Source: Rhodococcus sp. 105337
GTDB lineage: Bacteria > Actinomycetota > Actinomycetes > Mycobacteriales > Mycobacteriaceae
DNA length: 64,000 bases
Direction of reading: 5' to 3'
NCBI RefSeq assembly: GCF_012844225.1
Contig: NZ_JABAGQ010000001.1
Span: 682,001 to 746,000, forward strand
A program made the translations under genes and the position numbers. This document shows positions 1-64,000 of the stretch, piece by piece (positions within the stretch are counted from its first letter, which is position 1; each line of letters begins with the position of its first letter). Under the pieces are notes generated by a model. It was not told the origin of the DNA and made no database searches. It saw only the letters and a program-made list of their open reading frames with translations.

Positions 1-567
1 CTCGGTGCGGACGAGTTCCTCGAACGATTTCCCGGACGCGCGCGCCGCTACCTCCGCAACGAGGTTTCCGTAGGTGACGGCGTGATAGCCGGGTCCGGCC
101 AAGCGACGCGGGTCCGGCGGCGCGGCGGCGAGCGCGGCAGCGACGGCTTCGGAGTCGAGCAACCCGAAGCGCCCCGGAACGAGTCCCCGCGCCTTGTGCA
201 GCCCGGCGCGGTGGGACATCAGCTCACGAACGGTGATGGCGTCCTTGCCTGCGGCGGCGAACTCCGGCCAATACTGCGCCACGGGGCTGTCGTACTTGAC
301 GAGCCCTCGCTCGGCGAGGCGGTGGAGAACCGTGCTGGCGACTCCCTTCCCCGTCGAGAAGGACAGCACCACCGTGTCCCGTTTCCACCGCTTGTCGCGG
401 GCGGCCCACCCGGCCCAGATGTCGAGAACGCATTCGCCGTGCAGGTAACACGTCAGTGCGCCGCCACCTTGACCGGGCGAAAAGAACATCCGGAAGAACT
501 GATCCGCGACCGGCATGAAGCGCGGGTCGACCACCATCTGCGTGGCCGGTATGTCGTTCTCGGTCAT
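1..567 (-). CDS. Serine hydrolase of the beta-lactamase/esterase family, C-terminus cut by window edge
   Basis: The minus strand reads openly from an ATG at 567 to the window edge, giving the first 189 residues; the rest lies outside. The SxxK nucleophile motif appears as STGK at about residue 73, and a YxN-type motif as TYGN at about residue 165. This pair is the signature of class C beta-lactamase-like serine hydrolases (PF00144), which include esterases and D-aminopeptidases. No signal peptide is visible, so a cytoplasmic esterase or lactone hydrolase is more likely than a drug-resistance enzyme. It is divergent from the M13 peptidase gene. Family is clear; substrate is unknown. Confidence 0.85.
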   Translation of the reverse strand, partial: MTENDIPATQMVVDPRFMPVADQFFRMFFSPGQGGGALTCYLHGECVLDIWAGWAARDKRWKRDTVVLSFSTGKGVASTVLHRLAERGLVKYDSPVAQYWPEFAAAGKDAITVRELMSHRAGLHKARGLVPGRFGLLDSEAVAAALAAAPPDPRRLAGPGYHAVTYGNLVAEVAARASGKSFEELVRTE

Positions 568-707
568 GCCACCCGTGCTCCTAGCGCTACCGTCGCGAAC
601 CGCTGTCCCCCGCACGATCGTAGGAGCCGCGCACCACGGGCGTGGAGGTTCTCCGCGTTCGGGTGGGCGTCTGCACCTCCCGGGGAATCGGTGTAAGGAT
701 GGAGCCC

Positions 708-2678
708 ATGACCATCGCGCCACATTCGGAGATCCGCTCCGGCATCGATCTCGAACATGTCGACGAGCACGTCCGGCCCCAGGACGACCTGTTCGAGCAC
801 GTCAGCGGGCGATGGCTCGCCGAACACGAGATTCCGGCCGATCGCGCTCTCGACGGCGCGTTCCGCACGCTCGCCGACAAAGCCGAGGTCGACGTCCGGT
901 CGATCATCGAGGAGGCTGCGGCGTCGAGCGCCGAACCCGGCACCGATGCGCAGAAGATCGGTGACCTGTTTGCGAGTTTCATGGATATCGATTCGATCGA
1001 GGCCGCGGGCATGGCTCCGATCTCCGCGGAACTGGCTGCGATCGCGGGCGCGCCCGATCGCGCTGCACTCGCGTCGGTCCTCGGCGAACTTCAGCGAGTC
1101 GGTGTCAGCGGGGCGCTCGCGCACTACGTGGACACCGACTCGAAGAACTCGCAGCGTTATCTGATCCACGTCGCGCAGGGCGGACTCGGCCTTCCCGACG
1201 AGTCGTACTACCGGGAGGAGCGGTACGCCGCCATCCGCGACTCGTACACCGGGCACATCGGCCGTATGTTCACCCTCGCCGGCCTCGACCACGACCCTGC
1301 GCGGGTGGTCGCTCTGGAGACCGCGCTTGCTGCCGGGCACTGGGATGTCGTCACACGCCGCGACGCCGACCTGACCTACAACCTGGTCACGCTCGAATCG
1401 TTGATCGCCGATCTGCCCGGGTTCGAGTGGACGGACTGGATCACGGCCACCGGTGCGACCGCCGGGCAATGGTCCGAGATCGTCGTGCGGCAGCCCAGTT
1501 TCCTCGAGGTGTTCACACAGTTGTGGACCGACCAGTCGCTCGACGACTGGAAGGCGTGGGCTGCATGGCGGGTGCTGCGGGCACGTGCCCCGTACCTTTT
1601 CTCGGCAATCGTCGACGAGAACTTCGCGTTCTACGGACGCGAACTCACCGGCGCTCAGGAGATCCGCGCTCGGTGGAAGCGCGGCGTGTCGCTGGTGCAG
1701 GACCTGCTCGGTGAGGCCGTCGGCAAGATCTACGTCGAGCGGCATTTCCCTGCCGAGGCGAAGACCCGGATGCAGGTGCTCGTCGACAACCTCACAGAGG
1801 CGTACCGGCAGAGCATCACCGACCTCGAGTGGATGAGCCCGGAGACCCGTGGGGCGGCACTGCGCAAGCTCGACAAGTTCACCCCCAAGGTCGGGTATCC
1901 GGACAGGTGGCGGGACTATTCGGCGGTGTCCATCGCTGCCGACGACCTCGTCGGCAACTACCGCAGCGGGTATGCCGCGGAGTACGACCGCGATCTCGCC
2001 AAGCTCGGCGGTCCGGTCGATCGTGACGAGTGGTTCATGACCCCGCAGACGGTCAATGCCTACTACAACCCGGGAATGAACGAGATCGTCTTCCCGGCAG
2101 CGATTCTGCAGCCCCCGTTCTTCGATCTCCACGCCGACGACGCCGCGAACTACGGCGGGATCGGTGCGGTGATCGGGCACGAGATCGGACACGGATTCGA
2201 CGACCAGGGTGCCAAGTACGACGGGGACGGAAACCTCGAGAATTGGTGGACCGACTCGGATCGTGAGGAATTCGGTAAGCGCACCGCACAACTGATCGCG
2301 CAGTACGACACGTTCGAGCCGAAGGCATTGCCCGGACATCACGTCAACGGGAAGTTCACGATCGGCGAGAACATCGGCGATCTCGGCGGCCTCTCGATCG
2401 CCCTGAAGGCGTACGCGATCGCACTCGACGGCCGCCCTGCGCCCGTCATCGACGGGCTGACCGGACTGCAGCGCGTGTTCTTCGGCTGGGCTCAGGTGTG
2501 GCGCACCAAGGTCCGCGACGAAGAGGCGCTCCGCCGACTCGCCGTCGATCCGCATTCGCCGCCCGAGTTCCGGTGCAACGGGGTCGTCCGGAACATCGAC
2601 GAGTTCTACCGGGCGTTCGACGTGCGGGAAGGCGACGGCCTCTACCTCGACCCGTCGGAGCGCGTGAAAATCTGGTGA
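708..2678 (+). CDS. M13-family zinc metallopeptidase (neprilysin/PepO-like)
   Basis: This 656-residue protein has the full length of bacterial PepO-type endopeptidases, which cleave short peptides. The zinc motif HEIGH lies near residue 491 within GAVIGHEIGHGFDD. The downstream third-ligand and catalytic region is ENIGDLGGLSIALKAY, near residue 551. No signal peptide or membrane helix is seen, so it is probably cytoplasmic. I chose the ATG at 708 because GGATGGAG sits just upstream; ATG at 699 is the alternative. It is a single-gene unit ending at a strong hairpin shared with the convergent M23 gene. It has no evident link to the catabolic genes. Confidence 0.95.
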   Translation: MTIAPHSEIRSGIDLEHVDEHVRPQDDLFEHVSGRWLAEHEIPADRALDGAFRTLADKAEVDVRSIIEEAAASSAEPGTDAQKIGDLFASFMDIDSIEAAGMAPISAELAAIAGAPDRAALASVLGELQRVGVSGALAHYVDTDSKNSQRYLIHVAQGGLGLPDESYYREERYAAIRDSYTGHIGRMFTLAGLDHDPARVVALETALAAGHWDVVTRRDADLTYNLVTLESLIADLPGFEWTDWITATGATAGQWSEIVVRQPSFLEVFTQLWTDQSLDDWKAWAAWRVLRARAPYLFSAIVDENFAFYGRELTGAQEIRARWKRGVSLVQDLLGEAVGKIYVERHFPAEAKTRMQVLVDNLTEAYRQSITDLEWMSPETRGAALRKLDKFTPKVGYPDRWRDYSAVSIAADDLVGNYRSGYAAEYDRDLAKLGGPVDRDEWFMTPQTVNAYYNPGMNEIVFPAAILQPPFFDLHADDAANYGGIGAVIGHEIGHGFDDQGAKYDGDGNLENWWTDSDREEFGKRTAQLIAQYDTFEPKALPGHHVNGKFTIGENIGDLGGLSIALKAYAIALDGRPAPVIDGLTGLQRVFFGWAQVWRTKVRDEEALRRLAVDPHSPPEFRCNGVVRNIDEFYRAFDVREGDGLYLDPSERVKIW

Positions 2679-2686
2679 TCGATACG

Positions 2687-2725
2687 CGAAAGCCCCCATG
2701 TTCTTTCCGAACATGGGGGCTTTCG
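2687..2725. terminator. Bidirectional hairpin between M13 and M23 genes
   Basis: Two perfect 17-nt arms (2687-2703 and 2709-2725) flank a 5-nt loop, with A/T ends (CGAAAG...CTTTCG). It lies between two convergent stop codons, so it can serve both genes. Confidence 0.85.
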
Positions 2726-2733
2726 TGGTGTCG

Positions 2734-3552
2734 TCAGCCGAGGTGCGAGCTGGGCACCGGGACGCCGCGCGCGTGGAACCACGGGATGGGGTCGGTCTTG
2801 ACGCCGTTGGGCAGCCACACTTCGTAGTGGAGGTGCGGTCCGGTGGACTGGCCGCGGTTACCCATCGTCGCGATCACGTCGCCGGCACGCACGTGCTGAC
2901 CGACCGAGACCAGGGACTGGTCGATGTGCCCGAACACTCCGATCGTTCCGTCGTCCTGAGCGATGCGAACCCACAGTCCGAATCCCGTGGCCGGGCCGGT
3001 CTCGATCACGACACCGTCGGTCACCGACACGATGGGGGTACCGATCGAGTTGGCGATGTCGATGCCGTTGTGGTTGGTGCCCCACCGCGCGCCGAAGCCG
3101 GAGGTGAGAGTGCCCGCGGCGGGGAACGCCAGTGCGGGGCGACGCGCGGCCTCTTCGCGTGCGGCCTGTTCGGCTGCCTCGCGGGCGAGCCGATCGGCTT
3201 CCTCGTGCGCGATACGATCGGCCTCGGCCTGGAGGGCGGCGGCTTCGTCGGCGATCCGCTGTGCGTCACGCTCCGACGCACGCCGCAACTTCTCGGCGTA
3301 GTCGGTGGACTCGAACCCGGGGACAGTGAGGACCTGGGGTGCGGTGGACAGTGCGGTCGTCGCGATGCCCGTCCATGCCGGGCCGGTCTCCAGGCGGGAC
3401 GGTCCGCCCGCGGCGTTCGCCGCTGTGGTTCCGCCGGCGGTGACGGCACCGGTCACGAGGACCACGGCTGCCCAACGGCCGACACGTGCGGCCGTGGTGA
3501 GGCCGTGGGATGCACGGGTGGCGTGGTCGAGGTGTTCCGAAGTGTGTGACAA
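2734..3552 (-). CDS. Secreted M23 (LytM-type) peptidoglycan peptidase
   Basis: The product is about 272 residues. It has a hydrophobic signal segment at about residues 26-48, ending in an AANAAG-like cleavage site. A charged, alanine/glutamate-rich probable coiled coil follows at about 90-125, then a C-terminal LytM domain. Zinc ligands are visible in HNGID (near 165) and HLHYEVW (near 240). The family cuts stem-peptide cross-links in the cell wall. The start is TTG at 3552, supported by AAGAGGG upstream; no ATG or GTG fits as well. A coiled coil plus LytM suggests either an active hydrolase or an activator of one. A three-fold 11-bp repeat lies just upstream. Confidence 0.9.
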   Translation of the reverse strand: MSHTSEHLDHATRASHGLTTAARVGRWAAVVLVTGAVTAGGTTAANAAGGPSRLETGPAWTGIATTALSTAPQVLTVPGFESTDYAEKLRRASERDAQRIADEAAALQAEADRIAHEEADRLAREAAEQAAREEAARRPALAFPAAGTLTSGFGARWGTNHNGIDIANSIGTPIVSVTDGVVIETGPATGFGLWVRIAQDDGTIGVFGHIDQSLVSVGQHVRAGDVIATMGNRGQSTGPHLHYEVWLPNGVKTDPIPWFHARGVPVPSSHLG

Positions 3553-3578
3553 AGCTGCGATCCCTCTTGGTCGTCCCC

Positions 3579-3611
3579 TGATAACGAACTGATTACGAGA
3601 TCATCACGATA
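3579..3611 (-). promoter_or_regulatory. Three direct repeats at 11-bp period upstream of the M23 gene
   Basis: Read on the minus strand, three consecutive 11-bp units share the core TCGTNATCA (the first unit has TCGTGATGA). They lie 27-59 bp upstream of the TTG start. One-turn direct repeats are typical of OmpR/MtrA-class response regulators, and MtrA controls cell-wall hydrolases in actinomycetes. Assignment to MtrA is inference. The rest of 3553-3775 holds no gene. Confidence 0.45.
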
Positions 3612-3775
3612 GCGCCGATTTTACGGATTTCCGGCGCGGCGTCTTGACACGATCGTTGTAAAAAGTGGCTCAGGTTACGAAAAAGAGATCTCTCCAGTCA
3701 CACAAACCTCAGTCGGTTCGCGAGGTCTCGGAGGTTTCGGCCGAAAAGTGACCGAGGTCACGCGTCCAAGAGGTT

Positions 3776-4492
3776 TCAGCGCGCCCGATTCATCACTTTT
3801 TCGGCTGCTTCCCAGTGCGCGTCGGCTACCCACAGGCGAGCGAAGGCGTCGACGGCTTCGGCCGGAGTCGCCCCGTTCATCACTCGTTTGATCGACGCGG
3901 ACGAGTCGTTGGCGAGCGCGCGGCCGAGCGCGCGCCACCCTTCGTCGAACGTCTCGCGCGGGAGGACACGATCGACGAGTCCCACTCGCTCGGCTTCTTC
4001 GGCACGGAGGATGGTGCCGGAACCCGCCAGCATCAGAGCTCTGCCCCTGCCCACGAGCGACGCGAGCCGTTCTGCCCCACCCCACGCGGGCATGATCGCG
4101 AGCGTGGACTGATTGAACCCGATCCTGATGTCGTCGGCGGCGACCCGGATATCCGCGGCCACCGCGACCTCGGCACCCCCGCCGAGCGCATGCCCGTTCA
4201 GTGCCGCAACGACGGGCGCGGGGAACTCCGCGATCCGATCACAGATCGCCCGCATCTGGCGCGCCATCTCGGCGGCCTCCTCATGGGTGCGCAGTTTTGC
4301 CAGTTCCTTGAGATCACCGCCCGATACGAAAGCCTTGTCGCCCGCACCTCGAATGACCAGCGCACGCGCGCCGGCAGCGGCGTCGAGAACCTTCTCGAGC
4401 TGGTCCATGGTCTCGGGCGCAATCGCGTTGCGGGCGTGGGGGCGATCGATCGTGACAATCGCCAGTCCGTCTTCGAGTTCGAGATCGACCAT
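3776..4492 (-). CDS. Crotonase-fold enoyl-CoA hydratase/isomerase family protein
   Basis: This 238-residue crotonase has the oxyanion-hole segments SGGDLKEL and NGHALGGGAEVA. The glutamate of GGGAE, one of the two hydratase acid residues, is present. At the position of the second (usually PE before LG), this protein reads FNQST, so that glutamate is Gln. It may therefore be an isomerase, a lyase or a specialised hydratase. Start at 4492 (MVDLELED) is chosen over longer frames because GGAGAACAG lies upstream and the family begins there. It is divergent from the acyl-CoA ligase at 4625, with an operator-like element between them. Confidence 0.85.
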   Translation of the reverse strand: MVDLELEDGLAIVTIDRPHARNAIAPETMDQLEKVLDAAAGARALVIRGAGDKAFVSGGDLKELAKLRTHEEAAEMARQMRAICDRIAEFPAPVVAALNGHALGGGAEVAVAADIRVAADDIRIGFNQSTLAIMPAWGGAERLASLVGRGRALMLAGSGTILRAEEAERVGLVDRVLPRETFDEGWRALGRALANDSSASIKRVMNGATPAEAVDAFARLWVADAHWEAAEKVMNRAR

Positions 4493-4532
4493 AGCTCTGT
4501 TCTCCAAATTGATATTGGAATTCTGGAAATCG

Positions 4533-4547
4533 GAGAATAACATGCTC
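4533..4547. promoter_or_regulatory. Operator-like palindrome, site A of the GAGAAY-NNN-RTTCTC family
   Basis: GAGAAT-AAC-ATGCTC lies between the divergent crotonase (start 4492) and acyl-CoA ligase (start 4625). The arms match the family seen at seven other promoters with one mismatch. No convincing second copy lies 21 bp away, so this is one of the weaker members. Confidence 0.35.
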
Positions 4548-4624
4548 GCATATGACCGAAGCCGACTCCGAGCGCTGCGACGCACGGCAGAGCGGTCTCA
4601 CCCCTTGACCTTGGAGCTCCCACG

Positions 4625-6172
4625 ATGCGGCAGTTGCCCCCCGAATTGGTCGAACGCTACGAGCACGAAGGGTGGTGGACACGCGAGACCATCGGCGACA
4701 TGCTGGCTCGTGGCCTGAAGGCCGCCCCGGACATCGAGTTCCGGGTCCACTCCGACGTGCGGCCCTGGTCGGGAACAGTCGGTGAGGTCGAAATCGTCGC
4801 GCGTCGTCTCGCTGCAGGCCTGCGCCGGTGCGGCGTCGGCCCCGGTGACGTGGTGGCGTTCCAGTTGCCGAACTGGATGGAAGCGGCCGCCGTCTTCTGG
4901 GCGACGTCCTTCCTCGGCGCGACCGTGGTGCCGATCGTGCACTTCTACGGCCGCAAGGAACTCGGGTTCATCCTGCGCGAGTCCTCGCCCAAGGTCTTCG
5001 TGTGCGCCGAGCGGTTCGGGTACACCGAGTACCAGCCCGACCTCTGCGCCGACATCCCGATCGTCGGCGTGGTCGGGCGCGATTTCGACGACCTGCTCGA
5101 CGCCGAACCCTTCGAAGGCGTTCTCCCCACCGACCCCGCGGCGCCGGCACTGCTCGCCTTCACCTCCGGCACCACGAGTGATCCCAAAGGCGTGGTCCAC
5201 AGCCACCGCACCCTCGGATTCGAGACGCGGCAACTCGCCGCCCGCTATCCCGCCGACCGGGGCACGCAGCTCACAGGCGCACCGGTGGGGCACTTCATCG
5301 GCATGGTCAATGCCTTCCTGATCCCTCTGCTCGACAACTCCCCCATCAACCTGCTCGACGTGTGGAACCCCGCTCGCGCAATCGAACTCATGGAGAGCGA
5401 CGGCCTGGTCATCGGCGGCGGCGCGACGTATTTCGTCACCAGCCTCCTCGATCACCCGGACTTCGATCCCGGCCGGCACCTGAAGTACATGAAGTACGCC
5501 GGTCTCGGCGGCTCGACAGTTCCGGCCGCGGTGACCCGCCGGCTCGACTCGCTCGGCATCACCGTGTTCCGGGCGTACGGGAGCACCGAGCATCCGTCGA
5601 TCACGAGTTCGCTGGTGACCCATCCCGTCGACAAGCGGCTCTTCACCGACGGCTGCGTCTCACCGGGAGTCGAGATCCGCCTCACCGAGGACGGCGAGAT
5701 CCTGAGCCGCGGACCGGATCTCTGCATGGGCTACACCGACCCCGAACTCACTGCCCGCATGTTCGACGAGGACGGGTGGTACCACACGGGCGACATCGGG
5801 GTGCTGGACGACGACGGCTTCCTGACGATCACCGACCGTAAGGCCGACTTCATCATCCGGGGCGGCGAGAACATCAGCGCCCTCGAGGTGGAAGAAGTAC
5901 TGCTCACGCTTCCGTCGGTTGCGGAGGCCGCGGTCGTCTCCGCCCCCGACGAGCGCCTGGGTGAACATGCTGCGGCCGTACTGAGGCTTCATCCGGGGCA
6001 CGCGATGCCCACGCTCGACGAGTTGCGCGAACACTTCCGGGCCTCGGGTATCGCGAAGCAGAAGTGGCCCGAGGAACTGCACGAAGTGACGGAGTTCCCC
6101 CGCACCGCGAGCGGCAAGATCCAGAAGTTCCGGGTGCGCGGGGATATTGCGGCCTCCCGCGGAAGAGAATAG
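4625..6172 (+). CDS. AMP-forming acyl-CoA synthetase (FadD / alicyclic acid-CoA ligase type)
   Basis: This 515-residue ANL-superfamily ligase would activate a carboxylic acid to its CoA ester through an acyl-adenylate. Visible motifs are the P-loop FTSGTTSDPKG (about 179-189), YGSTEH (about 318), the hinge region YHTGDIG...DRKADFIIRGG, and the C-terminal SGKIQK lysine near residue 500. The general look is that of cyclohexanecarboxylate-type or FadD ligases rather than long-chain FadD15-type enzymes. The substrate is not readable from sequence. Its stop codon is embedded in a perfect palindrome (6165-6179) that precedes the amidohydrolase gene. Confidence 0.9.
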   Translation: MRQLPPELVERYEHEGWWTRETIGDMLARGLKAAPDIEFRVHSDVRPWSGTVGEVEIVARRLAAGLRRCGVGPGDVVAFQLPNWMEAAAVFWATSFLGATVVPIVHFYGRKELGFILRESSPKVFVCAERFGYTEYQPDLCADIPIVGVVGRDFDDLLDAEPFEGVLPTDPAAPALLAFTSGTTSDPKGVVHSHRTLGFETRQLAARYPADRGTQLTGAPVGHFIGMVNAFLIPLLDNSPINLLDVWNPARAIELMESDGLVIGGGATYFVTSLLDHPDFDPGRHLKYMKYAGLGGSTVPAAVTRRLDSLGITVFRAYGSTEHPSITSSLVTHPVDKRLFTDGCVSPGVEIRLTEDGEILSRGPDLCMGYTDPELTARMFDEDGWYHTGDIGVLDDDGFLTITDRKADFIIRGGENISALEVEEVLLTLPSVAEAAVVSAPDERLGEHAAAVLRLHPGHAMPTLDELREHFRASGIAKQKWPEELHEVTEFPRTASGKIQKFRVRGDIAASRGRE

Positions 6173-6179
6173 TATTCTC
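6165..6179. promoter_or_regulatory. Operator-like perfect palindrome, site B
   Basis: GAGAATAGTATTCTC has perfect 7-bp arms around a single G. It overlaps the stop of the ligase and lies 22 bp before the amidohydrolase start. It is one of the best matches to the family consensus. No second copy is seen 21 bp to either side. Confidence 0.55.
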
Positions 6180-6200
6180 ACAACAGGAGAAGGAGGATCT

Positions 6201-7382
6201 ATGTCACCGAAAGAATTGCCGTATCCGCTGTTCGATGCGGACAACCACCTGTACGAGACCGAGGAAGCCCTCACCAAGTTCCTCCCGGAGAAGTACAAGG
6301 GCGCCATCAAGTACGTGCAGGTCGACGGCCGCACGAAGATCGCGATCCGCAATCAGATCAGCGAGTACATCCCCAACCCCACCTTCGAGGTGGTCGCTCG
6401 TCCCGGAGCGATGGAGGACTACTTCAAGAACGGCAATCCCGAGGGCAAGAGCAAGCGGGAGATCTTCGGCAAGCCGATGAAGTCGATCGACGCCTTCCGT
6501 GAACCCGCTGCGCGTCTCGAGCTCATGGACGAACTCCAGATCGACCGCACTCTGATGTTCCCGACGCTGGCCAGCCTCGTCGAAGAGCGCATGCGCGACA
6601 ACCCCGAGCTGATCCACGCGGTCGTCCACTCACTCAACCAGTGGCTGTACGAGACCTGGGGATTCAACTACAAGGACCGCATCTTCACCGTCCCGGTCAT
6701 CAGCCTGCCGATCGTCGACAAGGCGATCGAAGAGCTCGAGTGGTGTGTCGAGCGCGGCGCGAAGGCGATCCTCGTCCGGCCCGCACCGGTTCCCGGCTAC
6801 AAGGGTCCGCGCTCGTTCGCGCTCCCGGAGTTCGATCCGTTCTGGAAGCGCGTCGTCGAACTCGACGTCCTGGTCACCCAGCACTCGTCCGACAGTGGCT
6901 ACGCACGGTACAACCAGGAATGGGACGGCACGGGCGAAGAAATGCTCCCGTTCGTCACGAACGCGTTCCGCATGGTCAGCGAATGGCGTCCGATTCAGGA
7001 TGCCGTGGCGTCGTGGGTCTGCCACGGTGCACTGTTCCGTTTCCCCGAGCTGCGGATCGCAGTCATCGAGAACGGCGCGTCCTGGCTTCCGCACGTGCTG
7101 CAGACCCTCGGTGACACCTTCAAGAAGGCTCCCGAAGGCTTCGGCATGCAGGACCCGGTCGCGGCGGTCAAGAAGAGCATCTACGTCAGCCCGTTCTGGG
7201 AAGAGGACTTCAGTAAGCTCACGGCCCTGATCGGTGCCGACCACGTGCTCTTCGGTTCCGACTACCCCCACCCCGAGGGCCTGGCCGAGCCGACCAGCTA
7301 CATCGATCACATCCAGCATCTTCCCCTCGAGGATCAGAAGCTGGTCATGGGTGGCAATCTCGCGAGGCTGCTGAAGGTATGA
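6201..7382 (+). CDS. Amidohydrolase 2 family (PF04909) metal-dependent hydrolase/decarboxylase
   Basis: This 393-residue TIM-barrel protein begins at ATG 6201, directly after an excellent site (AGGAGGATCT). Features of the ACMSD/OMPDC-like amidohydrolase 2 family are the N-terminal metal motif DADNH (about residues 9-13), TQHSSD near the middle, and the terminal LFGSDYPHP, whose Asp is a metal ligand. Members decarboxylate or hydrolyse ring-derived acids. Relatives often sit beside acyl-CoA ligases and oxygenases in Rhodococcus and Mycobacterium catabolic clusters. It overlaps the next ligase by 4 bp (ATGA), so the two are translationally coupled. The exact reaction is unknown. Confidence 0.9.
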   Translation: MSPKELPYPLFDADNHLYETEEALTKFLPEKYKGAIKYVQVDGRTKIAIRNQISEYIPNPTFEVVARPGAMEDYFKNGNPEGKSKREIFGKPMKSIDAFREPAARLELMDELQIDRTLMFPTLASLVEERMRDNPELIHAVVHSLNQWLYETWGFNYKDRIFTVPVISLPIVDKAIEELEWCVERGAKAILVRPAPVPGYKGPRSFALPEFDPFWKRVVELDVLVTQHSSDSGYARYNQEWDGTGEEMLPFVTNAFRMVSEWRPIQDAVASWVCHGALFRFPELRIAVIENGASWLPHVLQTLGDTFKKAPEGFGMQDPVAAVKKSIYVSPFWEEDFSKLTALIGADHVLFGSDYPHPEGLAEPTSYIDHIQHLPLEDQKLVMGGNLARLLKV

Positions 7383-8806
7383 CCTGGCGGACCATCCCCG
7401 AGATGGTCCTCAGCACGGACGACCGCTTCGGCGATGCCGAAGCGGTCGTCGACGGGGACCTCCGGCTCACCTTCACCGAGCTCACCGCCCGCATCCGCCG
7501 GGCCGCAGGAGCATTCGCCGCGGCCGGCATCGACAAGGGTGACCGGGTAGCGATCTGGGCCCCCAACTCCGCAGAATGGATCGTCGCGGCCTTCGGGCTG
7601 CTCGCGGCGGGCGGAATCCTCGTCCCCGTCAACACGCGCTACAAAGAGGATGAGGCCGGCGACATCATCCGCCGCAGCGGAGCGAAGGCCGTGCTCGTCC
7701 AGAACGGCTTCCTCGGTACCGAATTCCGGACGCCGGCAGGAGTGCCTACGTTCGATATGAGGTCGGGATTCCTGGAGAGCGGAAATCCCTACGCCCGCAG
7801 GCTGAGCGGCAACGATATCGCCGACATCATGTACACCTCGGGAACCACCGGACGCCCCAAGGGCGTCATGATGAACCACACCCAGACTCTCCGGATGTTC
7901 TCGGAGTGGTGCGACCTCGCCGATCTCCGCAAGGGCGACAAATATATGGTCGTCAACCCCTTCTTCCACATGTTCGGCTACAAAGCCGGCCTGATCGCGT
8001 CGATGATCCGGGGCGCCACCGTACTCCCGGTGCCCGTTCTCGATGTCGACAGAGTTCTCGAACTGGTCGAACGCGAACGGGTCACCGTACTTCCGGGCCC
8101 ACCGACGCTCTACCAGTCCCTTCTGGCCGCACAGGGCACACGGGACCTCTCGTCGTTGCGTGCAGCGGTGACCGGGTCGGCAGACATCCCCGTCGATCTG
8201 ATCCGGCGTATCAGCAACGAACTGCCGTTTCGAACCATCATGACCGGGTACGGGCTGAGCGAAGCCGGTACGGCCACGGCGTCCCGGCCCGGCGACACTT
8301 TCGAACAAATCGCCACCACGGTCGGGATTCCTTGTGAGGGAATAGCAGTCCGCATTGCGGACGACGGAGAAGTGCTCATCCGTGGCTACAATGTCATGCA
8401 GGGCTATTTCGACGATCCGGAGGCAACCTCGGAAGCTGTCGACCTCGAAGGCTGGTTGCATACCGGAGATCTCGGGACGCTGGACGACGACGGCCGCCTG
8501 CGGATCGTCGGCCGAAAGAAAGACATGTTCATAGTCGGTGGCTTCAATGCATATCCCGCGGAAATCGAGGGGTTCCTGCTCGAACACCCGGCCGTCGACC
8601 AGGTCGCCGTGATCGGTATCCCGGATGAGCGCCTCGGACAGGTCGCAAAGGCATTCGTCGTGTCGGCGAATCCGGTACCGCCGGAGGAGTTGCTCGCCTG
8701 GAGCCGGGAGCGAATGGCCGGGTTCAAGGCCCCTCGGGCCATCGAGTATCTCGAAGCCCTGCCACTGAACGCGACGGGCAAAGTCATGAAGGACCAATTG
8801 CGTTGA
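7379..8806 (+). CDS. FadD3-like acyl-CoA ligase
   Basis: This is a 475-residue AMP-forming ligase with P-loop YTSGTTGRPKG (about 152-162), the conserved NPFFHMFGYKAG, LPGPPTLYQSLL and GGFNAYPAEIE segments, and a final TGKVMK lysine. These long matches recall mycobacterial FadD3, which adds CoA to the methylhexahydroindanedione propionate left from steroid rings. That points to a cyclic or propanoate-side-chain acid, though this may be a paralogue with another substrate. It overlaps the amidohydrolase stop by 4 bp, suggesting both act on the same intermediates. Confidence 0.9.
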   Translation: MTWRTIPEMVLSTDDRFGDAEAVVDGDLRLTFTELTARIRRAAGAFAAAGIDKGDRVAIWAPNSAEWIVAAFGLLAAGGILVPVNTRYKEDEAGDIIRRSGAKAVLVQNGFLGTEFRTPAGVPTFDMRSGFLESGNPYARRLSGNDIADIMYTSGTTGRPKGVMMNHTQTLRMFSEWCDLADLRKGDKYMVVNPFFHMFGYKAGLIASMIRGATVLPVPVLDVDRVLELVERERVTVLPGPPTLYQSLLAAQGTRDLSSLRAAVTGSADIPVDLIRRISNELPFRTIMTGYGLSEAGTATASRPGDTFEQIATTVGIPCEGIAVRIADDGEVLIRGYNVMQGYFDDPEATSEAVDLEGWLHTGDLGTLDDDGRLRIVGRKKDMFIVGGFNAYPAEIEGFLLEHPAVDQVAVIGIPDERLGQVAKAFVVSANPVPPEELLAWSRERMAGFKAPRAIEYLEALPLNATGKVMKDQLR

Positions 8807-8849
8807 TGCGCAGTGCATCCACACCCCTACAATAGAAGGAGACGGCGCG

Positions 8850-9137
8850 ATGACCGATGAAGCTGCACTACTCGCCTTCGCCGTAAAGTGGCGCCACTGG
8901 AACGGCGGGCCCGACGAAGACATCTTCGTCACCTTCGGGATATCCCCCGAGGACTATTTCCATCGGCTACGCAGGCTCCTGACCAAACACCGCTGGAACC
9001 GGCTCGACCCGCAGGTCCTCACGGACCTCGTCCGGATCTGCGACGACCGCCTCAGCACGATCGATATCCGGTCCGGCGACCGGGCGCGACCGCGTCGCGT
9101 GTCGTCGGAGCATCCCCTCAGTAAGCTCTCTGCCTGA
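8850..9137 (+). CDS. Small DUF3263-like protein
   Basis: This 95-residue protein starts at ATG 8850 after AGAAGGAGACGGCG. The N-terminal half (LAFAVKWRHW... to ...YFHRLRRLL) resembles the actinobacterial DUF3263 pattern, a short helix-turn-helix-like domain of unknown function. The tail is basic and proline/arginine rich. It may be a small DNA-binding or regulatory protein, but that is a guess from fold resemblance. It lies 43 bp after the FadD3-like gene and could be co-transcribed. Its stop codon falls within a 16-bp tandem repeat. Confidence 0.6.
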   Translation: MTDEAALLAFAVKWRHWNGGPDEDIFVTFGISPEDYFHRLRRLLTKHRWNRLDPQVLTDLVRICDDRLSTIDIRSGDRARPRRVSSEHPLSKLSA

Positions 9138-9165
9138 CACGTTCTCTGCCTGACACATTCTCTGC
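9127..9165. repeat. 16-bp tandem repeat over the stop codon of the DUF3263-like gene
   Basis: The units 9127-9142 and 9143-9158 are TCTCTGCCTGACACRT with one difference, and a third starts at 9159 (TCTCTGC) before diverging. The stop TGA at 9135-9137 is part of the first unit. It could be slippage-prone, and no regulatory role is evident. Confidence 0.7.
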
Positions 9166-9174
9166 TCGACGCAC

Positions 9175-10668
9175 TCACCGTGCGGACGCTGCCCCCGGGC
9201 CGGTGACCGCGGAGCGCGACGAGGCATCAGCCGGCGACTGTGCCGCGATGCCGGGAACCGGGGTCTCCGTACCGCCGGGTTGCGCTCCGCGGATCGCCAC
9301 GGTGGCGAGCGCCGCGACAAGTGCCGCGGCGCCACCGATCAGCATGCCCACGAGAAATCCGTTCTCTGTGGGAATCGTGTTGCCCGCGAACATGATGCTC
9401 ATCTGTGCCAGGACGACTCCCGCGACCGCTGCGGACACCGTACTGCCCAGCGAACGCAGCAACGTGTTGACGCTGTTCGCGGACGAGACCTCCGTCAGCG
9501 GCACCGCTCCCATGAGCAGAGTCGGAATTGCACCGTAGGCCAGCCCGATTCCCGCAGCGATGCAACAGGTGATCACCAGCAGTCCCCAGGTCGATCCCAT
9601 CATGAACAGCGACGAACCGTATGCCGCGGCCATCATCAGGCAACCGGTGCAGAGCGTCGTCCGGGGACCACGCGCGGTCGTGAGGCGTGCGCCCAGTGGT
9701 GAGATCACCATCATCAGCAGGCCGGCGGGCGCACACCAGAGTCCCATGACGATCATCGATTGCCCCAGGCCGTATCCCGTGGACTCGGGCAGCACCCGGA
9801 TCTGAGGGACGAGCAAGGCCTGGAAGTACATCGAGAAGCCGATCAGGATGGTGACGATATTGGTCACGAGCACCCGGTTGCCCATCGCCACCCGGAGGTC
9901 CACCAGAGGACTGTCGGCTCGAAGCTCCCAACGTCCCCAGCCGAGAAGCACCACGATGGACACCGCGAGCAGCGTCAAGGTCAGTCCCGCGGTCCATCCC
10001 CAGTCACCGCCTTTGGACACCGCGAGCAACAGGCATACCAGTGCCACCGACAGACCGAACGCGCCGAATCCGTCGAACTTGCCCCTGTGCTCGTTCGCCG
10101 GTGTGTCCCGTACGACCCATGCGATGAGGATCGCCATCACCACGCTGAGGATTCCGACTCCCCAGAACAACATTCGCCAGCTCGTGGTCTGCGCGACGAT
10201 TGCGGCGACCGGAAGTCCGAGTGCTCCGCCGATGCCCAGCGACGAACTCATCAGTGCGATCGCCGATCCCAGGCGCTCGGGAGGGACCAGCGAGCGCAGT
10301 GCGCTGATACCGAGCGGAACGATGCCGAATCCTGCGCCCTGCAGTGCGCGTCCGACGAGCATGGGTGCCAGGCTCGACGACATCGCACACAGGAACGACC
10401 CGAGGATCAGCGGCACCGTGCACAGCAGCAGGATCCGTCGTGCGCCGTACATGTCGCCCAGCCGGCCGGTCACGGGGGTGGCGACCGCTCCGGACAACAA
10501 GGTCACCGTGACGACCCAGGACGCATTCGCGGGACTTGTTCCGAGTAGTTCCGGCAAGTCGACGAGGAGCGGAATCACCAACGTGGACATCAGCGTGGTG
10601 ACGATTCCGGCAAAGACCAGCACCCAGATGGTCGGACCGGTCCGGACGGCCGGCACTACGGCATTCAC
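9175..10668 (-). CDS. MFS transporter, DHA2 (14-TM) drug/metabolite exporter type
   Basis: The protein is 497 residues and strongly hydrophobic, with a segment pattern consistent with 14 transmembrane helices. The motif-A-like loop RLGDMYGARRILL follows helix 2. DHA2 members are proton-driven exporters of hydrophobic compounds (EmrB/QacA). It starts 28 bp after the last ABC transporter gene, so it looks like the end of that operon: import of a peptide-like substrate coupled with export of a by-product, or simply detoxification. The start is ATG at 10668. The substrate is unknown. Confidence 0.9.
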   Translation of the reverse strand: MNAVVPAVRTGPTIWVLVFAGIVTTLMSTLVIPLLVDLPELLGTSPANASWVVTVTLLSGAVATPVTGRLGDMYGARRILLLCTVPLILGSFLCAMSSSLAPMLVGRALQGAGFGIVPLGISALRSLVPPERLGSAIALMSSSLGIGGALGLPVAAIVAQTTSWRMLFWGVGILSVVMAILIAWVVRDTPANEHRGKFDGFGAFGLSVALVCLLLAVSKGGDWGWTAGLTLTLLAVSIVVLLGWGRWELRADSPLVDLRVAMGNRVLVTNIVTILIGFSMYFQALLVPQIRVLPESTGYGLGQSMIVMGLWCAPAGLLMMVISPLGARLTTARGPRTTLCTGCLMMAAAYGSSLFMMGSTWGLLVITCCIAAGIGLAYGAIPTLLMGAVPLTEVSSANSVNTLLRSLGSTVSAAVAGVVLAQMSIMFAGNTIPTENGFLVGMLIGGAAALVAALATVAIRGAQPGGTETPVPGIAAQSPADASSRSAVTGPGAASAR

Positions 10669-10695
10669 AGGCGCCCGGTGCTCCGGGAACCACCG

Positions 10696-11814
10696 TCACC
10701 CATCGGCGTTCACCAGTTCGGTGTCGCCCGTTTCGGTGTCGCCCCTTTCGGTGTCCCCCGTTTCGATCTCCACGGCTTCCGTCTCGGCAGGTTCGGACTC
10801 CACCGTCTCGAAAAGGTTCTTCCGTCCCGTGACCGACGGCAACGGGAAGTGGCACGCCGCAAACTGTCCCGGCCGTACCTCCCGCATCTCGGGTTCTTCC
10901 TCGGCGCAACGATCCTGGGCCTTCGGGCAGCGGGTCCTGAACCGGCATCCCGTCGGAGGCGCAAGGGGCGACGGTACGTCGCCCGCCAGAGCCGGCCCTG
11001 CAAACGCTTTCTCGGGATCGGTCAGGGGAACCGAATCGAGTAGGGCACGCGTGTACGGATGAGCGGGATCATCGTAGATCTCGATCGAATCACCGAATTC
11101 ACACACCTTGCCGAGGTACATGACCATCACGTTGTCGCTGACGGTGCGTACGACCCCGAGATCGTGGGCGATGAACACCACCGTCAGAGCGAACTTCGTC
11201 TTCAGTTCCTCGATGAGGTTGAGGATCTGCGCTTGCACCGAAACGTCCAGGGCCGACACAGGTTCATCGCAAATGAGGAGCCTCGGCTCGAGCGCGAGCG
11301 CCCGCGCGATCGCCACGCGCTGCGCCTGTCCCCCGGACAACTGCCGTGGGAGCACGTTCGCGAATCGGTCGCCCGGGAGACCGACCTGCTCGAGAACCGA
11401 CGCCGAGGCCTTCTCGCGTGACTCGGACGACGCGCCCGCAATGGTCATCCCCTCGACCACGATGTCCTTGACGGCGCGGCGGGGATTGAGCGAGGACACC
11501 GGGTCCTGGAAGATCATCTGCATATCCCGGCGGAGCGAACGCATGTGCTTTTCGCTCGCGCCCTCGATCCACTCTTCTCCGAAGCGGATTCGCCCCGACG
11601 TCACCCGGTCGAGCCGGAGGACGGCGCGGCCGGTCGTCGACTTGCCGCATCCCGATTCGCCGACGATTCCCAGCGTCTCGCCGGCCAGTACGTCGAAGCT
11701 GATCTTCGACACCGCCTGTACGGTGCCGGCATCCGTCGGGTACTCCACCACGAGATCCTGAACACTGAGCAGGGCCTCTTCGCCCCGCAGATGAGCGGTA
11801 CCACTACCCGCCAT
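10696..11814 (-). CDS. Dipeptide/oligopeptide ABC importer ATPase, DppF/OppF type
   Basis: This 372-residue ATPase has Walker A GESGCGKSTTG, the LSGGQAQR signature, Walker B LLICDEP and the C-terminal oligopeptide-ABC domain with four-cysteine-type segment CRFRTRCPKAQDRC. The start at 11814 (MAGSG) is preferred because GGAGGTG lies upstream; it overlaps the DppD-like gene by 11 bp. After the normal end, the protein has an acidic tail of about 45 residues containing GDTE-type repeats, which the family lacks. The encoding DNA (about 10719-10766) is a visible 15-bp tandem repeat. Confidence 0.9.
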   Translation of the reverse strand: MAGSGTAHLRGEEALLSVQDLVVEYPTDAGTVQAVSKISFDVLAGETLGIVGESGCGKSTTGRAVLRLDRVTSGRIRFGEEWIEGASEKHMRSLRRDMQMIFQDPVSSLNPRRAVKDIVVEGMTIAGASSESREKASASVLEQVGLPGDRFANVLPRQLSGGQAQRVAIARALALEPRLLICDEPVSALDVSVQAQILNLIEELKTKFALTVVFIAHDLGVVRTVSDNVMVMYLGKVCEFGDSIEIYDDPAHPYTRALLDSVPLTDPEKAFAGPALAGDVPSPLAPPTGCRFRTRCPKAQDRCAEEEPEMREVRPGQFAACHFPLPSVTGRKNLFETVESEPAETEAVEIETGDTERGDTETGDTELVNADG

Positions 11815-12817
11815 GCGATTCACCTCCGGATACAGCGCCGACCGCCGGAACGACGGGACGCAGACATGCGACCTCATGGTCGATACCGACCGATTCGAGA
11901 CCGATCGGCGCGACGGTGCACTCGTCCGCAACATGGGTGCAGCGCGGCGCGAATCGGCACCCCTGAGGCGGATCGGTGGGATCGGGCAGCGACCCCTCGA
12001 TCAGGCGCAGCGGTGCGTGCCGCTCGTGATCGATCGTCGGTGTCGCCCCCAGGAGCGCGTGGGTGTAGCGATGCATCGGCGCATCGAACACCTCTCGGGT
12101 GGATCCCACCTCCGCGAGCCGTCCCGCGTACATCACCGCCACGCGGTCCGTGCGACCGGCGACGACGGCGAGGTCGTGGCTGATGAGCATCATCGACATG
12201 TCCCGGTCGCGTTGGACGCGGCGGAGCAGGTCCAGGATCTGCCGTTGCACGGTGACGTCGAGGGCGGTGGTCGGCTCGTCCGCGATGAGCAGATCCGGTT
12301 CACATGCCAGCGCGATCGCGAGCATCACGCGCTGGCGCATACCGCCGGACATCTCGTGGGGATAGTTGCCCAGCCGTCGTTCGGGGTCCGGAACGCCTAC
12401 TTCTTCGAGAAGCTTCAACGCTCGGGTCCGCGCTTCGGACCGGCTCACCCCGAGATGCCGCCGCATCCCCTCGGTGAGCTGACGCTCGACCTTGACCACC
12501 GGGTTGAGCGAACGCCCCGGGTCCTGGAAAACCATGGCGATCTGGTTTCCCCAGATCTCCAGCTTCTCCTTCTTCGTCAGGGACAGCAGGTCACGGCCCC
12601 TGAACGTCACGTGGCCGGATCGACCCGAACGCGGAGGCATGAGCCCCATGATCGCGCGGGCCATCACCGATTTGCCGGAGCCGGACTCGCCGACGATACC
12701 CAGCGCCTGTCCGGAATCCAGGTCGAGCGACACGTCGTCCACTGCACGGACGGTGCCACGCGGCGTACCGATGTAGGCACGTAGATTTCTCACTTCGAGA
12801 AGCGGCTGAGCATTCAC
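11804..12817 (-). CDS. Dipeptide/oligopeptide ABC importer ATPase, DppD/OppD type
   Basis: A 337-residue ATPase with Walker A GESGSGKS, signature MSGGMRQR, Walker B LLIADEP and the C-terminal CRFAPRC...C cluster of OppD/DppD proteins, which can bind an iron-sulfur centre in relatives. It would form the ATPase heterodimer with the following DppF-like subunit and energise uptake through the two permeases upstream. It lies 27 bp after the binding-protein gene in a clear five-gene transporter operon. Confidence 0.9.
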
Positions 12818-12844
12818 GGCGAGCCGGCCCTTTCCTCGTGTCGG

Positions 12845-14428
12845 CTAGTTACTGATCCAGAACTCTTCGGGAAGAGGAGACCCGAGTGTGTAAATCTGTG
12901 CGCCGTGCAGGTTCTTGCCGAAGGTCACCGACGGCAACGCCCGGACGTACCAGAGACCCACCACGGTGTCGGCGATGATCTGCTGTGCCTCGTCGTACGC
13001 CGCTTTGCGCTCCTCGGCGGTCTGGCCGAACCGGCCCCGCTCGAGCGCGGCGTCGAGTTCCGGATTGTTCACGCCCATGAAGTTTCCGCTCGACTGCGAG
13101 TCGAACGCCATGGTCAGCGCGTAATCCGGATCCTGGGTGATCGTGGACGAGACGAGCATGTCGAAGTCGCGGGCACCCGCACGTGCTGTCACCGCGGGGA
13201 AATCGGCTACCTCGACCTTCATCTCCACATTCTGGAATGCACTGAGCTGAGCCTGGATTGCCTCACCCAGCACGCGACTCTCGCTTGTCGGGTAGGACAG
13301 GAAGGTGAACGACACCGGCTTGCCCTCCGCGGCGAGCTCATCGAAGAGACGCTGTGCCTCGGCGGCATCCGTCGTGCTCAAGGGGATATCGGCGTAGTAC
13401 GGGGAATCCTCGGGGAACAAGGTCTTCGGCACTTCGCCCTCACCGTTGTAGACCACGGTGTTCACGGCGTCGAGATCGACAGCGAGCGACACGGCACGTC
13501 GTGCCCGGGCGTCGTCGAACGGTGCGCGGCGTTGATTCATACCGGCGAACTGGCCACCACCGGTCGACGCGACCAGGTACTGCAGGCCGGCGGCCTCGGC
13601 CTTGTTGATATTGGTCCAGCTCGTCTCCGTGGTGAGGTCGGCCCCACCGGTGGTCATCGCGTTGGAACGCTGGTTGGCGTCGGCCACGGTGCGAATCACA
13701 AGCTTGTCGAGATAGGGCTTCGGCGCGTCCCAGTACCCGGCGTTCTTCTCGAGCTCGATCGAGTCCTGACGCGTCCAGCTCACGAGCGTGAAAGGTCCGG
13801 CTCCGACGGGATTCTCGTCGAATGCCGCAGCACCCTTCTCGAGTGCGGCCGGGGATGCGATCCAGTTGAGTGCGCCGGCAACGAGCGCCTGGCCGAACTG
13901 GGGGTTCGGCTCGACCATCGTCACACGCATCGTCCTCGGGTCGACCACCTCGGTCGATTCGATCTGCACAGCCTGCCGGATCGTTGTGGATCCCAGTGCG
14001 GGGTCCTTGAGCCGGTCCCAATTGAACTTCACGGCCGCGGCGTCGAGCGGGCTACCGTCGCTGAACGCGAGGTCGGGCCGCAACGCCAGCGTGAAGGTCT
14101 TTCCGCCGTCGGCAGTCGAGAAGTCGGTCGCCATCTTGTACTCGAGTTCGAGCGTGTCGTTGGCCGTGACCATCAATGTGCCGTAGAGGGCATTGCCGAG
14201 AGTGGGCTGGTGGGCCCAGGTGTTGGACAGCGCCGCGGGGTCGAGCGAGCGTGGTTCACCCATCTGCAGGATGCGACCGGTACCACCGGCTACGGGGTCG
14301 CCCGCGTCCACGGTGCTCTGGGCGGCGTTGGAAGCGGAAGCGGAATCGCCGCTCCCACATGCCCCCAGCACCAGTGCGGCAGAGCATGCGGCCGCGAACG
14401 CGGCCACCAGACGTCTGTGTCGTATCAT
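12845..14428 (-). CDS. Family 5 extracellular solute-binding lipoprotein of the ABC importer
   Basis: This 527-residue protein begins with a basic/hydrophobic signal peptide ending in the lipobox LGAC, so it is an acylated lipoprotein on the outer face of the membrane. The body matches DppA/OppA-like family 5 binding proteins (e.g. LALRPDLAFSDGSPLDAAAVKFNWDR-type segments near 100-135). This family carries peptides, but in soil actinomycetes also nickel chelates, glycosides and aromatic conjugates. It lies between the permease and ATPase genes. The gap to the upstream permease is only 51 bp, so no separate promoter is assumed. The ligand is not predictable. Confidence 0.92.
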   Translation of the reverse strand: MIRHRRLVAAFAAACSAALVLGACGSGDSASASNAAQSTVDAGDPVAGGTGRILQMGEPRSLDPAALSNTWAHQPTLGNALYGTLMVTANDTLELEYKMATDFSTADGGKTFTLALRPDLAFSDGSPLDAAAVKFNWDRLKDPALGSTTIRQAVQIESTEVVDPRTMRVTMVEPNPQFGQALVAGALNWIASPAALEKGAAAFDENPVGAGPFTLVSWTRQDSIELEKNAGYWDAPKPYLDKLVIRTVADANQRSNAMTTGGADLTTETSWTNINKAEAAGLQYLVASTGGGQFAGMNQRRAPFDDARARRAVSLAVDLDAVNTVVYNGEGEVPKTLFPEDSPYYADIPLSTTDAAEAQRLFDELAAEGKPVSFTFLSYPTSESRVLGEAIQAQLSAFQNVEMKVEVADFPAVTARAGARDFDMLVSSTITQDPDYALTMAFDSQSSGNFMGVNNPELDAALERGRFGQTAEERKAAYDEAQQIIADTVVGLWYVRALPSVTFGKNLHGAQIYTLGSPLPEEFWISN

Positions 14429-14479
14429 TCTCGACCTCTCATGTGGAAAATGTTCGAATACAACCGGTTCGAGGCCAAC

Positions 14480-15382
14480 TCAGTCGTGCAGCGTCCGGTC
14501 GTACTTGGTGCGGAGGTGGTCGCCTACCTGATTGAGAGCGAACACCGTGAAGAAGATGACGAGGGCAGGCACGAAGACGAGGTGCGGGGACGTCGCGATG
14601 GCGTCCTTGCCGTCGTTGATCATGCCGCCCCAACTGGGCTGGGGTGGTGGAATGCCCAGCCCGAGGAAGCTCAGAGAACCCTCGGCGACGATCAGGGCAG
14701 CGATCACGATCGGCATGTACGACGCCAGCGGGGCGAGAACGTTCGGCATGATCTCTCGAAAGAGAATGCGCCCGTTCCCCGCACCCATGTTCTTTGCCGC
14801 TCTGACGAATTCGCGTGAGGACCACGCCAGGGTGTTGGCCCGGGACAACCGGATGAACGACGGAATCGCCAGCAAGCCGAGCCCGAAGAGCATCGTCTGG
14901 ACGCTCGGAGTCAGGATCGACGCCAGGGCGAGAAGCAGGATGAGCGGCGGAAACGCGAGCATGGCGTCGGCGACGAGCGAGATCACGGCGTCGACACGCT
15001 TGCCGAAGTATCCCGCGATCATCCCGAACAGCGAGCCGACGACGAAGCCGACTGTGCCGGCGACGGCACCGATCACGAGCGACACCTGGGCGCCGTAGAC
15101 GACACGCGAGAGCAGGGACCGTCCGAGCGTGTCGGTTCCGAGGAGCGTGTCCAGCGAACCGAAGCCGGGTGGCGTGCGGGGCGGACCGATCGGGATGTTG
15201 TACGGAGCGAGGGGCAGGAGTCCGGCGAAGACCGCCGCACCGATGATGATCACCAGCCACGCGATCGACAGGTACACCAGAATCGACCGGGTCTTCTTGA
15301 CCGCGGGTACATCCGGAAGTTTCGTGGCTACCTCGTCGACGGGGCGACCGTCGTCCTTCTTCTCCAACGCGACCTGGGTCAT
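14480..15382 (-). CDS. ABC importer permease, DppC/OppC type
   Basis: A 300-residue inner-membrane permease with an N-terminal cytoplasmic tail, a first helix at about 35-55 and the five-helix binding-protein-dependent transport domain. The EAA loop for ATPase docking reads FVRAAKNMGAGNGRILFREI. It overlaps the DppB-like gene by 4 bp (ATGA) and would form the translocation heterodimer with it. Confidence 0.92.
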   Translation of the reverse strand: MTQVALEKKDDGRPVDEVATKLPDVPAVKKTRSILVYLSIAWLVIIIGAAVFAGLLPLAPYNIPIGPPRTPPGFGSLDTLLGTDTLGRSLLSRVVYGAQVSLVIGAVAGTVGFVVGSLFGMIAGYFGKRVDAVISLVADAMLAFPPLILLLALASILTPSVQTMLFGLGLLAIPSFIRLSRANTLAWSSREFVRAAKNMGAGNGRILFREIMPNVLAPLASYMPIVIAALIVAEGSLSFLGLGIPPPQPSWGGMINDGKDAIATSPHLVFVPALVIFFTVFALNQVGDHLRTKYDRTLHD

Positions 15383-16338
15383 GCTCCGACCACCTTCCTG
15401 ACCCGCGGGTCGATCACTTGGTAGCTGAGATCGACAAGGGTGTTGATTCCCACGTAGACGACCGCGATGAACACCACGATGCCCTGGACCATGATCACGT
15501 CACGCGACGTGATGGACGACGCAACGAGTTGCCCCAGACCCGGGAGCCCGAACAATGTTTCGACGATGACCGTGCCTCCGATGAGGCGGCCGAGGTTGAT
15601 GCCCGCGACGGTGATCAGCGAGAAGGACGAGGGGCGCAGCGCGTGCCGGAACATCACGTACCAGGACGGCATTCCCTTGGCTCGGGCCGCGGCGACGAAA
15701 TCCTCACGCAGCGTGCCGATGAGATCGGTGCGGAGCAGACGGTGGAATGCCGCGATCTCCGTGAGCGCGATCGCCAGCGCCGGCAGCAGAGCGCCACGCA
15801 GGTTCTCACCGAGTCCTTCCTCGATCCGGGACCATCCCATCACCGGGAAGATGTTGAGCTGAATCGCGAGGAAGTAGATCAGTACCGGGCCGGCGATGAA
15901 GGCCGGCACCGACAGGAAGACCGCCGACAGCGCGTTCATCCCGCGGTCCACCTTGCTACCCGGGCGCGACGCCGAAACCACGCCCATGACGAGCGCGACG
16001 AGGAGAGCGATGATCAAGCCCATAGCGGCGAGTTGCAGCGTCACCGGAAGTCGCTCACCGATGGCCTCGCTGACCGATTGCCCTGTCAGCGGCGATGTTC
16101 CGAGATCACCGCGCACCGCATCGGCGAGCCATCCCGTGTACTGCGCCCAGAACGGCTGGTCGAGGCCGAGCTTGGCGTCCATCGCGGCGACAGCCTCGGG
16201 TGTTGCATTCTCGCCCAGGATGACCTGTGCGACAGATCCCGGAGCAAGACCGAGCAGTGCGACAACCGCGATCGTCACCAGAAGGACGACCAGCAGGCTG
16301 CGGCCCACTTTCTTCGAAATCGTGAGAATCATCCACAC
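15379..16338 (-). CDS. ABC importer permease, DppB/OppB type
   Basis: A 319-residue permease with the DppB layout: N-terminal helix, periplasmic loop with LDQPFWAQYTGWL, then the transport domain with EAA loop DFVAAARAKGMPSWYVMFRH. It is the first gene of the transporter operon. The start may be GTG at 16338 or ATG at 16332 (MILTISKKVG); neither has a strong ribosome site. The 273 bp upstream carry a hairpin and an inverted repeat but no gene. Confidence 0.9.
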   Translation of the reverse strand: MWMILTISKKVGRSLLVVLLVTIAVVALLGLAPGSVAQVILGENATPEAVAAMDAKLGLDQPFWAQYTGWLADAVRGDLGTSPLTGQSVSEAIGERLPVTLQLAAMGLIIALLVALVMGVVSASRPGSKVDRGMNALSAVFLSVPAFIAGPVLIYFLAIQLNIFPVMGWSRIEEGLGENLRGALLPALAIALTEIAAFHRLLRTDLIGTLREDFVAAARAKGMPSWYVMFRHALRPSSFSLITVAGINLGRLIGGTVIVETLFGLPGLGQLVASSITSRDVIMVQGIVVFIAVVYVGINTLVDLSYQVIDPRVRKVVGA

Positions 16339-16454
16339 TCAACTTTCATCGTGCTGCCGGAGCCGTGGGACGCGGCGACACAGAACAAGACCCACCCGAG
16401 CACTCCATGTGATGACCCACACATTAAGTCTTGTTTGTGAGCACGGCAATACGG

Positions 16455-16473
16455 ATTCACTAGAAAGGTGAAT
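16455..16473. promoter_or_regulatory. Inverted repeat in the promoter region of the ABC importer operon
   Basis: ATTCAC-tagaaag-GTGAAT has perfect 6-bp arms. It lies about 120 bp upstream of the DppB-like start, in a 273-bp stretch (16339-16611) without a gene, and could be an operator. The regulator is unknown. Confidence 0.35.
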
Positions 16474-16562
16474 GGTGTGCAAAGAATACAGAACGGCAAT
16501 CTTGCAGTGCTGCAACATATTCGGCCGACACACGTCGAAGCGAGACAGTCGTGCAACGTCGA

Positions 16563-16597
16563 ACAGCCCACACCCACGTGGCGTGGGCGCGGGCTGT
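16563..16597 (-). terminator. Hairpin after the Ltp/DUF35/CaiB/ALDH operon
   Basis: Arms ACAGCCC/GGGCTGT and inner CCCAC/GTGGG form a long stem with a symmetric 3-nt internal loop, 15 bp after the thiolase stop. No good T-tract follows, so it is a likely but not classical terminator. Confidence 0.5.
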
Positions 16598-16611
16598 CCG
16601 GGTGGCAGAGA

Positions 16612-17772
16612 TTATCGAGTTGCGGGCCCCTCCAGAATCGTCACGGCGGCAACCGCTGTCGGACCTCCGACATTGTGCGCAAGTCCGATTCGTGCTCCGT
16701 CGACCTGATTGACGGCCTGTCCCCGTAGTTGCTCGAAGAGTTCGACACACTGCGCCACCCCCGACGCGCCGGGTGGGTGACCCTTCGTATTGAGACCCCC
16801 ACTGGGGTTCACGGGAAGGGAACCGCCGATATCGGTGGCCCCGGACTCCAGCAACTTGAACGCTTCGAATTTCTCCGCGAAACCGAGATCCTCGTAACTG
16901 ATGAGTTCGATGCCGGTGAAGTAGTCGTGGACCTCCGCGACGTCCACGTCCGCCGGACCGAGCCCGGCCGCGGCGAACGCCTGCTTCGCGGCACGCCGAG
17001 TCGCCGGCAGCGTGGTGAGATCCCCTTTGTGCTGGTGCATCACGGAGTCGAGGCCGAGTCCGGTACCGCGGATCCACACAGGACGGTCCGTGAAGCGATC
17101 GACCACGTCGTCCGCGACGAGGATGAGCGCGGCGGCACCGTCGCTCTGAGGCGCGCAGTCGTAGACCCCGAACGGCGTGACCGTGGTGTCCGCGGCGAGC
17201 ACTTCTTCCACCGTCAGTTCGAATCGCCGGCAGGCCTTCGGATTGGTCATTCCGTTGCGATGGTTCTTCACCGCCACCATCGCCATGTGCTCACGGGTGG
17301 CAGGGGACTCGTACAGGTAGCGCCGGACGTGGAGTGCGAAGCCCGCTTGGGCGAGACCGAGGGGGTAGTCCCACGCCATGTCCCGGGTCATCGCCTCCCA
17401 TTCCCACAACATGCCCTTCGACGCCGTCTCCCGGATCTTGTCGGCACCCATGACGAGGGCGATGTCGTACGCCCCCGAGGCGATCCCGAACATCGCGTTG
17501 CGGATCGCGTCGTGCCCGGTGGCACAGGAATTCTCGACGCGCGTGACCGGCAGTTCCGGCAACCCGAGCGTGTCCGCCAGGATGCCGGACGGAAATCCGT
17601 CCGTGGTGCCCATCGAGCCGAACCACGCGGCCTGCAGGTCGGACTTGTCGATCCCCTTGTCGACGCTCGCGGCGCATTCGGAGTACGCCATCGGGAGCAG
17701 ATCCCGCATACCCAGCGCAAAGTGCTCGGCGAACGGGGTCATTCCTGCGCCGACGATTGCGACGTTTCTCAT
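16612..17772 (-). CDS. SCP-x/lipid-transfer-type thiolase (Ltp family), catalytic Cys present
   Basis: This 386-residue thiolase-superfamily protein keeps the nucleophilic cysteine in VENSCATGHD (Cys83) and the histidine-bearing segments AEVHDYF and KGHPPGASG, as real SCP-x thiolases do. It would cleave a 3-ketoacyl-CoA, typically branched or sterol-like. It overlaps the upstream HMG-CoA-synthase/DUF35-like gene by 4 bp. In this family the thiolase often needs a DUF35 partner, and the neighbour is the obvious candidate. It is the last gene of a four-gene minus-strand operon. Confidence 0.88.
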   Translation of the reverse strand: MRNVAIVGAGMTPFAEHFALGMRDLLPMAYSECAASVDKGIDKSDLQAAWFGSMGTTDGFPSGILADTLGLPELPVTRVENSCATGHDAIRNAMFGIASGAYDIALVMGADKIRETASKGMLWEWEAMTRDMAWDYPLGLAQAGFALHVRRYLYESPATREHMAMVAVKNHRNGMTNPKACRRFELTVEEVLAADTTVTPFGVYDCAPQSDGAAALILVADDVVDRFTDRPVWIRGTGLGLDSVMHQHKGDLTTLPATRRAAKQAFAAAGLGPADVDVAEVHDYFTGIELISYEDLGFAEKFEAFKLLESGATDIGGSLPVNPSGGLNTKGHPPGASGVAQCVELFEQLRGQAVNQVDGARIGLAHNVGGPTAVAAVTILEGPATR

Positions 17773-18962
17773 GCCGCCTCCTCCGCATCCGTACCGACAT
17801 CGTCGGGCTCGAACGCATAGCCGTAATCCGGGACGCCCGACCGCACAGCGACCCGGCGCAACACCAGCCTGCCGCGGTCACCGATGTCGGCCGTGCCGGC
17901 TTCGGCTCCGGTAACCCGCACCAGCGCGCGGACTCCGACGTCGTCGAGTTCGACGACGACCAGCGAATAGGGCGTACTCAGGCCCGGAACCGGGATGTGC
18001 ACGGTGACCTCGGTGTACACCGTCCCGGTCCGGGGAAGATCGACGAGTAGATACCCGGTGTTCAGCGTTCCGTCGGCGTCGACGCGGTAGCGGGGCGGAA
18101 AGTCGAGAGTCTCACTGTCCGCGAAACGACCTGCCTCCCAGCGGACTTTCGCCTCGAATGCTCGTTCGTACGCGGCCAGGGAGATCGGAATCTCCCCTTC
18201 GGCGGTACTGATGGAGGCCGGTCTCGGCCGAGGCGGCCGTTCCCGCCGGTTCACCTGTACCGCCCCGTCGGCGACCGTCAGCCCCGACAGGCTTGCCTGC
18301 TCCACGCCGACCAGTGGCCCGGTGATGCCGGCTTCGGCCATGGCCGCGAGGGCGAACAGACCCGAACTCGCCCCTGTGGTGGGCAGGTCCAGCCTCCGCG
18401 TCGCCGCGAGACGGCCGGTTTCCGACGACGTCACCCCGGCCACGATCGCGGGGGACTCCACCCACGCCGTCGACAGCGAGGCGAGGTAGCCGCGCTTCGC
18501 GAGCAGCCGCGGATCGCCGTAGTCGTGGATGTCGCCGGACGCACTCCGTGTCCGCACCGGCAGGCTGCGCGAGACCCGTGCAGCCGTGCGAACCTGCAGA
18601 CCGCGATCGGACGTCAGTACCGCTGCGGCCCCGGCAGGTTCGATATCGACGCCGATCACGAGCGTGCGGGGGCGAGCCGATCCCAGAGCGTCGAGTGCGG
18701 CCGGTGCGCCACCGAGACGCTCGGTCACCTCGAGCTCGGGGTCGAGTCCGAGCCCCGCGAGCAGGACCGCCGCATTGCTGCTCTCCATCAGCGGCAGGTC
18801 CCGGCTCACGACGACCACGTACTCGGCGGATCCGCCCGCTTCGAGTGCGGCACGACCGGCCTCGACGGCGAGGGTGACGGCATCCTCGTCGTCACCGGCG
18901 ACCCTGCTGTCCGACGATCCCCAGCAGGGCAGATACGTTCCGATCGAAGCGATGTAGGGCAT
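17769..18962 (-). CDS. HMG-CoA-synthase-like protein with C-terminal OB-fold (DUF35)
   Basis: The 397-residue product starts at 18962 (MPYIASIGTYLP) after AAGGAGGGATC. The N-terminal part (about 1-250) has the thiolase-like fold of HMG-CoA-synthase relatives, with GTYLPCWG at the start and VVVVSRDLP, but no clear catalytic Cys-His-Glu set. The C-terminal part (about 275-385) looks like a DUF35/OB-fold acyl-CoA-binding domain. I do not see its usual four-cysteine zinc ribbon. Such proteins pair with SCP-x thiolases to bind the CoA ester. It is probably a structural or substrate-binding partner of the thiolase at 16612-17772; independent activity is unproven. Confidence 0.8.
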   Translation of the reverse strand: MPYIASIGTYLPCWGSSDSRVAGDDEDAVTLAVEAGRAALEAGGSAEYVVVVSRDLPLMESSNAAVLLAGLGLDPELEVTERLGGAPAALDALGSARPRTLVIGVDIEPAGAAAVLTSDRGLQVRTAARVSRSLPVRTRSASGDIHDYGDPRLLAKRGYLASLSTAWVESPAIVAGVTSSETGRLAATRRLDLPTTGASSGLFALAAMAEAGITGPLVGVEQASLSGLTVADGAVQVNRRERPPRPRPASISTAEGEIPISLAAYERAFEAKVRWEAGRFADSETLDFPPRYRVDADGTLNTGYLLVDLPRTGTVYTEVTVHIPVPGLSTPYSLVVVELDDVGVRALVRVTGAEAGTADIGDRGRLVLRRVAVRSGVPDYGYAFEPDDVGTDAEEAA

Positions 18963-18978
18963 GATCCCTCCTTGCGAA

Positions 18979-20184
18979 CTAGGTGACTGCGCCCGCGGTC
19001 TTGAGTTCGATGATGCGTTCCCAGTCCAGCCCGAGTTCGAGGAGAATCTCCTCGGTCTGGGCAGCGAACTCGGGCGCCGGGCCACTTTCGGGAGCGGCGA
19101 CGTCGAACTGCACGGGATTGGATACGAGTTCGAGTTCCCCTGCCTTGATGAGGTACTCGTTCGCCCGGACCTGGGGGTCGCTCACCACCTGGAGCGAGTC
19201 CTGGATCGGCGCCCACGGCCCCGACAGGGTGCCGAAACGCTGAGTCCAGTCGCTGAGCGGCTTGCTGCCGATGACCTCACGGAGGATCGCGACCGCCTCG
19301 GCGGTGTTCTCACCGATCGCCTCCGCATTCGCGAAGCGCGGATCGTCGATCAGGTCCGGCCGGTCGATGTGCCGGCACACGTCGGCCCAGAAGCGACCGG
19401 GCTGGAGCATCACGAACGACACGTACCGGCCGTCGGCCGTCCCGTACACACCGGACAACGGGTTACGCGGTGATCCGTGCCCGCCGGCCTTCGGCGCCTC
19501 CATGTGCACGCCGAGGTGCGCCGACAGCGCGATCGTGTGGCCCATGGCCCACACGCCGCTGCTCAGGAGCGAGACGTCGACCACGGACGGCTCACCCGTT
19601 CGTTCACGCTTGAACAGCGCTGCGGCGATCCCACCGGCGAGGTTGGTGCCGGAGATGGTGTCGCCGAACGCGGGTCCGGGAGGAGCGATCATCCCTTCCG
19701 TTCCGGCCGGGGTGAGGGTCGCGGCGACACCGGCGCGGGCCCAGAAGGCCGTCATGTCGTAGCCACCCTTGTCGGATTCGATACCGCGAGGCCCGAGTGC
19801 GCTGCCGCGCGCGTAGACGATCTTCGGGTTCACCGCACGGATGTCGTCGACATCGATGCTCAGCTTGGTACGTACCCTCGGCAGGAAACTCGTGAGGAAG
19901 ACGTCGGCGCCGCGTACGAGGTCGAGCAGCACTTCGCGGCCTTCGGGAATCGAGATGTCCAGTCCGAGACTGCGCTTGCCTCGATTGGCGTGCTCGACGT
20001 TCGGGTTCGGGTCGCCCTCGACGCGCATGGTGCCGGTCTGACGGAGGCCGCGCTGCGGGTCGCCGGTGACCGCATGCTCGATCTTGATGACGTCGGCGCC
20101 CCATTCGGCGAGCACCGCGCCCGCCGAGGGGACGAAGCCGTACATCGCGACCTCGACGACACGCACTCCTTCGAGCGGCCTCAC
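18979..20184 (-). CDS. CaiB/BaiF (class III) CoA transferase
   Basis: A 401-residue class III transferase with the N-terminal signature PLEGVRVVEVA, the IKIEHAVTGDP segment and the catalytic aspartate in KGGYDMTAFWARAG, near residue 145. It moves CoA between acids, or in some members acts as a racemase. It starts 4 bp within the ALDH stop and lies 16 bp before the DUF35-like gene. In this operon it would activate the acid made by the aldehyde dehydrogenase, before thiolysis. Confidence 0.92.
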   Translation of the reverse strand: MRPLEGVRVVEVAMYGFVPSAGAVLAEWGADVIKIEHAVTGDPQRGLRQTGTMRVEGDPNPNVEHANRGKRSLGLDISIPEGREVLLDLVRGADVFLTSFLPRVRTKLSIDVDDIRAVNPKIVYARGSALGPRGIESDKGGYDMTAFWARAGVAATLTPAGTEGMIAPPGPAFGDTISGTNLAGGIAAALFKRERTGEPSVVDVSLLSSGVWAMGHTIALSAHLGVHMEAPKAGGHGSPRNPLSGVYGTADGRYVSFVMLQPGRFWADVCRHIDRPDLIDDPRFANAEAIGENTAEAVAILREVIGSKPLSDWTQRFGTLSGPWAPIQDSLQVVSDPQVRANEYLIKAGELELVSNPVQFDVAAPESGPAPEFAAQTEEILLELGLDWERIIELKTAGAVT

Positions 20185-21677
20185 TTGACCACCACCGAGA
20201 ATGCCTTCAGCTGCTGGAACTCGGCCAGGCCCGCGGCGCCCATCTCGCGACCGATACCGGACTGCTTGTAACCGCCGAACGGGACGTCGGGGCTGAAGTA
20301 GTTGCCGCCGTTGACACTGAAGGTGCCGGTCCGGATGCGACGCCCGATGGCGATGCCTCGCTCGTCGTCCGCGCTGAGCACGCCACCCGAGAGCCCGTAC
20401 TTGGAGTTGTTGGCGATCTCGACGGCGTGGTCGTCGTCGTCGAACGGGATGACGGCCAGGACCGGTCCGAAGACCTCTTCCTGCGCGATCTCGCTGTCGG
20501 GGTCCACGTTTGCGAGCAGGGTCGGCTTGTAGAACCAGCCCGGATCCACCTTCTCGCCGCCGGTGACGAGGGTCGCGCCCTCGTCGACGGCGCGCTTGAC
20601 CATGGCGTCGATCTTTTCGCGCTGCTTCTCGCTGATGACCGGGCCCATGTAGATCTTCGGGTCCGACGGATCACCGAACGGCACGTGCTGCATGACACCG
20701 GCGACGTGCGCGACGATCTCGTCGTGCTTCGACCGCGGCACGAGCAGGCGAGTGGTGAGGGCACAGCCCTGGCCCGCGTGCGAGCAGATGCTGAAGGCCG
20801 CGAACTGGGCGGCGGTGGCGACGTCCGCGTCGTCGAGCACGATGAGTGCCGATTTGCCGCCGAGTTCGAGGAAGACCCGCTTGAGGGAGTCGGCTGCCGC
20901 CGCCATGATCTTCTTGCCGACCGGCGTCGAGCCGGTGAAGGTGACCACGTCGACGTCCGGGTGGGTGGTCATCAGTTCGCCGGGAGCGATCTGCGACGAC
21001 GACAGGATGTTCACCACGCCCGCGGGGATGTCGGTGTGGTTGGCGATGACCTCGGCGAGTGCCTGCGTGACGAGCGGGGTGTCCGGTGCGCCCTTGAGCA
21101 CCACCGTGCAGCCTGCGGCGAGCGCGGCCGGCAGCTTCGCCATCGCCAGCTGTGTCGGGTAGTTGTAGGCGACGATCGCCGCGACGACGCCGGCGGCTTC
21201 CTTCTCGACCCAGCGACGGTGGGGCTGTCCGCGGAACTCGACCTCACCGAGTTCTTCCGTGAACGGTGTGTTCCGGAGGAGTTCGGCGTAGTACTTGACG
21301 ATCTCGATCGGGGCATCGAGCTGGTTGCCGTGGGTCAGGATGCGCGGCGCACCCACCTCCGCGATGGTCAGCTCGCGCAGCTCCTCGACGTTGTCGCGCA
21401 GGGCTTGGTAGAGCTGGTCGAGGCACTTGGCGCGGAATTCGACGTCGGTCGACCACGTGGTCGTGTCGAACGCACGACGTGCCGCCTTGATCGCGGCTTC
21501 CGCTTCCTCCACCCCGGCGTCGGGAGCGTGGCCGACGATGTCGCCGGTCGCAGGGTTGTAGGACGCGAACGTGCGATCGGTGGTGACCAGCTCGCCGTCG
21601 ATGAGCAGGCGCTTCGTCACACCGTTCGAGGTTGCGCCGTCGGCCACAGCGGTCGACCCGTTGTCCTGCACTGACAT
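20181..21677 (-). CDS. Aldehyde dehydrogenase, NAD(P)-dependent
   Basis: This 498-residue enzyme has the catalytic cysteine in HAGQGCALTTR (near 307), the general base in LELGGKSA, and the coenzyme motif FTGSTPVGKKI. It oxidises an aldehyde to the acid. The start is ATG 21677 after GAGGAGACGGA. It is the first gene of the operon ALDH-CaiB-DUF35-Ltp. Two operator copies (21697-21732) sit 20-55 bp upstream, where they would block or control transcription. Confidence 0.93.
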   Translation of the reverse strand: MSVQDNGSTAVADGATSNGVTKRLLIDGELVTTDRTFASYNPATGDIVGHAPDAGVEEAEAAIKAARRAFDTTTWSTDVEFRAKCLDQLYQALRDNVEELRELTIAEVGAPRILTHGNQLDAPIEIVKYYAELLRNTPFTEELGEVEFRGQPHRRWVEKEAAGVVAAIVAYNYPTQLAMAKLPAALAAGCTVVLKGAPDTPLVTQALAEVIANHTDIPAGVVNILSSSQIAPGELMTTHPDVDVVTFTGSTPVGKKIMAAAADSLKRVFLELGGKSALIVLDDADVATAAQFAAFSICSHAGQGCALTTRLLVPRSKHDEIVAHVAGVMQHVPFGDPSDPKIYMGPVISEKQREKIDAMVKRAVDEGATLVTGGEKVDPGWFYKPTLLANVDPDSEIAQEEVFGPVLAVIPFDDDDHAVEIANNSKYGLSGGVLSADDERGIAIGRRIRTGTFSVNGGNYFSPDVPFGGYKQSGIGREMGAAGLAEFQQLKAFSVVVK

Positions 21678-21696
21678 TCCGTCTCCTCACATGGAT

Positions 21697-21732
21697 GAAA
21701 ACATCATTCTCTTCAATGAGAATTATTCCCTC
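21697..21732. promoter_or_regulatory. Tandem operator pair, site C (upstream of ALDH operon)
   Basis: GAAAAC-ATC-ATTCTC (centre 21704) and GAGAAT-TAT-TCCCTC (centre 21725) are 21 bp apart. The first matches the family closely; the second has one good arm. They lie directly upstream of the minus-strand ALDH start at 21677. Confidence 0.6.
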
Positions 21733-21858
21733 TGCTAGGGAGAACTCTAGCAACCGGCCAGCCGCGAAGATAGACCGAAAGTGATTTGCGCCACGAGCCC
21801 CACCTCGGATTCGCTGTCGTGGCGGCGTTCGTCCGGGTCTTGCGACCTGCAATTGCGC

Positions 21859-21894
21859 GAGAGTATGGTTCTCGCATCCGGAAGGGAGATTCTT
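21859..21894. promoter_or_regulatory. Tandem operator pair, site I (upstream of tauD-like operon)
   Basis: GAGAGT-ATG-GTTCTC (centre 21866, with outer bases GC/GC also paired) and GGAAGG-GAG-ATTCTT (centre 21887) are 21 bp apart. The second overlaps the ribosome-binding site of the plus-strand TauD-like gene starting at 21895. Bases 21733-21858 hold no gene. Confidence 0.55.
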
Positions 21895-22704
21895 GTGATT
21901 CAGACTACAGCCCTCAGTCCGTCGTTGGGCGTAGAAGTGACCGGCTTGGACAGCCTCGACGACGACACCGTCGTTGCGCAGCTGCTCGAAGCACTCAAGT
22001 GGAGGGGCGTCCTGCTGGTCCGGGGGCTGAACCTCGACGACGACGCCCAGCTGGCCTTCAGCCGCAAGCTCGGCAAGGTCGTGACACCGGCACCGGGACA
22101 GGAGATCTTCACCGTCTCGCTGGACCCGGCCAAGACTCCGTCGGCCGAGTACCTCAAGGGCACGTTCCACTGGCACATCGACGACACCACCAACGAGGTG
22201 CCCGCCAAAGCCACCACCCTCACGGCCCGGCACGTGGCGATGGTCGGCGGTGGCACCGAATTCGCCAGCACGTACGCGGCCTACGAGAATCTCCCCGAGC
22301 AGGAGAAGAAGCGCTACGAGTGCCTGCGCGTCGTGCACAGCTTCGAAGCCGCTCAGCGGCTCGTCCATCCGGACCCGCCGGAAGAGATGGTCGCCCGGTG
22401 GCGCGCACTGAAACCCCACGAGTCCTCACTCGTGTGGGAACGACGCGACGGCCGGCGGTCGCTGGTCATCGGAGCCACCGCCGATCACATCGTCGGGATG
22501 CGCCCCGAAGAAAGCCGCGAACTCCTCGACGAACTGCTCGCGTGGACGACGCAGGAACGCTTCTGCTATTCGCACGAATGGGCCGTCGGTGACCTCGTGG
22601 TGTGGGACAACACCGGAATGCTGCACCGCGCCCTTCCCTACGATCCGTCGTCCGAGCGCCTGATGCGCCGCACCACCATCGTCGGGGACGAGGCATGGGC
22701 ATGA
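21895..22704 (+). CDS. TauD/TfdA-family Fe(II)/2-oxoglutarate dioxygenase
   Basis: A 269-residue non-haem iron dioxygenase starting at GTG 21895 (VIQTTALSPSLG) after GGGAG. Iron ligands are His94 and Asp96 in FHWHIDDT and the distal His244 in GMLHRALPY; the 2-oxoglutarate arginine is in the final RLMRRTT. Members hydroxylate sulfonates, aryloxyacids, gamma-butyrobetaine or alkyl acids. It heads the plus-strand oxidation block and overlaps the next SDR by 4 bp. The substrate is unknown. Confidence 0.9.
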   Translation: MIQTTALSPSLGVEVTGLDSLDDDTVVAQLLEALKWRGVLLVRGLNLDDDAQLAFSRKLGKVVTPAPGQEIFTVSLDPAKTPSAEYLKGTFHWHIDDTTNEVPAKATTLTARHVAMVGGGTEFASTYAAYENLPEQEKKRYECLRVVHSFEAAQRLVHPDPPEEMVARWRALKPHESSLVWERRDGRRSLVIGATADHIVGMRPEESRELLDELLAWTTQERFCYSHEWAVGDLVVWDNTGMLHRALPYDPSSERLMRRTTIVGDEAWA

Positions 22705-23405
22705 GGACAGCCGTCGTCACCGGAGGCAGTTCCGGAATCGGGCGCGCCATCGCCGAACGCTTGCGCAAGGACGGCCATCGGGTCGCCGTACTCGATCTCA
22801 ACCCCACCGGGGACGAGTTCGAGTACAAGGTCGACGTGTCCGACCGTGAGCAGGTCGAGGCCGCGTTCGCCGAGATCCGCGCGGAACTCGGACCCGTCAC
22901 GATCCTCGTCAACGGCGCGGGACTCGAGCTGTACAGGCGCTTTCAGAACATCGACTACGACACCTGGCAGAAGGTCGTCGCGGTGAATCTCGGAGGCGTG
23001 TTCCACTGCGTCCAGGCCGCGTTGCCCGACATGATCGAGGCCGGATGGGGACGCATCGTCAACATCTCGTCGTCGAGCGCGCAGTCGGGCCAGCAGTTCA
23101 TGTCCGCCTACGTCTCGTCCAAGGCAGCGGTCAACGGCCTCACGAAATCCCTCGCGCTCGAATACGGGCCCAGCGGCATCACCGTCAATGCCGTACCGCC
23201 GGGCTTCGTGGACACTCCGATGCTGCGCCGCTCCGAGGAGAAGGGGCTGCTCGGCGGAACCATCGAAGACCACATCCAGCGCACACCGGTCCGGCGGGCA
23301 GGACGCCCCGAGGACATCGCCGCCGCATGTTCCTTCCTGATCTCGGAAGAGGCCGGCTACATCACCGGGCAGATCCTCGGGGTCAACGGCGGACGCAACA
23401 CCTAG
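22701..23405 (+). CDS. Short-chain dehydrogenase/reductase (classical SDR)
   Basis: A 234-residue SDR with the nucleotide motif TGGSSGIG at the N-terminus, an NGAG segment, a catalytic serine in ISSSSAQSG and YxxxK in SAYVSSKAA. The start at 22701 forms an ATGA overlap with the TauD stop. ATG at 22695 is also possible. It may oxidise the alcohol formed by the dioxygenase. Confidence 0.9.
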   Translation: MRTAVVTGGSSGIGRAIAERLRKDGHRVAVLDLNPTGDEFEYKVDVSDREQVEAAFAEIRAELGPVTILVNGAGLELYRRFQNIDYDTWQKVVAVNLGGVFHCVQAALPDMIEAGWGRIVNISSSSAQSGQQFMSAYVSSKAAVNGLTKSLALEYGPSGITVNAVPPGFVDTPMLRRSEEKGLLGGTIEDHIQRTPVRRAGRPEDIAAACSFLISEEAGYITGQILGVNGGRNT

Positions 23406-23487
23406 AACACCCACTCCGGCCCCTCGAGGTGCCGGTTCCGCTCGGCCGGAATCCTCCCGGCCGATACCCTTCCGAAAGGATTCTCCC

Positions 23488-24348
23488 GTGGGACGTGTTG
23501 AAGGCAAGGTCGCGTTTATCACCGGCGCAGCTCGTGGTCAAGGCCGTAGTCACGCAGTCAAACTCGCATCCGAAGGCGCCGACATCATCGCTGTCGACAT
23601 CTGCCGGAACATCGATTCGATGGGGTACGCCATGGCGACCCCGGAAGATCTCGAAGAGACCGTCCGGCTCGTCGAGAAGGAAGGCCGGCGCATCGTCGCC
23701 GTCCAGGCCGACGTGCGTGAGGCCGCGCAGGTGAAAGCCGCCCTGGAGCAGGGGCTGGCCGAGTTCGGCAAGGTCGACATCGTCGTCGCGCAGGCCGGTG
23801 TCGCCGGTATGAAGGGCGAGCCGCAGACCCAGGCGTGGGCCGATGTCGTCGACACCAACCTGGTCGGCACGCTCAACGCGATCCACGCCGCGCTTCCGCA
23901 TCTCGCCGAGGGCGGCTCGATCATCGCCACCGGTTCCACTGCCGCCCTGATGGACGTGTCCAAGGTCGACGTACCGGGCAAGGACCTCGGCGGCGTCGCC
24001 TACGTCTTCTCCAAGCGTGCCATCGCCCAGCTGGTTCACGAACTGGCGACCCATCTGGCACCCCGCAAGATCCGCGTCAACGCGCTGCATCCCACGAACT
24101 GCAACACCGAGATGCTGCAGAGCGAGCCCATGTACCGGTCGTTCCGCCCGGACCTCGAGCACCCGACCCGCGCGGACGCCGAGCCTGTGTTCGGTGTCCA
24201 GCAGGCCATGCCGATTCCGTACATCGAGCCCGAGGACTCCAGCAACATGGTGCTCTTCCTCGCGTCCGACGAGTCGCGCTACGTCACGGGCATGCAGATG
24301 CGTGTCGACGGTGGCGGGTACCTGAAGTGGTACGACTTCCACATCTGA
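23488..24348 (+). CDS. Mycofactocin-coupled SDR oxidoreductase
   Basis: This 286-residue SDR has the pattern TGAARGQGRSHAV with the extra insert around MGYAMATPEDLEETV, which marks the mycofactocin-dependent subfamily with non-exchangeable nicotinamide. The active tyrosine and lysine are in VAYVFSKRA. Such enzymes oxidise alcohols and pass electrons to the redox peptide mycofactocin, so the host should encode mycofactocin maturation elsewhere (none is in this window). The start at ATG-equivalent GTG 23488 follows GAAAGGA. It probably acts on an alcohol made by the nearby P450 or dioxygenase. Confidence 0.92.
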   Translation: MGRVEGKVAFITGAARGQGRSHAVKLASEGADIIAVDICRNIDSMGYAMATPEDLEETVRLVEKEGRRIVAVQADVREAAQVKAALEQGLAEFGKVDIVVAQAGVAGMKGEPQTQAWADVVDTNLVGTLNAIHAALPHLAEGGSIIATGSTAALMDVSKVDVPGKDLGGVAYVFSKRAIAQLVHELATHLAPRKIRVNALHPTNCNTEMLQSEPMYRSFRPDLEHPTRADAEPVFGVQQAMPIPYIEPEDSSNMVLFLASDESRYVTGMQMRVDGGGYLKWYDFHI

Positions 24349-24433
24349 CCGTCACAGTGCGCGGGACTTTCCCCGGTGGTCGTGGGAATATCCGGGCGCC
24401 AACCAATTTCAACCGCAACCGGGAGGAAATATC

Positions 24434-24625
24434 GTGAAGGTGAAGGTCGATCCCGAGCGCTGCCAAGGGCACACCCTGTGCGCCATGGCGGCACCGGAGG
24501 TATTCGAACTGAGCGAAATCGACGGTCACGCCACAGCCGTCGTCGAGGAAGTGCCCGCCCACCTCGAGGAGAACGTGCGGGAAGCCGCGCGGTCGTGCCC
24601 CGAGCAGGCCATCCAGATCTCCTGA
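24434..24625 (+). CDS. 3Fe-4S ferredoxin (CxxHxxC type) for the adjacent P450
   Basis: A 63-residue ferredoxin starting at GTG 24434 after GGGAGGAAATATC. Ligand pattern Cys10-x2-His13-x2-Cys16 with a distal CP (SCPEQA) fits the actinobacterial [3Fe-4S] or [4Fe-4S] P450 ferredoxins with a histidine in place of one cysteine. It lies 49 bp before the P450 gene and is probably its direct electron donor. No ferredoxin reductase gene is in the window. Confidence 0.92.
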   Translation: MKVKVDPERCQGHTLCAMAAPEVFELSEIDGHATAVVEEVPAHLEENVREAARSCPEQAIQIS

Positions 24626-24674
24626 CCATCAACGTTTCGAACAGTCCGTCCATCGAAGCGTCAGAGAGGAAACC

Positions 24675-26021
24675 ATGAGTGTCGACGACGTCGTTGCCGA
24701 CAATTCCCACCGGACCCCGGTCTTCAATTTCGACCGGCACGCCGCCGACTACCGCGAGAACTTCCTGCCGATCACGGAGGAAATGCAGTCGAAGTGCCCC
24801 ATGGCATGGTCGGACACCCACGGAGGCCACTGGGTCGCCGCGGGTAGCGACGAGGTGTTCAACATCGTCCGTTCACCCAATGTCTCGAACGACCACGACA
24901 TCAAGGGCGTTCGTCGCGGGTACAAGGGCATCATGATCCCGACCGCCGAGCGCGCCTCCGGCGTGCGCGGCGGAATTCTCGAAATGGACGACCCGGAGCA
25001 CCGCGAATTCCGGGCACTCCTCAACCCGTATCTCTCCCCTGCTGCGATCCAGAAGTGGATCCCGATCATCGACGAGGTCGTGCAGGCCGCCCTCGACGAG
25101 AAGATCGAGAGCGGCCGAATCGATTTCGTCGACGACCTCGCGAACGTCGTGCCGGCCGTCATCACGCTGGCGATGCTCGGCATCCCGATCAAGAAGTGGG
25201 AGGTCTACTGCGAGCCGGTCCACGCGGCCATCTACACCCCGCCGGATTCCCCCGACATCGCACGCATCGGTGAGCTTCACCGCAACATGGGTATCGACCT
25301 GCTCACCAACCTGTTCGAGATCCGGGAGAAGCCTCGCCCGGGCCTGATCAACGCGATCGCCGACGTCGAGGTGCTCGGCGAGAAGCCCGACGACATGGAG
25401 TTGCTGGGCATCCTCAGCCTGCTCATCGGCGGCGGCTTCGACACCACCACCGCGCTGACCGCGCACGCACTCGAATGGCTCGGGGAGAACCCCACCGAGC
25501 GCACGCGTCTCAGCGACGAACGCGACGCCCTGCTCGACAGCGCCACCGAGGAGTTCCTGCGCTACTTCTCTCCGACGCCCGGTGACGGACGCACCTTCTC
25601 TGCGGACTGCGAGTTCAGCGGCGCGCAGGTCAAGGAAGGCGAACGTGTCTGGCTGTCGTGGGCGATGGCCAACCGCGATCCGGCCCTGTTCGACGAGCCC
25701 AACTCGGTGGACATCGAGCGTAAGGGCAACCGGCACTTCAGTTTCGGACTGGGTGTGCACCGCTGCATCGGGTCGAACCTGGCACGGACGGTGTTCAAGC
25801 GGATGTTGATCGCCGTGTTCGATCGCATGCCGGATTACACATGCGATGCGGAGAACACGGTTCACTACGACTCGATCGGAGTCATCCAGGGCATGCGGCA
25901 TCTGCCCGCAACGTTCACGCCGGGCAAGCGGATCGGCCCCGGCCTCGACGCGACCCTGGAAAAGTTGCAGGTCCTGATCGACGAACAGGAACTCGCAGCA
26001 CCCATCACGGCAAAAAAGTAA
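24675..26021 (+). CDS. Cytochrome P450 monooxygenase
   Basis: This 448-residue soluble P450 has the I-helix GGGFDTT, the ExxR motif in EEFLRYFS, and the haem loop FSFGLGVHRCIG with Cys near 364. It would insert one oxygen atom into a C-H bond of the substrate, using the ferredoxin next door. ATG 24675 follows GAGAGGAAACC. The family number cannot be told by eye. It lies between the ferredoxin and the DUF35-thiolase fusion, so the hydroxylated product may be an intermediate for carbon-carbon cleavage. Confidence 0.95.
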   Translation: MSVDDVVADNSHRTPVFNFDRHAADYRENFLPITEEMQSKCPMAWSDTHGGHWVAAGSDEVFNIVRSPNVSNDHDIKGVRRGYKGIMIPTAERASGVRGGILEMDDPEHREFRALLNPYLSPAAIQKWIPIIDEVVQAALDEKIESGRIDFVDDLANVVPAVITLAMLGIPIKKWEVYCEPVHAAIYTPPDSPDIARIGELHRNMGIDLLTNLFEIREKPRPGLINAIADVEVLGEKPDDMELLGILSLLIGGGFDTTTALTAHALEWLGENPTERTRLSDERDALLDSATEEFLRYFSPTPGDGRTFSADCEFSGAQVKEGERVWLSWAMANRDPALFDEPNSVDIERKGNRHFSFGLGVHRCIGSNLARTVFKRMLIAVFDRMPDYTCDAENTVHYDSIGVIQGMRHLPATFTPGKRIGPGLDATLEKLQVLIDEQELAAPITAKK

Positions 26022-26035
26022 GGATGCTCGGGTAA

Positions 26036-27751
26036 GTGGCTGACACAGCGGTGGTCGATCAGGAATCAGGGAACGCAGGGACACAGGACACGCCGGCGAA
26101 AGCGTCCGGACGTCCCCTCCCCCAGCTGACCCTGGAAAACAAGTTCTTCTGGAAATCAGGCGCGGACGGCCTGCTGCGGATACAGGAATGCGAGTCGTGC
26201 TCGGCTCTCATCCATCCTCCTCAGCCGATCTGCCGCTACTGCCGGGGGAAACAGATGGGGGTGCGCGTCGTCTCGGGTTACGCCACCCTCATCGGATTCA
26301 CGGTCAACCACCGCTTCGGTCTGCCCGGGCTCCCTACGCCGTTCGTCATCGCGCAGGTCGCACTCGAGGAAGACCCCCGGGTGCGGCTCACGACCAACAC
26401 GGTGGAATGCGATGCCGAGCAACTCGAGCTCGGCATGCGCATGGAAGTCGTGTTCGAAGCCGACGGCGACGTCTGGCTTCCGTTCTTCCGCCCGGTAGCG
26501 GAGCAGGGTCCCCCTGCTCCCCTGCCGACGGACGAGATCGAACCGGACCAGATCCGGTTCCACATCCGTCCCCCTGTCACTCAGGACAAGTTCGAGGACA
26601 AAGTCGCCATCAGCGGCGTCGGCATGTCCGACATCGGACGCCGCATGATGGTCAATCCGATCGCCCTCACCATCGAGGCCTGTGAGCGCGCCGTGGCCGA
26701 CGCCGGCCTGACGATGGACGACATCGACGGCCTGTCGACCTACCCGGGTGCCGGCCCCCTGGTCGGGTTCGGCGAAGGCGGCATCGGCGCGCTCGAGTCC
26801 GCGCTCGGCCTGCGCCCCACCTGGTTCAACGGTGGGCTCGAAACCCCCGGTCCCAGCGGCTCGGTGATCGCCGCGATGCTCGCCGTGGCGAGTGGGCTCG
26901 CACGCCACGTGCTCTGCTACCGGACACTGTGGGAGTCGACCTACAGCGAAATGATGCGCTCGGGCGACATCACCCCGTCCGGTGGACGCACCACGAGCTG
27001 GATGATGCCCTTCGGTGCCAGCTCCGCGGCACACACACTCGCCCAGAACGCCCAGCGGCATTTCCATCGCTACGGGACGACGCGCGAGACCCTCGGCTGG
27101 ATCGCGTTGAACCAGCGGGCGAACGCAGCACTCAACCCGACCGCGATCTACCGCGACCCGATGACCATGGACGACTACCTGTCCGCACGCCCGGTCACCA
27201 CGCCGTTCGGGCTCTACGACTGCGACGTCCCGTGCGACGGTGCCGTCGCGGTCATCGTCTCCGCGGCCGAAACGACACGCGATCTCGCCCGTCCCGCCAT
27301 CCGCGTCGAAGCGGTCGGGACCCAAATCGTCGAGCGCATCGAGTGGGACCAGAGCACCCTCACGCACGAACCGCAGGTCCTCGGGCCCGCAGCGCACCTG
27401 TGGACACGCACCTCGCTCCGTCCGGAGGACGTCGACGTCGCGGAGTTGTACGACGGCTTCAGCTTCAACGCCCTGTCCTGGATCGAAGCACTGGGCTTCT
27501 GCGGGATCGGCGAAGCGAAGGACTTCCTCGACGGAGGAAAGAACATCGCGCGCGACGGCATCCTCCCGCTCAACACGCACGGCGGCCAGCTCTCGCACGG
27601 CCGCACCCACGGCATGGGCCTCGTCCACGAAGCGGTCACACAGTTGCGCGGCGAAGCGGGCGACCGCCAGGTTCGCGATGCGCGTGTCGCCGTCGTCAGC
27701 AGCGGCGGGCTCACCCCGGGCAGCGCGATGCTGCTCCGGAGCGAGTCGTGA
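26036..27751 (+). CDS. DUF35-Ltp fusion; probable retro-aldolase rather than thiolase
   Basis: This 571-residue protein joins an N-terminal DUF35 domain (about 35-150, zinc ribbon CESCSALIHPPQPICRYC) to a C-terminal thiolase-fold Ltp domain (about 185-571). The thiolase nucleophile is absent: the segment aligned to ENSCATGHD reads ETPGPSGSV. Where SCP-x thiolases have EVHD, it reads ELYDGF, and the end reads NTHGGQLSHGRTHG. Those traits belong to the Ltp2-ChsH2(DUF35) class, which breaks a beta-hydroxyacyl-CoA side chain by retro-aldol cleavage using tyrosines. In those systems the two domains are separate chains; here they are fused. The start is GTG 26036. Confidence 0.86.
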   Translation: MADTAVVDQESGNAGTQDTPAKASGRPLPQLTLENKFFWKSGADGLLRIQECESCSALIHPPQPICRYCRGKQMGVRVVSGYATLIGFTVNHRFGLPGLPTPFVIAQVALEEDPRVRLTTNTVECDAEQLELGMRMEVVFEADGDVWLPFFRPVAEQGPPAPLPTDEIEPDQIRFHIRPPVTQDKFEDKVAISGVGMSDIGRRMMVNPIALTIEACERAVADAGLTMDDIDGLSTYPGAGPLVGFGEGGIGALESALGLRPTWFNGGLETPGPSGSVIAAMLAVASGLARHVLCYRTLWESTYSEMMRSGDITPSGGRTTSWMMPFGASSAAHTLAQNAQRHFHRYGTTRETLGWIALNQRANAALNPTAIYRDPMTMDDYLSARPVTTPFGLYDCDVPCDGAVAVIVSAAETTRDLARPAIRVEAVGTQIVERIEWDQSTLTHEPQVLGPAAHLWTRTSLRPEDVDVAELYDGFSFNALSWIEALGFCGIGEAKDFLDGGKNIARDGILPLNTHGGQLSHGRTHGMGLVHEAVTQLRGEAGDRQVRDARVAVVSSGGLTPGSAMLLRSES

Positions 27752-28686
27752 TGGCCGCTCACCCCCGCACCTCACCGATCGAGGAGGCCCGCGTCGACGG
27801 CGCGGGAGGCGTCTCACCCGTCTCTCGCGTCGTCGATGTCGAGGGCATCCCGATGTCCGGCCTCCTCATCGAGGCGGATGCACCCCGTGCCGTGATCGTC
27901 GCGCTGCACGGTGGTGCCGCCCGGTCCGTGTACTGGGATTGCCCCGACCATCCGGAACTGTCGCTGATGAGAGAGGCGGTGGCGCAGGGATTCACCGTGC
28001 TGGCGCTCGACCGTCCGGGTTACGGGTCTTCCCGCCCGCATCACGAGGGCATGTCCGAACCCGCTCGCCGGGTGGAGCTTGCGTTTGCGGCGATCGACGG
28101 TTTCCTCGGCTCGGGATCGCGCGGTGCCGGTGTGTTCCTCTGGGGACATTCCGTCGGCAGCGAGTTGACGATGCGGATGGCAGTCGACGATCGCAACGGC
28201 GACATCCTCGGCCTCGAACTGTCGGGCACCGGACGCGAGCATCACGCGCTCGCGGCCGACATCTTCGGCACCAAGGATCGGTACGCGAACGCCCGCGGCG
28301 TCGGCGAACTGCTCTGGACCCCGGCCGATCTCTACCCGGCCGACATCATCGGCGGCGCGAAGATCGCGTCGTCCACCCCGGCGTACGAGGGCGTCGTGAC
28401 GGCGTCCTGGCCCCAGGAGAACTTCCCTGCACTCGCCGCAGAGGTCCGGGTACCGGTGCACTTCACCGCGGCCGAGTACGAAAAGGTCTGGCGCAACGAC
28501 CCGTCCGCTCTCGACGACGTTGCGGCGATGTTCACGGAGGCACCCCGCGTGCAGGTGCAGGTAGAGCCGTCGGGTGGGCACAACCTGAGCATCGGTTACG
28601 CCGCGCCCGCCTACCACCGTCGCGTGATCTCGTTCCTCGAGGAGTGCATCGAGGGCCGCACCCGGCCGGCGGATTTCAGGTCATGA
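27751..28686 (+). CDS. Alpha/beta-hydrolase
   Basis: A 311-residue alpha/beta-hydrolase with the oxyanion LHGG, the strand-helix segment LDRPGYGSS, the nucleophile elbow GHSVGSE and the final histidine in SGGHNLS. It could open an ester, lactone, thioester or beta-diketone. The ATG at 27751 overlaps the fusion protein stop by 1 bp (TGATG), so expression is coupled. No signal peptide is seen. The substrate is unknown. Confidence 0.85.
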   Translation: MAAHPRTSPIEEARVDGAGGVSPVSRVVDVEGIPMSGLLIEADAPRAVIVALHGGAARSVYWDCPDHPELSLMREAVAQGFTVLALDRPGYGSSRPHHEGMSEPARRVELAFAAIDGFLGSGSRGAGVFLWGHSVGSELTMRMAVDDRNGDILGLELSGTGREHHALAADIFGTKDRYANARGVGELLWTPADLYPADIIGGAKIASSTPAYEGVVTASWPQENFPALAAEVRVPVHFTAAEYEKVWRNDPSALDDVAAMFTEAPRVQVQVEPSGGHNLSIGYAAPAYHRRVISFLEECIEGRTRPADFRS

Positions 28687-28714
28687 CCACCACGAACGGT
28701 AAGGAGGTTCGGTG

Positions 28715-29533
28715 ATGCGTGTCGGATTCATCGGGCTCGGAAGTCAGGGCGGGCCGATGGCCCGCCGTATCGTCGAAGCAGGCTTCGAGACCACACTGTG
28801 GGCTCGCCGGCCCGCGTCCCTCGAACCGTACGCCGACACTGCCGCCACCTACGCCGAGTCACCGGCGAAGCTCGCGGCGGTGAGCGACCTGGTGTGCCTG
28901 TGCGTGGTCGGTGACGACGACGTCCGGCAGATCGTCGCCGGAGAGAACGGGCTCCTCGAAGGACTCCGTGAAGGCGCCGTGATCGCGATCCACAGCACGA
29001 TCCACCCGGATACCTGCAGGGAACTCGCCGAGATCGCCGGCACACGCGGCGTTTCGGTCGTCGACGCGCCGGTCAGCGGCGGCGGAATGGGCGCGGCCGC
29101 AGGCACTTTGCTCGTCATGGTCGGAGGCGATGCCGAGACCGTCGAGAAGTGCCGTCCGGTGTTCTCGACCTACGGCAACCCTGTCGTGCATCTCGGCGAA
29201 GTGGGAGCCGGCCAGGTCACCAAGCTCCTCAACAACCTGTTGTTCACCGCGAACCTGTCCGCCGCGGCAAGCACCCTCGAACTCGGTGCGGCCCTCGGGA
29301 TCGATTCGGCGCGCCTGGGTGAGGTCGTCGCGAACGGCACCGCGAACAGCTTCGCCCTCGGACGCGTGGTGTCGGCAGGCGGGACACTCGACCGTATCGC
29401 GCAGCACGCGGGTGAACTTCTGCGCAAGGATGTGCGGCACATCGCGGAGATCGCCGACACAGCCGGCGTCACCCCCGGCGCCGCGCTGACCGCAGCCGAC
29501 GCCACCCTCGAGATGATGGAGTATCCGCGGTGA
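28715..29533 (+). CDS. 3-hydroxyisobutyrate dehydrogenase-family oxidoreductase
   Basis: A 272-residue beta-hydroxyacid dehydrogenase with Rossmann motif GFIGLGSQGGPMA, the substrate loop DAPVSGGGMG and the catalytic lysine in GQVTKLLNN. The ATG at 28715 follows AAGGAGG. The family oxidises 3-hydroxyacids with NAD(P)+, and some members reduce semialdehydes. It is followed with a 4-bp overlap by a second, different member. The two could form a heteromer or act on successive substrates. Confidence 0.88.
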   Translation: MRVGFIGLGSQGGPMARRIVEAGFETTLWARRPASLEPYADTAATYAESPAKLAAVSDLVCLCVVGDDDVRQIVAGENGLLEGLREGAVIAIHSTIHPDTCRELAEIAGTRGVSVVDAPVSGGGMGAAAGTLLVMVGGDAETVEKCRPVFSTYGNPVVHLGEVGAGQVTKLLNNLLFTANLSAAASTLELGAALGIDSARLGEVVANGTANSFALGRVVSAGGTLDRIAQHAGELLRKDVRHIAEIADTAGVTPGAALTAADATLEMMEYPR

Positions 29534-30324
29534 CCACAGTGCATTTCGTCGGCGCGGGCCGCATGGGCCTGCCCATGGTGGGGCGTCTCGTCTCGAACGG
29601 CCACGACGTGCGGGCTCTGGCGCGCAACGAGGAGACCCGATCGGCTCTCGAGTCGGCCGGGGCCCGGCCGGTGGCGGACATCTCCGACATCGGCGACGGC
29701 GCCGACATCGTCGCGGTCTGCGTCTTCACCGACGCCCAAGTCCGGCAGGTATGCCTCGACGACGGAGTGCTCGCTCGTATGCCACAGGGCTCGACCCTGA
29801 TCGTCCACACGACGATCAGCCCTCGTTCCATCGAGACGTTGACCGCCGAGGCGGCCCCGTACGGGGTATCGGTCGTCGACGCTGCGGTCAGCGGTGGACC
29901 GCACGACATCGCGGCGGGTGCGCTGACCTTGTTCGTCGGTGGCCCGGACGAGGCCGTCTCTGCCGTGACGCCGGTGCTGAAGAGTTATGGTGACCCGGTC
30001 ATCCACGTCGGACCCAGCGGCAGTGGCCAGCGGGTCAAGCTGGTCAACAATGCCTTGTTCGCGGCGGAGATCGGCCTGATGGCGGAGGCGGCAGAACTCG
30101 GCCGCCGGCTCGGCCTCGACGAGAAATCGCTCTTCGAGGCACTTCCGCACGCGAGTTCGTCGTGCAAAGTCATGGGCAACATCGCGATGCGCGGTTCCGT
30201 CGCGGACTTCCGCAGCGCTGTCGGCGAGTTCCTGTCGAAAGACATTGCCGTCGTGCGTGCGACCGTCGCCGAACTCGGAGCCGACCTGGGCGTGCTCGAC
30301 ACCGCGATCGACGCGCGTACGTAA
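29530..30324 (+). CDS. 3-hydroxyisobutyrate dehydrogenase-family oxidoreductase, second copy
   Basis: A 264-residue relative of the preceding gene, but clearly divergent. It has VGAGRMGLPMV near the N-terminus, DAAVSGGPHD and lysine in GQRVKLVNNAL. The start is GTG 29530 overlapping the previous stop (GGTGACC). It ends the plus-strand oxidation block; a strong hairpin follows. Confidence 0.86.
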   Translation: MTTVHFVGAGRMGLPMVGRLVSNGHDVRALARNEETRSALESAGARPVADISDIGDGADIVAVCVFTDAQVRQVCLDDGVLARMPQGSTLIVHTTISPRSIETLTAEAAPYGVSVVDAAVSGGPHDIAAGALTLFVGGPDEAVSAVTPVLKSYGDPVIHVGPSGSGQRVKLVNNALFAAEIGLMAEAAELGRRLGLDEKSLFEALPHASSSCKVMGNIAMRGSVADFRSAVGEFLSKDIAVVRATVAELGADLGVLDTAIDART

Positions 30325-30335
30325 GTCGCGGCCCC

Positions 30336-30374
30336 GACGCCGGGGCGATGCACTCGGTGCGTAGCCCCGGCGTC
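30336..30374. terminator. Bidirectional GC hairpin between convergent genes
   Basis: Perfect 11-bp arms GACGCCGGGGC / GCCCCGGCGTC enclose a second small hairpin (GCAC/GTGC). It sits between the HIBADH stop and the convergent ligase stop. No T-tract is present. Confidence 0.65.
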
Positions 30375-30384
30375 CGTCTCCCGG

Positions 30385-31947
30385 TCAGACGACGTGGGAT
30401 TCTCTATCAGCCCAGTACCCGTCGCGCAGTCGGCGCTTGTACAACTTGCCGTTGGGGTCGCGTGGAAGCTCCGTGACGAAGTCCACCGTGCGAGGACATT
30501 TGAAGGAAGCCAGCTCGTTACGGCAGAAGTCGATGAGCTCGGACTCGAGTTCCGGGCTTGCCGACGCCGGATCTGCCAACTGGACCACAGCTTTGACGGC
30601 TTCTCCCATTTCGTCGTCCGGAACGCCGATCACGGCGGCGTCGACCACCGCGGGGTGACCGACGAGGAGGTTCTCTGTCTCCTGCGGATAGATGTTCACC
30701 CCTCCCGAGATGATCATGAATGCCTGGCGATCGGTGAGATAGAGGTAGCCCTCAGCGTCGAGATATCCCATGTCGCCCAATGTCCGCCACCCCTGCTCGT
30801 TGGTGATGGACGCGGTTTTCTCGGGATCGTTGTGGTACTCGAACGCTCGACCGCCCGCGAAATACACCACGCCTACCTCCCCCGGGGGAAGCTCTCGACC
30901 GTCGTCGCCCACGATGTGGCACTCCTGCATCGGCCGGCCCACCGAACCGGGATGCGACAGCCACTCTTCGGGAGAGATCGCGGACGCGCCCACATCCTCT
31001 GTACCCGAGTAGTACTCGTGGATAATCGGTCCCCACCACTGCATCATCTGCTGCTTGACGGCGACGGGGCAGGGGGCAGCACCGTGGACGACCTCCCGCA
31101 GGCTCGACGTGTCATACCGAGCGCGGATGTCGTCGGGCAGTTTGAGCAACCGCACGAACATGGTGGGGACGAACTGCGCGTCGGTGACCCGGTACTTCTC
31201 GATCAACTCGAGACACGTGCGCGCGTCGAAGTTCTCCATCACGACGACAGTGCCGCCGAGCCGATGCCAGGACATCGAGAAGACCAGTGGCGACGCATGA
31301 TACAGCGGAGCGGGCGAGAGATAGACGACGTCCTGACGCGGACCGTGGCGCAGAAGACCACGGGCGATGAGAACGGGTGCGCACGAGGGATCACCGAGTG
31401 GCGTGCCCGGCCACGGTTTGCGCACGCCCTTCGGAAAGCCCGTGGTGCCACCCGAGTACAGCATCTCCCGGCCCTCGATTTCGGCCTCGAGGGGTTCGGC
31501 CGACTCGCTGCGAAGCACGTCGCCGTAGTGTTCGAATCCCGGGATCGACCCGCTCGCCGACACGAGCACCCGAATGGCACCGAGGTCGAGATTCTCGATC
31601 ACCTCGGCCATTCCCTCGCTGCTGACGAGGGCGACCGCACCGCAGTCGCTCAGCACGTGCTGGACCTCACCGGCCCTGAAATGCCGGTTGATCGCCGTGT
31701 AGTACAGGCCTGATCTTTGTGCTGCCCAGCAGATCTCGAGGAACGGGCGGTTGTTCTCCATGAGGATCGCGATGTGGTCGCCGGGGCGCAGTCCCCGGGA
31801 TCGGAGTGCTCGCGCGAACCGGATCGAACGCTCCTCGAGTTGCGCGTAGGTCACGGTCTCTCCGCTGGACGCCATGACGATCGCGGGCCGGTCCGGGTGG
31901 GCGCGCGCGTGGGTGCTCGGTATCAACAGTTCCTGGGTTTCGGTCAC
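30385..31947 (-). CDS. AMP-forming acyl-CoA synthetase (FadD type)
   Basis: A 520-residue ligase with P-loop YSGGTTGFPKG, the variant in which TSGTT is SGGTT, the hinge TDRQAFMIISGGVNIYP and a final NGKLYK lysine. I place the start at GTG 31947 (VTETQELL) because the longer frame to 32013 would run through operator D. It is a single gene divergent from the SDR at 32097. It activates an unknown acid. Confidence 0.9.
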   Translation of the reverse strand: MTETQELLIPSTHARAHPDRPAIVMASSGETVTYAQLEERSIRFARALRSRGLRPGDHIAILMENNRPFLEICWAAQRSGLYYTAINRHFRAGEVQHVLSDCGAVALVSSEGMAEVIENLDLGAIRVLVSASGSIPGFEHYGDVLRSESAEPLEAEIEGREMLYSGGTTGFPKGVRKPWPGTPLGDPSCAPVLIARGLLRHGPRQDVVYLSPAPLYHASPLVFSMSWHRLGGTVVVMENFDARTCLELIEKYRVTDAQFVPTMFVRLLKLPDDIRARYDTSSLREVVHGAAPCPVAVKQQMMQWWGPIIHEYYSGTEDVGASAISPEEWLSHPGSVGRPMQECHIVGDDGRELPPGEVGVVYFAGGRAFEYHNDPEKTASITNEQGWRTLGDMGYLDAEGYLYLTDRQAFMIISGGVNIYPQETENLLVGHPAVVDAAVIGVPDDEMGEAVKAVVQLADPASASPELESELIDFCRNELASFKCPRTVDFVTELPRDPNGKLYKRRLRDGYWADRESHVV

Positions 31948-31992
31948 GGACTCTCGCCTTCTTCGTCGACCGCCGGCCCCCGCCGACGAAAC

Positions 31993-32028
31993 GGAAACAT
32001 TGTTCTCACACACTAGAACTTTGTTCTT
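31993..32028. promoter_or_regulatory. Tandem operator pair, site D (divergent ligase/SDR promoter)
   Basis: GGAAAC-ATT-GTTCTC (centre 32000) and TAGAAC-TTT-GTTCTT (centre 32021) lie 21 bp apart in the short space between the divergent genes. Both have 5- or 6-bp arms around a 3-nt centre. Confidence 0.65.
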
Positions 32029-32096
32029 GCTCTAGGTAGGTTCGGATTCACGGGTTTCCGGTTTTCTGGACCGACGCGAAAAGCAGGGATGTTCAT

Positions 32097-32858
32097 ATGG
32101 ACGGATTGAAAGGCAAAGTCGTACTGATCGCGGGTGCCGCAACCGGACTCGGCGCCGACTCCGCGCATCGCCTCGCCAGGGAAGGCGCCCGGGTCGTCGT
32201 CGGCGACATCGATGCGGAGGGAGCCGAGCGCACCGCCGCCTCCATCCGCGCAACAGGCGGTGAGGCGACCGCGGCGCAGTTCGACATCTCCGACGACGAT
32301 TCCGTGCGGGCCCTCGTAGCGTCGACGGTGGACGGTTACGGCGGACTCGACGCGGTCCACATCAACGCCGGCGACATGTCCGCCGTCACCAAGGATTCCG
32401 ACGTGGTGAGCATCGACCTCGACGTGTGGGACCGCACGGTCGCCGTCAATCTGCGCGGCCACATGCTCGTCACGCGGCACACCGTTCCCCTGCTGCTCGA
32501 ACGCGGAGGCGGTGCCATCGTCTACACCTCGTCGATCGCCTCGTTCACCGGTGATCCGCAACGGCCCGCATACTCTGCGACGAAGGCGGGGATCAACGCT
32601 CTCGCACGCCATGTCGCGTCGCGGTGGGGACGCGAAGGCATCCGCGCCAACGCGGTGACACCGGGCCTGATCCTGACCGACGAGATCCGGGAAGGCGCGC
32701 CGCCCGACCTGCTCGCCGGAATGCTCGCGCGCACGCGCAGCACCCGCCTCGGGGAAGCTGCCGATGTGTCGAGCATGGTCGCGTATCTGATGTCCGACGA
32801 CGGGTCCTGGATCAACGGGCAGGTCGTCAACGTGGACGGCGGAACCGTCCTGCGTTGA
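32097..32858 (+). CDS. Short-chain dehydrogenase/reductase
   Basis: A 253-residue classical SDR with the glycine-rich motif AGAATGLGAD, NAG region INAGDM, catalytic serine in TSSIASF and YxxxK in AYSATKAG. The start ATG 32097 is close to operator D, so it shares regulation with the divergent ligase. It ends 4 bp from a convergent gene. The substrate is probably an alcohol or ketone of the same pathway. Confidence 0.9.
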   Translation: MDGLKGKVVLIAGAATGLGADSAHRLAREGARVVVGDIDAEGAERTAASIRATGGEATAAQFDISDDDSVRALVASTVDGYGGLDAVHINAGDMSAVTKDSDVVSIDLDVWDRTVAVNLRGHMLVTRHTVPLLLERGGGAIVYTSSIASFTGDPQRPAYSATKAGINALARHVASRWGREGIRANAVTPGLILTDEIREGAPPDLLAGMLARTRSTRLGEAADVSSMVAYLMSDDGSWINGQVVNVDGGTVLR

Positions 32859-32862
32859 CGAC

Positions 32863-33810
32863 CTACTCCGTCTCCGTGGCGCGCTGGTTCTGCTCGGCCG
32901 CGGCGTCTCCCAGCGAAACGCCGTGTGCCTGTTCGAGGTAGCGCACCACCGCGGTCTGGTCTGCCCCCGGTTCGAGGGCGTCGACCGCGGCATTCCAGAC
33001 TCGGCCGATGGCCTCTCCCAGCACCGGCTCGATCCCCTGGTCGTGCGCCAGGTCGAGCGCGATGCCGATGTCCTTGCGCATCAACGCGGCGGCGAATCCG
33101 GAATCGAAGGTCCGCGACAGCACGAACTTCTCGTACTTCGTCTCGGTGGCCTGATTGCGGCCGCTCCCCGCGTTGAGCACCGCGAGAAGGGTTTCCGGCG
33201 CGATGCCGAACTTCCTGCCCACGAGCAAGGCTTCGGCCGCGACGAGGACATTGTTCGCGGCCAGCAGGTTGTTGAGCGCCTTGGCCGCGTGTCCCGAACC
33301 GACCGCACCGACGTGGATGATCTCCTGTCCGGTCTCCTGCAACAACGGGCGGACCCTGTCGACAACAGCGGTGTCACCACCGACCATCACGGCGAGGGCC
33401 GCCTGTTCGGCCTTCGCCACCCCGCCGCTGACCGGCGCGTCGACGACCGAGATCCCCTTCTCTCCGGCGATCCGGGCGAGGCGTTGTGTGCGCGTGGGCA
33501 CGCTCGAGCCCATATCGATCAGCACGGCGCCCGGACGGAGATGCGCGAGCAGGCCGTCCTCACCCAGCACCACGGCGTCCACGATGTCGCTGGTCGGCAG
33601 GACCAGGATCACGGCATCACAGTCGGAGAAGTCGGCGAATCCCGCGGCACCGCTGACTCCGGAATGCTCGTCGACGAAACGCTGCTGAGAGTCGATGTCG
33701 GCATCGCGTACCACCAGTGGCCGGACGCTGCGCGCGAAGTTGCGCGCGATCGGGCGGCCCATAGCACCGAGACCGACGTGCCCCAGGCGGCGTACCGACG
33801 TCGCACTCAT
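32863..33810 (-). CDS. 3-hydroxyisobutyrate dehydrogenase-family oxidoreductase, third member
   Basis: A 315-residue member with GHVGLGAMGRP, VDAPVSGGVAKAEQ and the lysine in GHAAKALNN. The start at 33810 follows GAGGAGGCGACAG and overlaps the CMD-like gene by 4 bp. It is the last gene of the LuxE-LuxC-AKR-ALDH-CMD-HIBADH operon, and probably handles a hydroxyacid or its semialdehyde. Confidence 0.88.
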   Translation of the reverse strand: MSATSVRRLGHVGLGAMGRPIARNFARSVRPLVVRDADIDSQQRFVDEHSGVSGAAGFADFSDCDAVILVLPTSDIVDAVVLGEDGLLAHLRPGAVLIDMGSSVPTRTQRLARIAGEKGISVVDAPVSGGVAKAEQAALAVMVGGDTAVVDRVRPLLQETGQEIIHVGAVGSGHAAKALNNLLAANNVLVAAEALLVGRKFGIAPETLLAVLNAGSGRNQATETKYEKFVLSRTFDSGFAAALMRKDIGIALDLAHDQGIEPVLGEAIGRVWNAAVDALEPGADQTAVVRYLEQAHGVSLGDAAAEQNQRATETE

Positions 33811-34280
33811 GCTGTCGCCTCCTCGGCGGAGGAGGTGCCGGACTCCGCTGCGTCGAGCGGTCCCAGTTGTTCCACGAGTGTCGCCTGGACGACCCGCATC
33901 GCGGCGAGTCCCGCCGGCGCGCCGACGTACGCGGTGGCGTGGAGTACCGCCTCGGATATCTCCCTGCGGGTCAGCCCGTTCCGGAGTCCCGCGCGCACAT
34001 GGGTCGCAAGTTCGGTGTGCTGCCCGAGCGCGATGAGCAGTGACACCGTGACGAGGGACCGGTCGCGCCGTCCCAAGCCTTCGCGAGTCCACACACCGCC
34101 CCAGACGAACTCGCTGACGTAGCCCTGGAGGGCTTCCCCGTCCGTGCCCGCGTTGCGGGTCAGCGCCGCATCGACATACTCGTCGCCCAGCACATCCCTG
34201 CGTTCGGTGAGTCCGGCGTTGTAGACCGTCTCGTGTGCTGCGGCGACGCCGCTCCGCACGGTGGTGCCCTCTGGAGACAT
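33807..34280 (-). CDS. Carboxymuconolactone decarboxylase-family protein (PcaC-like)
   Basis: A 157-residue all-helical protein whose middle (FVWGGVWTREGLGRRDRSL, HVRAGLRNGLTRREI, HATAYVGAPAG) closely follows gamma-carboxymuconolactone decarboxylase (PcaC). No protocatechuate ring-cleavage genes are near, so it may act on a different lactone or acid. Cysteines of the AhpD redox type are absent. It lies between the ALDH and HIBADH genes of the LuxE-led operon. Confidence 0.85.
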   Translation of the reverse strand: MSPEGTTVRSGVAAAHETVYNAGLTERRDVLGDEYVDAALTRNAGTDGEALQGYVSEFVWGGVWTREGLGRRDRSLVTVSLLIALGQHTELATHVRAGLRNGLTRREISEAVLHATAYVGAPAGLAAMRVVQATLVEQLGPLDAAESGTSSAEEATA

Positions 34281-34306
34281 CGGTGATCCCTTCGTGGCCG
34301 GCGGTT

Positions 34307-35740
34307 TCAGAGCCGGGCCGAATCGAGTTTGACTGTGACGCATTTGACCTGGCCGTAGTGGTGGAGCGCTTCCACACCCTTTTCGCGGCCGTACCCGCTG
34401 TGCTTCCAGCCTCCGAACGGTGTCTGCACCGACCCGGTCGACCAGGTGTTGACGAAGACCTGGCCGGTGCGCAGGCGCCCGCTGACGGTGAGGGCACGCG
34501 AAATGTCCCTCGTCCATACGCCCGCGACCAACCCGTAGTCGGAGTCGTCGGCGATCGCGATCGCCTCGTCCGCCGTGTCGAACGGGATGACCACGACCAC
34601 CGGACCGAAGATCTCCTCCCGGGCGATGCGCATCGCGTTGCCTACTCCGCTGTACACGGTGGGGTCGATGTAGAAGCCGCCGGATTCGGCGGCGAATGCC
34701 GACACCGTGCCGCCGGTTTCTACACGCGCACCTTCCGATTCGGCGATCTTGAAGTATTCCTGCACCTTCTCGAACTGGTCGCGGGTGATGAGGGGGCCCA
34801 TGTCGTGGCCGACGCGGATGCGGGACACCGCGTCCACCAGTCGGGTCACCACCTCGTCGTGCACGTCGCGCTGCACGAGAAGGCGGGTTCCGGCCGAGCA
34901 CACCTGCCCCGCATTCGCGGTGAAACCCTGCACCGCTCCCGCCACCGCCGCATCGAGGTCGGCGTCGGCGAACACGATGTTCGCGGATTTGCCGCCCAGT
35001 TCGAGGGTGGCCGGGATGACCCGGTCGGCCGCGATACCGGCGATCACGCGTCCGGTGGGTACCGAACCGGTGAAGGCAACCTTCGCGATATCCGGATGAT
35101 GGACGAGCGCCGCCCCGGCTTCGGCCCCCGTACCGAGCACCACGGTGAAGGCGCCCTCGGGGAAGCCCACCTCGGTGGCCAACTGCGCGAGCCGCACGCT
35201 GGAGGCGGAAGTGTTCTCGGAAGGCTTGACGACCACCGTGTTTCCCGCCGCCAGGGCAGGAGCGCACGCGCGTGCGGACTGGTTGAGCGGAAGGTTCCAC
35301 GGGGTGATCACGCCGATCACACCGAACGGCTCACGAATGGTGAACACGTGCTGGTCGGGCGCCACATCCAGGGTTTCGCCCGCGGGCATGCCGACAAGCC
35401 CGCCGTAGAACTCGAAATAGGTCGCGGAATTCTCCACCTCCGCGAGCGCGACCTTCTCCGGCTTCCCGGTTTCGCTGATCTCGAGTGCCGCGAGGACCGA
35501 TGCGTCGGCCCGCATCGCGCGGGCGAGGTCGACGAGGAGCCGCCCGCGGGAAAGCGCGGGAACGGCCAGCCATTGCGCGGTCGCGTTCACCGCGGCCCGC
35601 ACGGCTGCGTCCACATCGGCGGCGTCACCTCGCGCGACCTGCCGTACGGTCCGGCCGGTCGCAGGATCGGTGACCGCGAGGTACTCACCGCCGGCGGGGG
35701 GTACTGCCACGCCGCCGATCCAATGGTCGAGCGTCTCCAT
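34307..35740 (-). CDS. Aldehyde dehydrogenase
   Basis: A 477-residue ALDH with FTGSVPTGRVI for cofactor binding, LELGGKSAN for the base, and the nucleophile in AGQVCSAGTR, near residue 281. It is 26 bp upstream of the PcaC-like gene and 53 bp after the aldo/keto reductase. In an operon that also has LuxC/LuxE-like reductase parts, it may run acid-aldehyde interconversion in the oxidative direction. Confidence 0.92.
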   Translation of the reverse strand: METLDHWIGGVAVPPAGGEYLAVTDPATGRTVRQVARGDAADVDAAVRAAVNATAQWLAVPALSRGRLLVDLARAMRADASVLAALEISETGKPEKVALAEVENSATYFEFYGGLVGMPAGETLDVAPDQHVFTIREPFGVIGVITPWNLPLNQSARACAPALAAGNTVVVKPSENTSASSVRLAQLATEVGFPEGAFTVVLGTGAEAGAALVHHPDIAKVAFTGSVPTGRVIAGIAADRVIPATLELGGKSANIVFADADLDAAVAGAVQGFTANAGQVCSAGTRLLVQRDVHDEVVTRLVDAVSRIRVGHDMGPLITRDQFEKVQEYFKIAESEGARVETGGTVSAFAAESGGFYIDPTVYSGVGNAMRIAREEIFGPVVVVIPFDTADEAIAIADDSDYGLVAGVWTRDISRALTVSGRLRTGQVFVNTWSTGSVQTPFGGWKHSGYGREKGVEALHHYGQVKCVTVKLDSARL

Positions 35741-35793
35741 GATGTTGCCTTCCGGGAGTTGTCGAAGAACGCAGTCGTCTTCGAGTGCCGCGG

Positions 35794-36882
35794 CTATCGC
35801 GCCGCCGATGCTGTCTGCTGTCCGCCCGGGCGGGTACCGCTGTGCCGCCGTCGCGCAGAGCCCTCCGAATCTTGCCTCGTTGCACCCAACGGCGGCAAGG
35901 CATCCGGGGCGAGCAACGCACGGCGCTCATGGAGGAAGTCGTGCGGGTAGCCCAACGTTATCCGCGACGCGTCGTCGAGTTGTGCGAGGTGCGCGTCGTT
36001 CAGCACCACCGCGGCGGCACCGAGATTGTCCCGCAGCTGCGCAACGGTCCGGGCTCCGATCGAGACCATCGGTCCCCGGTGTCTCACCCATGCGAGCGCT
36101 ACCTGCGCAGGCGAGTGCCCGAGTTCCTGTGCGATCGAGCGCGTCACCTCGATCACGCGTCGTGCACGGGCCGACAGCCGAGCCAGGCTCTCGTCGGTGT
36201 GCTCGCGTGCCAGGGCGCCGCGGGCCAGGGGGCTCCAGGCACTCACCGCGAGCCCGAGTTCGTCCGCCATGGGCAGCAGTTCCCGCTCGGGCGTCCGCAC
36301 GACGAGCGAGTACTCGATCTGCATCGCGCAGAACGACGTCCATCCTCTGAGTTCCGCGATCGCGTCCGACCGGGAGACCACCCATGCGGGTGTGTTGGAA
36401 ATGCCGAGGGCCAGTACTTTCCCCGAACGCACCAGATCGTCGAGCCCGCGGAGGGTTTCCTCCGCCGGTGTACAGCGGTCCCATGCGTGCACCCACAGCA
36501 TGTCCACGTAGTCGGTGCCCAGCCTCCTCAAGCTCGTCTCGACACTGCGGCGCAGACTCTTGCGGTTGCTCCCGCCGGAGTTCGCGTCGTGCGGGTCGGT
36601 CGGCAGGGTGTACTTGGTACTCACGACCACCGCGTCGCGCTCGGGCGCGATCAACCGGCCGAGGATCTCTTCGCTCGCGCCGTTGGTGTAATTGTTGGCG
36701 GTGTCGACGAAATTTCCGCCGGCTGCGCGATATTCGTCGTAGACCTCGCGACAGGTCGCCTCCTCGGCACCGAATCCCCATTCCGTTCCGAAGGTCATGG
36801 TCCCCAGGCACCACTCGCTCACACGGATACCCGAGGATCCGAGAACTCGTTGCGCCATCCCGCTCGACCGCTGTTCAGGCAT
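35794..36882 (-). CDS. Aldo/keto reductase
   Basis: This 362-residue (beta/alpha)8 reductase has the tetrad Asp and Tyr in DTANNYTNG, Lys in STKYTLP and His in MLWVHAWD. Residues after about 325 form a basic, disordered-looking tail that is not part of the family. The start at 36882 (MPEQRSSG) overlaps the LuxC-like stop by 8 bp; MAQRVLG at 36858 is an alternative. It may reduce the aldehyde from the LuxC-like enzyme to an alcohol. Confidence 0.88.
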   Translation of the reverse strand: MPEQRSSGMAQRVLGSSGIRVSEWCLGTMTFGTEWGFGAEEATCREVYDEYRAAGGNFVDTANNYTNGASEEILGRLIAPERDAVVVSTKYTLPTDPHDANSGGSNRKSLRRSVETSLRRLGTDYVDMLWVHAWDRCTPAEETLRGLDDLVRSGKVLALGISNTPAWVVSRSDAIAELRGWTSFCAMQIEYSLVVRTPERELLPMADELGLAVSAWSPLARGALAREHTDESLARLSARARRVIEVTRSIAQELGHSPAQVALAWVRHRGPMVSIGARTVAQLRDNLGAAAVVLNDAHLAQLDDASRITLGYPHDFLHERRALLAPDALPPLGATRQDSEGSARRRHSGTRPGGQQTASAAR

Positions 36883-38284
36883 CGTCGTCCACCACCCAGT
36901 TGACGAAACGGTGCAGCGGATACATGCCGTCGTGAGGTCCACCCATGCTGCCCTTCAGGGCGCTGCCGAGCCGCACGATGCGCTGGACCCCGGCAGTGGC
37001 GAGGAGGTCGCGGATCTCGGCCTTCCGTGACGCCGGGTAGACGCCGACGGTCTGCGTCGCCACTGTGGCGTAGGACGCGGCCTCGCGCATCGCCGCGACC
37101 GGGATGACGTTGACCGTCTTGTCGGTCGGGTGGAAGTCCACCATCTCCGGGGAGCGCACCACGAGACCACTACCGTCGAACGTCCCCCATACCCGGTATT
37201 CGGGTTCGAGGAATCGCATGCCCTCGACCGCGTCCCGGATTTCGGCGCCGGGCTTCGGCCCGAATGCTTCCGCGAAATCGCGGTCCACGCCCAGTCGCTC
37301 GTGCAGCAGCGCACAGAACCGGTCCACCTGCTCGTCGTCGCCTTCGACACAGATGTGGCGGGCCGCGAGACACGCATCCTGGTTGAAGATCGTGGCGTCG
37401 AGGGCGGCAAGTTCGGCCACCTCACGCAGTGTCTCCTCCGACTCGAACGCCTCACGTCCGACGATCGACATGGAAACCTTGGGGTCGAACGAGATGAGCT
37501 GGAACCCCGGACCCACATACTTCGCGGCGTTCTCGATGGCGGAGCCACCGCCCCACGCGACGAGTTTGTCGAAGTACTGCGAGCGGTAGAGCACGTTTTC
37601 GACGGCCTCGTCACCGCCTCGCCAGTACACCGCGGACATCGAACGGAGCACGGGATGATCGGGAGCGATATCAGCCATCGTGCGCAGCACGGCCACGGTG
37701 GTGAACGGATCGGCAGACGGCACCTTGAAGAGGTTGATGCCTTTCGTCAGGGCCGCGTCGGCGATCGTGGTCATCGCGGCGCTCGGAGAGTTGCCGGCCA
37801 TCATGTGGACCAGTCGCGGAGGGAACGCACGAACCCGGCTCACGCTGCCGTTCGGGTCGGTGCGTTCGGTCCAGCCGTCGAGGACGTCGAGACTCCCGAA
37901 GGTCCGTTCGAGCCGGTATTCGAGTGCCGCTCTGGTGAGGAACTGTCCCGGGCGAGCGAAGGTGTTCTCGATGATCCGGCGGGGCAATGCGCTGACCTGA
38001 ACCGTCATCTCGAGTGATTCCTGGAGGTACTCGTTCTTCTCCAGAGTCAGGTACTGCGCGGTTTCGACCAGGAAGTCGATGATCTCCGAGACCGGAACCT
38101 CGAAAGCGGGTCCGACCTCCGAGCGTGGGGCGAACAGGCCGTTGTACTCGAGACGTGGGGTCACGAACGGCACACCGAAGTCGCGGGAAAGGTATTCGCT
38201 CTCCTCCCCCCAGACGAGTTCACCGCGGACGAAGTGCGGCACCCGGATCGTGGACGCGGGCGGCGCGGAAGCAGTTGTGGTCAT
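36875..38284 (-). CDS. LuxC-like acyl-CoA/acyl reductase
   Basis: A 469-residue protein of the LuxC family (PF05893), an ALDH-fold reductase that converts an activated acyl group to aldehyde with NADPH through an acyl-cysteine. The nucleophile is Cys305 in NQDACLAARH, and AGNSPSAAM is the cofactor loop. The start at 38284 (MTTTAS) is 7 bp after the LuxE-like stop. There are no luxA, luxB or luxD genes, so this is a metabolic acid reductase, not bioluminescence. It would use acyl-AMP or acyl-enzyme from its LuxE-like neighbour. Confidence 0.85.
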   Translation of the reverse strand: MTTTASAPPASTIRVPHFVRGELVWGEESEYLSRDFGVPFVTPRLEYNGLFAPRSEVGPAFEVPVSEIIDFLVETAQYLTLEKNEYLQESLEMTVQVSALPRRIIENTFARPGQFLTRAALEYRLERTFGSLDVLDGWTERTDPNGSVSRVRAFPPRLVHMMAGNSPSAAMTTIADAALTKGINLFKVPSADPFTTVAVLRTMADIAPDHPVLRSMSAVYWRGGDEAVENVLYRSQYFDKLVAWGGGSAIENAAKYVGPGFQLISFDPKVSMSIVGREAFESEETLREVAELAALDATIFNQDACLAARHICVEGDDEQVDRFCALLHERLGVDRDFAEAFGPKPGAEIRDAVEGMRFLEPEYRVWGTFDGSGLVVRSPEMVDFHPTDKTVNVIPVAAMREAASYATVATQTVGVYPASRKAEIRDLLATAGVQRIVRLGSALKGSMGGPHDGMYPLHRFVNWVVDDDA

Positions 38285-38291
38285 GGTCGTC

Positions 38292-39587
38292 TCACTGTTC
38301 GATGAAGCCGCGGACGTACGCATCCATGGTTCCGGCGCACGTGATCTTGTCGTCGTTGCCCAGGTCCGAATATCGCGCGATATCAGGAAGAATCGTCTCG
38401 CCGGCGTGCCCGCACGGGCACACCCCCTGTTCGACGACGATGCGGTCGCCGGAGATCGTTCCGCCCCAACGTCCGTCGACGGTCAGGTCGAAGAAAGCTG
38501 CACGGCCTTCGACTCTTCCGTCCACGACGTCCGCGAGTTTTTCGCCGTCCTTGTCGAGTACGAACAGCACGAGTCCGTCGGGAACGTGGTAGCGCCCACC
38601 GAGGCACCGTGGCATGCGGAGGTTGAGTTCCTGCATGGAGTAGTAGTGGAAGAACCGCTCGGGCGCGATATTGAGCATTCCGAAGATCTGCTCCTGGTAA
38701 TCCGCGGGCAGGGTGCTGCCCTTGAGTCCGCCGCCGACCGTCAGTGCGTTGGCGCCCGAAATGCTGCCTTCGCGGGCACCCTTCTCCCGGAGGATTTCCA
38801 CCAGGCGGAACAGCTGTGTGAACTGGGCGTTGAAGAAGATCTCCTCGGTGGGCCGCGCAAGGATGTGGTCCGCCCAGTGGTGCAGGCGCCGTTCCTGTTC
38901 TGCCGCACGCCCGTGCGCCTCCGCCTCGAACGCAGCGATGTCGTCCGGGGTGGCGGTGCCGTCGGCCATGGCTCGTCGCATGGCTTGCAGCCGGGCCATA
39001 TAGCGGTGGTGACCGACCGGCGGAGTGCCTTCGAACAACGGGATGCCGTCGGGACGGCGGTAGTTGTCGATGATCAGGTCGCGCATGGCGACGTGTGCGC
39101 TCTGCCCGGTATCGGGTCCGACGGGGATGACATGCCAGCGGCGTTCCGGCGGCATTCCGAGTTCGGTGAGCCCGTCGATCATGTTCTGCATGTTGGCTTC
39201 ACGGTCGCGAACCGACTTGTTGAGGAAGGAACCTTTGCCGCTCGTCCCGCTCGAGCTGGACACGAGGTGGCCGGCCGCCTCGAGTGCCTCGATCCACTCG
39301 TCGACGTCGGAAACGCCCGTGACGTCGACCTCCGTCACGCGGTGCGTCGACAGCGAGTCGATCCAGCGATTCATGCTCGACCAGCGGCCCTTGGCGATGA
39401 GCGATTCCGGGTAGCTCTTGTAGGTCGTGTGCGGGAACAGCAACGGAACCATGTCCTCGCGGGACGTGATGGCGGTGATGCCTTCTGCCTCGGCGCGCTG
39501 ATGCAGCACAGGGACCTGATGGCGTCGCTCCTGAAACTTCGCGTCGATCGCTTCGATCACGTCGTTCTTGTCTTGCGTAAGTGACAT
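38292..39587 (-). CDS. LuxE-like acyl-protein synthetase / adenylating enzyme
   Basis: A 431-residue ANL-type protein with the phosphate loop SSSSGTSGKGSF and the C-terminal CPCG motif (VCPCGHAGETI) common to LuxE and PaaK relatives. LuxE activates a fatty acid as AMP ester and hands it to LuxC. The start at 39587 follows GGAGGGGAA. With LuxC it would make a two-part carboxylic acid reductase. It is first in a six-gene operon, opposite a TetR gene, with an inverted repeat in between. Confidence 0.82.
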   Translation of the reverse strand: MSLTQDKNDVIEAIDAKFQERRHQVPVLHQRAEAEGITAITSREDMVPLLFPHTTYKSYPESLIAKGRWSSMNRWIDSLSTHRVTEVDVTGVSDVDEWIEALEAAGHLVSSSSGTSGKGSFLNKSVRDREANMQNMIDGLTELGMPPERRWHVIPVGPDTGQSAHVAMRDLIIDNYRRPDGIPLFEGTPPVGHHRYMARLQAMRRAMADGTATPDDIAAFEAEAHGRAAEQERRLHHWADHILARPTEEIFFNAQFTQLFRLVEILREKGAREGSISGANALTVGGGLKGSTLPADYQEQIFGMLNIAPERFFHYYSMQELNLRMPRCLGGRYHVPDGLVLFVLDKDGEKLADVVDGRVEGRAAFFDLTVDGRWGGTISGDRIVVEQGVCPCGHAGETILPDIARYSDLGNDDKITCAGTMDAYVRGFIEQ

Positions 39588-39599
39588 TTCCCCTCCGGC

Positions 39600-39624
39600 G
39601 GTATGCGATTTCGGTAACCATACC
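39600..39624. promoter_or_regulatory. Inverted repeat between luxE-like and TetR genes
   Basis: GGTATG (39600-39605) and CATACC (39619-39624) are perfect 6-bp arms with a 13-bp spacer, in the 89-bp gap between divergent genes. This is a natural spot for the operator of the TetR protein encoded next to it. The GAGAAY-type site is absent here. Confidence 0.4.
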
Positions 39625-39676
39625 CACGGGTCAAGTTTTCTGTCTATGCCCGGATCGCTTTGGCACACTGGCGGAT

Positions 39677-40336
39677 ATGACGAGTTCCACGGCCCCCGGC
39701 GAAGGCACGAAGCGAAACAAGGGCGGACGCCCCACAGCCGAACAGGCCTCGGATCTCGATCGCCGTATCCGGGAAAGCGCCCTCGAGCTGTTTCTGGAAC
39801 ACGGCTACGAAGGCACGTCCATGAACGGCATCGCGGCCGCAGCCGGCACGACGAAACCCTCGCTGTATGCGCGTTTCCCCACCAAGGAGGCGGTGTTCCG
39901 ATCGGTCATGGGATGGGCGGTGAAGCGCACCGACTGGCCCTTCCCCGAACCGCCGGCGCCCCCACTCGACGACCTCGAGGCCGCGCTGACCGAGATCGCC
40001 ACGACCGCGCTCCGGCGGGCGCTCGATCCGTCGATGGTTCGTCTCGAACAGGTCGCGATCGCGCACGCTTCCAGCTATCCCGAGATCGCACGCCGGACGT
40101 ACGGACGCGGGGCATGGCCCCGGACGAAACTCGTCGCCGACCTGCTCCGGCACCATGCCGGGAAAGGCGCTGTCGACGCCGACGATCCGGAGATGCTCGC
40201 CGAGTTGTTTCTCGGTATGGCAACGAGCGCACCCGCCCGTCTCGCGTCGTTCGGCATCATCCGCACGCCGGCCGATATCGAATCACACACGCGCGCAGCG
40301 GTAACACTGTTTCTCCGGGGACTGCGACCGGCGTGA
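39677..40336 (+). CDS. TetR/AcrR-family transcriptional regulator
   Basis: A 219-residue regulator. The N-terminal HTH (about 25-70) reads GYEGTSMNGIAAAAGTTKPSLYARFPTKEAVF; the C-terminal ligand domain is variable. The start is ATG 39677. It is divergent from the LuxE-led operon and most likely represses it, with an acyl or CoA-ester ligand as inducer. Its promoter lacks the GAGAAY-NNN-RTTCTC element, so it is not the obvious regulator of that larger set. Confidence 0.9.
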   Translation: MTSSTAPGEGTKRNKGGRPTAEQASDLDRRIRESALELFLEHGYEGTSMNGIAAAAGTTKPSLYARFPTKEAVFRSVMGWAVKRTDWPFPEPPAPPLDDLEAALTEIATTALRRALDPSMVRLEQVAIAHASSYPEIARRTYGRGAWPRTKLVADLLRHHAGKGAVDADDPEMLAELFLGMATSAPARLASFGIIRTPADIESHTRAAVTLFLRGLRPA

Positions 40337-40369
40337 CAACCGGCCGGCGACATGCGAGACGGGCGCCCG

Positions 40370-41227
40370 TCAGAAGGCGCCTGCGGCGATCTGGTCGAGG
40401 ACGGGAAGCAGCACCTCGTCACCGGCGCTCGGAATGTCGACGACGACACGGTCGACCGGCATCTGCCGGAATCTCTCGAGCACGTCGGCGAGGTCGGGGC
40501 GGATCGCCTGCAGGACGGTCACGCGGATGTCGCCGGGGTCGCGGCCGACCCGCTCCCACTCCTCGCGGAGTTGTTTCAGATCACCCTCCAGCGTGTCGAC
40601 CACGTGGTGCCCCATCGGGATCCAGCCGTCCGCCCATGCGGCGACCCTGCGAAAGCCCACCGCGCCCGGGCGCACACCGAGCAGCAACGGAGGATGCGGG
40701 CGTTGCAGGGGTTTCGGCCCGACTCTGCTGGGAGAAAGCCGAACATGTTTCCCGTCGTACGCCGCTTCCTCGTCGGTCCACACACTCTTCATCAGAGCGA
40801 TCTTCTCTTCGACCACCGGGTACTTGTCCCGAGCATCGAACCCGTGGTCCTCGAACTCGTCGTTGTTCCAGCCGAATCCGACACCGAGAACCAGCCGGCC
40901 GCCCGACATGACGTCGAGCGTGGCCACGGCCTTGGCATACGAGATCGGGTCGTGCCCACCGGGAAGTGCCGTGCACGTTCCGACGACGAGATTCGTCGAC
41001 GCCGCGACGAAGGACAAACCCACGAGCGGATCCCACAGACCGAAGTAATGGTCGGGCACCGGCCCGCCACCCGGAAACGGTGTGTTCCGCGCTGTCGGTA
41101 TGTGGGAATGTTCAGGAACGAACAGGGATTCGAATCCTCGCTCCTCCGCAGCATGCGCGAGGCCCACGAGCGGCATCGATGTGTCGGTGCCACCGTAGTG
41201 GAGGCCGACCCCCATGGTGGGGCTCAT
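40370..41227 (-). CDS. LLM-class F420-dependent oxidoreductase
   Basis: A 285-residue luciferase-like monooxygenase-fold protein of the F420-dependent subgroup. Visible segments are GVGLHYGG, LFVPEHSHIP, LVLGVGFGWNNDEF and the final P-rich loop. These enzymes use F420 for hydride transfer to alcohols, ketones or enoyl compounds. The start at 41227 overlaps the SDR by 4 bp. Being near LuxC/E is not evidence of luminescence, because LuxA/B-type FMN features are absent. Confidence 0.88.
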   Translation of the reverse strand: MSPTMGVGLHYGGTDTSMPLVGLAHAAEERGFESLFVPEHSHIPTARNTPFPGGGPVPDHYFGLWDPLVGLSFVAASTNLVVGTCTALPGGHDPISYAKAVATLDVMSGGRLVLGVGFGWNNDEFEDHGFDARDKYPVVEEKIALMKSVWTDEEAAYDGKHVRLSPSRVGPKPLQRPHPPLLLGVRPGAVGFRRVAAWADGWIPMGHHVVDTLEGDLKQLREEWERVGRDPGDIRVTVLQAIRPDLADVLERFRQMPVDRVVVDIPSAGDEVLLPVLDQIAAGAF

Positions 41228-42054
41228 GCGTCCGCTCGTCGTCGCGCACTCGCGGCACACACACCGCCGTCGACGAGCACGTCGGTGCCGTTGACGAATC
41301 CCGCATCGTCGGACAGCAGGAACGCGACGACAGCGGCAAGTTCGTCGGCGTCGCCGGTCCTGCCGAGCGGTGTCATCTTGACCATCGCGCCGATTCGTTC
41401 GTTGTGCTCCGCCTCCTGCCGGCCCTGTGGCGTGTCGATCATGCCGGGCGAGACCGAGCATGCCCGCGCTCCGACGGCGCCGAGCCGAACCGCTTCGTCG
41501 CGCGCGAACTGCTGCACGCCGTATTTCGCCCACGCGTACGCGACGCCGGTGTGCTCCACCGCCTCACCCACCGATTCGCGCATACGATCGAGGAAGTCCT
41601 CGGCGAGCGGGTCCGACAGCACCGCGGTGATCTCCGGAGAGGCGTGGATCTGCCCGATGGTCGGCGCCATCGAGGCGAAGTACACCGAGGCGGTACCGGC
41701 GGTCGCCAGCGGACGCAACGCTTCCGCGAGCAGAGCCGTGCCGACGAGATCGACGGAGAAGATCCGGCGCCAATCGGCCATGGTCGGCGAGATACCGGCC
41801 GCATGCGCAACCGACCGGAGGGTACCGAGTTCGGAGACACGACGAGCGAGTCGCGCGAGGCCGTCGGCGTCGGTGACGTCGAGCACGAACGGTTCGACCC
41901 GGGTCCGTTCGGTCGACAACCCCTCGGCCGCGGCGGTCACCGTCGCCTCGTCCAGATCGAGGAGCAGCAGCGTGTCGACCGTGCCGACCATCCGCGCCGC
42001 GCACGCGTATCCCATTCCCCGGCCGGCCCCGGTCGCAATCCCGACTGTTGTCAC
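41224..42054 (-). CDS. Short-chain dehydrogenase/reductase
   Basis: A 276-residue SDR. The N-terminal motif ATGAGRGMG differs from most neighbours, and YxxxK is in GVAYAWAKYG. A long insertion around residues 125-160 precedes the active site, as in some 3-alpha-hydroxysteroid dehydrogenases. The start is GTG 42054 after GGGGGCG. It is coupled by overlap with the LLM gene. Confidence 0.85.
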   Translation of the reverse strand: MTTVGIATGAGRGMGYACAARMVGTVDTLLLLDLDEATVTAAAEGLSTERTRVEPFVLDVTDADGLARLARRVSELGTLRSVAHAAGISPTMADWRRIFSVDLVGTALLAEALRPLATAGTASVYFASMAPTIGQIHASPEITAVLSDPLAEDFLDRMRESVGEAVEHTGVAYAWAKYGVQQFARDEAVRLGAVGARACSVSPGMIDTPQGRQEAEHNERIGAMVKMTPLGRTGDADELAAVVAFLLSDDAGFVNGTDVLVDGGVCAASARRRADA

Positions 42055-42094
42055 AGTTTTCGCCCCCTGGTAAGTGCGGTGTCGTGTCCGGCGT

Positions 42095-42538
42095 TCAGTG
42101 TTGCGGTGCCCAGCATCCCGACAACCCGGGTTCGGCTGCGCGGGTGACGAGTTCGACGAGCAGCCCCGTCCGGCTGCGCGCGAACGCGAAGAACAGTCCA
42201 CCTCCGGGCGCGTCCCGCGTGGCCTCCACGGAGTAACCCTGCCGTTCGAGTTCGGCACAGTCCGCATCGACGTCGTCGGACCAGTACCCGAGGTGGTGCA
42301 CCCCGGAGGTCGCCTGCCACATGGTTCCGGGGACGCTCGCAACGACTTCGATCCGTGGCGTCGTGACGGAATAGGAGCATTCGAGCGTCACCACGGCGTC
42401 GCCGGTCGGGAGTTTCACAGGTACAAGACCGCCCACTTGCGGCCCCCAGCTGTAACCGAGCAGGTCCGACAGCTCGTCACGTGCCGCCCCCGGGTCGTCC
42501 GCGACGATCCCGAAATGGAACAGATCCTCTGCCTTCAC
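42095..42538 (-). CDS. VOC-superfamily protein (glyoxalase/dioxygenase fold)
   Basis: A 147-residue protein with paired beta-alpha-beta-beta-beta modules. Metal ligands are suggested by His in FHFGIVADD, His in GVHHLGYW and Glu in LLVELVT. VOC members include glyoxalase, methylmalonyl-CoA epimerase and ring-cleavage dioxygenases; this short form suggests a lyase or epimerase. The start is GTG 42538 after GGAGGCGGCA. It shares the divergent operator E region with the acyl-CoA dehydrogenase gene. Confidence 0.8.
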   Translation of the reverse strand: MKAEDLFHFGIVADDPGAARDELSDLLGYSWGPQVGGLVPVKLPTGDAVVTLECSYSVTTPRIEVVASVPGTMWQATSGVHHLGYWSDDVDADCAELERQGYSVEATRDAPGGGLFFAFARSRTGLLVELVTRAAEPGLSGCWAPQH

Positions 42539-42583
42539 TGCCGCCTCCGAACGTAGGGGTTTCGCAACCACCCGAACCCGTGT

Positions 42584-42619
42584 AAGAATCGTATTCTGAG
42601 TTGCGAGAAAGATATTCTC
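42584..42619. promoter_or_regulatory. Tandem operator pair, site E (VOC / acyl-CoA dehydrogenase promoter)
   Basis: AAGAAT-CGT-ATTCTG (centre 42591) and GAGAAA-GAT-ATTCTC (centre 42612) are 21 bp apart, between the divergent starts at 42538 and 42640. This is one of the clearest pairs. Confidence 0.65.
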
Positions 42620-42639
42620 ACAGTTGGAGAGGAGGCACA

Positions 42640-43941
42640 ATGGCGTGGGACTTCGAAACCGATCCCGAGTACCAGGAAAAGCTGGACTGGGCTGACGCGT
42701 TTGTGCGAAACGAGGTAGAGCCGCTCGACCTGGTGTGGGAGCACCAGCAGTTCGTGCCGCTCGACGGACTCCGCCGCAAGGCCATCGATCCCCTCAAGGA
42801 GCAGGTCCGGCAGCAGGGACTGTGGGCGACGCATCTCGGCCCCGAACTCGGTGGCCAGGGCTACGGCCAGCTCAAACTCGCGCTGCTCAACGAGATCCTC
42901 GGGCGGTCGTCGTGGGCACCGATCGTGTTCGGCTGCCAGGCTCCGGACACCGGTAACGCCGAGATCATCGCGCACTACGGAACCCCCGAGCAGAAGGCGC
43001 GCTACCTGCAGCCGCTGCTCGACGGGGAGATCTTCTCCTCGTACTCGATGACCGAGCCCCAGGGCGGCGCCGACCCCGCGCAGTTCCGGACCCGCGCCGT
43101 CAGGGACGGCGACGACTGGGTCATCAACGGGTGGAAGTACTTCTCCTCCAACGCGCGGACTGCGGCGTTCCTCATCGTGATGGTCGTGACGGACCCCGAC
43201 GTCCCGGTGCACAAGGGAACATCCATGTTCCTCGTCCCCACCGACACACCCGGGGTCGAGATCGTTCGCAACGTCGGACTGTACGGCGAACCGATGAACG
43301 ACGGCACCCACGCACTCATCCATTACAACGATGTGCGCGTGCCCCACGAGGCGCTCCTGGGCGCGGAGGGTCAGGCCTTCGCGGCGGCCCAGACACGCCT
43401 CGGCGGTGGCAGGATCCATCACGCGATGCGGACGATCGGCCTCGCACAGAAGGCCGTCGACATGATGTGCGAGCGCGTCCTGAGCCGGGAGACCGCCGGT
43501 AGCCGCCTTGCGGACAAGCAGACCGTGCAGGGCTACATCGCCGACTCGTACGCGCAGCTCGCCCAGTTCCGGCTGTTCGTGTTGAACACGGCATGGAAGA
43601 TCGACAAGTACAACGACTACAAGAAGGTCCGCAAGGACATCGCCACCGCGAAGATCGTGATGCCGACCGTGCTGCACGACATCGCCTGGCGCGCAATGCA
43701 GGTGCACGGTGCTCTCGGTGTCACCAACGAGATGCCGTTCTTCAGGATGATCCACGGCGCCGCCGTGATGGGACTCGCCGACGGACCGACCGAGGTGCAC
43801 AAGACCACGGTCGCCAAGCAGGTCCTCCGCGATTACGAGCCCACCGACGACATGTGGCCGTCGGAGTGGATTCCGAAGAAGCAGGAAGCAGCCCGGGCGA
43901 AACTCGCCGACTACCTCGAACTCGAAGTGGGAAACCAGTGA
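42640..43941 (+). CDS. Acyl-CoA dehydrogenase of the ACAD10/11 (FadE-like) type
   Basis: A 433-residue flavoprotein starting at ATG 42640 after GGAGAGGAGGCACA. FAD/acyl segments include SMTEPQGGADPAQF, NGWKYFSS and the C-terminal QVHGALGVTNEMPFF and DGPTEVHK. The closest human comparison is ACAD10/11, whose dehydrogenase part is fused to an APH-like kinase. Here the kinase is the next gene, overlapping by 4 bp. Such pairs handle 4-hydroxyacyl-CoA by phosphorylation and elimination rather than simple dehydrogenation. Confidence 0.9.
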   Translation: MAWDFETDPEYQEKLDWADAFVRNEVEPLDLVWEHQQFVPLDGLRRKAIDPLKEQVRQQGLWATHLGPELGGQGYGQLKLALLNEILGRSSWAPIVFGCQAPDTGNAEIIAHYGTPEQKARYLQPLLDGEIFSSYSMTEPQGGADPAQFRTRAVRDGDDWVINGWKYFSSNARTAAFLIVMVVTDPDVPVHKGTSMFLVPTDTPGVEIVRNVGLYGEPMNDGTHALIHYNDVRVPHEALLGAEGQAFAAAQTRLGGGRIHHAMRTIGLAQKAVDMMCERVLSRETAGSRLADKQTVQGYIADSYAQLAQFRLFVLNTAWKIDKYNDYKKVRKDIATAKIVMPTVLHDIAWRAMQVHGALGVTNEMPFFRMIHGAAVMGLADGPTEVHKTTVAKQVLRDYEPTDDMWPSEWIPKKQEAARAKLADYLELEVGNQ

Positions 43942-44960
43942 TCGATACCTCGCGACTCGCCGAATGGATGGACGAGCAGGGCCTGCCCGGCAAGGGTGCG
44001 CCGCTCGAAGCCGAGTACCTGTCCGGCGGTACCCAGAACGAAATCTACAAGCTCACCCGTGACGACTTCACCAGCGTCATTCGTATCCCGCCGGCTGCGG
44101 CACCCGCCGACCGCGACAAGGGAATCATGCGCGAATGGCGCATCATCCAGGGCCTCGACGGCACCGACGTCCCGCACACCGAAGCTGTCGCGGCCTGCGA
44201 GGACAAGTCCGTCCTGGGCCGGTCGTTCTACCTCATGGGATACGTCGACGGATGGTCGCCGATGGATCACCGGGAGGCGTGGCCGGCACCTTTCGACACC
44301 GACCTCGACGCGCGCGCGGGCCTGGCCTATCAGCTCGCCGAAGGCATCGCGCTGCTCTCGAAGGTCGACTGGAAGGCTCAGGGTCTGCAGGACCTCGGCC
44401 GCCCCGAGGGTTTCCACGACCGTCAGGTCGACCGCTGGACCGCGTTCTTCGAACGGATCAAGGGACGTGAGATCGAAGGTCTCGACGTCGCTACCAAGTG
44501 GCTGCAGAACCATCGCCCGCTCGACTACATCCCGGGCCTGATGCACGGCGACTACCAGTTCGCGAACGTGATGTTCCAGCACGGGGCGCCCGCGAAACTC
44601 GCCGCCCTCGTGGACTGGGAGATGGGCACGGTCGGCGATCCCAAGCTCGACCTCGCCTGGATGGTCATGAACTGGCCCGAGGACATGAACTCGCCGAGCG
44701 CCGCCGAGGCTACCTACGTCGACCTCCGGGGAATGCCGAACCGGTCCGACCTGGTCCAGCACTACTCGGAGATCTCCGGCCGCCAGGTCGACGACCTCGA
44801 CTACTACCTCGTGCTGGCCAAGTGGAAGCTCGCGATCGTCCTGGAGCAGGGTTTCCAGCGTGCAGGTGACGACGTGAAACTGCAGTCGTACGGGCCGGTG
44901 ATCGTCGACCTGATGAAGTCGGCCGCCGACCTCGCCGAATCCACGGAGTACAAGGGATGA
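43938..44960 (+). CDS. APH-fold kinase, probable 4-hydroxyacyl-CoA kinase (LvaA / ACAD10-11 N-domain type)
   Basis: A 340-residue aminoglycoside-phosphotransferase-fold kinase. The ATP/catalytic motifs are GGTQNEIYKL (N-lobe), HGDYQFANV (catalytic loop) and VDWEMGTVGDP (metal-binding loop). It starts at GTG 43938 inside the dehydrogenase stop. A real antibiotic kinase would not normally be coupled to a dehydrogenase and a hydratase. LvaA in levulinate catabolism and mammalian ACAD10/11 phosphorylate 4-hydroxyacyl-CoA, so that role is inferred here from context. Confidence 0.85.
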   Translation: MIDTSRLAEWMDEQGLPGKGAPLEAEYLSGGTQNEIYKLTRDDFTSVIRIPPAAAPADRDKGIMREWRIIQGLDGTDVPHTEAVAACEDKSVLGRSFYLMGYVDGWSPMDHREAWPAPFDTDLDARAGLAYQLAEGIALLSKVDWKAQGLQDLGRPEGFHDRQVDRWTAFFERIKGREIEGLDVATKWLQNHRPLDYIPGLMHGDYQFANVMFQHGAPAKLAALVDWEMGTVGDPKLDLAWMVMNWPEDMNSPSAAEATYVDLRGMPNRSDLVQHYSEISGRQVDDLDYYLVLAKWKLAIVLEQGFQRAGDDVKLQSYGPVIVDLMKSAADLAESTEYKG

Positions 44961-45742
44961 CCGCAGCAGCAGTCGAGGGGCTGATTCGTGAGCAGCACGG
45001 CCCCATCCTCGTGCTGCGCATCGACCGCCCCGATGCCCGCAATGCACTGACCGGCGCGGTGATTCGCGGCCTCGGTGCCGCGGTCGCGGACGCCGAGCGC
45101 GATCCGGAGATCCGTGCCGTCGTGCTCACCGCTACCGGGGACCGCGCGTTCTGCGCCGGGATGGATCTGCGGGCGTTCGCGAGCGGCGAGGACATCGGTC
45201 TCGGGTCCGATGAGGCTGCTGCCGCCTATGCGCGGCTCTGCCAGGGAAAGCTCGGGATACCGGTGATCGGTGCCGCCAACGGCAGCGCGGTGGGCGGAGG
45301 GCTCGAACTTCTCCTCGGGGCCGACATCATCGTCGCCTCGTCTGCGGCGAAGTTCGGTCTGCCCGAGGTCAAGAGGGGTCTCTTCCCGGCCGGCGGAGGA
45401 ACTTCCATCGGGACGCGTATTCCGATCGGCGCCGCACTCGAGATCGCCCTGACCGGCGATCCGATCACCGCGCAACGCGGGTACGAACTCGGGTTGATCA
45501 ACGCCGTGGTCGAACCCGACGAGGTGCTGAACACCGCTCTGGACTACGCGCGCCGCATCGCTGCGAACGCACCTCTCGGACTCGCCGCGGTCAAGGAACT
45601 CGTACGGTCCTCGCTGACCGATCCCGAGTATGCGTCGGAACGGCTCGGATACTGGCAGTCCCTGGTGTTCGCCAGCGACGATGCCAAGGAGGGCGCTGCG
45701 GCGTTCATGGAGAAGCGAGCGCCGGCCTGGCAGGGGCGATGA
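44957..45742 (+). CDS. Enoyl-CoA hydratase, canonical active site
   Basis: A 261-residue crotonase with both acid residues in place: GGGLELLLGAD and FGLPEVKRGLFPAGGG, plus oxyanion segment CAGMDLRAF. It would hydrate the enoyl-CoA produced by the upstream dehydrogenase/kinase pair. It overlaps both neighbours by 4 bp (ATGA), so the operon 42640-46716 is tightly coupled. Confidence 0.92.
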   Translation: MTAAAVEGLIREQHGPILVLRIDRPDARNALTGAVIRGLGAAVADAERDPEIRAVVLTATGDRAFCAGMDLRAFASGEDIGLGSDEAAAAYARLCQGKLGIPVIGAANGSAVGGGLELLLGADIIVASSAAKFGLPEVKRGLFPAGGGTSIGTRIPIGAALEIALTGDPITAQRGYELGLINAVVEPDEVLNTALDYARRIAANAPLGLAAVKELVRSSLTDPEYASERLGYWQSLVFASDDAKEGAAAFMEKRAPAWQGR

Positions 45743-46716
45743 GCACCGTGCGTGCGGCGGTCTGTGCGGAGTACGGGCCACCGGAGATCGTCGAGATCCG
45801 GGATCTCCCGTCGCAACCACTCGCGCCCGGGCAGGTCCGGGTGCGGGTGGGTGCGGCGGCGGTGAATTTTCCCGACGTGTTACTGGTCGCGAACAAGTAC
45901 CAGATCAGCGTGCCGCCCCCGTTCGTTCCGGGTAGCGAGTACGCCGGCGTGGTCACCGAGATCGCGGGCGACACCGGGGAGTTCATCGTCGGAGACCGGG
46001 TCACGGGCACCAGCCTGGTCGGAGCCTTCACCGAAGAAGTGGTGGCGCCGGCGGCATCGCTGAAGGCGATTCCCGACGGGATCGACGACCGCACGGCTGC
46101 GTCCTTCGGCGTAGCCCATCGCACCGCGTACCACACGCTCCGGTCGGTTGCCCGGCTCCAGCCGGGCGAGCGACTGGTCGTGCTCGGCGCCGGAGGCGGT
46201 GTCGGTCTCGCCGCGGTCCAGCTGGGTGTCGCGCTGGGCGCGTCCGTGACTGCTGTCGCGTCGTCGCCCGACAAGCTCGCGGTCGCCGAGAAGTACGGGG
46301 CCGAGCACCTGATCGATCACCGGGCGGGCGATCTGCGTGGAGCCCTGAAACAGATGCTGCCGGAAGGGGCCGATGTCGTAGTCGATCCGGTCGGCGGCGA
46401 CCTCTCGGTACCGGCACTCCGGTCCCTCAGGCGCGGCGGCCGATTCGTCACGGTGGGCTATGCGTCGGGCACGATACCGGAGATTCCGCTGAATCTCGTT
46501 CTGGTGAAGGGCCTTCGAATCATGGGATTCCAGTTCCAGGACCTCGATCCCGATGAGTACCGGCGTAACGAAGCAGAACTGGTCGACCTGCTGATGTCCG
46601 GCCGGGCGGTACCTCACATCGGAGCGCACTACCCGCTCGAGGACGCTTCCCGCGCCCTGCGTCACGTGGCGGACGGTCGAGCAATCGGAAAGGTCGTGGT
46701 GGACATCGCGCGGTGA
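45739..46716 (+). CDS. Zinc-independent quinone oxidoreductase (MDR superfamily)
   Basis: A 325-residue medium-chain dehydrogenase/reductase of the NADPH:quinone oxidoreductase class, with the Rossmann motif GAGGGVGLAAVQLG and HRTAYHTL. No zinc-binding cysteine cluster is seen, which excludes classical alcohol dehydrogenases. In this operon it could reduce an enoyl-CoA or an enone. It is the last gene before a strong hairpin. Confidence 0.9.
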   Translation: MSTVRAAVCAEYGPPEIVEIRDLPSQPLAPGQVRVRVGAAAVNFPDVLLVANKYQISVPPPFVPGSEYAGVVTEIAGDTGEFIVGDRVTGTSLVGAFTEEVVAPAASLKAIPDGIDDRTAASFGVAHRTAYHTLRSVARLQPGERLVVLGAGGGVGLAAVQLGVALGASVTAVASSPDKLAVAEKYGAEHLIDHRAGDLRGALKQMLPEGADVVVDPVGGDLSVPALRSLRRGGRFVTVGYASGTIPEIPLNLVLVKGLRIMGFQFQDLDPDEYRRNEAELVDLLMSGRAVPHIGAHYPLEDASRALRHVADGRAIGKVVVDIAR

Positions 46717-46740
46717 CCTGCGCGAAAACGTCCCCATACG

Positions 46741-46781
46741 ACGGCACGGCCCGAATCCCCCTGGGATTCGGGCCGTGCCGT
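46741..46781. terminator. Long perfect hairpin between convergent genes
   Basis: Arms 46741-46759 and 46763-46781 are perfect complements over 19 bp with a 3-nt loop, ending the plus-strand operon and the convergent minus-strand unknown gene. Confidence 0.85.
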
Positions 46782-46786
46782 GTTCG

Positions 46787-47383
46787 TCAGCGAATGCTGG
46801 TGAGGGTACCTGTCGCCGGCATCGACCCCACTCCGTCGGTGCGGAAGGACTCCGTGAACCCGACGTCCACGCGTGAGTTCGTCGCAGCCTGAAGTGCGTG
46901 CGCCTTGAAAACTCGTGCCGCTCTGCTCAACCGGTGCTGAGTGGAACCGAACCGGGAGTCGAGCTCGGAAGGAACGCCTTCGCCCCACATCGTGATCGTC
47001 GTGGGATGCTTCGCCAAGGTCTCGAGCAGCCCCTGACGGATCCGCGCGTCGGCTTCGTAGAGATCTGTCGCCACCGCGACGGTGTCGGGCATCGGACCGT
47101 GCGGGGAACACTCCAGTGCCGATTCGAGGTCGACCGTGGTGGCACCGAGGATCTCGAGGGGCCGGATATCGGCATTTCCGGGCACCAGGACGACGACCTC
47201 CCAACCCGCGGCCACCTGGTCGTACAGCCACCCGCCGGTGTATCGCACTGCGTCGGCGACACGAGGCGCGACGACTGCGAGTCGCCTCCTCAGAATGTGC
47301 TTGCGTGCATGAGCTGTTGCTCGAGAGACCGTGTGTAGTCCTCGAAGATCTCGGTCAGAGGGAGCGAACGATCGAGTAGCCAT
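46787..47383 (-). CDS. Unknown protein downstream of TetR
   Basis: I do not recognise this protein. The region from about 47288 down to 46787 reads as sensible protein (RYTGGWLYDQVAAGWEVVV, then DLYEADARIRQGLLETL), with a Rossmann-like alternation of strands and helices. No in-frame ATG or GTG lies after the TetR stop. The nearest is ATG 47383, which would overlap the TetR gene by 94 bp in another frame and give 198 residues. The start is therefore uncertain, and a rare start closer to AGGAGG at about 47290 is possible. It shares an operon with TetR. Confidence 0.55.
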   Translation of the reverse strand: MATRSFAPSDRDLRGLHTVSRATAHARKHILRRRLAVVAPRVADAVRYTGGWLYDQVAAGWEVVVLVPGNADIRPLEILGATTVDLESALECSPHGPMPDTVAVATDLYEADARIRQGLLETLAKHPTTITMWGEGVPSELDSRFGSTQHRLSRAARVFKAHALQAATNSRVDVGFTESFRTDGVGSMPATGTLTSIR

Positions 47384-47892
47384 GAGGTTTCCATTCCGTT
47401 GAGGAAAGCGACAATCTCCACCGCTTTGACGGCTGGGTCCAGATCCGTTCGGTATCGTCCGGCGCACTGACCGCGCCGGATCCCGGCCTCGACCGTGTCG
47501 AGTGCCGCTCGATATCGACCGAGTAGGCGATCGTGCAGTGGCGCATCCGGTTCGAGGTTCTCCACGAGGAGCACCGCGTACATCCCCACCAGATCGGGAG
47601 AGTCCCGGAAGCGACCGGGGATCTTCATGATCTGTTCGATGAGATCTCCCGAGCGGTCCACACGAGCAAGGTCGTCGGCATCCCGTGCGTCGAGCACGGC
47701 ATGCAACAACTCGGTCTTCGAATCGAAGTGATGCAACAGACCCGCCGGGCTCAGCCCTGCGGCCCGGGCGATCTGAGCGACACTCGTGCTCCGCCACCCG
47801 TTCCTCGCCAGTAACCGTTGGGCGACGCCGAGAATTTGCGCCCTCCGATCCTCACCCCTGGCGAGGAGCGTGTCGTACGCACGGTGTTGCAC
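47290..47892 (-). CDS. TetR-family transcriptional regulator
   Basis: A 200-residue regulator. The HTH is QIARAAGLSPAGLLHHFDSKTELLHAV (about 26-52), and the C-terminal domain has NLEPDAPLHDR. I choose GTG 47892 (VQHRAYDTL) after GAGGAGGGCGAAGCAAGG over ATG 47955. The longer form would run through the 12-bp inverted repeat just upstream, and such a repeat is expected to be the operator. It lies 3' of the thiolase-led operon on the same strand, with a promoter of its own, and probably regulates itself and perhaps that operon. Confidence 0.85.
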   Translation of the reverse strand: MQHRAYDTLLARGEDRRAQILGVAQRLLARNGWRSTSVAQIARAAGLSPAGLLHHFDSKTELLHAVLDARDADDLARVDRSGDLIEQIMKIPGRFRDSPDLVGMYAVLLVENLEPDAPLHDRLLGRYRAALDTVEAGIRRGQCAGRYRTDLDPAVKAVEIVAFLNGMETSWLLDRSLPLTEIFEDYTRSLEQQLMHASTF

Positions 47893-47914
47893 CCTTGCTT
47901 CGCCCTCCTCGTCG

Positions 47915-47950
47915 ACCAAACCTACCGAACACACATTAGGTCGGTTTGGT
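47915..47950. promoter_or_regulatory. Inverted repeat operator of the TetR gene
   Basis: ACCAAACCTACC (47915-47926) and GGTCGGTTTGGT (47939-47950) pair at 11 of 12 positions, with a 12-nt spacer, 23-58 bp upstream of the TetR start. The form suits TetR autorepression. It differs from the GAGAAY-type sites. Confidence 0.6.
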
Positions 47951-48003
47951 CCCATGTGACAAGGGTCTCACCGGGTTTATTTTGCAACCCATGTCACACG
48001 AGG

Positions 48004-49152
48004 TCAGCGATCCATCAACTCGACGATCGTGGCGTTCGCGGTCCCACCGCCTTCGCACATCGTCTGGAGTCCGTACCGGAGTCCCTGGTCACGCATGTGA
48101 TGAATCATCCTCGTCATCAGCACCGCACCCGATCCGCCGAGCGGGTGCCCGAGCGCGATGGCACCTCCGAGTGGATTGACCCGCGCGATGTCGGCTCCGG
48201 TCTCGGCAAGCCAGGCCAGCGGCACCGACGCGAACGCTTCGTTGACCTCGAAAACACCCACATCCCCGAGCGCGACACCGGCTTTGCCGAGCACCTTCTC
48301 GGTCGCCGGGATCGGGCCGGTGAGCATGAGAACCGGATCCGCTCCGGCGACCGCACCGGCGCGGTATCGCACCAGCGGCGTCAGTCCCAGCTCGCGCGCC
48401 TTGTCAGGGGTCGTCACCAGGAGGGCGGCCGCGCCGTCCGAGATCTGCGACGAGTTGCCGGCGTGGATGACTCCGTCCTCGGCGAAAGCAGGCTTCAGCC
48501 CGGCAAGCTTGTCCACCGTGCTTCCGCGACGGATGCCTTCGTCCGCGGAGACCGATCCGTTGTCGGTGGCGACCGGCACGATCTGCCCGTCGAACGCTCC
48601 GCGATCCTGCGCCGCAGCGGCACGCTCGTGCGAGAGCACCGCGTACTCGTCCAGGTCGGTCCGCGAAAGACCCCACTTCTGCGCGATCTTCTCCGCCGAA
48701 ATCCCCTGGTTGAACGCGAAGCCGTCATAGCGGGCCAGCGCCTGGGGACCGTAGGGCATACCGGTGCCGCGCGCAGCACCGAGCGGCACCCGGCTCATCA
48801 CCTCGACCCCGCCGGCGACGACCACATCCTGCTGACCCGACATCACGGCTTGGGCCGCAAAATCCAGTGCCTGCTGGCTCGAGCCGCAGGCGCGGTTGAC
48901 GGTGGTGCCCGGGATGGATTCGGGCCATCCGGCGGCGAGCACCGAGTAGCGCCCGACATTGCTGGACTGGTCGCCCACCTGCGACACGCAACCCCACACC
49001 ACGTCGTCGATCACGGTGGGATCGATACCCGTTCGCTCCGCAAGAGCCCGAAGGATGTGCGCCGACAGATCTACCGGGTGCACCCCCGCCAGTCCTCCGT
49101 TGCGTTTACCGACCGGGGTACGGATCGCCTCGACGATGACAACTTCACGCAT
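48004..49152 (-). CDS. Acetyl-CoA acyltransferase (thiolase, FadA-like)
   Basis: A 382-residue biosynthetic/degradative thiolase with nucleophile Cys89 in NRACGSSQQA, the His in ALGHPLGGSG and the second Cys in QTMCEGGG. The NGGLAGVHPVDL start and GGGTANATIVE end resemble mycobacterial FadA6. The start at 49152 (MREVV) is preferred over 49167 because the purine-rich stretch before it is a usable ribosome site; it overlaps the crotonase by 8 bp. It performs the final thiolysis for the operon 48004-53206. Confidence 0.93.
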   Translation of the reverse strand: MREVVIVEAIRTPVGKRNGGLAGVHPVDLSAHILRALAERTGIDPTVIDDVVWGCVSQVGDQSSNVGRYSVLAAGWPESIPGTTVNRACGSSQQALDFAAQAVMSGQQDVVVAGGVEVMSRVPLGAARGTGMPYGPQALARYDGFAFNQGISAEKIAQKWGLSRTDLDEYAVLSHERAAAAQDRGAFDGQIVPVATDNGSVSADEGIRRGSTVDKLAGLKPAFAEDGVIHAGNSSQISDGAAALLVTTPDKARELGLTPLVRYRAGAVAGADPVLMLTGPIPATEKVLGKAGVALGDVGVFEVNEAFASVPLAWLAETGADIARVNPLGGAIALGHPLGGSGAVLMTRMIHHMRDQGLRYGLQTMCEGGGTANATIVELMDR

Positions 49153-50011
49153 CTTCTTCTCTTCCATTCGTATCCGGTTGTTGCCTCACGCCTGACGCAC
49201 CGGGCGCAGACTTCGCGGCGGCGGCGCCACCGATCGCCCAGCGACCGGTGAACCTCGCGTCCCGTTTCTCCGCGAAGGCGGCGAAAGCTTCGGGTGCATC
49301 CGCGGTGGCGAAATTGACCGCCTGTGCGCGGGCCTCCCCGGCAAGCGATTCACGGAGGGTGCGATCGGCCCCCTCGTTCAGCAGCGCCTTGGTCTGCGCG
49401 AGGGCCACCGGCGGCCCCGCGACGAGACGGCCGGCGAGGTCGTCGACGAACGCGTCGATCGTGTCTTCGGGCTCGACCCAGGTCACCAGGTTCAGCCGAT
49501 GGGCGTGTTCCGCGTCGATCGTCTCGGCGAGCAGAGCCAGCCTCTTGGCCTGTTGCAGGCCGACCAGCTTGGGCAACAGCCACGATCCGCCGAGGTCCAA
49601 CGACAGCCCGCGTCGCGAGAAGATCTGCGAGAACGTGGATCTCGGAGTCGCGACAACGAAGTCACACCCCAGCGCCAGATTCCATCCGGCTCCGACCGCC
49701 ACACCGTCGATCTTTGCGATGGTCGGCACCGGAAGCTCGTGCAGAAGCAATGCGATGTCGGTGAGGACACGCATCTTGCGCAAAGGGTGCGCCCGACCGG
49801 GATTGGACAGGTCGGCTCCGGAACAGAACGCGCCGCCGGCGCCGGTCACCACAAGCACCCGCACCTCGGGGTCCTGACCGGCCTCGTCCAGGGCATTGCG
49901 CAGCGCATCCCACAAACCGCTGTCGAGTGCGTTCTTGCGGGCGGGCCGATTCAGTGTCAGCGTCCGCACACCACCGCGATCGTCGACGAGCAGTGACTCC
50001 CCGGCCGTCAC
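49145..50011 (-). CDS. Crotonase-family isomerase/hydratase (PaaG-like active site)
   Basis: A 288-residue crotonase. The oxyanion segment is CSGADLSN. At the position of the first hydratase glutamate there is Asn (GAGWNLALG), and an Asp appears in LSLDLGGSW, the place of the catalytic Asp of PaaG-type isomerases. The likely reaction is double-bond or ring isomerisation of an enoyl-CoA. It overlaps the CaiB gene by 4 bp. Confidence 0.88.
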   Translation of the reverse strand: MTAGESLLVDDRGGVRTLTLNRPARKNALDSGLWDALRNALDEAGQDPEVRVLVVTGAGGAFCSGADLSNPGRAHPLRKMRVLTDIALLLHELPVPTIAKIDGVAVGAGWNLALGCDFVVATPRSTFSQIFSRRGLSLDLGGSWLLPKLVGLQQAKRLALLAETIDAEHAHRLNLVTWVEPEDTIDAFVDDLAGRLVAGPPVALAQTKALLNEGADRTLRESLAGEARAQAVNFATADAPEAFAAFAEKRDARFTGRWAIGGAAAAKSAPGASGVRQQPDTNGREEDA

Positions 50012-51264
50012 CGGTTCTGCCTCGCAGCCGATTCCGGGAACCGGTACGCGGGGCCGATTGCACCCTCCGCACGAAGTTTCTCGATCTGATCCGACCTGAA
50101 TCCGGCGTCGGCGAGCACCCGTGCGGTGTGTTCACCGAGGCCCGGAACAGCGCCCATCGGCGGGTCGAAGCCCGTGATCACCGGCGGTGGCAAGAGCGCG
50201 TCGATCGGACCGTTCGGCGAATCCACTTCGCGCCACCTGTCACGCGCCGTCAACTGGGGATGCACGAGTACTTCACTCGGCAGGTTGTATCGCGCGTTGC
50301 CGATCCCGGCCTCGTCCGCGACCTTCTGCACGTGGTCGAGCGGGTACTGTGCGCACCACTGCGAGATCGCCTCGTCGAGAACCGCCCTGTTCTCACATCG
50401 TCCGGTATTGGTGCGGAAACGCTCGTCGTCGGCGAGATCGTCACGTCCGATGATCTCGCGTGCGAGTCGCTGCCACTCCCGGTCGTTGGTCGTACCGAGC
50501 ACCACGGTCTGGTCGTCGGCCGTCCGGTACGCACCGTAGGGCGAGACCGCTGGTGAACTCATCCCGCGCGGTTGCTGATCCACACCCGAGTATCGCGTGT
50601 AGGTGAGCGGATATCCCATGATCTCGGTCATGGTGTCGAACAGACTCACGGACACCGAGGTCAGCGCCCCGGCACGTCCACGATGCCGTTCCCTTCCGCA
50701 CAGCAACGCGAGAATCGACACGGCCGCATACAGACCCGTGCTGATGTCGGCGACGGGAGGACCCGGTTTCGCCGGCATATCGGGGAAACCGGTCACCGCG
50801 CACGCGCCCGACTCCGCCTGCACGAGCAGGTCGTACGCGCGCTTGTGGGACAGCGGTCCGCCCTGGCCGTAACCGTCGATCTCTACAGCGATCAGATCGG
50901 GGTAGCGCTCCGCCAGCATTTCCCGCGAGATGCCCAGTCGCGCAGTGGCTCCCGGAGTGAGATTCGACACGAGTACGTCGGCACCGGCCAGCAGCGTGTG
51001 CAAGGTTGCGATTCCGGCGTCCGACTTCAGGTCGATCGTGACGGATTCCTTGCCCCGGTTCGCCCACACGAAGTGCGCGGCCATACCGTTGACGACGTCG
51101 TCGTAGTCGCGGGCGAAATCACCGCCCCGAGGATTTTCGATCTTGATGACCCGCGCCCCGAAGTCGGCGAGCGTGCGGGTACACATCGGCGCCGACACGG
51201 CCTGCTCGAGCGTCACGACCGTGACCCCCGACAGCGGGCCCTCCGGGCTCGTCGGGTCGGACAT
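50008..51264 (-). CDS. CaiB/BaiF CoA transferase
   Basis: A 418-residue class III CoA transferase, starting at 51264 (MSDPTSPEG) with TGATG coupling to the SDR. The typical segments are PLSGVTVVTLEQAV, VIKIENPRGGDFAR and the catalytic aspartate in HKRAYDLLVQAESG. It would activate the acid in this operon. It is a distant paralogue of the transferase at 18979-20184. Confidence 0.92.
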   Translation of the reverse strand: MSDPTSPEGPLSGVTVVTLEQAVSAPMCTRTLADFGARVIKIENPRGGDFARDYDDVVNGMAAHFVWANRGKESVTIDLKSDAGIATLHTLLAGADVLVSNLTPGATARLGISREMLAERYPDLIAVEIDGYGQGGPLSHKRAYDLLVQAESGACAVTGFPDMPAKPGPPVADISTGLYAAVSILALLCGRERHRGRAGALTSVSVSLFDTMTEIMGYPLTYTRYSGVDQQPRGMSSPAVSPYGAYRTADDQTVVLGTTNDREWQRLAREIIGRDDLADDERFRTNTGRCENRAVLDEAISQWCAQYPLDHVQKVADEAGIGNARYNLPSEVLVHPQLTARDRWREVDSPNGPIDALLPPPVITGFDPPMGAVPGLGEHTARVLADAGFRSDQIEKLRAEGAIGPAYRFPESAARQNR

Positions 51265-52031
51265 CACATCACCATGCCACCGTCTACCGGCAGCACCTGG
51301 CCGGTGACGAACGACGCGGCATCCGTGGCGAGGAACACGAAGGCACCAGCGACCTCCGAGGGCTCGGCCCAGCGCCGCAAAGGAATCCGGTTCAACATGG
51401 TCGCGGCGAACTTCTCGTTCGTGCGAATTGTCTCCGTCATCGGTGTCGCAGCGAGCGGGGCAAGCGCGTTGACGAGGATGTTCTTCCGCGCGAGCTCGCG
51501 TGCCAGTGACTTGGTCAATCCGATGATGCCGGCCTTCGCCGCCGAATAGTTCACCTGGCCGAGAGTGCCCGTGATTCCGGCGGACGAGGTGACGTTGATG
51601 ATGCGTCCGGTGCCGTCCGTGGCCAGGAAAGGAAGCGCTGCCTGCGAACACGTGAAGGCGCCGAGCACGTGGATGTCGTGGATGCGCTGGAAGGATTCGG
51701 TGCTCGTCTCCGCGAACATCGCGGGATCGGTGACACCGGCGTTGTTGACCAGAATGTGCAGGACGCCTTCGGTGAAGCCGGCGGCCCGCGCAGCCGCAGA
51801 GTCGGCGGCGGCCCGGTCGCGAACATCCAGTGCGGCACTGTCTGCCTTGCCACCGTTCTGCGAAATACGCTCGGCCACAAGCGCAGCCGCATCGCCGTCC
51901 ACGTCGGTGACGAGAACTGCCGCACCGGCCGCAGCGAGTGCCTCCGCCACCGCGGACCCGATGCCACCTGCCGCGCCGGTGACCAGCGCCGACCGTCCGG
52001 TGAGGTCGAAAAGGTTGTTCTTCTCCGCCAT
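51264..52031 (-). CDS. Short-chain dehydrogenase/reductase (3-oxoacyl/3-hydroxyacyl-CoA type)
   Basis: A 255-residue SDR with TGAAGGIGSAVA, NNAG in LVNNAGVTD, Ser in VTSSAGITG and the active tyrosine in NYSAAKAGI. It starts at 52031 after GAGGAG, with TGATG coupling to the dehydrogenase. It likely oxidises a 3-hydroxyacyl-CoA or an alcohol within this beta-oxidation set. Confidence 0.9.
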   Translation of the reverse strand: MAEKNNLFDLTGRSALVTGAAGGIGSAVAEALAAAGAAVLVTDVDGDAAALVAERISQNGGKADSAALDVRDRAAADSAAARAAGFTEGVLHILVNNAGVTDPAMFAETSTESFQRIHDIHVLGAFTCSQAALPFLATDGTGRIINVTSSAGITGTLGQVNYSAAKAGIIGLTKSLARELARKNILVNALAPLAATPMTETIRTNEKFAATMLNRIPLRRWAEPSEVAGAFVFLATDAASFVTGQVLPVDGGMVM

Positions 52032-53206
52032 CAGTAACTCCTCGGCAATCCCAAAACGTGTGAGCCCAGGAAGTTCAGGATCATTTCCTGGCTGATCGGT
52101 GCAATGCGCATGACGCGTGCCTCGCGGAAGTAGCGCGAGACGTTGTATTCCTCCGAATACCCCATGCCGCCGTGCGTCTGCAGAGCGCGGTCCGCAGCGG
52201 TGAATCCCGCATCGGCACAAAGATATTTCGCTGTGTTGGCTTCCCTGCCACACGGCTTTCCGTTGTCGTAGAGCCATGTTGCCTTGCGGAGCACCAGTTC
52301 TGCGGCGTCGAGCTGTGCCAGCGAATCCGCGAGGGGGAACTGGATGCCCTGGTTCATTCCGATGGGCCGGCCGAACACTTCGCGTTCGTTGCCGTACTTG
52401 ACGGCCTTGTCGAGCGCGACCCGCCCGATACCGAGGGCTTCGGCCGCGATGAGCATCCGTTCGGGGTTGAGACCGTCGAGGAGGTAGCGGAAGCCCTGGC
52501 CCTCTTCTCCGACGCGATCCTCGACCGGAATGTGCAGGTCGTCGATGAACAATTCGTTCGACGTGACGGCGTTGCGTCCCATCTTCCGGATGGGCCGGAT
52601 GTCGACCTTGCTGCGATCGAGGTCGGTCATGAACAGGGTCATGCCGTCGGTCTTCTTCTCGACCTCGTCGTAACGCTGGGTGCGAGTGAGCAGCAGGATC
52701 TTCTCCGACTCGGCCGCCTTCGAGATCCACACCTTGCGCCCGTTGACGACGTAGTGGTCGCCGACGCGCTTGGCGAACGTGGTGATCCGCGACGTGTCGA
52801 GCCCCGCACCCGGTTCGGTAACACCGAAACAGACGTGCAGGTCACCGTTCACGATGCGGGGCAGCGTCCGCGCCTTGAGTTCGTCGGACCCGTGCTTGAC
52901 CACGGGTTGCATACCGAAGATGTTCAGGTGGATGGCGCTTGCGGCGTTCATACCGCCCCCTGAACGCGCCACCTCCTCGAGCAGCAGGGTCGCCTCGGTG
53001 ATGCCGTATCCGTGCCCGCCGTATTCTTCGGGCATCGTGATGCCCAGCCAGCCGCCGTCGGCCATCGTCTTGTAGAACTCGGACGGGAACTCGTGGGCGA
53101 GATCCTTTTCCATCCAGTACTGGTCGTCGAACTTCTTCGTCAGTTCGGCGACCGACGATCGGATCAGTTCCTGGTCCTCGGTGAGATCGAAACTCATGCC
53201 TCCCAT
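52031..53206 (-). CDS. Acyl-CoA dehydrogenase family protein, usual catalytic Glu absent
   Basis: A 391-residue flavoprotein fold (FGVTEPGAGLDTS, NGRKVWISKA, QTHGGMGYSEEYN). The usual terminal Y-E-G-T motif with the catalytic glutamate is replaced by RIAPISQEM. The base may be elsewhere in the chain, or the enzyme may be non-standard. The start at 53206 (MGGMSF) follows AGGGGG. It is the first gene of a five-gene operon (dehydrogenase, SDR, CaiB, crotonase, thiolase). Confidence 0.88.
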   Translation of the reverse strand: MGGMSFDLTEDQELIRSSVAELTKKFDDQYWMEKDLAHEFPSEFYKTMADGGWLGITMPEEYGGHGYGITEATLLLEEVARSGGGMNAASAIHLNIFGMQPVVKHGSDELKARTLPRIVNGDLHVCFGVTEPGAGLDTSRITTFAKRVGDHYVVNGRKVWISKAAESEKILLLTRTQRYDEVEKKTDGMTLFMTDLDRSKVDIRPIRKMGRNAVTSNELFIDDLHIPVEDRVGEEGQGFRYLLDGLNPERMLIAAEALGIGRVALDKAVKYGNEREVFGRPIGMNQGIQFPLADSLAQLDAAELVLRKATWLYDNGKPCGREANTAKYLCADAGFTAADRALQTHGGMGYSEEYNVSRYFREARVMRIAPISQEMILNFLGSHVLGLPRSY

Positions 53207-53439
53207 GACTGCCCCCTCACGTCCGAGCCGCACGGCCGTGCGAGCGCGCGGGCATGACGGTAGTGCCGCGCAGTCTCCCGACAGCTTCGGAATTGTTCGG
53301 ATTCACCGATCTCGCGGTGACTGCGTACCTGGACGCTCACTTCGTGCCCTTCTGCGATTCGTGCACCGGCTGTGCACCGTTCCCGGGAATGTGCTCGACG
53401 GTTTTCGAGCACCACTTCGAACGCACCGACCCTGATCGG

Positions 53440-53751
53440 TCAGTCGGATGCCGGCAACGCCTGTGCCGACTTCACGACCATGGGAACCCCGGCGTAACTG
53501 AGTTCGCCTGCGCCCGGGGAAGTGCAGAGCACCTCGACCGTGTCGCCGGCGTCGACGTACCGCTTGCCGAGCAGCGTCCCGGTGCCGCTCGCCGGTTCCG
53601 ACGGCCGGCCGGGAGGTGCCGGGATCATGGCTTCTCCGCCGCAGGCGAACTCCTGCACGCCTTCCGAGGGAACCCGGACGACGACGATTCTCGTCGAGCA
53701 GGTGGTGCTGGCGAGCTGCTGACCGGGGCGGAGCGGTGAAGGTGTGGTCAC
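53440..53751 (-). CDS. Unknown 103-residue protein
   Basis: This gene is not recognised. It starts at GTG 53751 after AGAGAGGT. The N-half contains Thr-Cys-Ser-Thr and FACGGEAM, so two or three cysteines might bind a metal, and the C-half reads as short strands (DAGDTVEVLCTSPGAGELSY). No signal peptide. It is divergent from the CMD/Rieske operon, sharing the operator F/G region, so it may be co-regulated. The 233 bp after it (53207-53439) contain no gene that I can support. Confidence 0.6.
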   Translation of the reverse strand: MTTPSPLRPGQQLASTTCSTRIVVVRVPSEGVQEFACGGEAMIPAPPGRPSEPASGTGTLLGKRYVDAGDTVEVLCTSPGAGELSYAGVPMVVKSAQALPASD

Positions 53752-53897
53752 GGCGTACCTCTCTGTCGATCGCTCGGACACCGAGCGTGGGTTCTGCGAG
53801 TGCGCGAACATCCGGAAAGCCCGGGCCTGGGAGCCGCATTCCACGGCACCCCCGAGCACGAGCGGCACAGAGCAGCGGTTCGAGCAGCTCAATACGA

Positions 53898-53937
53898 GGA
53901 AACTATCTTCTCCTATCCGGAGAATCAACCTGTTCTC
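53898..53937. promoter_or_regulatory. Degenerate operator region, site F
   Basis: GGAAAC-TAT-CTTCTC (53898-53912) matches the operator family. It is followed by the perfect inverted repeat GGAGAA (53919-53924) / TTCTCC (53932-53937). The second element is not in the 3-nt centre form, so this is weak. The 382-bp region 53752-54133 holds this and site G but no gene. Confidence 0.35.
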
Positions 53938-54077
53938 CCGGCAAACACTCCTAAGCGGAGCGACCTCCTTTTTCAGACCTCGCGCGACGTGCGCGCGCGG
54001 GGGCAACCGTTCGACACCCCGGTGACCTGCGGATTCATCCGGTGAAACATGAGTGTTTGACACCTGGGGCGAGGCAT

Positions 54078-54113
54078 GGAAACCTATCGATCAGAAATGA
54101 GAATGTGATTCTC
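54078..54113. promoter_or_regulatory. Tandem operator pair, site G (CMD/Rieske operon)
   Basis: GAGAAT-GTG-ATTCTC (centre 54106) is a perfect match to the consensus. A half-good copy, GGAAAC-CTA-TCGATC, is centred 21 bp upstream at 54085. The gene start is at 54134, so the perfect copy is only 20 bp upstream of it. Confidence 0.65.
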
Positions 54114-54133
54114 CGAGAGGGAGGAGGCTGGGA

Positions 54134-54670
54134 GTGGTCCTGCTGCCCCCACTGCCGGCAGATCGATGGGACGACAAGGTCGATGCCGCTTTGAAAGGGC
54201 TCATGCCCCGGGATATGCGGAATCCGGAACGTGCAGGTGTCGCCATGGCGACGCTCGTGAATCATCCGGAACTGACGAAGGCATTCCTCGGGTTCAGTGT
54301 GCATCTGCTCTTCCGGTCCACGCTGCCGCCCCGCCTGCGCGAACTTGCCATCCTTCGTACCGCCCATCTTCACGAATGCGAGTACGAGCGTGAGCATCAC
54401 AAAGTCATTGCGGCGGCAGAAACCGACCTGACCGCAGACGAAATCTCCGCAGCGCTGGACGGCAGGTCGGACGATCCCTTCGAGAGCGCGCTGCTCGAGG
54501 CGGTCGACGAGCTACACGAGTCCTCGCGGATTTCCGAGCGGACATGGACGGCACTTTCAGCCCGTCTCGACACCAAACAACTCATGGACCTGATCTTCAC
54601 CGTAGGTGGCTACAGCCTGATGGCGATGGCGTACAACACCTTCGGTATCGAGTTCGAAGACGAAAGGTAG
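54134..54670 (+). CDS. Carboxymuconolactone decarboxylase/AhpD-family protein
   Basis: A 178-residue all-helical protein, GTG start 54134 after GAGGAGG. It contains the conserved LPPRLRELAILRTAHLHEC and YEREHHKVIAA segments, with single-cysteine ECEYEREHH in place of the redox CxxC of AhpD. The family includes decarboxylases, lactone hydrolases and oxidative-stress proteins. It is first in the Rieske operon; its last codons (from 54651) are included in the duplicated unit, and a copy of them lies before Rieske copy 2. Confidence 0.85.
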   Translation: MVLLPPLPADRWDDKVDAALKGLMPRDMRNPERAGVAMATLVNHPELTKAFLGFSVHLLFRSTLPPRLRELAILRTAHLHECEYEREHHKVIAAAETDLTADEISAALDGRSDDPFESALLEAVDELHESSRISERTWTALSARLDTKQLMDLIFTVGGYSLMAMAYNTFGIEFEDER

Positions 54671-56252
54671 AAAGCCTTGCCCCACTTCACCAAACCGGCC
54701 GAGGGAAGCTGGACCGAGCACTATCCCGAACTCGGTACCGCCCCGGTCGACTACACCGACTCCATCGACCCCGAATTCTTCGAAGCCGAACGCGAAGCCA
54801 TCTTCAAAAAGACCTGGCTCTACGTCGGACGCGTCGAACAACTCCCCCGCACCGGCAGCTACTTCACCAAAGAACTCCCCTCCGCCGGCCCCGGAACCTC
54901 CCTGATCATCGTCAAAGGCAACGACGGCAAGATCCGCGCCTTCCACAACGTCTGCCGCCACCGCGGCAACAAACTCGTCTGGAACGACTTCCCCCAGGAA
55001 GAAACCGCCGGCAGCTGCAAGCAGTTCACCTGCAAATACCACGCCTGGCGCTACAGCCTCGAAGGCGAACTGACCTTCGTCCAGCAAGAAGGCGAATTCT
55101 TCGACCTGGACAAGAAGGACTACGGCCTCAAAGACGTCCGCTGCGAAACATGGGAAGGGTTCATCTACATCAACCTCGACCCCAACGCCATCGCACTGGT
55201 CGACTACCTCGGCGACTACGCCAAAGAACTCGAAGGCTACCCCTTCGACAAGATGACCGAGGTCTACAGCTACCGCTCCGAAATCGGCGCCAACTGGAAG
55301 CTGTTCATCGACGCCTTCGCCGAGTTCTACCACGCACCGATCCTGCACATGAAGCAAGCGGTCAAGGAAGAAGCCGAAAAGCTCGCCGGCTACGGCTACG
55401 AGGCCCTGCACTACGACCTCCAGCCCCCGCACTCGATGATCTCCTCCTGGGGCGGCATGGCACCGCCGAAGGACCCCAACATGGTCAAGCCCATCGAACG
55501 CGCCCTGCGCTCGGGCCTGTTCGGACCCTGGGACAAGCCCGACATCGAGGGCCTCGACGAACTGCCCAAGGCACTCAACCCCGCCAACTTCCACAGCTGG
55601 GGCCAGGACAGCTTCGAGTTCTTCCCCAACATGACCCTGCTCATCTGGGAGCCGGGCTGGTACCTGACCTACAACTACTGGCCCACCGCTGTCGACAAGC
55701 ACATCTTCGAAGCAAGCCTGTACTTCGTCCCCCCGAAGAACGCCCGCGAGCGCCTCGCACAGGAACTCGCCGCAGTCACCTTCAAGGAATACGCCCTTCA
55801 GGACGCCAACACCCTCGAAGCCACCCAAACGATGATCGGCACCCGCGCGGTGACCGAATTCCCCCTCTGCGACCAGGAAATGCTCCTGCGCCACCTCCAC
55901 AAAACCGTCGCAGACTACGTCAAGGAGCACCGCGATGCCGCTGCCAACTGAGTTCTCCGACCTCGAGCCCTACGCCGACTGGGCCCTGGCCACCGAACCC
56001 GAGCGCTACGCCAAGCGCCTCGCCTCGACCATGCCCGAAATGCAGCAGTTCTACGACGCCGCCTTCGCACGCCTGGAAGACGCCATCACCTACTGCGACA
56101 AGTTCGACCTCGACGACCTGCCCGACGACGCACGCAGCCTCATGCACCTGATGCAGTCGCTGGTCATGGTCTCCTTCCCCATCGAAGTCTGGAAACAGCC
56201 CCGCGTCCCCGACAGCGGCGCCGCCTGGGCCACCATCACCAAAGAACCGGTG
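54651..56252 (+). repeat. 1,602-bp direct repeat, copy 1 (Rieske plus 107-aa gene)
   Basis: Bases 54651-56252 and 58766-60367 appear identical (offset 4,115 bp). Translations agree in the sense frame, a second sense frame and the antisense frame, which leaves no room for silent changes. Left edge: 54650 G versus 58765 A. Right edge: 56253 A versus 60368 G, followed by one more difference within the last codons. Confidence 0.95.
54677..55951 (+). CDS. Rieske non-haem iron oxygenase alpha subunit, copy 1
   Basis: A 424-residue ring-hydroxylating oxygenase alpha subunit. The Rieske centre is Cys93-x-His95 (CRHRG) and Cys119-x2-His122 (CKYH). The mononuclear iron site is His219 and His224 in AEFYHAPILH, with Asp376 in ALQDANTL. 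The start is TTG 54677. The only partner is the 107-residue gene downstream; no normal beta subunit, ferredoxin or reductase is adjacent. The substrate is unknown: KshA-type and biphenyl-type arrangements both differ. GAA and AAA codons look more frequent than in neighbours. Confidence 0.94.
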   Translation: MPHFTKPAEGSWTEHYPELGTAPVDYTDSIDPEFFEAEREAIFKKTWLYVGRVEQLPRTGSYFTKELPSAGPGTSLIIVKGNDGKIRAFHNVCRHRGNKLVWNDFPQEETAGSCKQFTCKYHAWRYSLEGELTFVQQEGEFFDLDKKDYGLKDVRCETWEGFIYINLDPNAIALVDYLGDYAKELEGYPFDKMTEVYSYRSEIGANWKLFIDAFAEFYHAPILHMKQAVKEEAEKLAGYGYEALHYDLQPPHSMISSWGGMAPPKDPNMVKPIERALRSGLFGPWDKPDIEGLDELPKALNPANFHSWGQDSFEFFPNMTLLIWEPGWYLTYNYWPTAVDKHIFEASLYFVPPKNARERLAQELAAVTFKEYALQDANTLEATQTMIGTRAVTEFPLCDQEMLLRHLHKTVADYVKEHRDAAAN

Positions 56253-56258
56253 ATCTGA
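55935..56258 (+). CDS. 107-residue protein coupled to Rieske oxygenase, copy 1
   Basis: A small acidic, mostly helical protein of unknown family. It overlaps the Rieske stop by 17 bp, so the two are translationally coupled. Residues 8-40 and 40-75 look like amphipathic helices with Trp, Met and Phe. It lacks cysteines for an Fe-S cluster apart from one, and has no signal peptide. A role as a small subunit or assembly factor of the oxygenase is inferred from coupling and co-duplication. The final residue is Ile (GTGATC context), where copy 2 has Val. Confidence 0.8.
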   Translation: MPLPTEFSDLEPYADWALATEPERYAKRLASTMPEMQQFYDAAFARLEDAITYCDKFDLDDLPDDARSLMHLMQSLVMVSFPIEVWKQPRVPDSGAAWATITKEPVI

Positions 56259-56280
56259 CCCCACCGCCGATGCCTGCAGC

Positions 56281-56338
56281 GCCCGCATCCGTGCACCGAC
56301 CCCATCGGGTCGGGGTACGGGTGCGGGCTTTTGTTGTT
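56281..56338 (+). terminator. Intrinsic terminator of the first Rieske unit
   Basis: A long GC stem (GCCCGCATCCGT ... ACGGGTGCGGGC, 56281-56328), with an inner CCGACCC/GGGTCGG stem, is followed by TTTTGTTGTT. It lies 22 bp after the stop of the small gene. Confidence 0.85.
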
Positions 56339-56381
56339 TGCCACAAATACTGGCGTCCTTTCTGATCATCCATAACAGAGT

Positions 56382-56411
56382 CCGAAATGTACGATAGCTC
56401 CCGAATTTCGG
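56382..56411. promoter_or_regulatory. Palindromic element upstream of the second P450 gene
   Basis: The 11-bp perfect palindrome CCGAATTTCGG (56401-56411) and a half copy, TCCGAAAT (56381-56388), lie 115-145 bp upstream of the P450 start. They do not match the GAGAAY family. The element could be an operator. The remainder of 56259-56525 holds a terminator but no gene. Confidence 0.35.
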
Positions 56412-56525
56412 AGTCAAGATCAACATGGTTGGATGTGGACCAGATCCTGGTCGGCTACCCGTCTTCCCGACAGTGGCCCCGGTTCCTCGCACCCCCGCAG
56501 CTCCACTTCTTCTGAGAGGAAGAAC

Positions 56526-57818
56526 ATGACCGAACTCGAGAAGCTGAACTTCTTCACCGACCCCTCCCTCGTGGGCGATCCGAGCCCGTACTACGACGCG
56601 ATGCGGGAAAGTTGCCCGGTCAAGCGCGAGCCGCACCACAACGTCATGATGGTCACGGGGTACGAGGAAGCCATCCAGGTCCTGAATGACGAAGAGACCT
56701 TCTCTTCGTGCATCTCGGTGACGGGCCCGTACTCGGGATTCCCCCTCCCCACCGACAGCGACGACATCACCGACCTGATCGAAGAGACGCGTCCCAAGCT
56801 GCCCATGAACGACCAGCTGCCGACGATGGATCCGCCGCAGCACACCGACCATCGCGCTCTGCTGATGCGCCTGATCACCCCGAAGCGCCTCAAGGAGAAC
56901 GAAGAGTTCATCTGGCGCCTGGCCGACAAGCTGCTCGACGACCTGCTGGCCAAGGGCTCGGGCGAGGTCATCAGCGAGTTCGCCGCGCCGTTCGCCATGC
57001 TCGTGATCGCCGACCTGCTCGGCGTCCCGGAGAGCGACCACCAGGAGTTCATCGAGGGTCTCAACCTGGTGATGAAGGACGGTATCTCGATCGGCAGCAC
57101 AGAGGGTACCGAGCTCAAGCTCAACCCCATGGAGTTCCTCTACCAGAAGTTCGGTGCGTACATCGAGGACCGGCGCGCCAACCCGCGGGACGACGTCCTG
57201 ACCGGTCTTGCCACCGCGACCTTCCCGGACGGCACGCTTCCGCCGGTCGACGACGTCCTGCGCATCGCGGCGAACGTCTTCTCCGCCGGCCAGGAGACCA
57301 CGGTCCGCCTGGTGAGCTCCGGGCTCCGCATCATCGCCGAGGACCCCGAGCTCCAGCAGACGCTGCGCGAAGATCCCGAGCGGATCAACAACTTCATCGA
57401 GGAGACGCTGCGCATGGAGAGCCCGATCAAGGGCGACTTCCGGCTCTCCAAGGTTCCGGCCGAGGTCGGCGGCGTCGAGGTTCCGGCGGGCACGATCATG
57501 ATGCTCGTGAACGGTGCCGCCAACCGCGACCCCCGCCAGTTCACCGACCCGGCCGAGTTCGATCTCGACCGCCGCAACGCGCGTACCCACATCGCGTTCG
57601 GTCGCGGCATCCACGCGTGCCCGGGCGCCCCGCTCGCTCGCACCGAGGCGCGGGTCGGCTTCGAGCGACTGCTCGAGCGGACCAGCAACATCACCATCTC
57701 GGAGAAGGTGCACGGCCCCGAAGGCGACCGCAAGTTCGACTACTTGCCCACCTTCATTCTTCGTGGTCTGCTCACCCTGAACCTGGACTTCACGCTCCCG
57801 GAAGCCGACGCGAAGTGA
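56526..57818 (+). CDS. Cytochrome P450 monooxygenase
   Basis: A 430-residue P450 with I-helix AGQETTVRL, ExxR in EETLRMES and the haem loop FGRGIHACPG with Cys near 365. ATG 56526 follows GAGAGGAAGAAC. It is followed with a GTGA overlap by its ferredoxin. It lies between the two Rieske copies but has its own promoter, so it may act on the same substrate at another carbon. No reductase gene is near. Confidence 0.95.
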   Translation: MTELEKLNFFTDPSLVGDPSPYYDAMRESCPVKREPHHNVMMVTGYEEAIQVLNDEETFSSCISVTGPYSGFPLPTDSDDITDLIEETRPKLPMNDQLPTMDPPQHTDHRALLMRLITPKRLKENEEFIWRLADKLLDDLLAKGSGEVISEFAAPFAMLVIADLLGVPESDHQEFIEGLNLVMKDGISIGSTEGTELKLNPMEFLYQKFGAYIEDRRANPRDDVLTGLATATFPDGTLPPVDDVLRIAANVFSAGQETTVRLVSSGLRIIAEDPELQQTLREDPERINNFIEETLRMESPIKGDFRLSKVPAEVGGVEVPAGTIMMLVNGAANRDPRQFTDPAEFDLDRRNARTHIAFGRGIHACPGAPLARTEARVGFERLLERTSNITISEKVHGPEGDRKFDYLPTFILRGLLTLNLDFTLPEADAK

Positions 57819-58003
57819 AGGTTTCCGTCGACGACGACTCCTGCCGCGGCCATGGCGTCTGTCTTGCTCTCTGCCCCGAGGTGTTCGATCTCAGCGACGG
57901 CGGGTACGCCGTGACCCTCGTGTCGGAAGTACCGGCCGAACACGAGGACTCGGTTCGCGAAGCAGCAGCAAGCTGCCCCGAACGGGCGATCACGCTCACC
58001 TGA
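57815..58003 (+). CDS. 3Fe-4S ferredoxin (CxxHxxC type) coupled to P450
   Basis: A 62-residue ferredoxin beginning at GTG 57815 inside the P450 stop (GTGA), too short and oddly placed for routine prediction. Ligand pattern Cys10-x2-His13-x2-Cys16, then SCPERA near residue 52. Close in form to the ferredoxin at 24434-24625. Coupling makes it the likely electron donor of the P450. Confidence 0.92.
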   Translation: MKVSVDDDSCRGHGVCLALCPEVFDLSDGGYAVTLVSEVPAEHEDSVREAAASCPERAITLT

Positions 58004-58021
58004 ACCACCTCTTTCGACGAT

Positions 58022-58060
58022 CGCCGTCAGCCCGGGCCCTCACGGCCGGGGCTGACGGCG
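58022..58060 (+). terminator. GC hairpin after P450/ferredoxin
   Basis: The arms CGCCGTCAGCCC (58022-58033) and GGGCTGACGGCG (58049-58060) are perfect over 12 bp. Only TTGT follows, so termination is plausible, not certain. The rest of 58061-58234 shows no gene. Confidence 0.45.
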
Positions 58061-58234
58061 TTGTACCGTGCGTGGGGACTGCCCCCAGTCCCGAGAGTCG
58101 TTGCACCCCTTGCACACCCGTCCTGATTCTGCTTCTCTTCGTCCATACAGGAATTCGTCGATATCCGATGATCGGGGCACCGCGTTCCGTCTCCTGAAAT
58201 CCCGGCGGGAGTTCCGCCACCGACAAGGAGAGTC

Positions 58235-58546
58235 ATGCCCAAGGGATATGTCGTCCTCACCGAAGTCATCAAAGATCCCGACGGGATGAACGCCTACAGC
58301 GCAGCCTCGGCCCGTTCGCTCGGCCGCGGTGGTGCATCCGTGCTCTCCGTAGACGCCCGCCCGACGATTCTGGAAGGTCAGTGGCACGGCGACCGGACGG
58401 TCGTTCTCGAGTTCGAATCCGTCGAGGCCGCCCAGGCGTGGTACGACTCGGAGGAATATCAGGCGGCAGTCCCTCTGCGCCACGCCGCTGCCGACACCAA
58501 CGCCGTCATCCTCGAGGGCTTCGAGATGCCGGCCCGCCCGTCCTGA
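58235..58546 (+). CDS. DUF1330 protein
   Basis: A 103-residue ferredoxin-like-fold protein of the DUF1330 family: GYVVLTEVIKDP at the N-terminus, RPTILEGQW in the middle, and LEFESVEAAQAWYDSEEY. The start ATG 58235 follows ACAAGGAGAGTC. Family members appear in many catabolic clusters, and their fold resembles dimeric alpha/beta barrel isomerases or monooxygenases, so a small accessory enzyme is possible. It is a single gene between two hairpins. Confidence 0.88.
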   Translation: MPKGYVVLTEVIKDPDGMNAYSAASARSLGRGGASVLSVDARPTILEGQWHGDRTVVLEFESVEAAQAWYDSEEYQAAVPLRHAAADTNAVILEGFEMPARPS

Positions 58547-58579
58547 ACGGCGGCACCCCACCCCGCGCTCCCTGTAGTC

Positions 58580-58609
58580 GTAGGCCCGGACCTCTCGGTC
58601 CGGGCCTAC
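58580..58609 (+). terminator. Hairpin after DUF1330 gene
   Basis: Perfect 13-bp arms GTAGGCCCGGACC (58580-58592) and GGTCCGGGCCTAC (58597-58609) with a 4-nt loop TCTC, 34 bp after the stop. Confidence 0.75.
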
Positions 58610-58659
58610 ATGCTTTCTCCCCGACGTCGAGTCGACCGTTGACGTGGTAGCGGTTGTGT

Positions 58660-58695
58660 GAAAATCTGATGCTCATGAATGAGAGCGTCATTCTC
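58660..58695. promoter_or_regulatory. Tandem operator pair, site H (second Rieske operon)
   Basis: GAAAAT-CTG-ATGCTC (centre 58667) and GAGAGC-GTC-ATTCTC (centre 58688) are 21 bp apart, about 100 bp before the second Rieske gene. The pair lies outside the duplicated DNA, yet the CMD/Rieske operon has its own pair, so both copies are under the same kind of control. Confidence 0.65.
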
Positions 58696-58765
58696 ATTCA
58701 AGAGATCACACAGCGGGTGCGATCGGGTTCCGGGTTGCGGGCAGATGGTTCCGCACACGGTGACA

Positions 58766-60367
58766 AGTTCGAAGACGAAAGGTAGAAAGCCTTGCCCCAC
58801 TTCACCAAACCGGCCGAGGGAAGCTGGACCGAGCACTATCCCGAACTCGGTACCGCCCCGGTCGACTACACCGACTCCATCGACCCCGAATTCTTCGAAG
58901 CCGAACGCGAAGCCATCTTCAAAAAGACCTGGCTCTACGTCGGACGCGTCGAACAACTCCCCCGCACCGGCAGCTACTTCACCAAAGAACTCCCCTCCGC
59001 CGGCCCCGGAACCTCCCTGATCATCGTCAAAGGCAACGACGGCAAGATCCGCGCCTTCCACAACGTCTGCCGCCACCGCGGCAACAAACTCGTCTGGAAC
59101 GACTTCCCCCAGGAAGAAACCGCCGGCAGCTGCAAGCAGTTCACCTGCAAATACCACGCCTGGCGCTACAGCCTCGAAGGCGAACTGACCTTCGTCCAGC
59201 AAGAAGGCGAATTCTTCGACCTGGACAAGAAGGACTACGGCCTCAAAGACGTCCGCTGCGAAACATGGGAAGGGTTCATCTACATCAACCTCGACCCCAA
59301 CGCCATCGCACTGGTCGACTACCTCGGCGACTACGCCAAAGAACTCGAAGGCTACCCCTTCGACAAGATGACCGAGGTCTACAGCTACCGCTCCGAAATC
59401 GGCGCCAACTGGAAGCTGTTCATCGACGCCTTCGCCGAGTTCTACCACGCACCGATCCTGCACATGAAGCAAGCGGTCAAGGAAGAAGCCGAAAAGCTCG
59501 CCGGCTACGGCTACGAGGCCCTGCACTACGACCTCCAGCCCCCGCACTCGATGATCTCCTCCTGGGGCGGCATGGCACCGCCGAAGGACCCCAACATGGT
59601 CAAGCCCATCGAACGCGCCCTGCGCTCGGGCCTGTTCGGACCCTGGGACAAGCCCGACATCGAGGGCCTCGACGAACTGCCCAAGGCACTCAACCCCGCC
59701 AACTTCCACAGCTGGGGCCAGGACAGCTTCGAGTTCTTCCCCAACATGACCCTGCTCATCTGGGAGCCGGGCTGGTACCTGACCTACAACTACTGGCCCA
59801 CCGCTGTCGACAAGCACATCTTCGAAGCAAGCCTGTACTTCGTCCCCCCGAAGAACGCCCGCGAGCGCCTCGCACAGGAACTCGCCGCAGTCACCTTCAA
59901 GGAATACGCCCTTCAGGACGCCAACACCCTCGAAGCCACCCAAACGATGATCGGCACCCGCGCGGTGACCGAATTCCCCCTCTGCGACCAGGAAATGCTC
60001 CTGCGCCACCTCCACAAAACCGTCGCAGACTACGTCAAGGAGCACCGCGATGCCGCTGCCAACTGAGTTCTCCGACCTCGAGCCCTACGCCGACTGGGCC
60101 CTGGCCACCGAACCCGAGCGCTACGCCAAGCGCCTCGCCTCGACCATGCCCGAAATGCAGCAGTTCTACGACGCCGCCTTCGCACGCCTGGAAGACGCCA
60201 TCACCTACTGCGACAAGTTCGACCTCGACGACCTGCCCGACGACGCACGCAGCCTCATGCACCTGATGCAGTCGCTGGTCATGGTCTCCTTCCCCATCGA
60301 AGTCTGGAAACAGCCCCGCGTCCCCGACAGCGGCGCCGCCTGGGCCACCATCACCAAAGAACCGGTG
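58766..60367 (+). repeat. 1,602-bp direct repeat, copy 2
   Basis: This is the second copy of the unit described at 54651-56252. It begins with a remnant of the CMD gene end (FEDER plus stop, 58766-58785) with no CMD gene before it, so this copy is the derived one. It ends within the last two codons of the small gene, joining directly to the amidohydrolase gene. Confidence 0.95.
58792..60066 (+). CDS. Rieske non-haem iron oxygenase alpha subunit, copy 2
   Basis: Identical in sequence to the copy at 54677-55951: 424 residues, TTG start, the same Rieske and mononuclear iron residues. The surroundings differ. It has a separate operator pair (58660-58695) and heads a run of genes: 107-residue partner, amidohydrolase, SnoaL-like protein and two acyl-CoA dehydrogenase subunits. 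Extra dosage or separate induction would be reasons to keep two copies. Confidence 0.94.
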   Translation: MPHFTKPAEGSWTEHYPELGTAPVDYTDSIDPEFFEAEREAIFKKTWLYVGRVEQLPRTGSYFTKELPSAGPGTSLIIVKGNDGKIRAFHNVCRHRGNKLVWNDFPQEETAGSCKQFTCKYHAWRYSLEGELTFVQQEGEFFDLDKKDYGLKDVRCETWEGFIYINLDPNAIALVDYLGDYAKELEGYPFDKMTEVYSYRSEIGANWKLFIDAFAEFYHAPILHMKQAVKEEAEKLAGYGYEALHYDLQPPHSMISSWGGMAPPKDPNMVKPIERALRSGLFGPWDKPDIEGLDELPKALNPANFHSWGQDSFEFFPNMTLLIWEPGWYLTYNYWPTAVDKHIFEASLYFVPPKNARERLAQELAAVTFKEYALQDANTLEATQTMIGTRAVTEFPLCDQEMLLRHLHKTVADYVKEHRDAAAN

Positions 60368-60373
60368 GTGTGA
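60050..60373 (+). CDS. 107-residue protein coupled to Rieske oxygenase, copy 2
   Basis: The same as the gene at 55935-56258 except for the last residue (Val rather than Ile), because the repeat ends within its final codons. It overlaps Rieske copy 2 by 17 bp and is 4 bp from the amidohydrolase start. The reading frame closed neatly at the junction, so the gene remains intact. Confidence 0.8.
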   Translation: MPLPTEFSDLEPYADWALATEPERYAKRLASTMPEMQQFYDAAFARLEDAITYCDKFDLDDLPDDARSLMHLMQSLVMVSFPIEVWKQPRVPDSGAAWATITKEPVV

Positions 60374-60377
60374 GCGC

Positions 60378-61589
60378 ATGCTGACACTGAAGGCGGCCGG
60401 ACTACTCGATGTAGACACCGGCGAGATCATCCGACCGGGCATCCTGCGCATCGACGGCGACCGGATCGTCGGTGTCGGCGGCGAACCGGAGGGCGAGGTC
60501 ATCGACCTCGGAGACCAGATCCTGATGCCGGGATTGATGGACATGGAAGTCAACCTGCTGATGGGTGGCCGCGGCGAGAAGCCCGTCTACTCCACCGTGC
60601 AGGACGATCCGCCGCTGCGCATGCTCCGCGCCGTGGGTAACTCGCGTCGCACGCTGCGTGCCGGTTTCACCACCGTCCGCAACCTCGGCCTGTTCGTGAA
60701 AACGGGTGGGTACCTGCTCGACGTGGCACTGGGCAAGGCGATCGACGCCGGCTGGGTCGACGGACCGCGCATCGTGCCCGCCGGCCATGCGATCACTCCC
60801 ACCGGTGGACACCTCGACCCCACCATGTTCGCCGCGTTCGCACCCGGTGTCCTCGAGCTGACGATCGAGGAGGGAATCGCCAACGGCGTCGACGAAGTCC
60901 GCAAGGCGGTCCGGTACCAGATCAAGCACGGCGCGCAGCTCATCAAGGTCTGCGTCTCCGGTGGCGTCATGTCGCACACGGGACTTCCCGGAGCACAGCA
61001 CTATTCCGACGAAGAACTCCGCGCCATCGTCGACGAGGCGCACCGCCGTGGACTCAAGGTCGCGTCCCACACGCACGGCGCTGACGCCGTCCGTGCGGCC
61101 GTTGCCGCAGGTATCGACTGCATCGAGCACGGCTTCCTCATCGACGACGACGCGATCGACCAGATGGTGCAGAACGGCACGTTCCTCGTGCCGACGACGC
61201 GGCTCGCCGACGCGATGGACATCTCCCACGCCCCGGCCGATCTCCAGGCCAAGGCAGCCGAGATGTTCCCCAAGGCACGCACTTCGGTGCTTGCCGCGTA
61301 CAAGGCCGGCGTGAAGATCGCGGTCGGCACCGATGCACCTGCCATACCGCACGGCAAGAACGCCGACGAACTCGTCGCACTCGTCGACCGCGGCATGCCG
61401 CCGCTGGCAGTCATCCAGGCGGCGACCATCAATGCGGCCGAACTCATCGACGTGGACGACCGCGGCCGTCTCGCCGAGGGCCTGCTCGCCGACATCATCG
61501 CCGTTCCCGGCGATCCCACCGAAGACATCACCGTCACCCAGAACGTGCGGTTCGTGATGAAAGGCGGAAAGGTCTATGTCAACAACTGA
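60378..61589 (+). CDS. Amidohydrolase-family (PF01979) protein with altered metal motif
   Basis: A 403-residue amidohydrolase-superfamily protein. The barrel layout is clear: N-terminal composite sheet, PGLMDMEVNLL where PGxxDxHxH normally lies, a lysine in LIKVCVSGG, histidines in ASHTHGAD and IEHGF, and the Asp in VGTDAPAIPHG. The first two metal histidines are Glu and Asn here, so at best a mononuclear site of changed chemistry remains. It may be a lyase, a decarboxylase or a non-metal variant. It overlaps the SnoaL-like gene by 14 bp. Confidence 0.88.
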   Translation: MLTLKAAGLLDVDTGEIIRPGILRIDGDRIVGVGGEPEGEVIDLGDQILMPGLMDMEVNLLMGGRGEKPVYSTVQDDPPLRMLRAVGNSRRTLRAGFTTVRNLGLFVKTGGYLLDVALGKAIDAGWVDGPRIVPAGHAITPTGGHLDPTMFAAFAPGVLELTIEEGIANGVDEVRKAVRYQIKHGAQLIKVCVSGGVMSHTGLPGAQHYSDEELRAIVDEAHRRGLKVASHTHGADAVRAAVAAGIDCIEHGFLIDDDAIDQMVQNGTFLVPTTRLADAMDISHAPADLQAKAAEMFPKARTSVLAAYKAGVKIAVGTDAPAIPHGKNADELVALVDRGMPPLAVIQAATINAAELIDVDDRGRLAEGLLADIIAVPGDPTEDITVTQNVRFVMKGGKVYVNN

Positions 61590-61992
61590 CGACCTGGTCG
61601 AGATCAATCAGCTTCTCGCGCGTTACGCGGTGAACATGACCAAGGGCGACGTCGACGGTGTCGTGTCCGTCTTCACCCCCGACGGCACCTACAGTGCGTT
61701 CGGCGACGCGTTCCCCCTCGACCAGTTCCCCGAACTGGTCGCGGCGGCCCCGAAGGGCCTGTTCATGACCGGCACGGCGCTGGTGGAACTCGAGGGCGAC
61801 ACCGCGACGGGGACGCAGCCCCTGTGCTTCGTCGATCACGCGACCCACGACATGCGGATCGGGTACTACAACGACACCTACGTCCGCACCGAGGACGGGT
61901 GGCGGCTCCGGACCCGGGCGATGACCTTCATGCGTCGCAGTGGCGCACACGATTCGGGCATTCCGCACGCATTCGAGCGGCCCTCGGCATGA
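61576..61992 (+). CDS. SnoaL/NTF2-like protein (polyketide cyclase or dehydratase fold)
   Basis: A 138-residue alpha+beta cone-fold protein: LVEINQLLARYAVNMTKGD at the N-terminus, VSVFTPDGTY, and the strand DTYVRTEDGWRLRTRAM. Members bind ring compounds and act as dehydratases, isomerases or small oxygenase partners. It starts at ATG 61576 inside the amidohydrolase gene and overlaps the next gene by 4 bp. An active-site Asp/His pair is plausible but not certain. Confidence 0.86.
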   Translation: MSTTDDLVEINQLLARYAVNMTKGDVDGVVSVFTPDGTYSAFGDAFPLDQFPELVAAAPKGLFMTGTALVELEGDTATGTQPLCFVDHATHDMRIGYYNDTYVRTEDGWRLRTRAMTFMRRSGAHDSGIPHAFERPSA

Positions 61993-63077
61993 ACGTGACC
62001 GAGTTCAGGGACGCCGTACGCGCCTGGCTCGACGAGAACGACCTCCGGCCCGGCCCAGATCATTCGTTCGACGCACAGGTCGAACAGCTGGGCCGGGTCC
62101 GGCGTGCGTTGTACGACGCCGGCTGGATGCGTTACGGATGGCCCGAGGCGGTCGGTGGACTCGGCGGCGACGCGATGCTGCGGGCAGTGCTCGGCGAAGA
62201 GGTCGCGACCCGCGACCTCGCCGAACCCGGCATCTACTCGATGATCGAAGTGCTTGCGCCCACGATGATCTCGTACGCCCGGCCGGAGCTTGCGGCCGAA
62301 ATGGTTCCGAAACTGCTTCGCGGCGAGGAACAGTGGTGCCAAGGGTTCTCGGAGCCGGGCTCCGGGAGCGACCTCGCGTCGCTGTCCACACGGGCGGTAC
62401 AGCGCGGCGACGAGTGGGTCGTCAACGGCCAGAAGGTGTGGACCAGTCTCGCGCAGTTCTCCTCCCGCTGTGTCCTGCTCACGCGGACCGCGCCCGGGCA
62501 CGGGGGCATCACCGCGTTCTTCGTCGACATGGATACCCCCGGGATCACTGTGCGTCCGCTGCGGACCATGCACGGGGTCGACGAGTTCGCGGAGGTGTAC
62601 TTCGACGACGTCGTCGTCCCCGCCGACCGCATGCTCGGTAACCCCGGTGACGGGTGGAAGCTCGCGATGGATCTGCTCCCGCACGAGCGGTCGACGTGCT
62701 TCTGGCATCGGATCGCGTACCTGTTCACCCGGCTGGATCGGCTGGTCCAGGAGACGGACTCGGCGTCCGACGACGAACTCGGCGCCGCGTATCTCGCGCT
62801 GCACACCGTGCGGAGCCGGTCGTACGAGACGCAGCAACGCCTCGCGTCGGGCGCACCGCTGGGTCCCGAGACCTCGGTCGACAAGGTCCTTCTCGCGACC
62901 GCGGAGCAGCAATTGTTCGACACCGCCCGCGACCTTCTTCCCGGTGTGATCGAACTGTCGGACGGGGAGTGGCGCACCGAATTCCTGTATTCGCGCGCAG
63001 CGACCATCTACGGCGGTACCGCCGAAATCCAGCGGAACATCATCGCGCGACGGCTGCTCGGATTGGGGACCGAATGA
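61989..63077 (+). CDS. Acyl-CoA dehydrogenase, FadE alpha-type subunit of a heteromeric pair
   Basis: A 362-residue dehydrogenase with GFSEPGSGSDLAS, NGQKVWTS and C-terminal IYGGTAEIQRNI, in which the usual EGT is GGT. The following gene encodes a shorter related chain, overlapping by 4 bp. Actinobacterial heterotetrameric FadE pairs (ChsE1-E2 type) for sterol or cyclic acyl-CoA have this arrangement. It may dehydrogenate a bulky side chain. Confidence 0.9.
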   Translation: MNVTEFRDAVRAWLDENDLRPGPDHSFDAQVEQLGRVRRALYDAGWMRYGWPEAVGGLGGDAMLRAVLGEEVATRDLAEPGIYSMIEVLAPTMISYARPELAAEMVPKLLRGEEQWCQGFSEPGSGSDLASLSTRAVQRGDEWVVNGQKVWTSLAQFSSRCVLLTRTAPGHGGITAFFVDMDTPGITVRPLRTMHGVDEFAEVYFDDVVVPADRMLGNPGDGWKLAMDLLPHERSTCFWHRIAYLFTRLDRLVQETDSASDDELGAAYLALHTVRSRSYETQQRLASGAPLGPETSVDKVLLATAEQQLFDTARDLLPGVIELSDGEWRTEFLYSRAATIYGGTAEIQRNIIARRLLGLGTE

Positions 63078-63892
63078 CGACGTACAAGACCGCCCGGCCG
63101 AATGCGGCGGCGCTGGATCCCGAACTGGGTCTCCTGGCTGATGCGCTGCGGAAGACCATGGAGACCACCACCGGTGCCGCGCTCGATGCGGCACTCGTGG
63201 AACTCGGCTGGCCGGAAATGCTCGCCGAGATGCCGGAAGTGGCGATACCTCTCGTATTCGGGCTACTCGGGGAGACGGGTGCGCATGCACCCGTCGTCAA
63301 CGATGTCGTACTCGCCGAGGCAGGCTCCGGCATCGGTACCACCGTGCCGTTGCCCTACACCGGTAACCGGTGGATCGAGTGGTCCCGTCACGACCGGGAC
63401 ACCGAGGCTCTCGACGCCGAACTTCCTGTCGCCGTGGTGGAGTCCGGAAGCTCGATACCGGTGTCCGCCGGGCGACGGGCGCTCGGCTGGTGGCTGGTCG
63501 GTACGAGCCGGGCGATGCTGGACCTGGCCCGTACCCATGCACTCGACCGCACCCAGTTCGGCAAGCCCATCGCGGGTTTCCAGGCGGTGCGGCATCGGCT
63601 CGCGGAAACCTTCGTCGCCATCGAGGGCGCCGAGGCCACGCTGCATGCGGCCACCGACGACCTGGGCTCACTGCTCGCGAAAGCTGCGGCCGGCCGGGCC
63701 GCGATCCTCACCGCGCGTCATTGCCAGCAGGTCCTGGGCGGTATCGGATTCACCGCCGAGCACGACCTGCACCGGCATATCCGGCGCGCGCTCGTGCTCG
63801 ACGGCATGCTCGGCAGTTCCCGGGAGCTGACCCGGGAGGCCGGTGCCATCATCCGTGCCGGTGGGTCAGCGCCCCGTCTCGTCAACCTCTGA
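63074..63892 (+). CDS. Acyl-CoA dehydrogenase-like beta subunit
   Basis: A 272-residue chain, clearly shorter than normal FadE. It keeps the flavin-side segment RTQFGKPIAGFQAVRHRLAE and the LGGIGFTAEHDLHRHIRRA C-terminal helix, but lacks a complete N-terminal domain. This is the pattern of the partner chain in heteromeric FadE pairs. Shared active sites with the preceding chain are inferred. It is the last gene of the Rieske copy 2 run. Confidence 0.86.
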   Translation: MTTYKTARPNAAALDPELGLLADALRKTMETTTGAALDAALVELGWPEMLAEMPEVAIPLVFGLLGETGAHAPVVNDVVLAEAGSGIGTTVPLPYTGNRWIEWSRHDRDTEALDAELPVAVVESGSSIPVSAGRRALGWWLVGTSRAMLDLARTHALDRTQFGKPIAGFQAVRHRLAETFVAIEGAEATLHAATDDLGSLLAKAAAGRAAILTARHCQQVLGGIGFTAEHDLHRHIRRALVLDGMLGSSRELTREAGAIIRAGGSAPRLVNL

Positions 63893-63924
63893 AACACCGA
63901 CCTGCATCCCGGTCCGGCGAGGGA

Positions 63925-64000
63925 TCATGCCTTGGCCGGATCGGGATGGTTGGAGAACCACAGGCTTTCCTCGGTGAGCCGGCAACTCTTCCATCCGTCG
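63925..64000 (-). CDS. C-terminal end of an unknown gene, cut by window edge
   Basis: The minus strand is open from the window edge to a TGA at 63925-63927, giving the last 24 residues, ending FSNHPDPAKA. It is convergent with the preceding gene and 32 bp from it. The residues look like normal protein, but the family cannot be told. Confidence 0.4.
   Translation of the reverse strand, partial: DGWKSCRLTEESLWFSNHPDPAKA

Follow-up and report, generated by a model that had tools for sequence, protein, structure and literature searches.

A perfectly identical pair of Rieske oxygenase units in Rhodococcus that is probably an old duplication kept identical and bears an unusual silent-site skew

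The window analyzed here, a 64,000-nucleotide stretch of the Rhodococcus sp. 105337 genome (G000), contains two copies of a two-gene oxygenase unit, which we refer to as unit X; the genes and sites listed in this paragraph lie on the forward strand. In copy 1, a gene for a Rieske oxygenase alpha subunit (54677–55951; 424 amino acids, TTG start) overlaps by 17 bp the gene for a 107-amino acid partner, P107 (55935–56258), whose place beside the Rieske gene is conserved in almost all relatives and which matched no Pfam or NCBIfam family. Ahead of copy 1 stands a CMD-family gene (54134–54670; PF02627, 5.4e-11), preceded by promoter P with a palindromic operator-like site, TGAGAATGTGATTCTC (54099–54116), and the same site occurs in the same place in relatives. 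Copy 1 is followed by a terminator-like hairpin read from the sequence (CCCGCATCC..GGGTGCGGGCTTTTG; 56278–56335), which sister genomes have at the same place after X, and then by genes for a cytochrome P450 (56526–57818; PF00067, 7.2e-24), a single-cluster 4Fe-4S ferredoxin (57815–58003; PF13459, 5.7e-17), and a DUF1330 protein (58235–58546; PF07045, 7.9e-28). A second promoter, P', with an operator-like site, TGAGAGCGTCATTCTCA (58681–58697), precedes the copy 2 genes for the Rieske protein (58792–60066) and P107 (60050–60373), and an amidohydrolase gene (60378–61589) follows directly after a 4-bp gap. The copy 1 operon is thus ordered P-CMD-X1, and the copy 2 operon P'-X2-amidohydrolase-SnoaL-acyl-CoA dehydrogenases. 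Within the window, P and P' resemble each other weakly (score 16, with a shuffled maximum of 16), and a literature search on the operator motif and the gene cluster returned nothing usable.

The Rieske protein belongs to the broad family of Rieske ring-hydroxylating oxygenase alpha subunits, scoring above the gathering thresholds of both PF00355 (1.6e-13; 50.8 versus 20.3 bits) and PF00848 Ring_hydroxyl_A (2e-35; 123 versus 24.9 bits). The best-scoring relatives of its Rieske half are CntA/GbcA-type monooxygenases (carnitine monooxygenase, 5.5e-31; GbcA model, 5e-37), a likeness restricted to residues ~28–226, and, unlike in that type, the gene here is paired with a 107-amino acid partner of no known family. 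Assignment as a GbcA glycine betaine monooxygenase was rejected, because the protein reached 127.3 bits against a curated cut-off of 670 bits (NF058607).

By pairwise comparison, positions 54651–56252 (copy 1) and 58766–60367 (copy 2) are identical over 1,602 bp, with 0 mismatches, in direct orientation and at an offset of 4,115, which bears out the perfect duplication described in the first-pass annotation; no further copy exists in the 4.46-Mb assembly, giving a total of two. Identity drops straight to chance level outside the repeat, again as had been claimed, and the edges can now be placed more precisely. The left edge falls within the last codons of the CMD gene, the final 20 bp of which lie inside copy 1 and recur as a 3'-end remnant at the left edge of copy 2 (58766–58785). 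The right edge falls at the last sense codon of the P107 gene (ATC versus GTG, so that the proteins end in EPVI and EPVV), and the TGA stop is common to both. The earlier observation that no transposase or inverted ends flank the copies also held: no inverted repeats of at least 30 bp were found within 50000–64000, and no transposase was detected among the genes of the stretch covered by family scans. A transposon- or IS-borne duplication was consequently rejected, the edges being a coding sequence tail and a stop codon, as was any other mobile-element origin, because no plasmid in the genome collection carried a close copy of X either.

The window assembly consists of 34 contigs and has no 16S rRNA gene, which suggests short-read sequencing; exact repeats of 1.6 kb are difficult to resolve from such reads, and minor differences between copies may be evened out. 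One real copy could have been placed twice, or two differing copies merged into one consensus. However, all four junctions (CMD-X, X-P450, P'-X, and X-amidohydrolase) recur in relatives, some of which are one- to three-contig assemblies. These include G017, a single contig with the linear order CMD-X-P450-ferredoxin-P'-amidohydrolase. Further, the same kind of twin is present in the single-contig genome G501. The worry about the assembly is thereby weakened, and we consider an artefact very improbable.

Comparison with relatives bears on the age of the duplication. The usual state is a single-copy CMD-X-amidohydrolase arrangement. In the sister genomes G004, G006, G008, and G017, the promoter P' of the second copy is present and the second copy itself is absent, the common order being X-hairpin-P450-ferredoxin-P'-amidohydrolase; because these genomes share this order, both inner flanks are older than the split. 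About one-third of the fourfold sites differ between the X of these sisters and that of the window, compared with 0 of 1,602 positions between the two window copies. The Rhodococcus genome G007 retains a gutted second copy in the same place as copy 2, its order being X1, hairpin, P', a CMD-tail remnant, the first 11 Rieske codons fused to the last P107 codons, and the amidohydrolase gene. The 33-nt 5' piece of this remnant is identical to G007's own X1, and the stretch ahead of it is homologous to the P' of the window (score 34, with a shuffled maximum of 19).

Two-copy arrangements were also found in two other genera. In G282 (3 contigs), two copies of X lie 6 kb apart and show 1 mismatch over 1,580 bp; the left one comes after an operator and a CMD tail that has diverged. 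In G501, which represents the third genus, X occurs twice over 1,632 bp at 100% identity, with 61 kb from one copy to the other. There, copy 2 stands after P with the CMD gene deleted, and its promoter has diverged from that of copy 1. In each of the three genomes, one of the two promoter-CMD-oxygenase units is without most of the CMD gene. The copies of G282 and of G501 match perfectly or nearly perfectly, despite the divergence of the promoters and CMD remains that surround them. A search of 397 genomes from the g50 genus and 399 from the order turned up no fourth two-copy genome. Copies within a genome are 100% (G000), 99.94% (G282), and 100% (G501) identical but at most 93% identical to X of any other genome. 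In trees, they pair by genome, and the three two-copy lineages do not form one clade.

Perfect identity had originally been read as the sign of either a very recent event or gene conversion. A strain-level insertion of an X copy between an existing P' and the amidohydrolase gene, too young to have diverged, would account for the 0 differences over 1,602 bp, the sharp edges, and the sister genomes in which P' directly precedes the amidohydrolase gene. However, the joint between copy 2 and the amidohydrolase gene is the ancestral joint of other species (P107 and the amidohydrolase gene likewise adjoin directly in L037, L039, L040, and L042), G007 has its gutted second copy behind a homologous P', and near-identical pairs exist in two other genera. 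We therefore regard a very recent event as unlikely and favor the other half of the original reading, gene conversion of an older duplicate. Integration of an X-bearing circular DNA by a single crossover into a resident X (Campbell-type), repeated in other lineages with different inserts, would fit the very different lengths of DNA between the copies (2.5 kb in the window, 4.6 kb in G282, and 59 kb in G501). Yet a CMD remnant before one copy in each case is not a single-crossover product, copies from two sources would need later conversion to become identical, and no collection plasmid carries a close copy of X; this route is highly unlikely.

The G007 remnant, the P' of the sister genomes, the diverged CMD tail of G282, and the diverged promoters of G501 make the duplication older than the identity of its copies implies, and paralogues within a genome are closer to each other than to orthologues elsewhere, which is the pattern of concerted evolution. 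We conclude that the identical twin probably reflects an old duplication followed by homogenization, most simply by gene conversion. According to the scenario we propose from these comparisons, a regulated transcription unit comprising the promoter/operator, CMD, the Rieske oxygenase gene, and P107 would have been duplicated long ago; one duplicate would then have lost most of its CMD gene, the P450-ferredoxin-DUF1330 module now standing between the two. The Rieske-P107 pair would have been retained in both operons, and gene conversion, through RecA-type recombination of the direct repeats, would have kept it identical, with the conversion tract limited by the ends of homology at the CMD tail on the left and the P107 stop on the right. 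What the cell gains is likely dosage, or an oxygenase in each operon controlled by operator-bearing promoters of one type, and a regulator presumably acts at the operator-like sites. Separate duplications in three genera followed by conversion fit as well as a shared ancient duplication, which would need many collapses because the single-copy arrangement is the rule. Counting against the scenario are also the apparent short-read origin of the window assembly, the weak likeness of P and P' within it, and a skew, described below, that is milder in the window than in G282 and G501.

Same-chromosome catabolic gene pairs held near-identical by DNA exchange are known in Acinetobacter (catIJ/pcaIJ). 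These are other genes, and the Acinetobacter pair serves two pathways, whereas both copies of X sit in one cluster. Concerted evolution of duplicated bacterial genes, of which gene conversion is the accepted cause, has been described for tuf and, in Nitrosomonadales, for amoCAB, haoAB, and cycAB (PMC6053082). As with X, two copies of one genome are closer than orthologues of other species, and amo, like X, is a multicopy key oxygenase of a pathway; in contrast, the X twins are confined to a few species of a family that is otherwise mostly single-copy, the 26 genes listed in that source include no Rieske oxygenase, and the parts of it consulted make no mention of a silent-site skew like that described below (PMC6053082). 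Duplicated catabolic operons are also known in Rhodococcus, for example the duplicate phthalate operons of strain DK17 and the naphthalene genes of R. opacus M213; these likewise involve ring-hydroxylating oxygenases but lie on different replicons or genomic islands (PMC4988695), unlike X, a two-gene unit within one cluster with exact edges and no mobile element seen.

In the two-copy genomes, the silent sites of X are strongly skewed to A and C, away from G and T, on the coding strand. The A+C content at fourfold sites of X was 0.83 (G000), 0.95 (G282), and 0.98 (G501), the skew of the window thus being the weakest of the three, compared with a mean of 0.548 (S.D. 0.063, maximum 0.75) across 110 further homologous sequences and 0.53 for neighboring genomic genes. 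The next-highest values among more than 300 sampled genes per genome were 0.69 (G501) and 0.75 (G282). The skew is confined to X in two-copy genomes, is absent in single-copy relatives, and ends near the edges of the copied stretch; in G501, it was predicted before the sequence was read and then found. First and second codon positions of X are also asymmetric. In pairwise comparisons between extant sequences, differences at these positions did not clearly separate into transitions and transversions, and pure transition pressure was rejected because G-to-C differences are numerous at third positions.

When a bacterial genome carries identical gene twins, these are commonly dismissed as fresh duplications or assembly noise. 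The X twin recurs in three genera, appears to be maintained rather than recent, and has silent sites from which G and T are almost entirely missing; whatever the cause, it provides a clean natural setting in which to test how identity between gene copies is upheld in bacteria. Selection for high output, acting on codons or toward an unstructured mRNA, in lineages that also doubled the gene, is a plausible though tentative explanation of the skew. C is preferred, with A where C is unavailable and hardly any G or U; CTA, ATA, GTA, and ACA are rare, so that in fourfold boxes G is replaced by C rather than A; and the mRNA is predicted to fold less stably in two-copy genomes (-0.25, -0.29, and -0.34 versus -0.37 to -0.45 kcal/mol/nt), with antisense-strand folding little changed. 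However, EF-Tu in the same genomes uses GAG/AAG/CAG, tolerates T, and has no A/C skew (in G000, GAA 3/36 and AAA 1/23, compared with 29/39 and 9/27 in X; in X of G501, GAA 30/32 and AAA 22/22), none of the sampled genes in G501 and G282 comes near X, and the asymmetry extends to first and second positions. Selection would imply an unusual codon or mRNA optimum that EF-Tu does not show, and ordinary, EF-Tu-like translational codon adaptation was rejected because the preferred codons of X and EF-Tu differ in the same genome.

A possible but more doubtful cause is that recurrent recombination between the copies is itself strand-biased, so that each conversion would favor A/C on the coding strand, or would leave the template strand open to damage of the C-to-T and A-to-G kinds, writing the skew as a lasting mark of past or present conversion. 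Such a readable, strand-specific scar could be searched for in other homogenized genes; literature linking skew and conversion yielded nothing usable. Transcription-linked operon composition was rejected because the amidohydrolase gene, 4 bp after the P107 gene of copy 2, is unskewed. A single, horizontally spread A/C-coded X was rejected because the protein tree places the X of G000 with Rhodococcus sisters and that of G501 with Nocardia-type sequences. Finally, the long antisense open reading frames (54557–55930 and 58606–60045) were judged a by-product of the skew itself, which leaves no TTA, CTA, or TCA codons, rather than the target of selection.

As shown by comparison of positions 54651-56252 and 58766-60367 of the window, the exact duplication described in the first-pass annotation holds: the two stretches match at every one of 1,602 bp, with an offset of 4,115 between them, and a search of the window's assembly revealed no third copy. 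Each copy of the repeated unit, X, comprises a Rieske oxygenase alpha subunit gene and an overlapping 107-aa gene, P107 (55935-56258 and 60050-60373). P107, a small, uncharacterised companion of the oxygenase, has no Pfam or NCBIfam match but is conserved next to the Rieske gene by most relatives. The gene order is CMD (a CMD-family gene, PF02627), X1, hairpin, P450, ferredoxin, DUF1330, the promoter P', X2, amidohydrolase, SnoaL and acyl-CoA dehydrogenases. Because the left edge of the repeat lies within the final codons of CMD, the first 20 bp of copy 2 are a leftover of that gene; on the right, the repeat ends in the P107 codon just before the stop. An assembly artefact, against which the annotation had cautioned, is unlikely, because each of the four junctions of the twin also occurs in other assemblies, and a one-contig sister genome (G017) has X, P450, ferredoxin, P' and amidohydrolase in this linear order, though the window's 34-contig assembly contains no 16S rRNA gene and thus looks short-read, pointing to collapsed repeats.

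By its named relatives, the window belongs to Rhodococcus. Most of the ~80 actinobacterial loci of named organisms have a single X, arranged as CMD, X, amidohydrolase. Twins were found in two other genera. G282 (3 contigs), from a search of 401 family genomes, contains X twice, 6,157 bp apart, with one mismatch in 1,580 bp; between the copies lie a diverged X' unit, P450, ferredoxin, DUF1330 and CMD, and ahead of the left copy are an operator-like site and a CMD tail (ending in FGIAAEHEHENER and stop) that has diverged from the intact CMD of the same genome. In a third genus, of which 152 genomes were searched, G501 (one contig) contains X twice, 61,052 bp apart, with 1,632 bp at 100%; one copy lies behind an intact CMD, and the other, at the customary position, follows the promoter and operator of CMD and just the tail of that gene, the rest being deleted. 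Thus, all three genomes have two promoter-CMD-X units, one of which no longer has CMD; only X is intact in both units and identical between them. In G282 and G501, the P107 stop codon is the exact end of the repeat, and in the window the repeat ends within the preceding codon, as would be expected if the coding unit alone were maintained while its flanks drifted. We also note a third, diverged Rieske-P107 unit in G282 (L167 9246-10850; 53% aa), which has normal codon use and immediately follows the left twin; the Frankia loci L062 and L066 also have a diverged unit of this kind, and DUF1330, after X.

Four sister Rhodococcus genomes (G004, G006, G008 and G017) have the order CMD, X, hairpin, P450, ferredoxin, P', amidohydrolase, with both inner flanks of the window twin and no second X. 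Directly ahead of their amidohydrolase is GATGAAAGGACGAGCG-ATG, which resembles the ribosome-binding region of window X2 (GACGAAAGG) joined to the post-stop sequence GAGCG, and this resemblance is suggestive of a deletion scar, but only suggestive. In Rhodococcus sp. HM1 (G007), X is followed by the hairpin, P', a CMD-tail remnant, a fusion of 11 Rieske codons with the final codons of P107, and amidohydrolase. The fusion (L038 11100-11240) keeps the frame open from Rieske residues 1-11 into the P107 tail, and its first 33 nt are identical to the intact X of that genome; it is a second copy of X with its interior deleted. In G001, two contigs terminate within X, an indirect sign, being what a twin left collapsed by assembly would give. 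Roughly one in three fourfold sites differs between X of the window lineage and X of its sisters, so copies evolving apart since the sister split could not be identical. Of the two origins first proposed for the identity, a very recent event or gene conversion, the relatives speak for the latter; we infer conversion as the simplest cause.

The silent sites of X in the two-copy genomes are strongly biased to A and C on the coding strand, with A+C at fourfold sites of 0.83 (window), 0.95 (G282) and 0.98 (G501). The other homologous Rieske sequences, 110 in number with a few genomes counted twice because they are present in two collections, average 0.548 (sd 0.063, maximum 0.75). For G501, both identical copies and skew were predicted in writing before its sequence was read, and both were found; its X has A-ending Glu, Lys and Gln codons in 64/67 cases. 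The highest values outside the two-copy genomes (0.72-0.75) belong to G007, G009 and G013, the Rhodococcus group with the remnant second copy or its close kin, and the G001 fragment of X reaches 0.80. The skew covers the Rieske gene and P107 and drops at their edges; CMD, P450, DUF1330 and amidohydrolase (4 bp downstream) have normal composition. The direction of the skew is evident from third-position differences between G282 and its single-copy genus mate G261, which are G/A 54:2, T/C 35:1 and G/C 73:4 in X, and 15:14, 21:27 and 31:32 in amidohydrolase. First and second positions of X lean the same way in G501 versus locus L180 (44:13, p=5e-5; amidohydrolase 22:16), and weakly in the other two lineages. 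With >300 genes sampled per genome, the next-highest gene has an A+C of 0.69 in G501 and 0.75 in G282. Ordinary codon adaptation is ruled out as the cause, because the EF-Tu genes of the two-copy genomes favour GAG, AAG and CAG and accept T. Because the three lineages are separate in the protein tree, the skew is convergent. Selection for unstructured mRNA is a possible cause, consistent with weaker predicted mRNA folding in the two-copy genomes; a strand-biased, recombination-linked process is also possible. Opposite the Rieske genes, the minus strand has very long open frames (54557-55930 and 58606-60045); they were rejected as genes, being a consequence of third-position skew. Further, two adjacent G501 genes without Pfam match (L208 12620-14248, minus strand) have A-ending Glu/Lys/Gln fractions of 0.96 and 0.71, with fourfold A+C of just 0.68-0.69.

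Concerted evolution of gene twins is already known, including for the oxygenase genes amoCAB, and none of the 26 such genes in a published list is a Rieske oxygenase (PMC6053082); duplicated catabolic operons in Rhodococcus are also known (PMC4988695). As far as our search reached, two things are new: that this twin recurs in three genera, and that a homogenised twin is tightly linked to near-total A/C silent sites. The main weakness of this link is the small number (three) of two-copy lineages.

The surroundings of X encode acyl-CoA dehydrogenases, enoyl-CoA hydratases, a thiolase and a CoA-transferase-like protein, and the probable role of X is that of limiting oxygenase in the catabolism of a CoA thioester. 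Both operons bear operator-like palindromes (TGAGAATNNNATTCTC), also found elsewhere in the window, and are therefore probably co-induced. Placing X in both operons would raise its dosage and, given the P450 module in between, leave the downstream operon under its own promoter; conversion would keep the copies equal. Palindromes of the form GAGAATNNNATTCTC occur in the catabolic region at 6165, 21859, 42605, 54099 and 58681 of the window, and ahead of related genes in relatives (L044 3359, 4145 and 9622); they probably mark one TetR-type regulon across the cluster. Elsewhere in the window, an exact inverted repeat of ~29 bp lies at 29054-29082 and 33422-33450, 4.4 kb apart.
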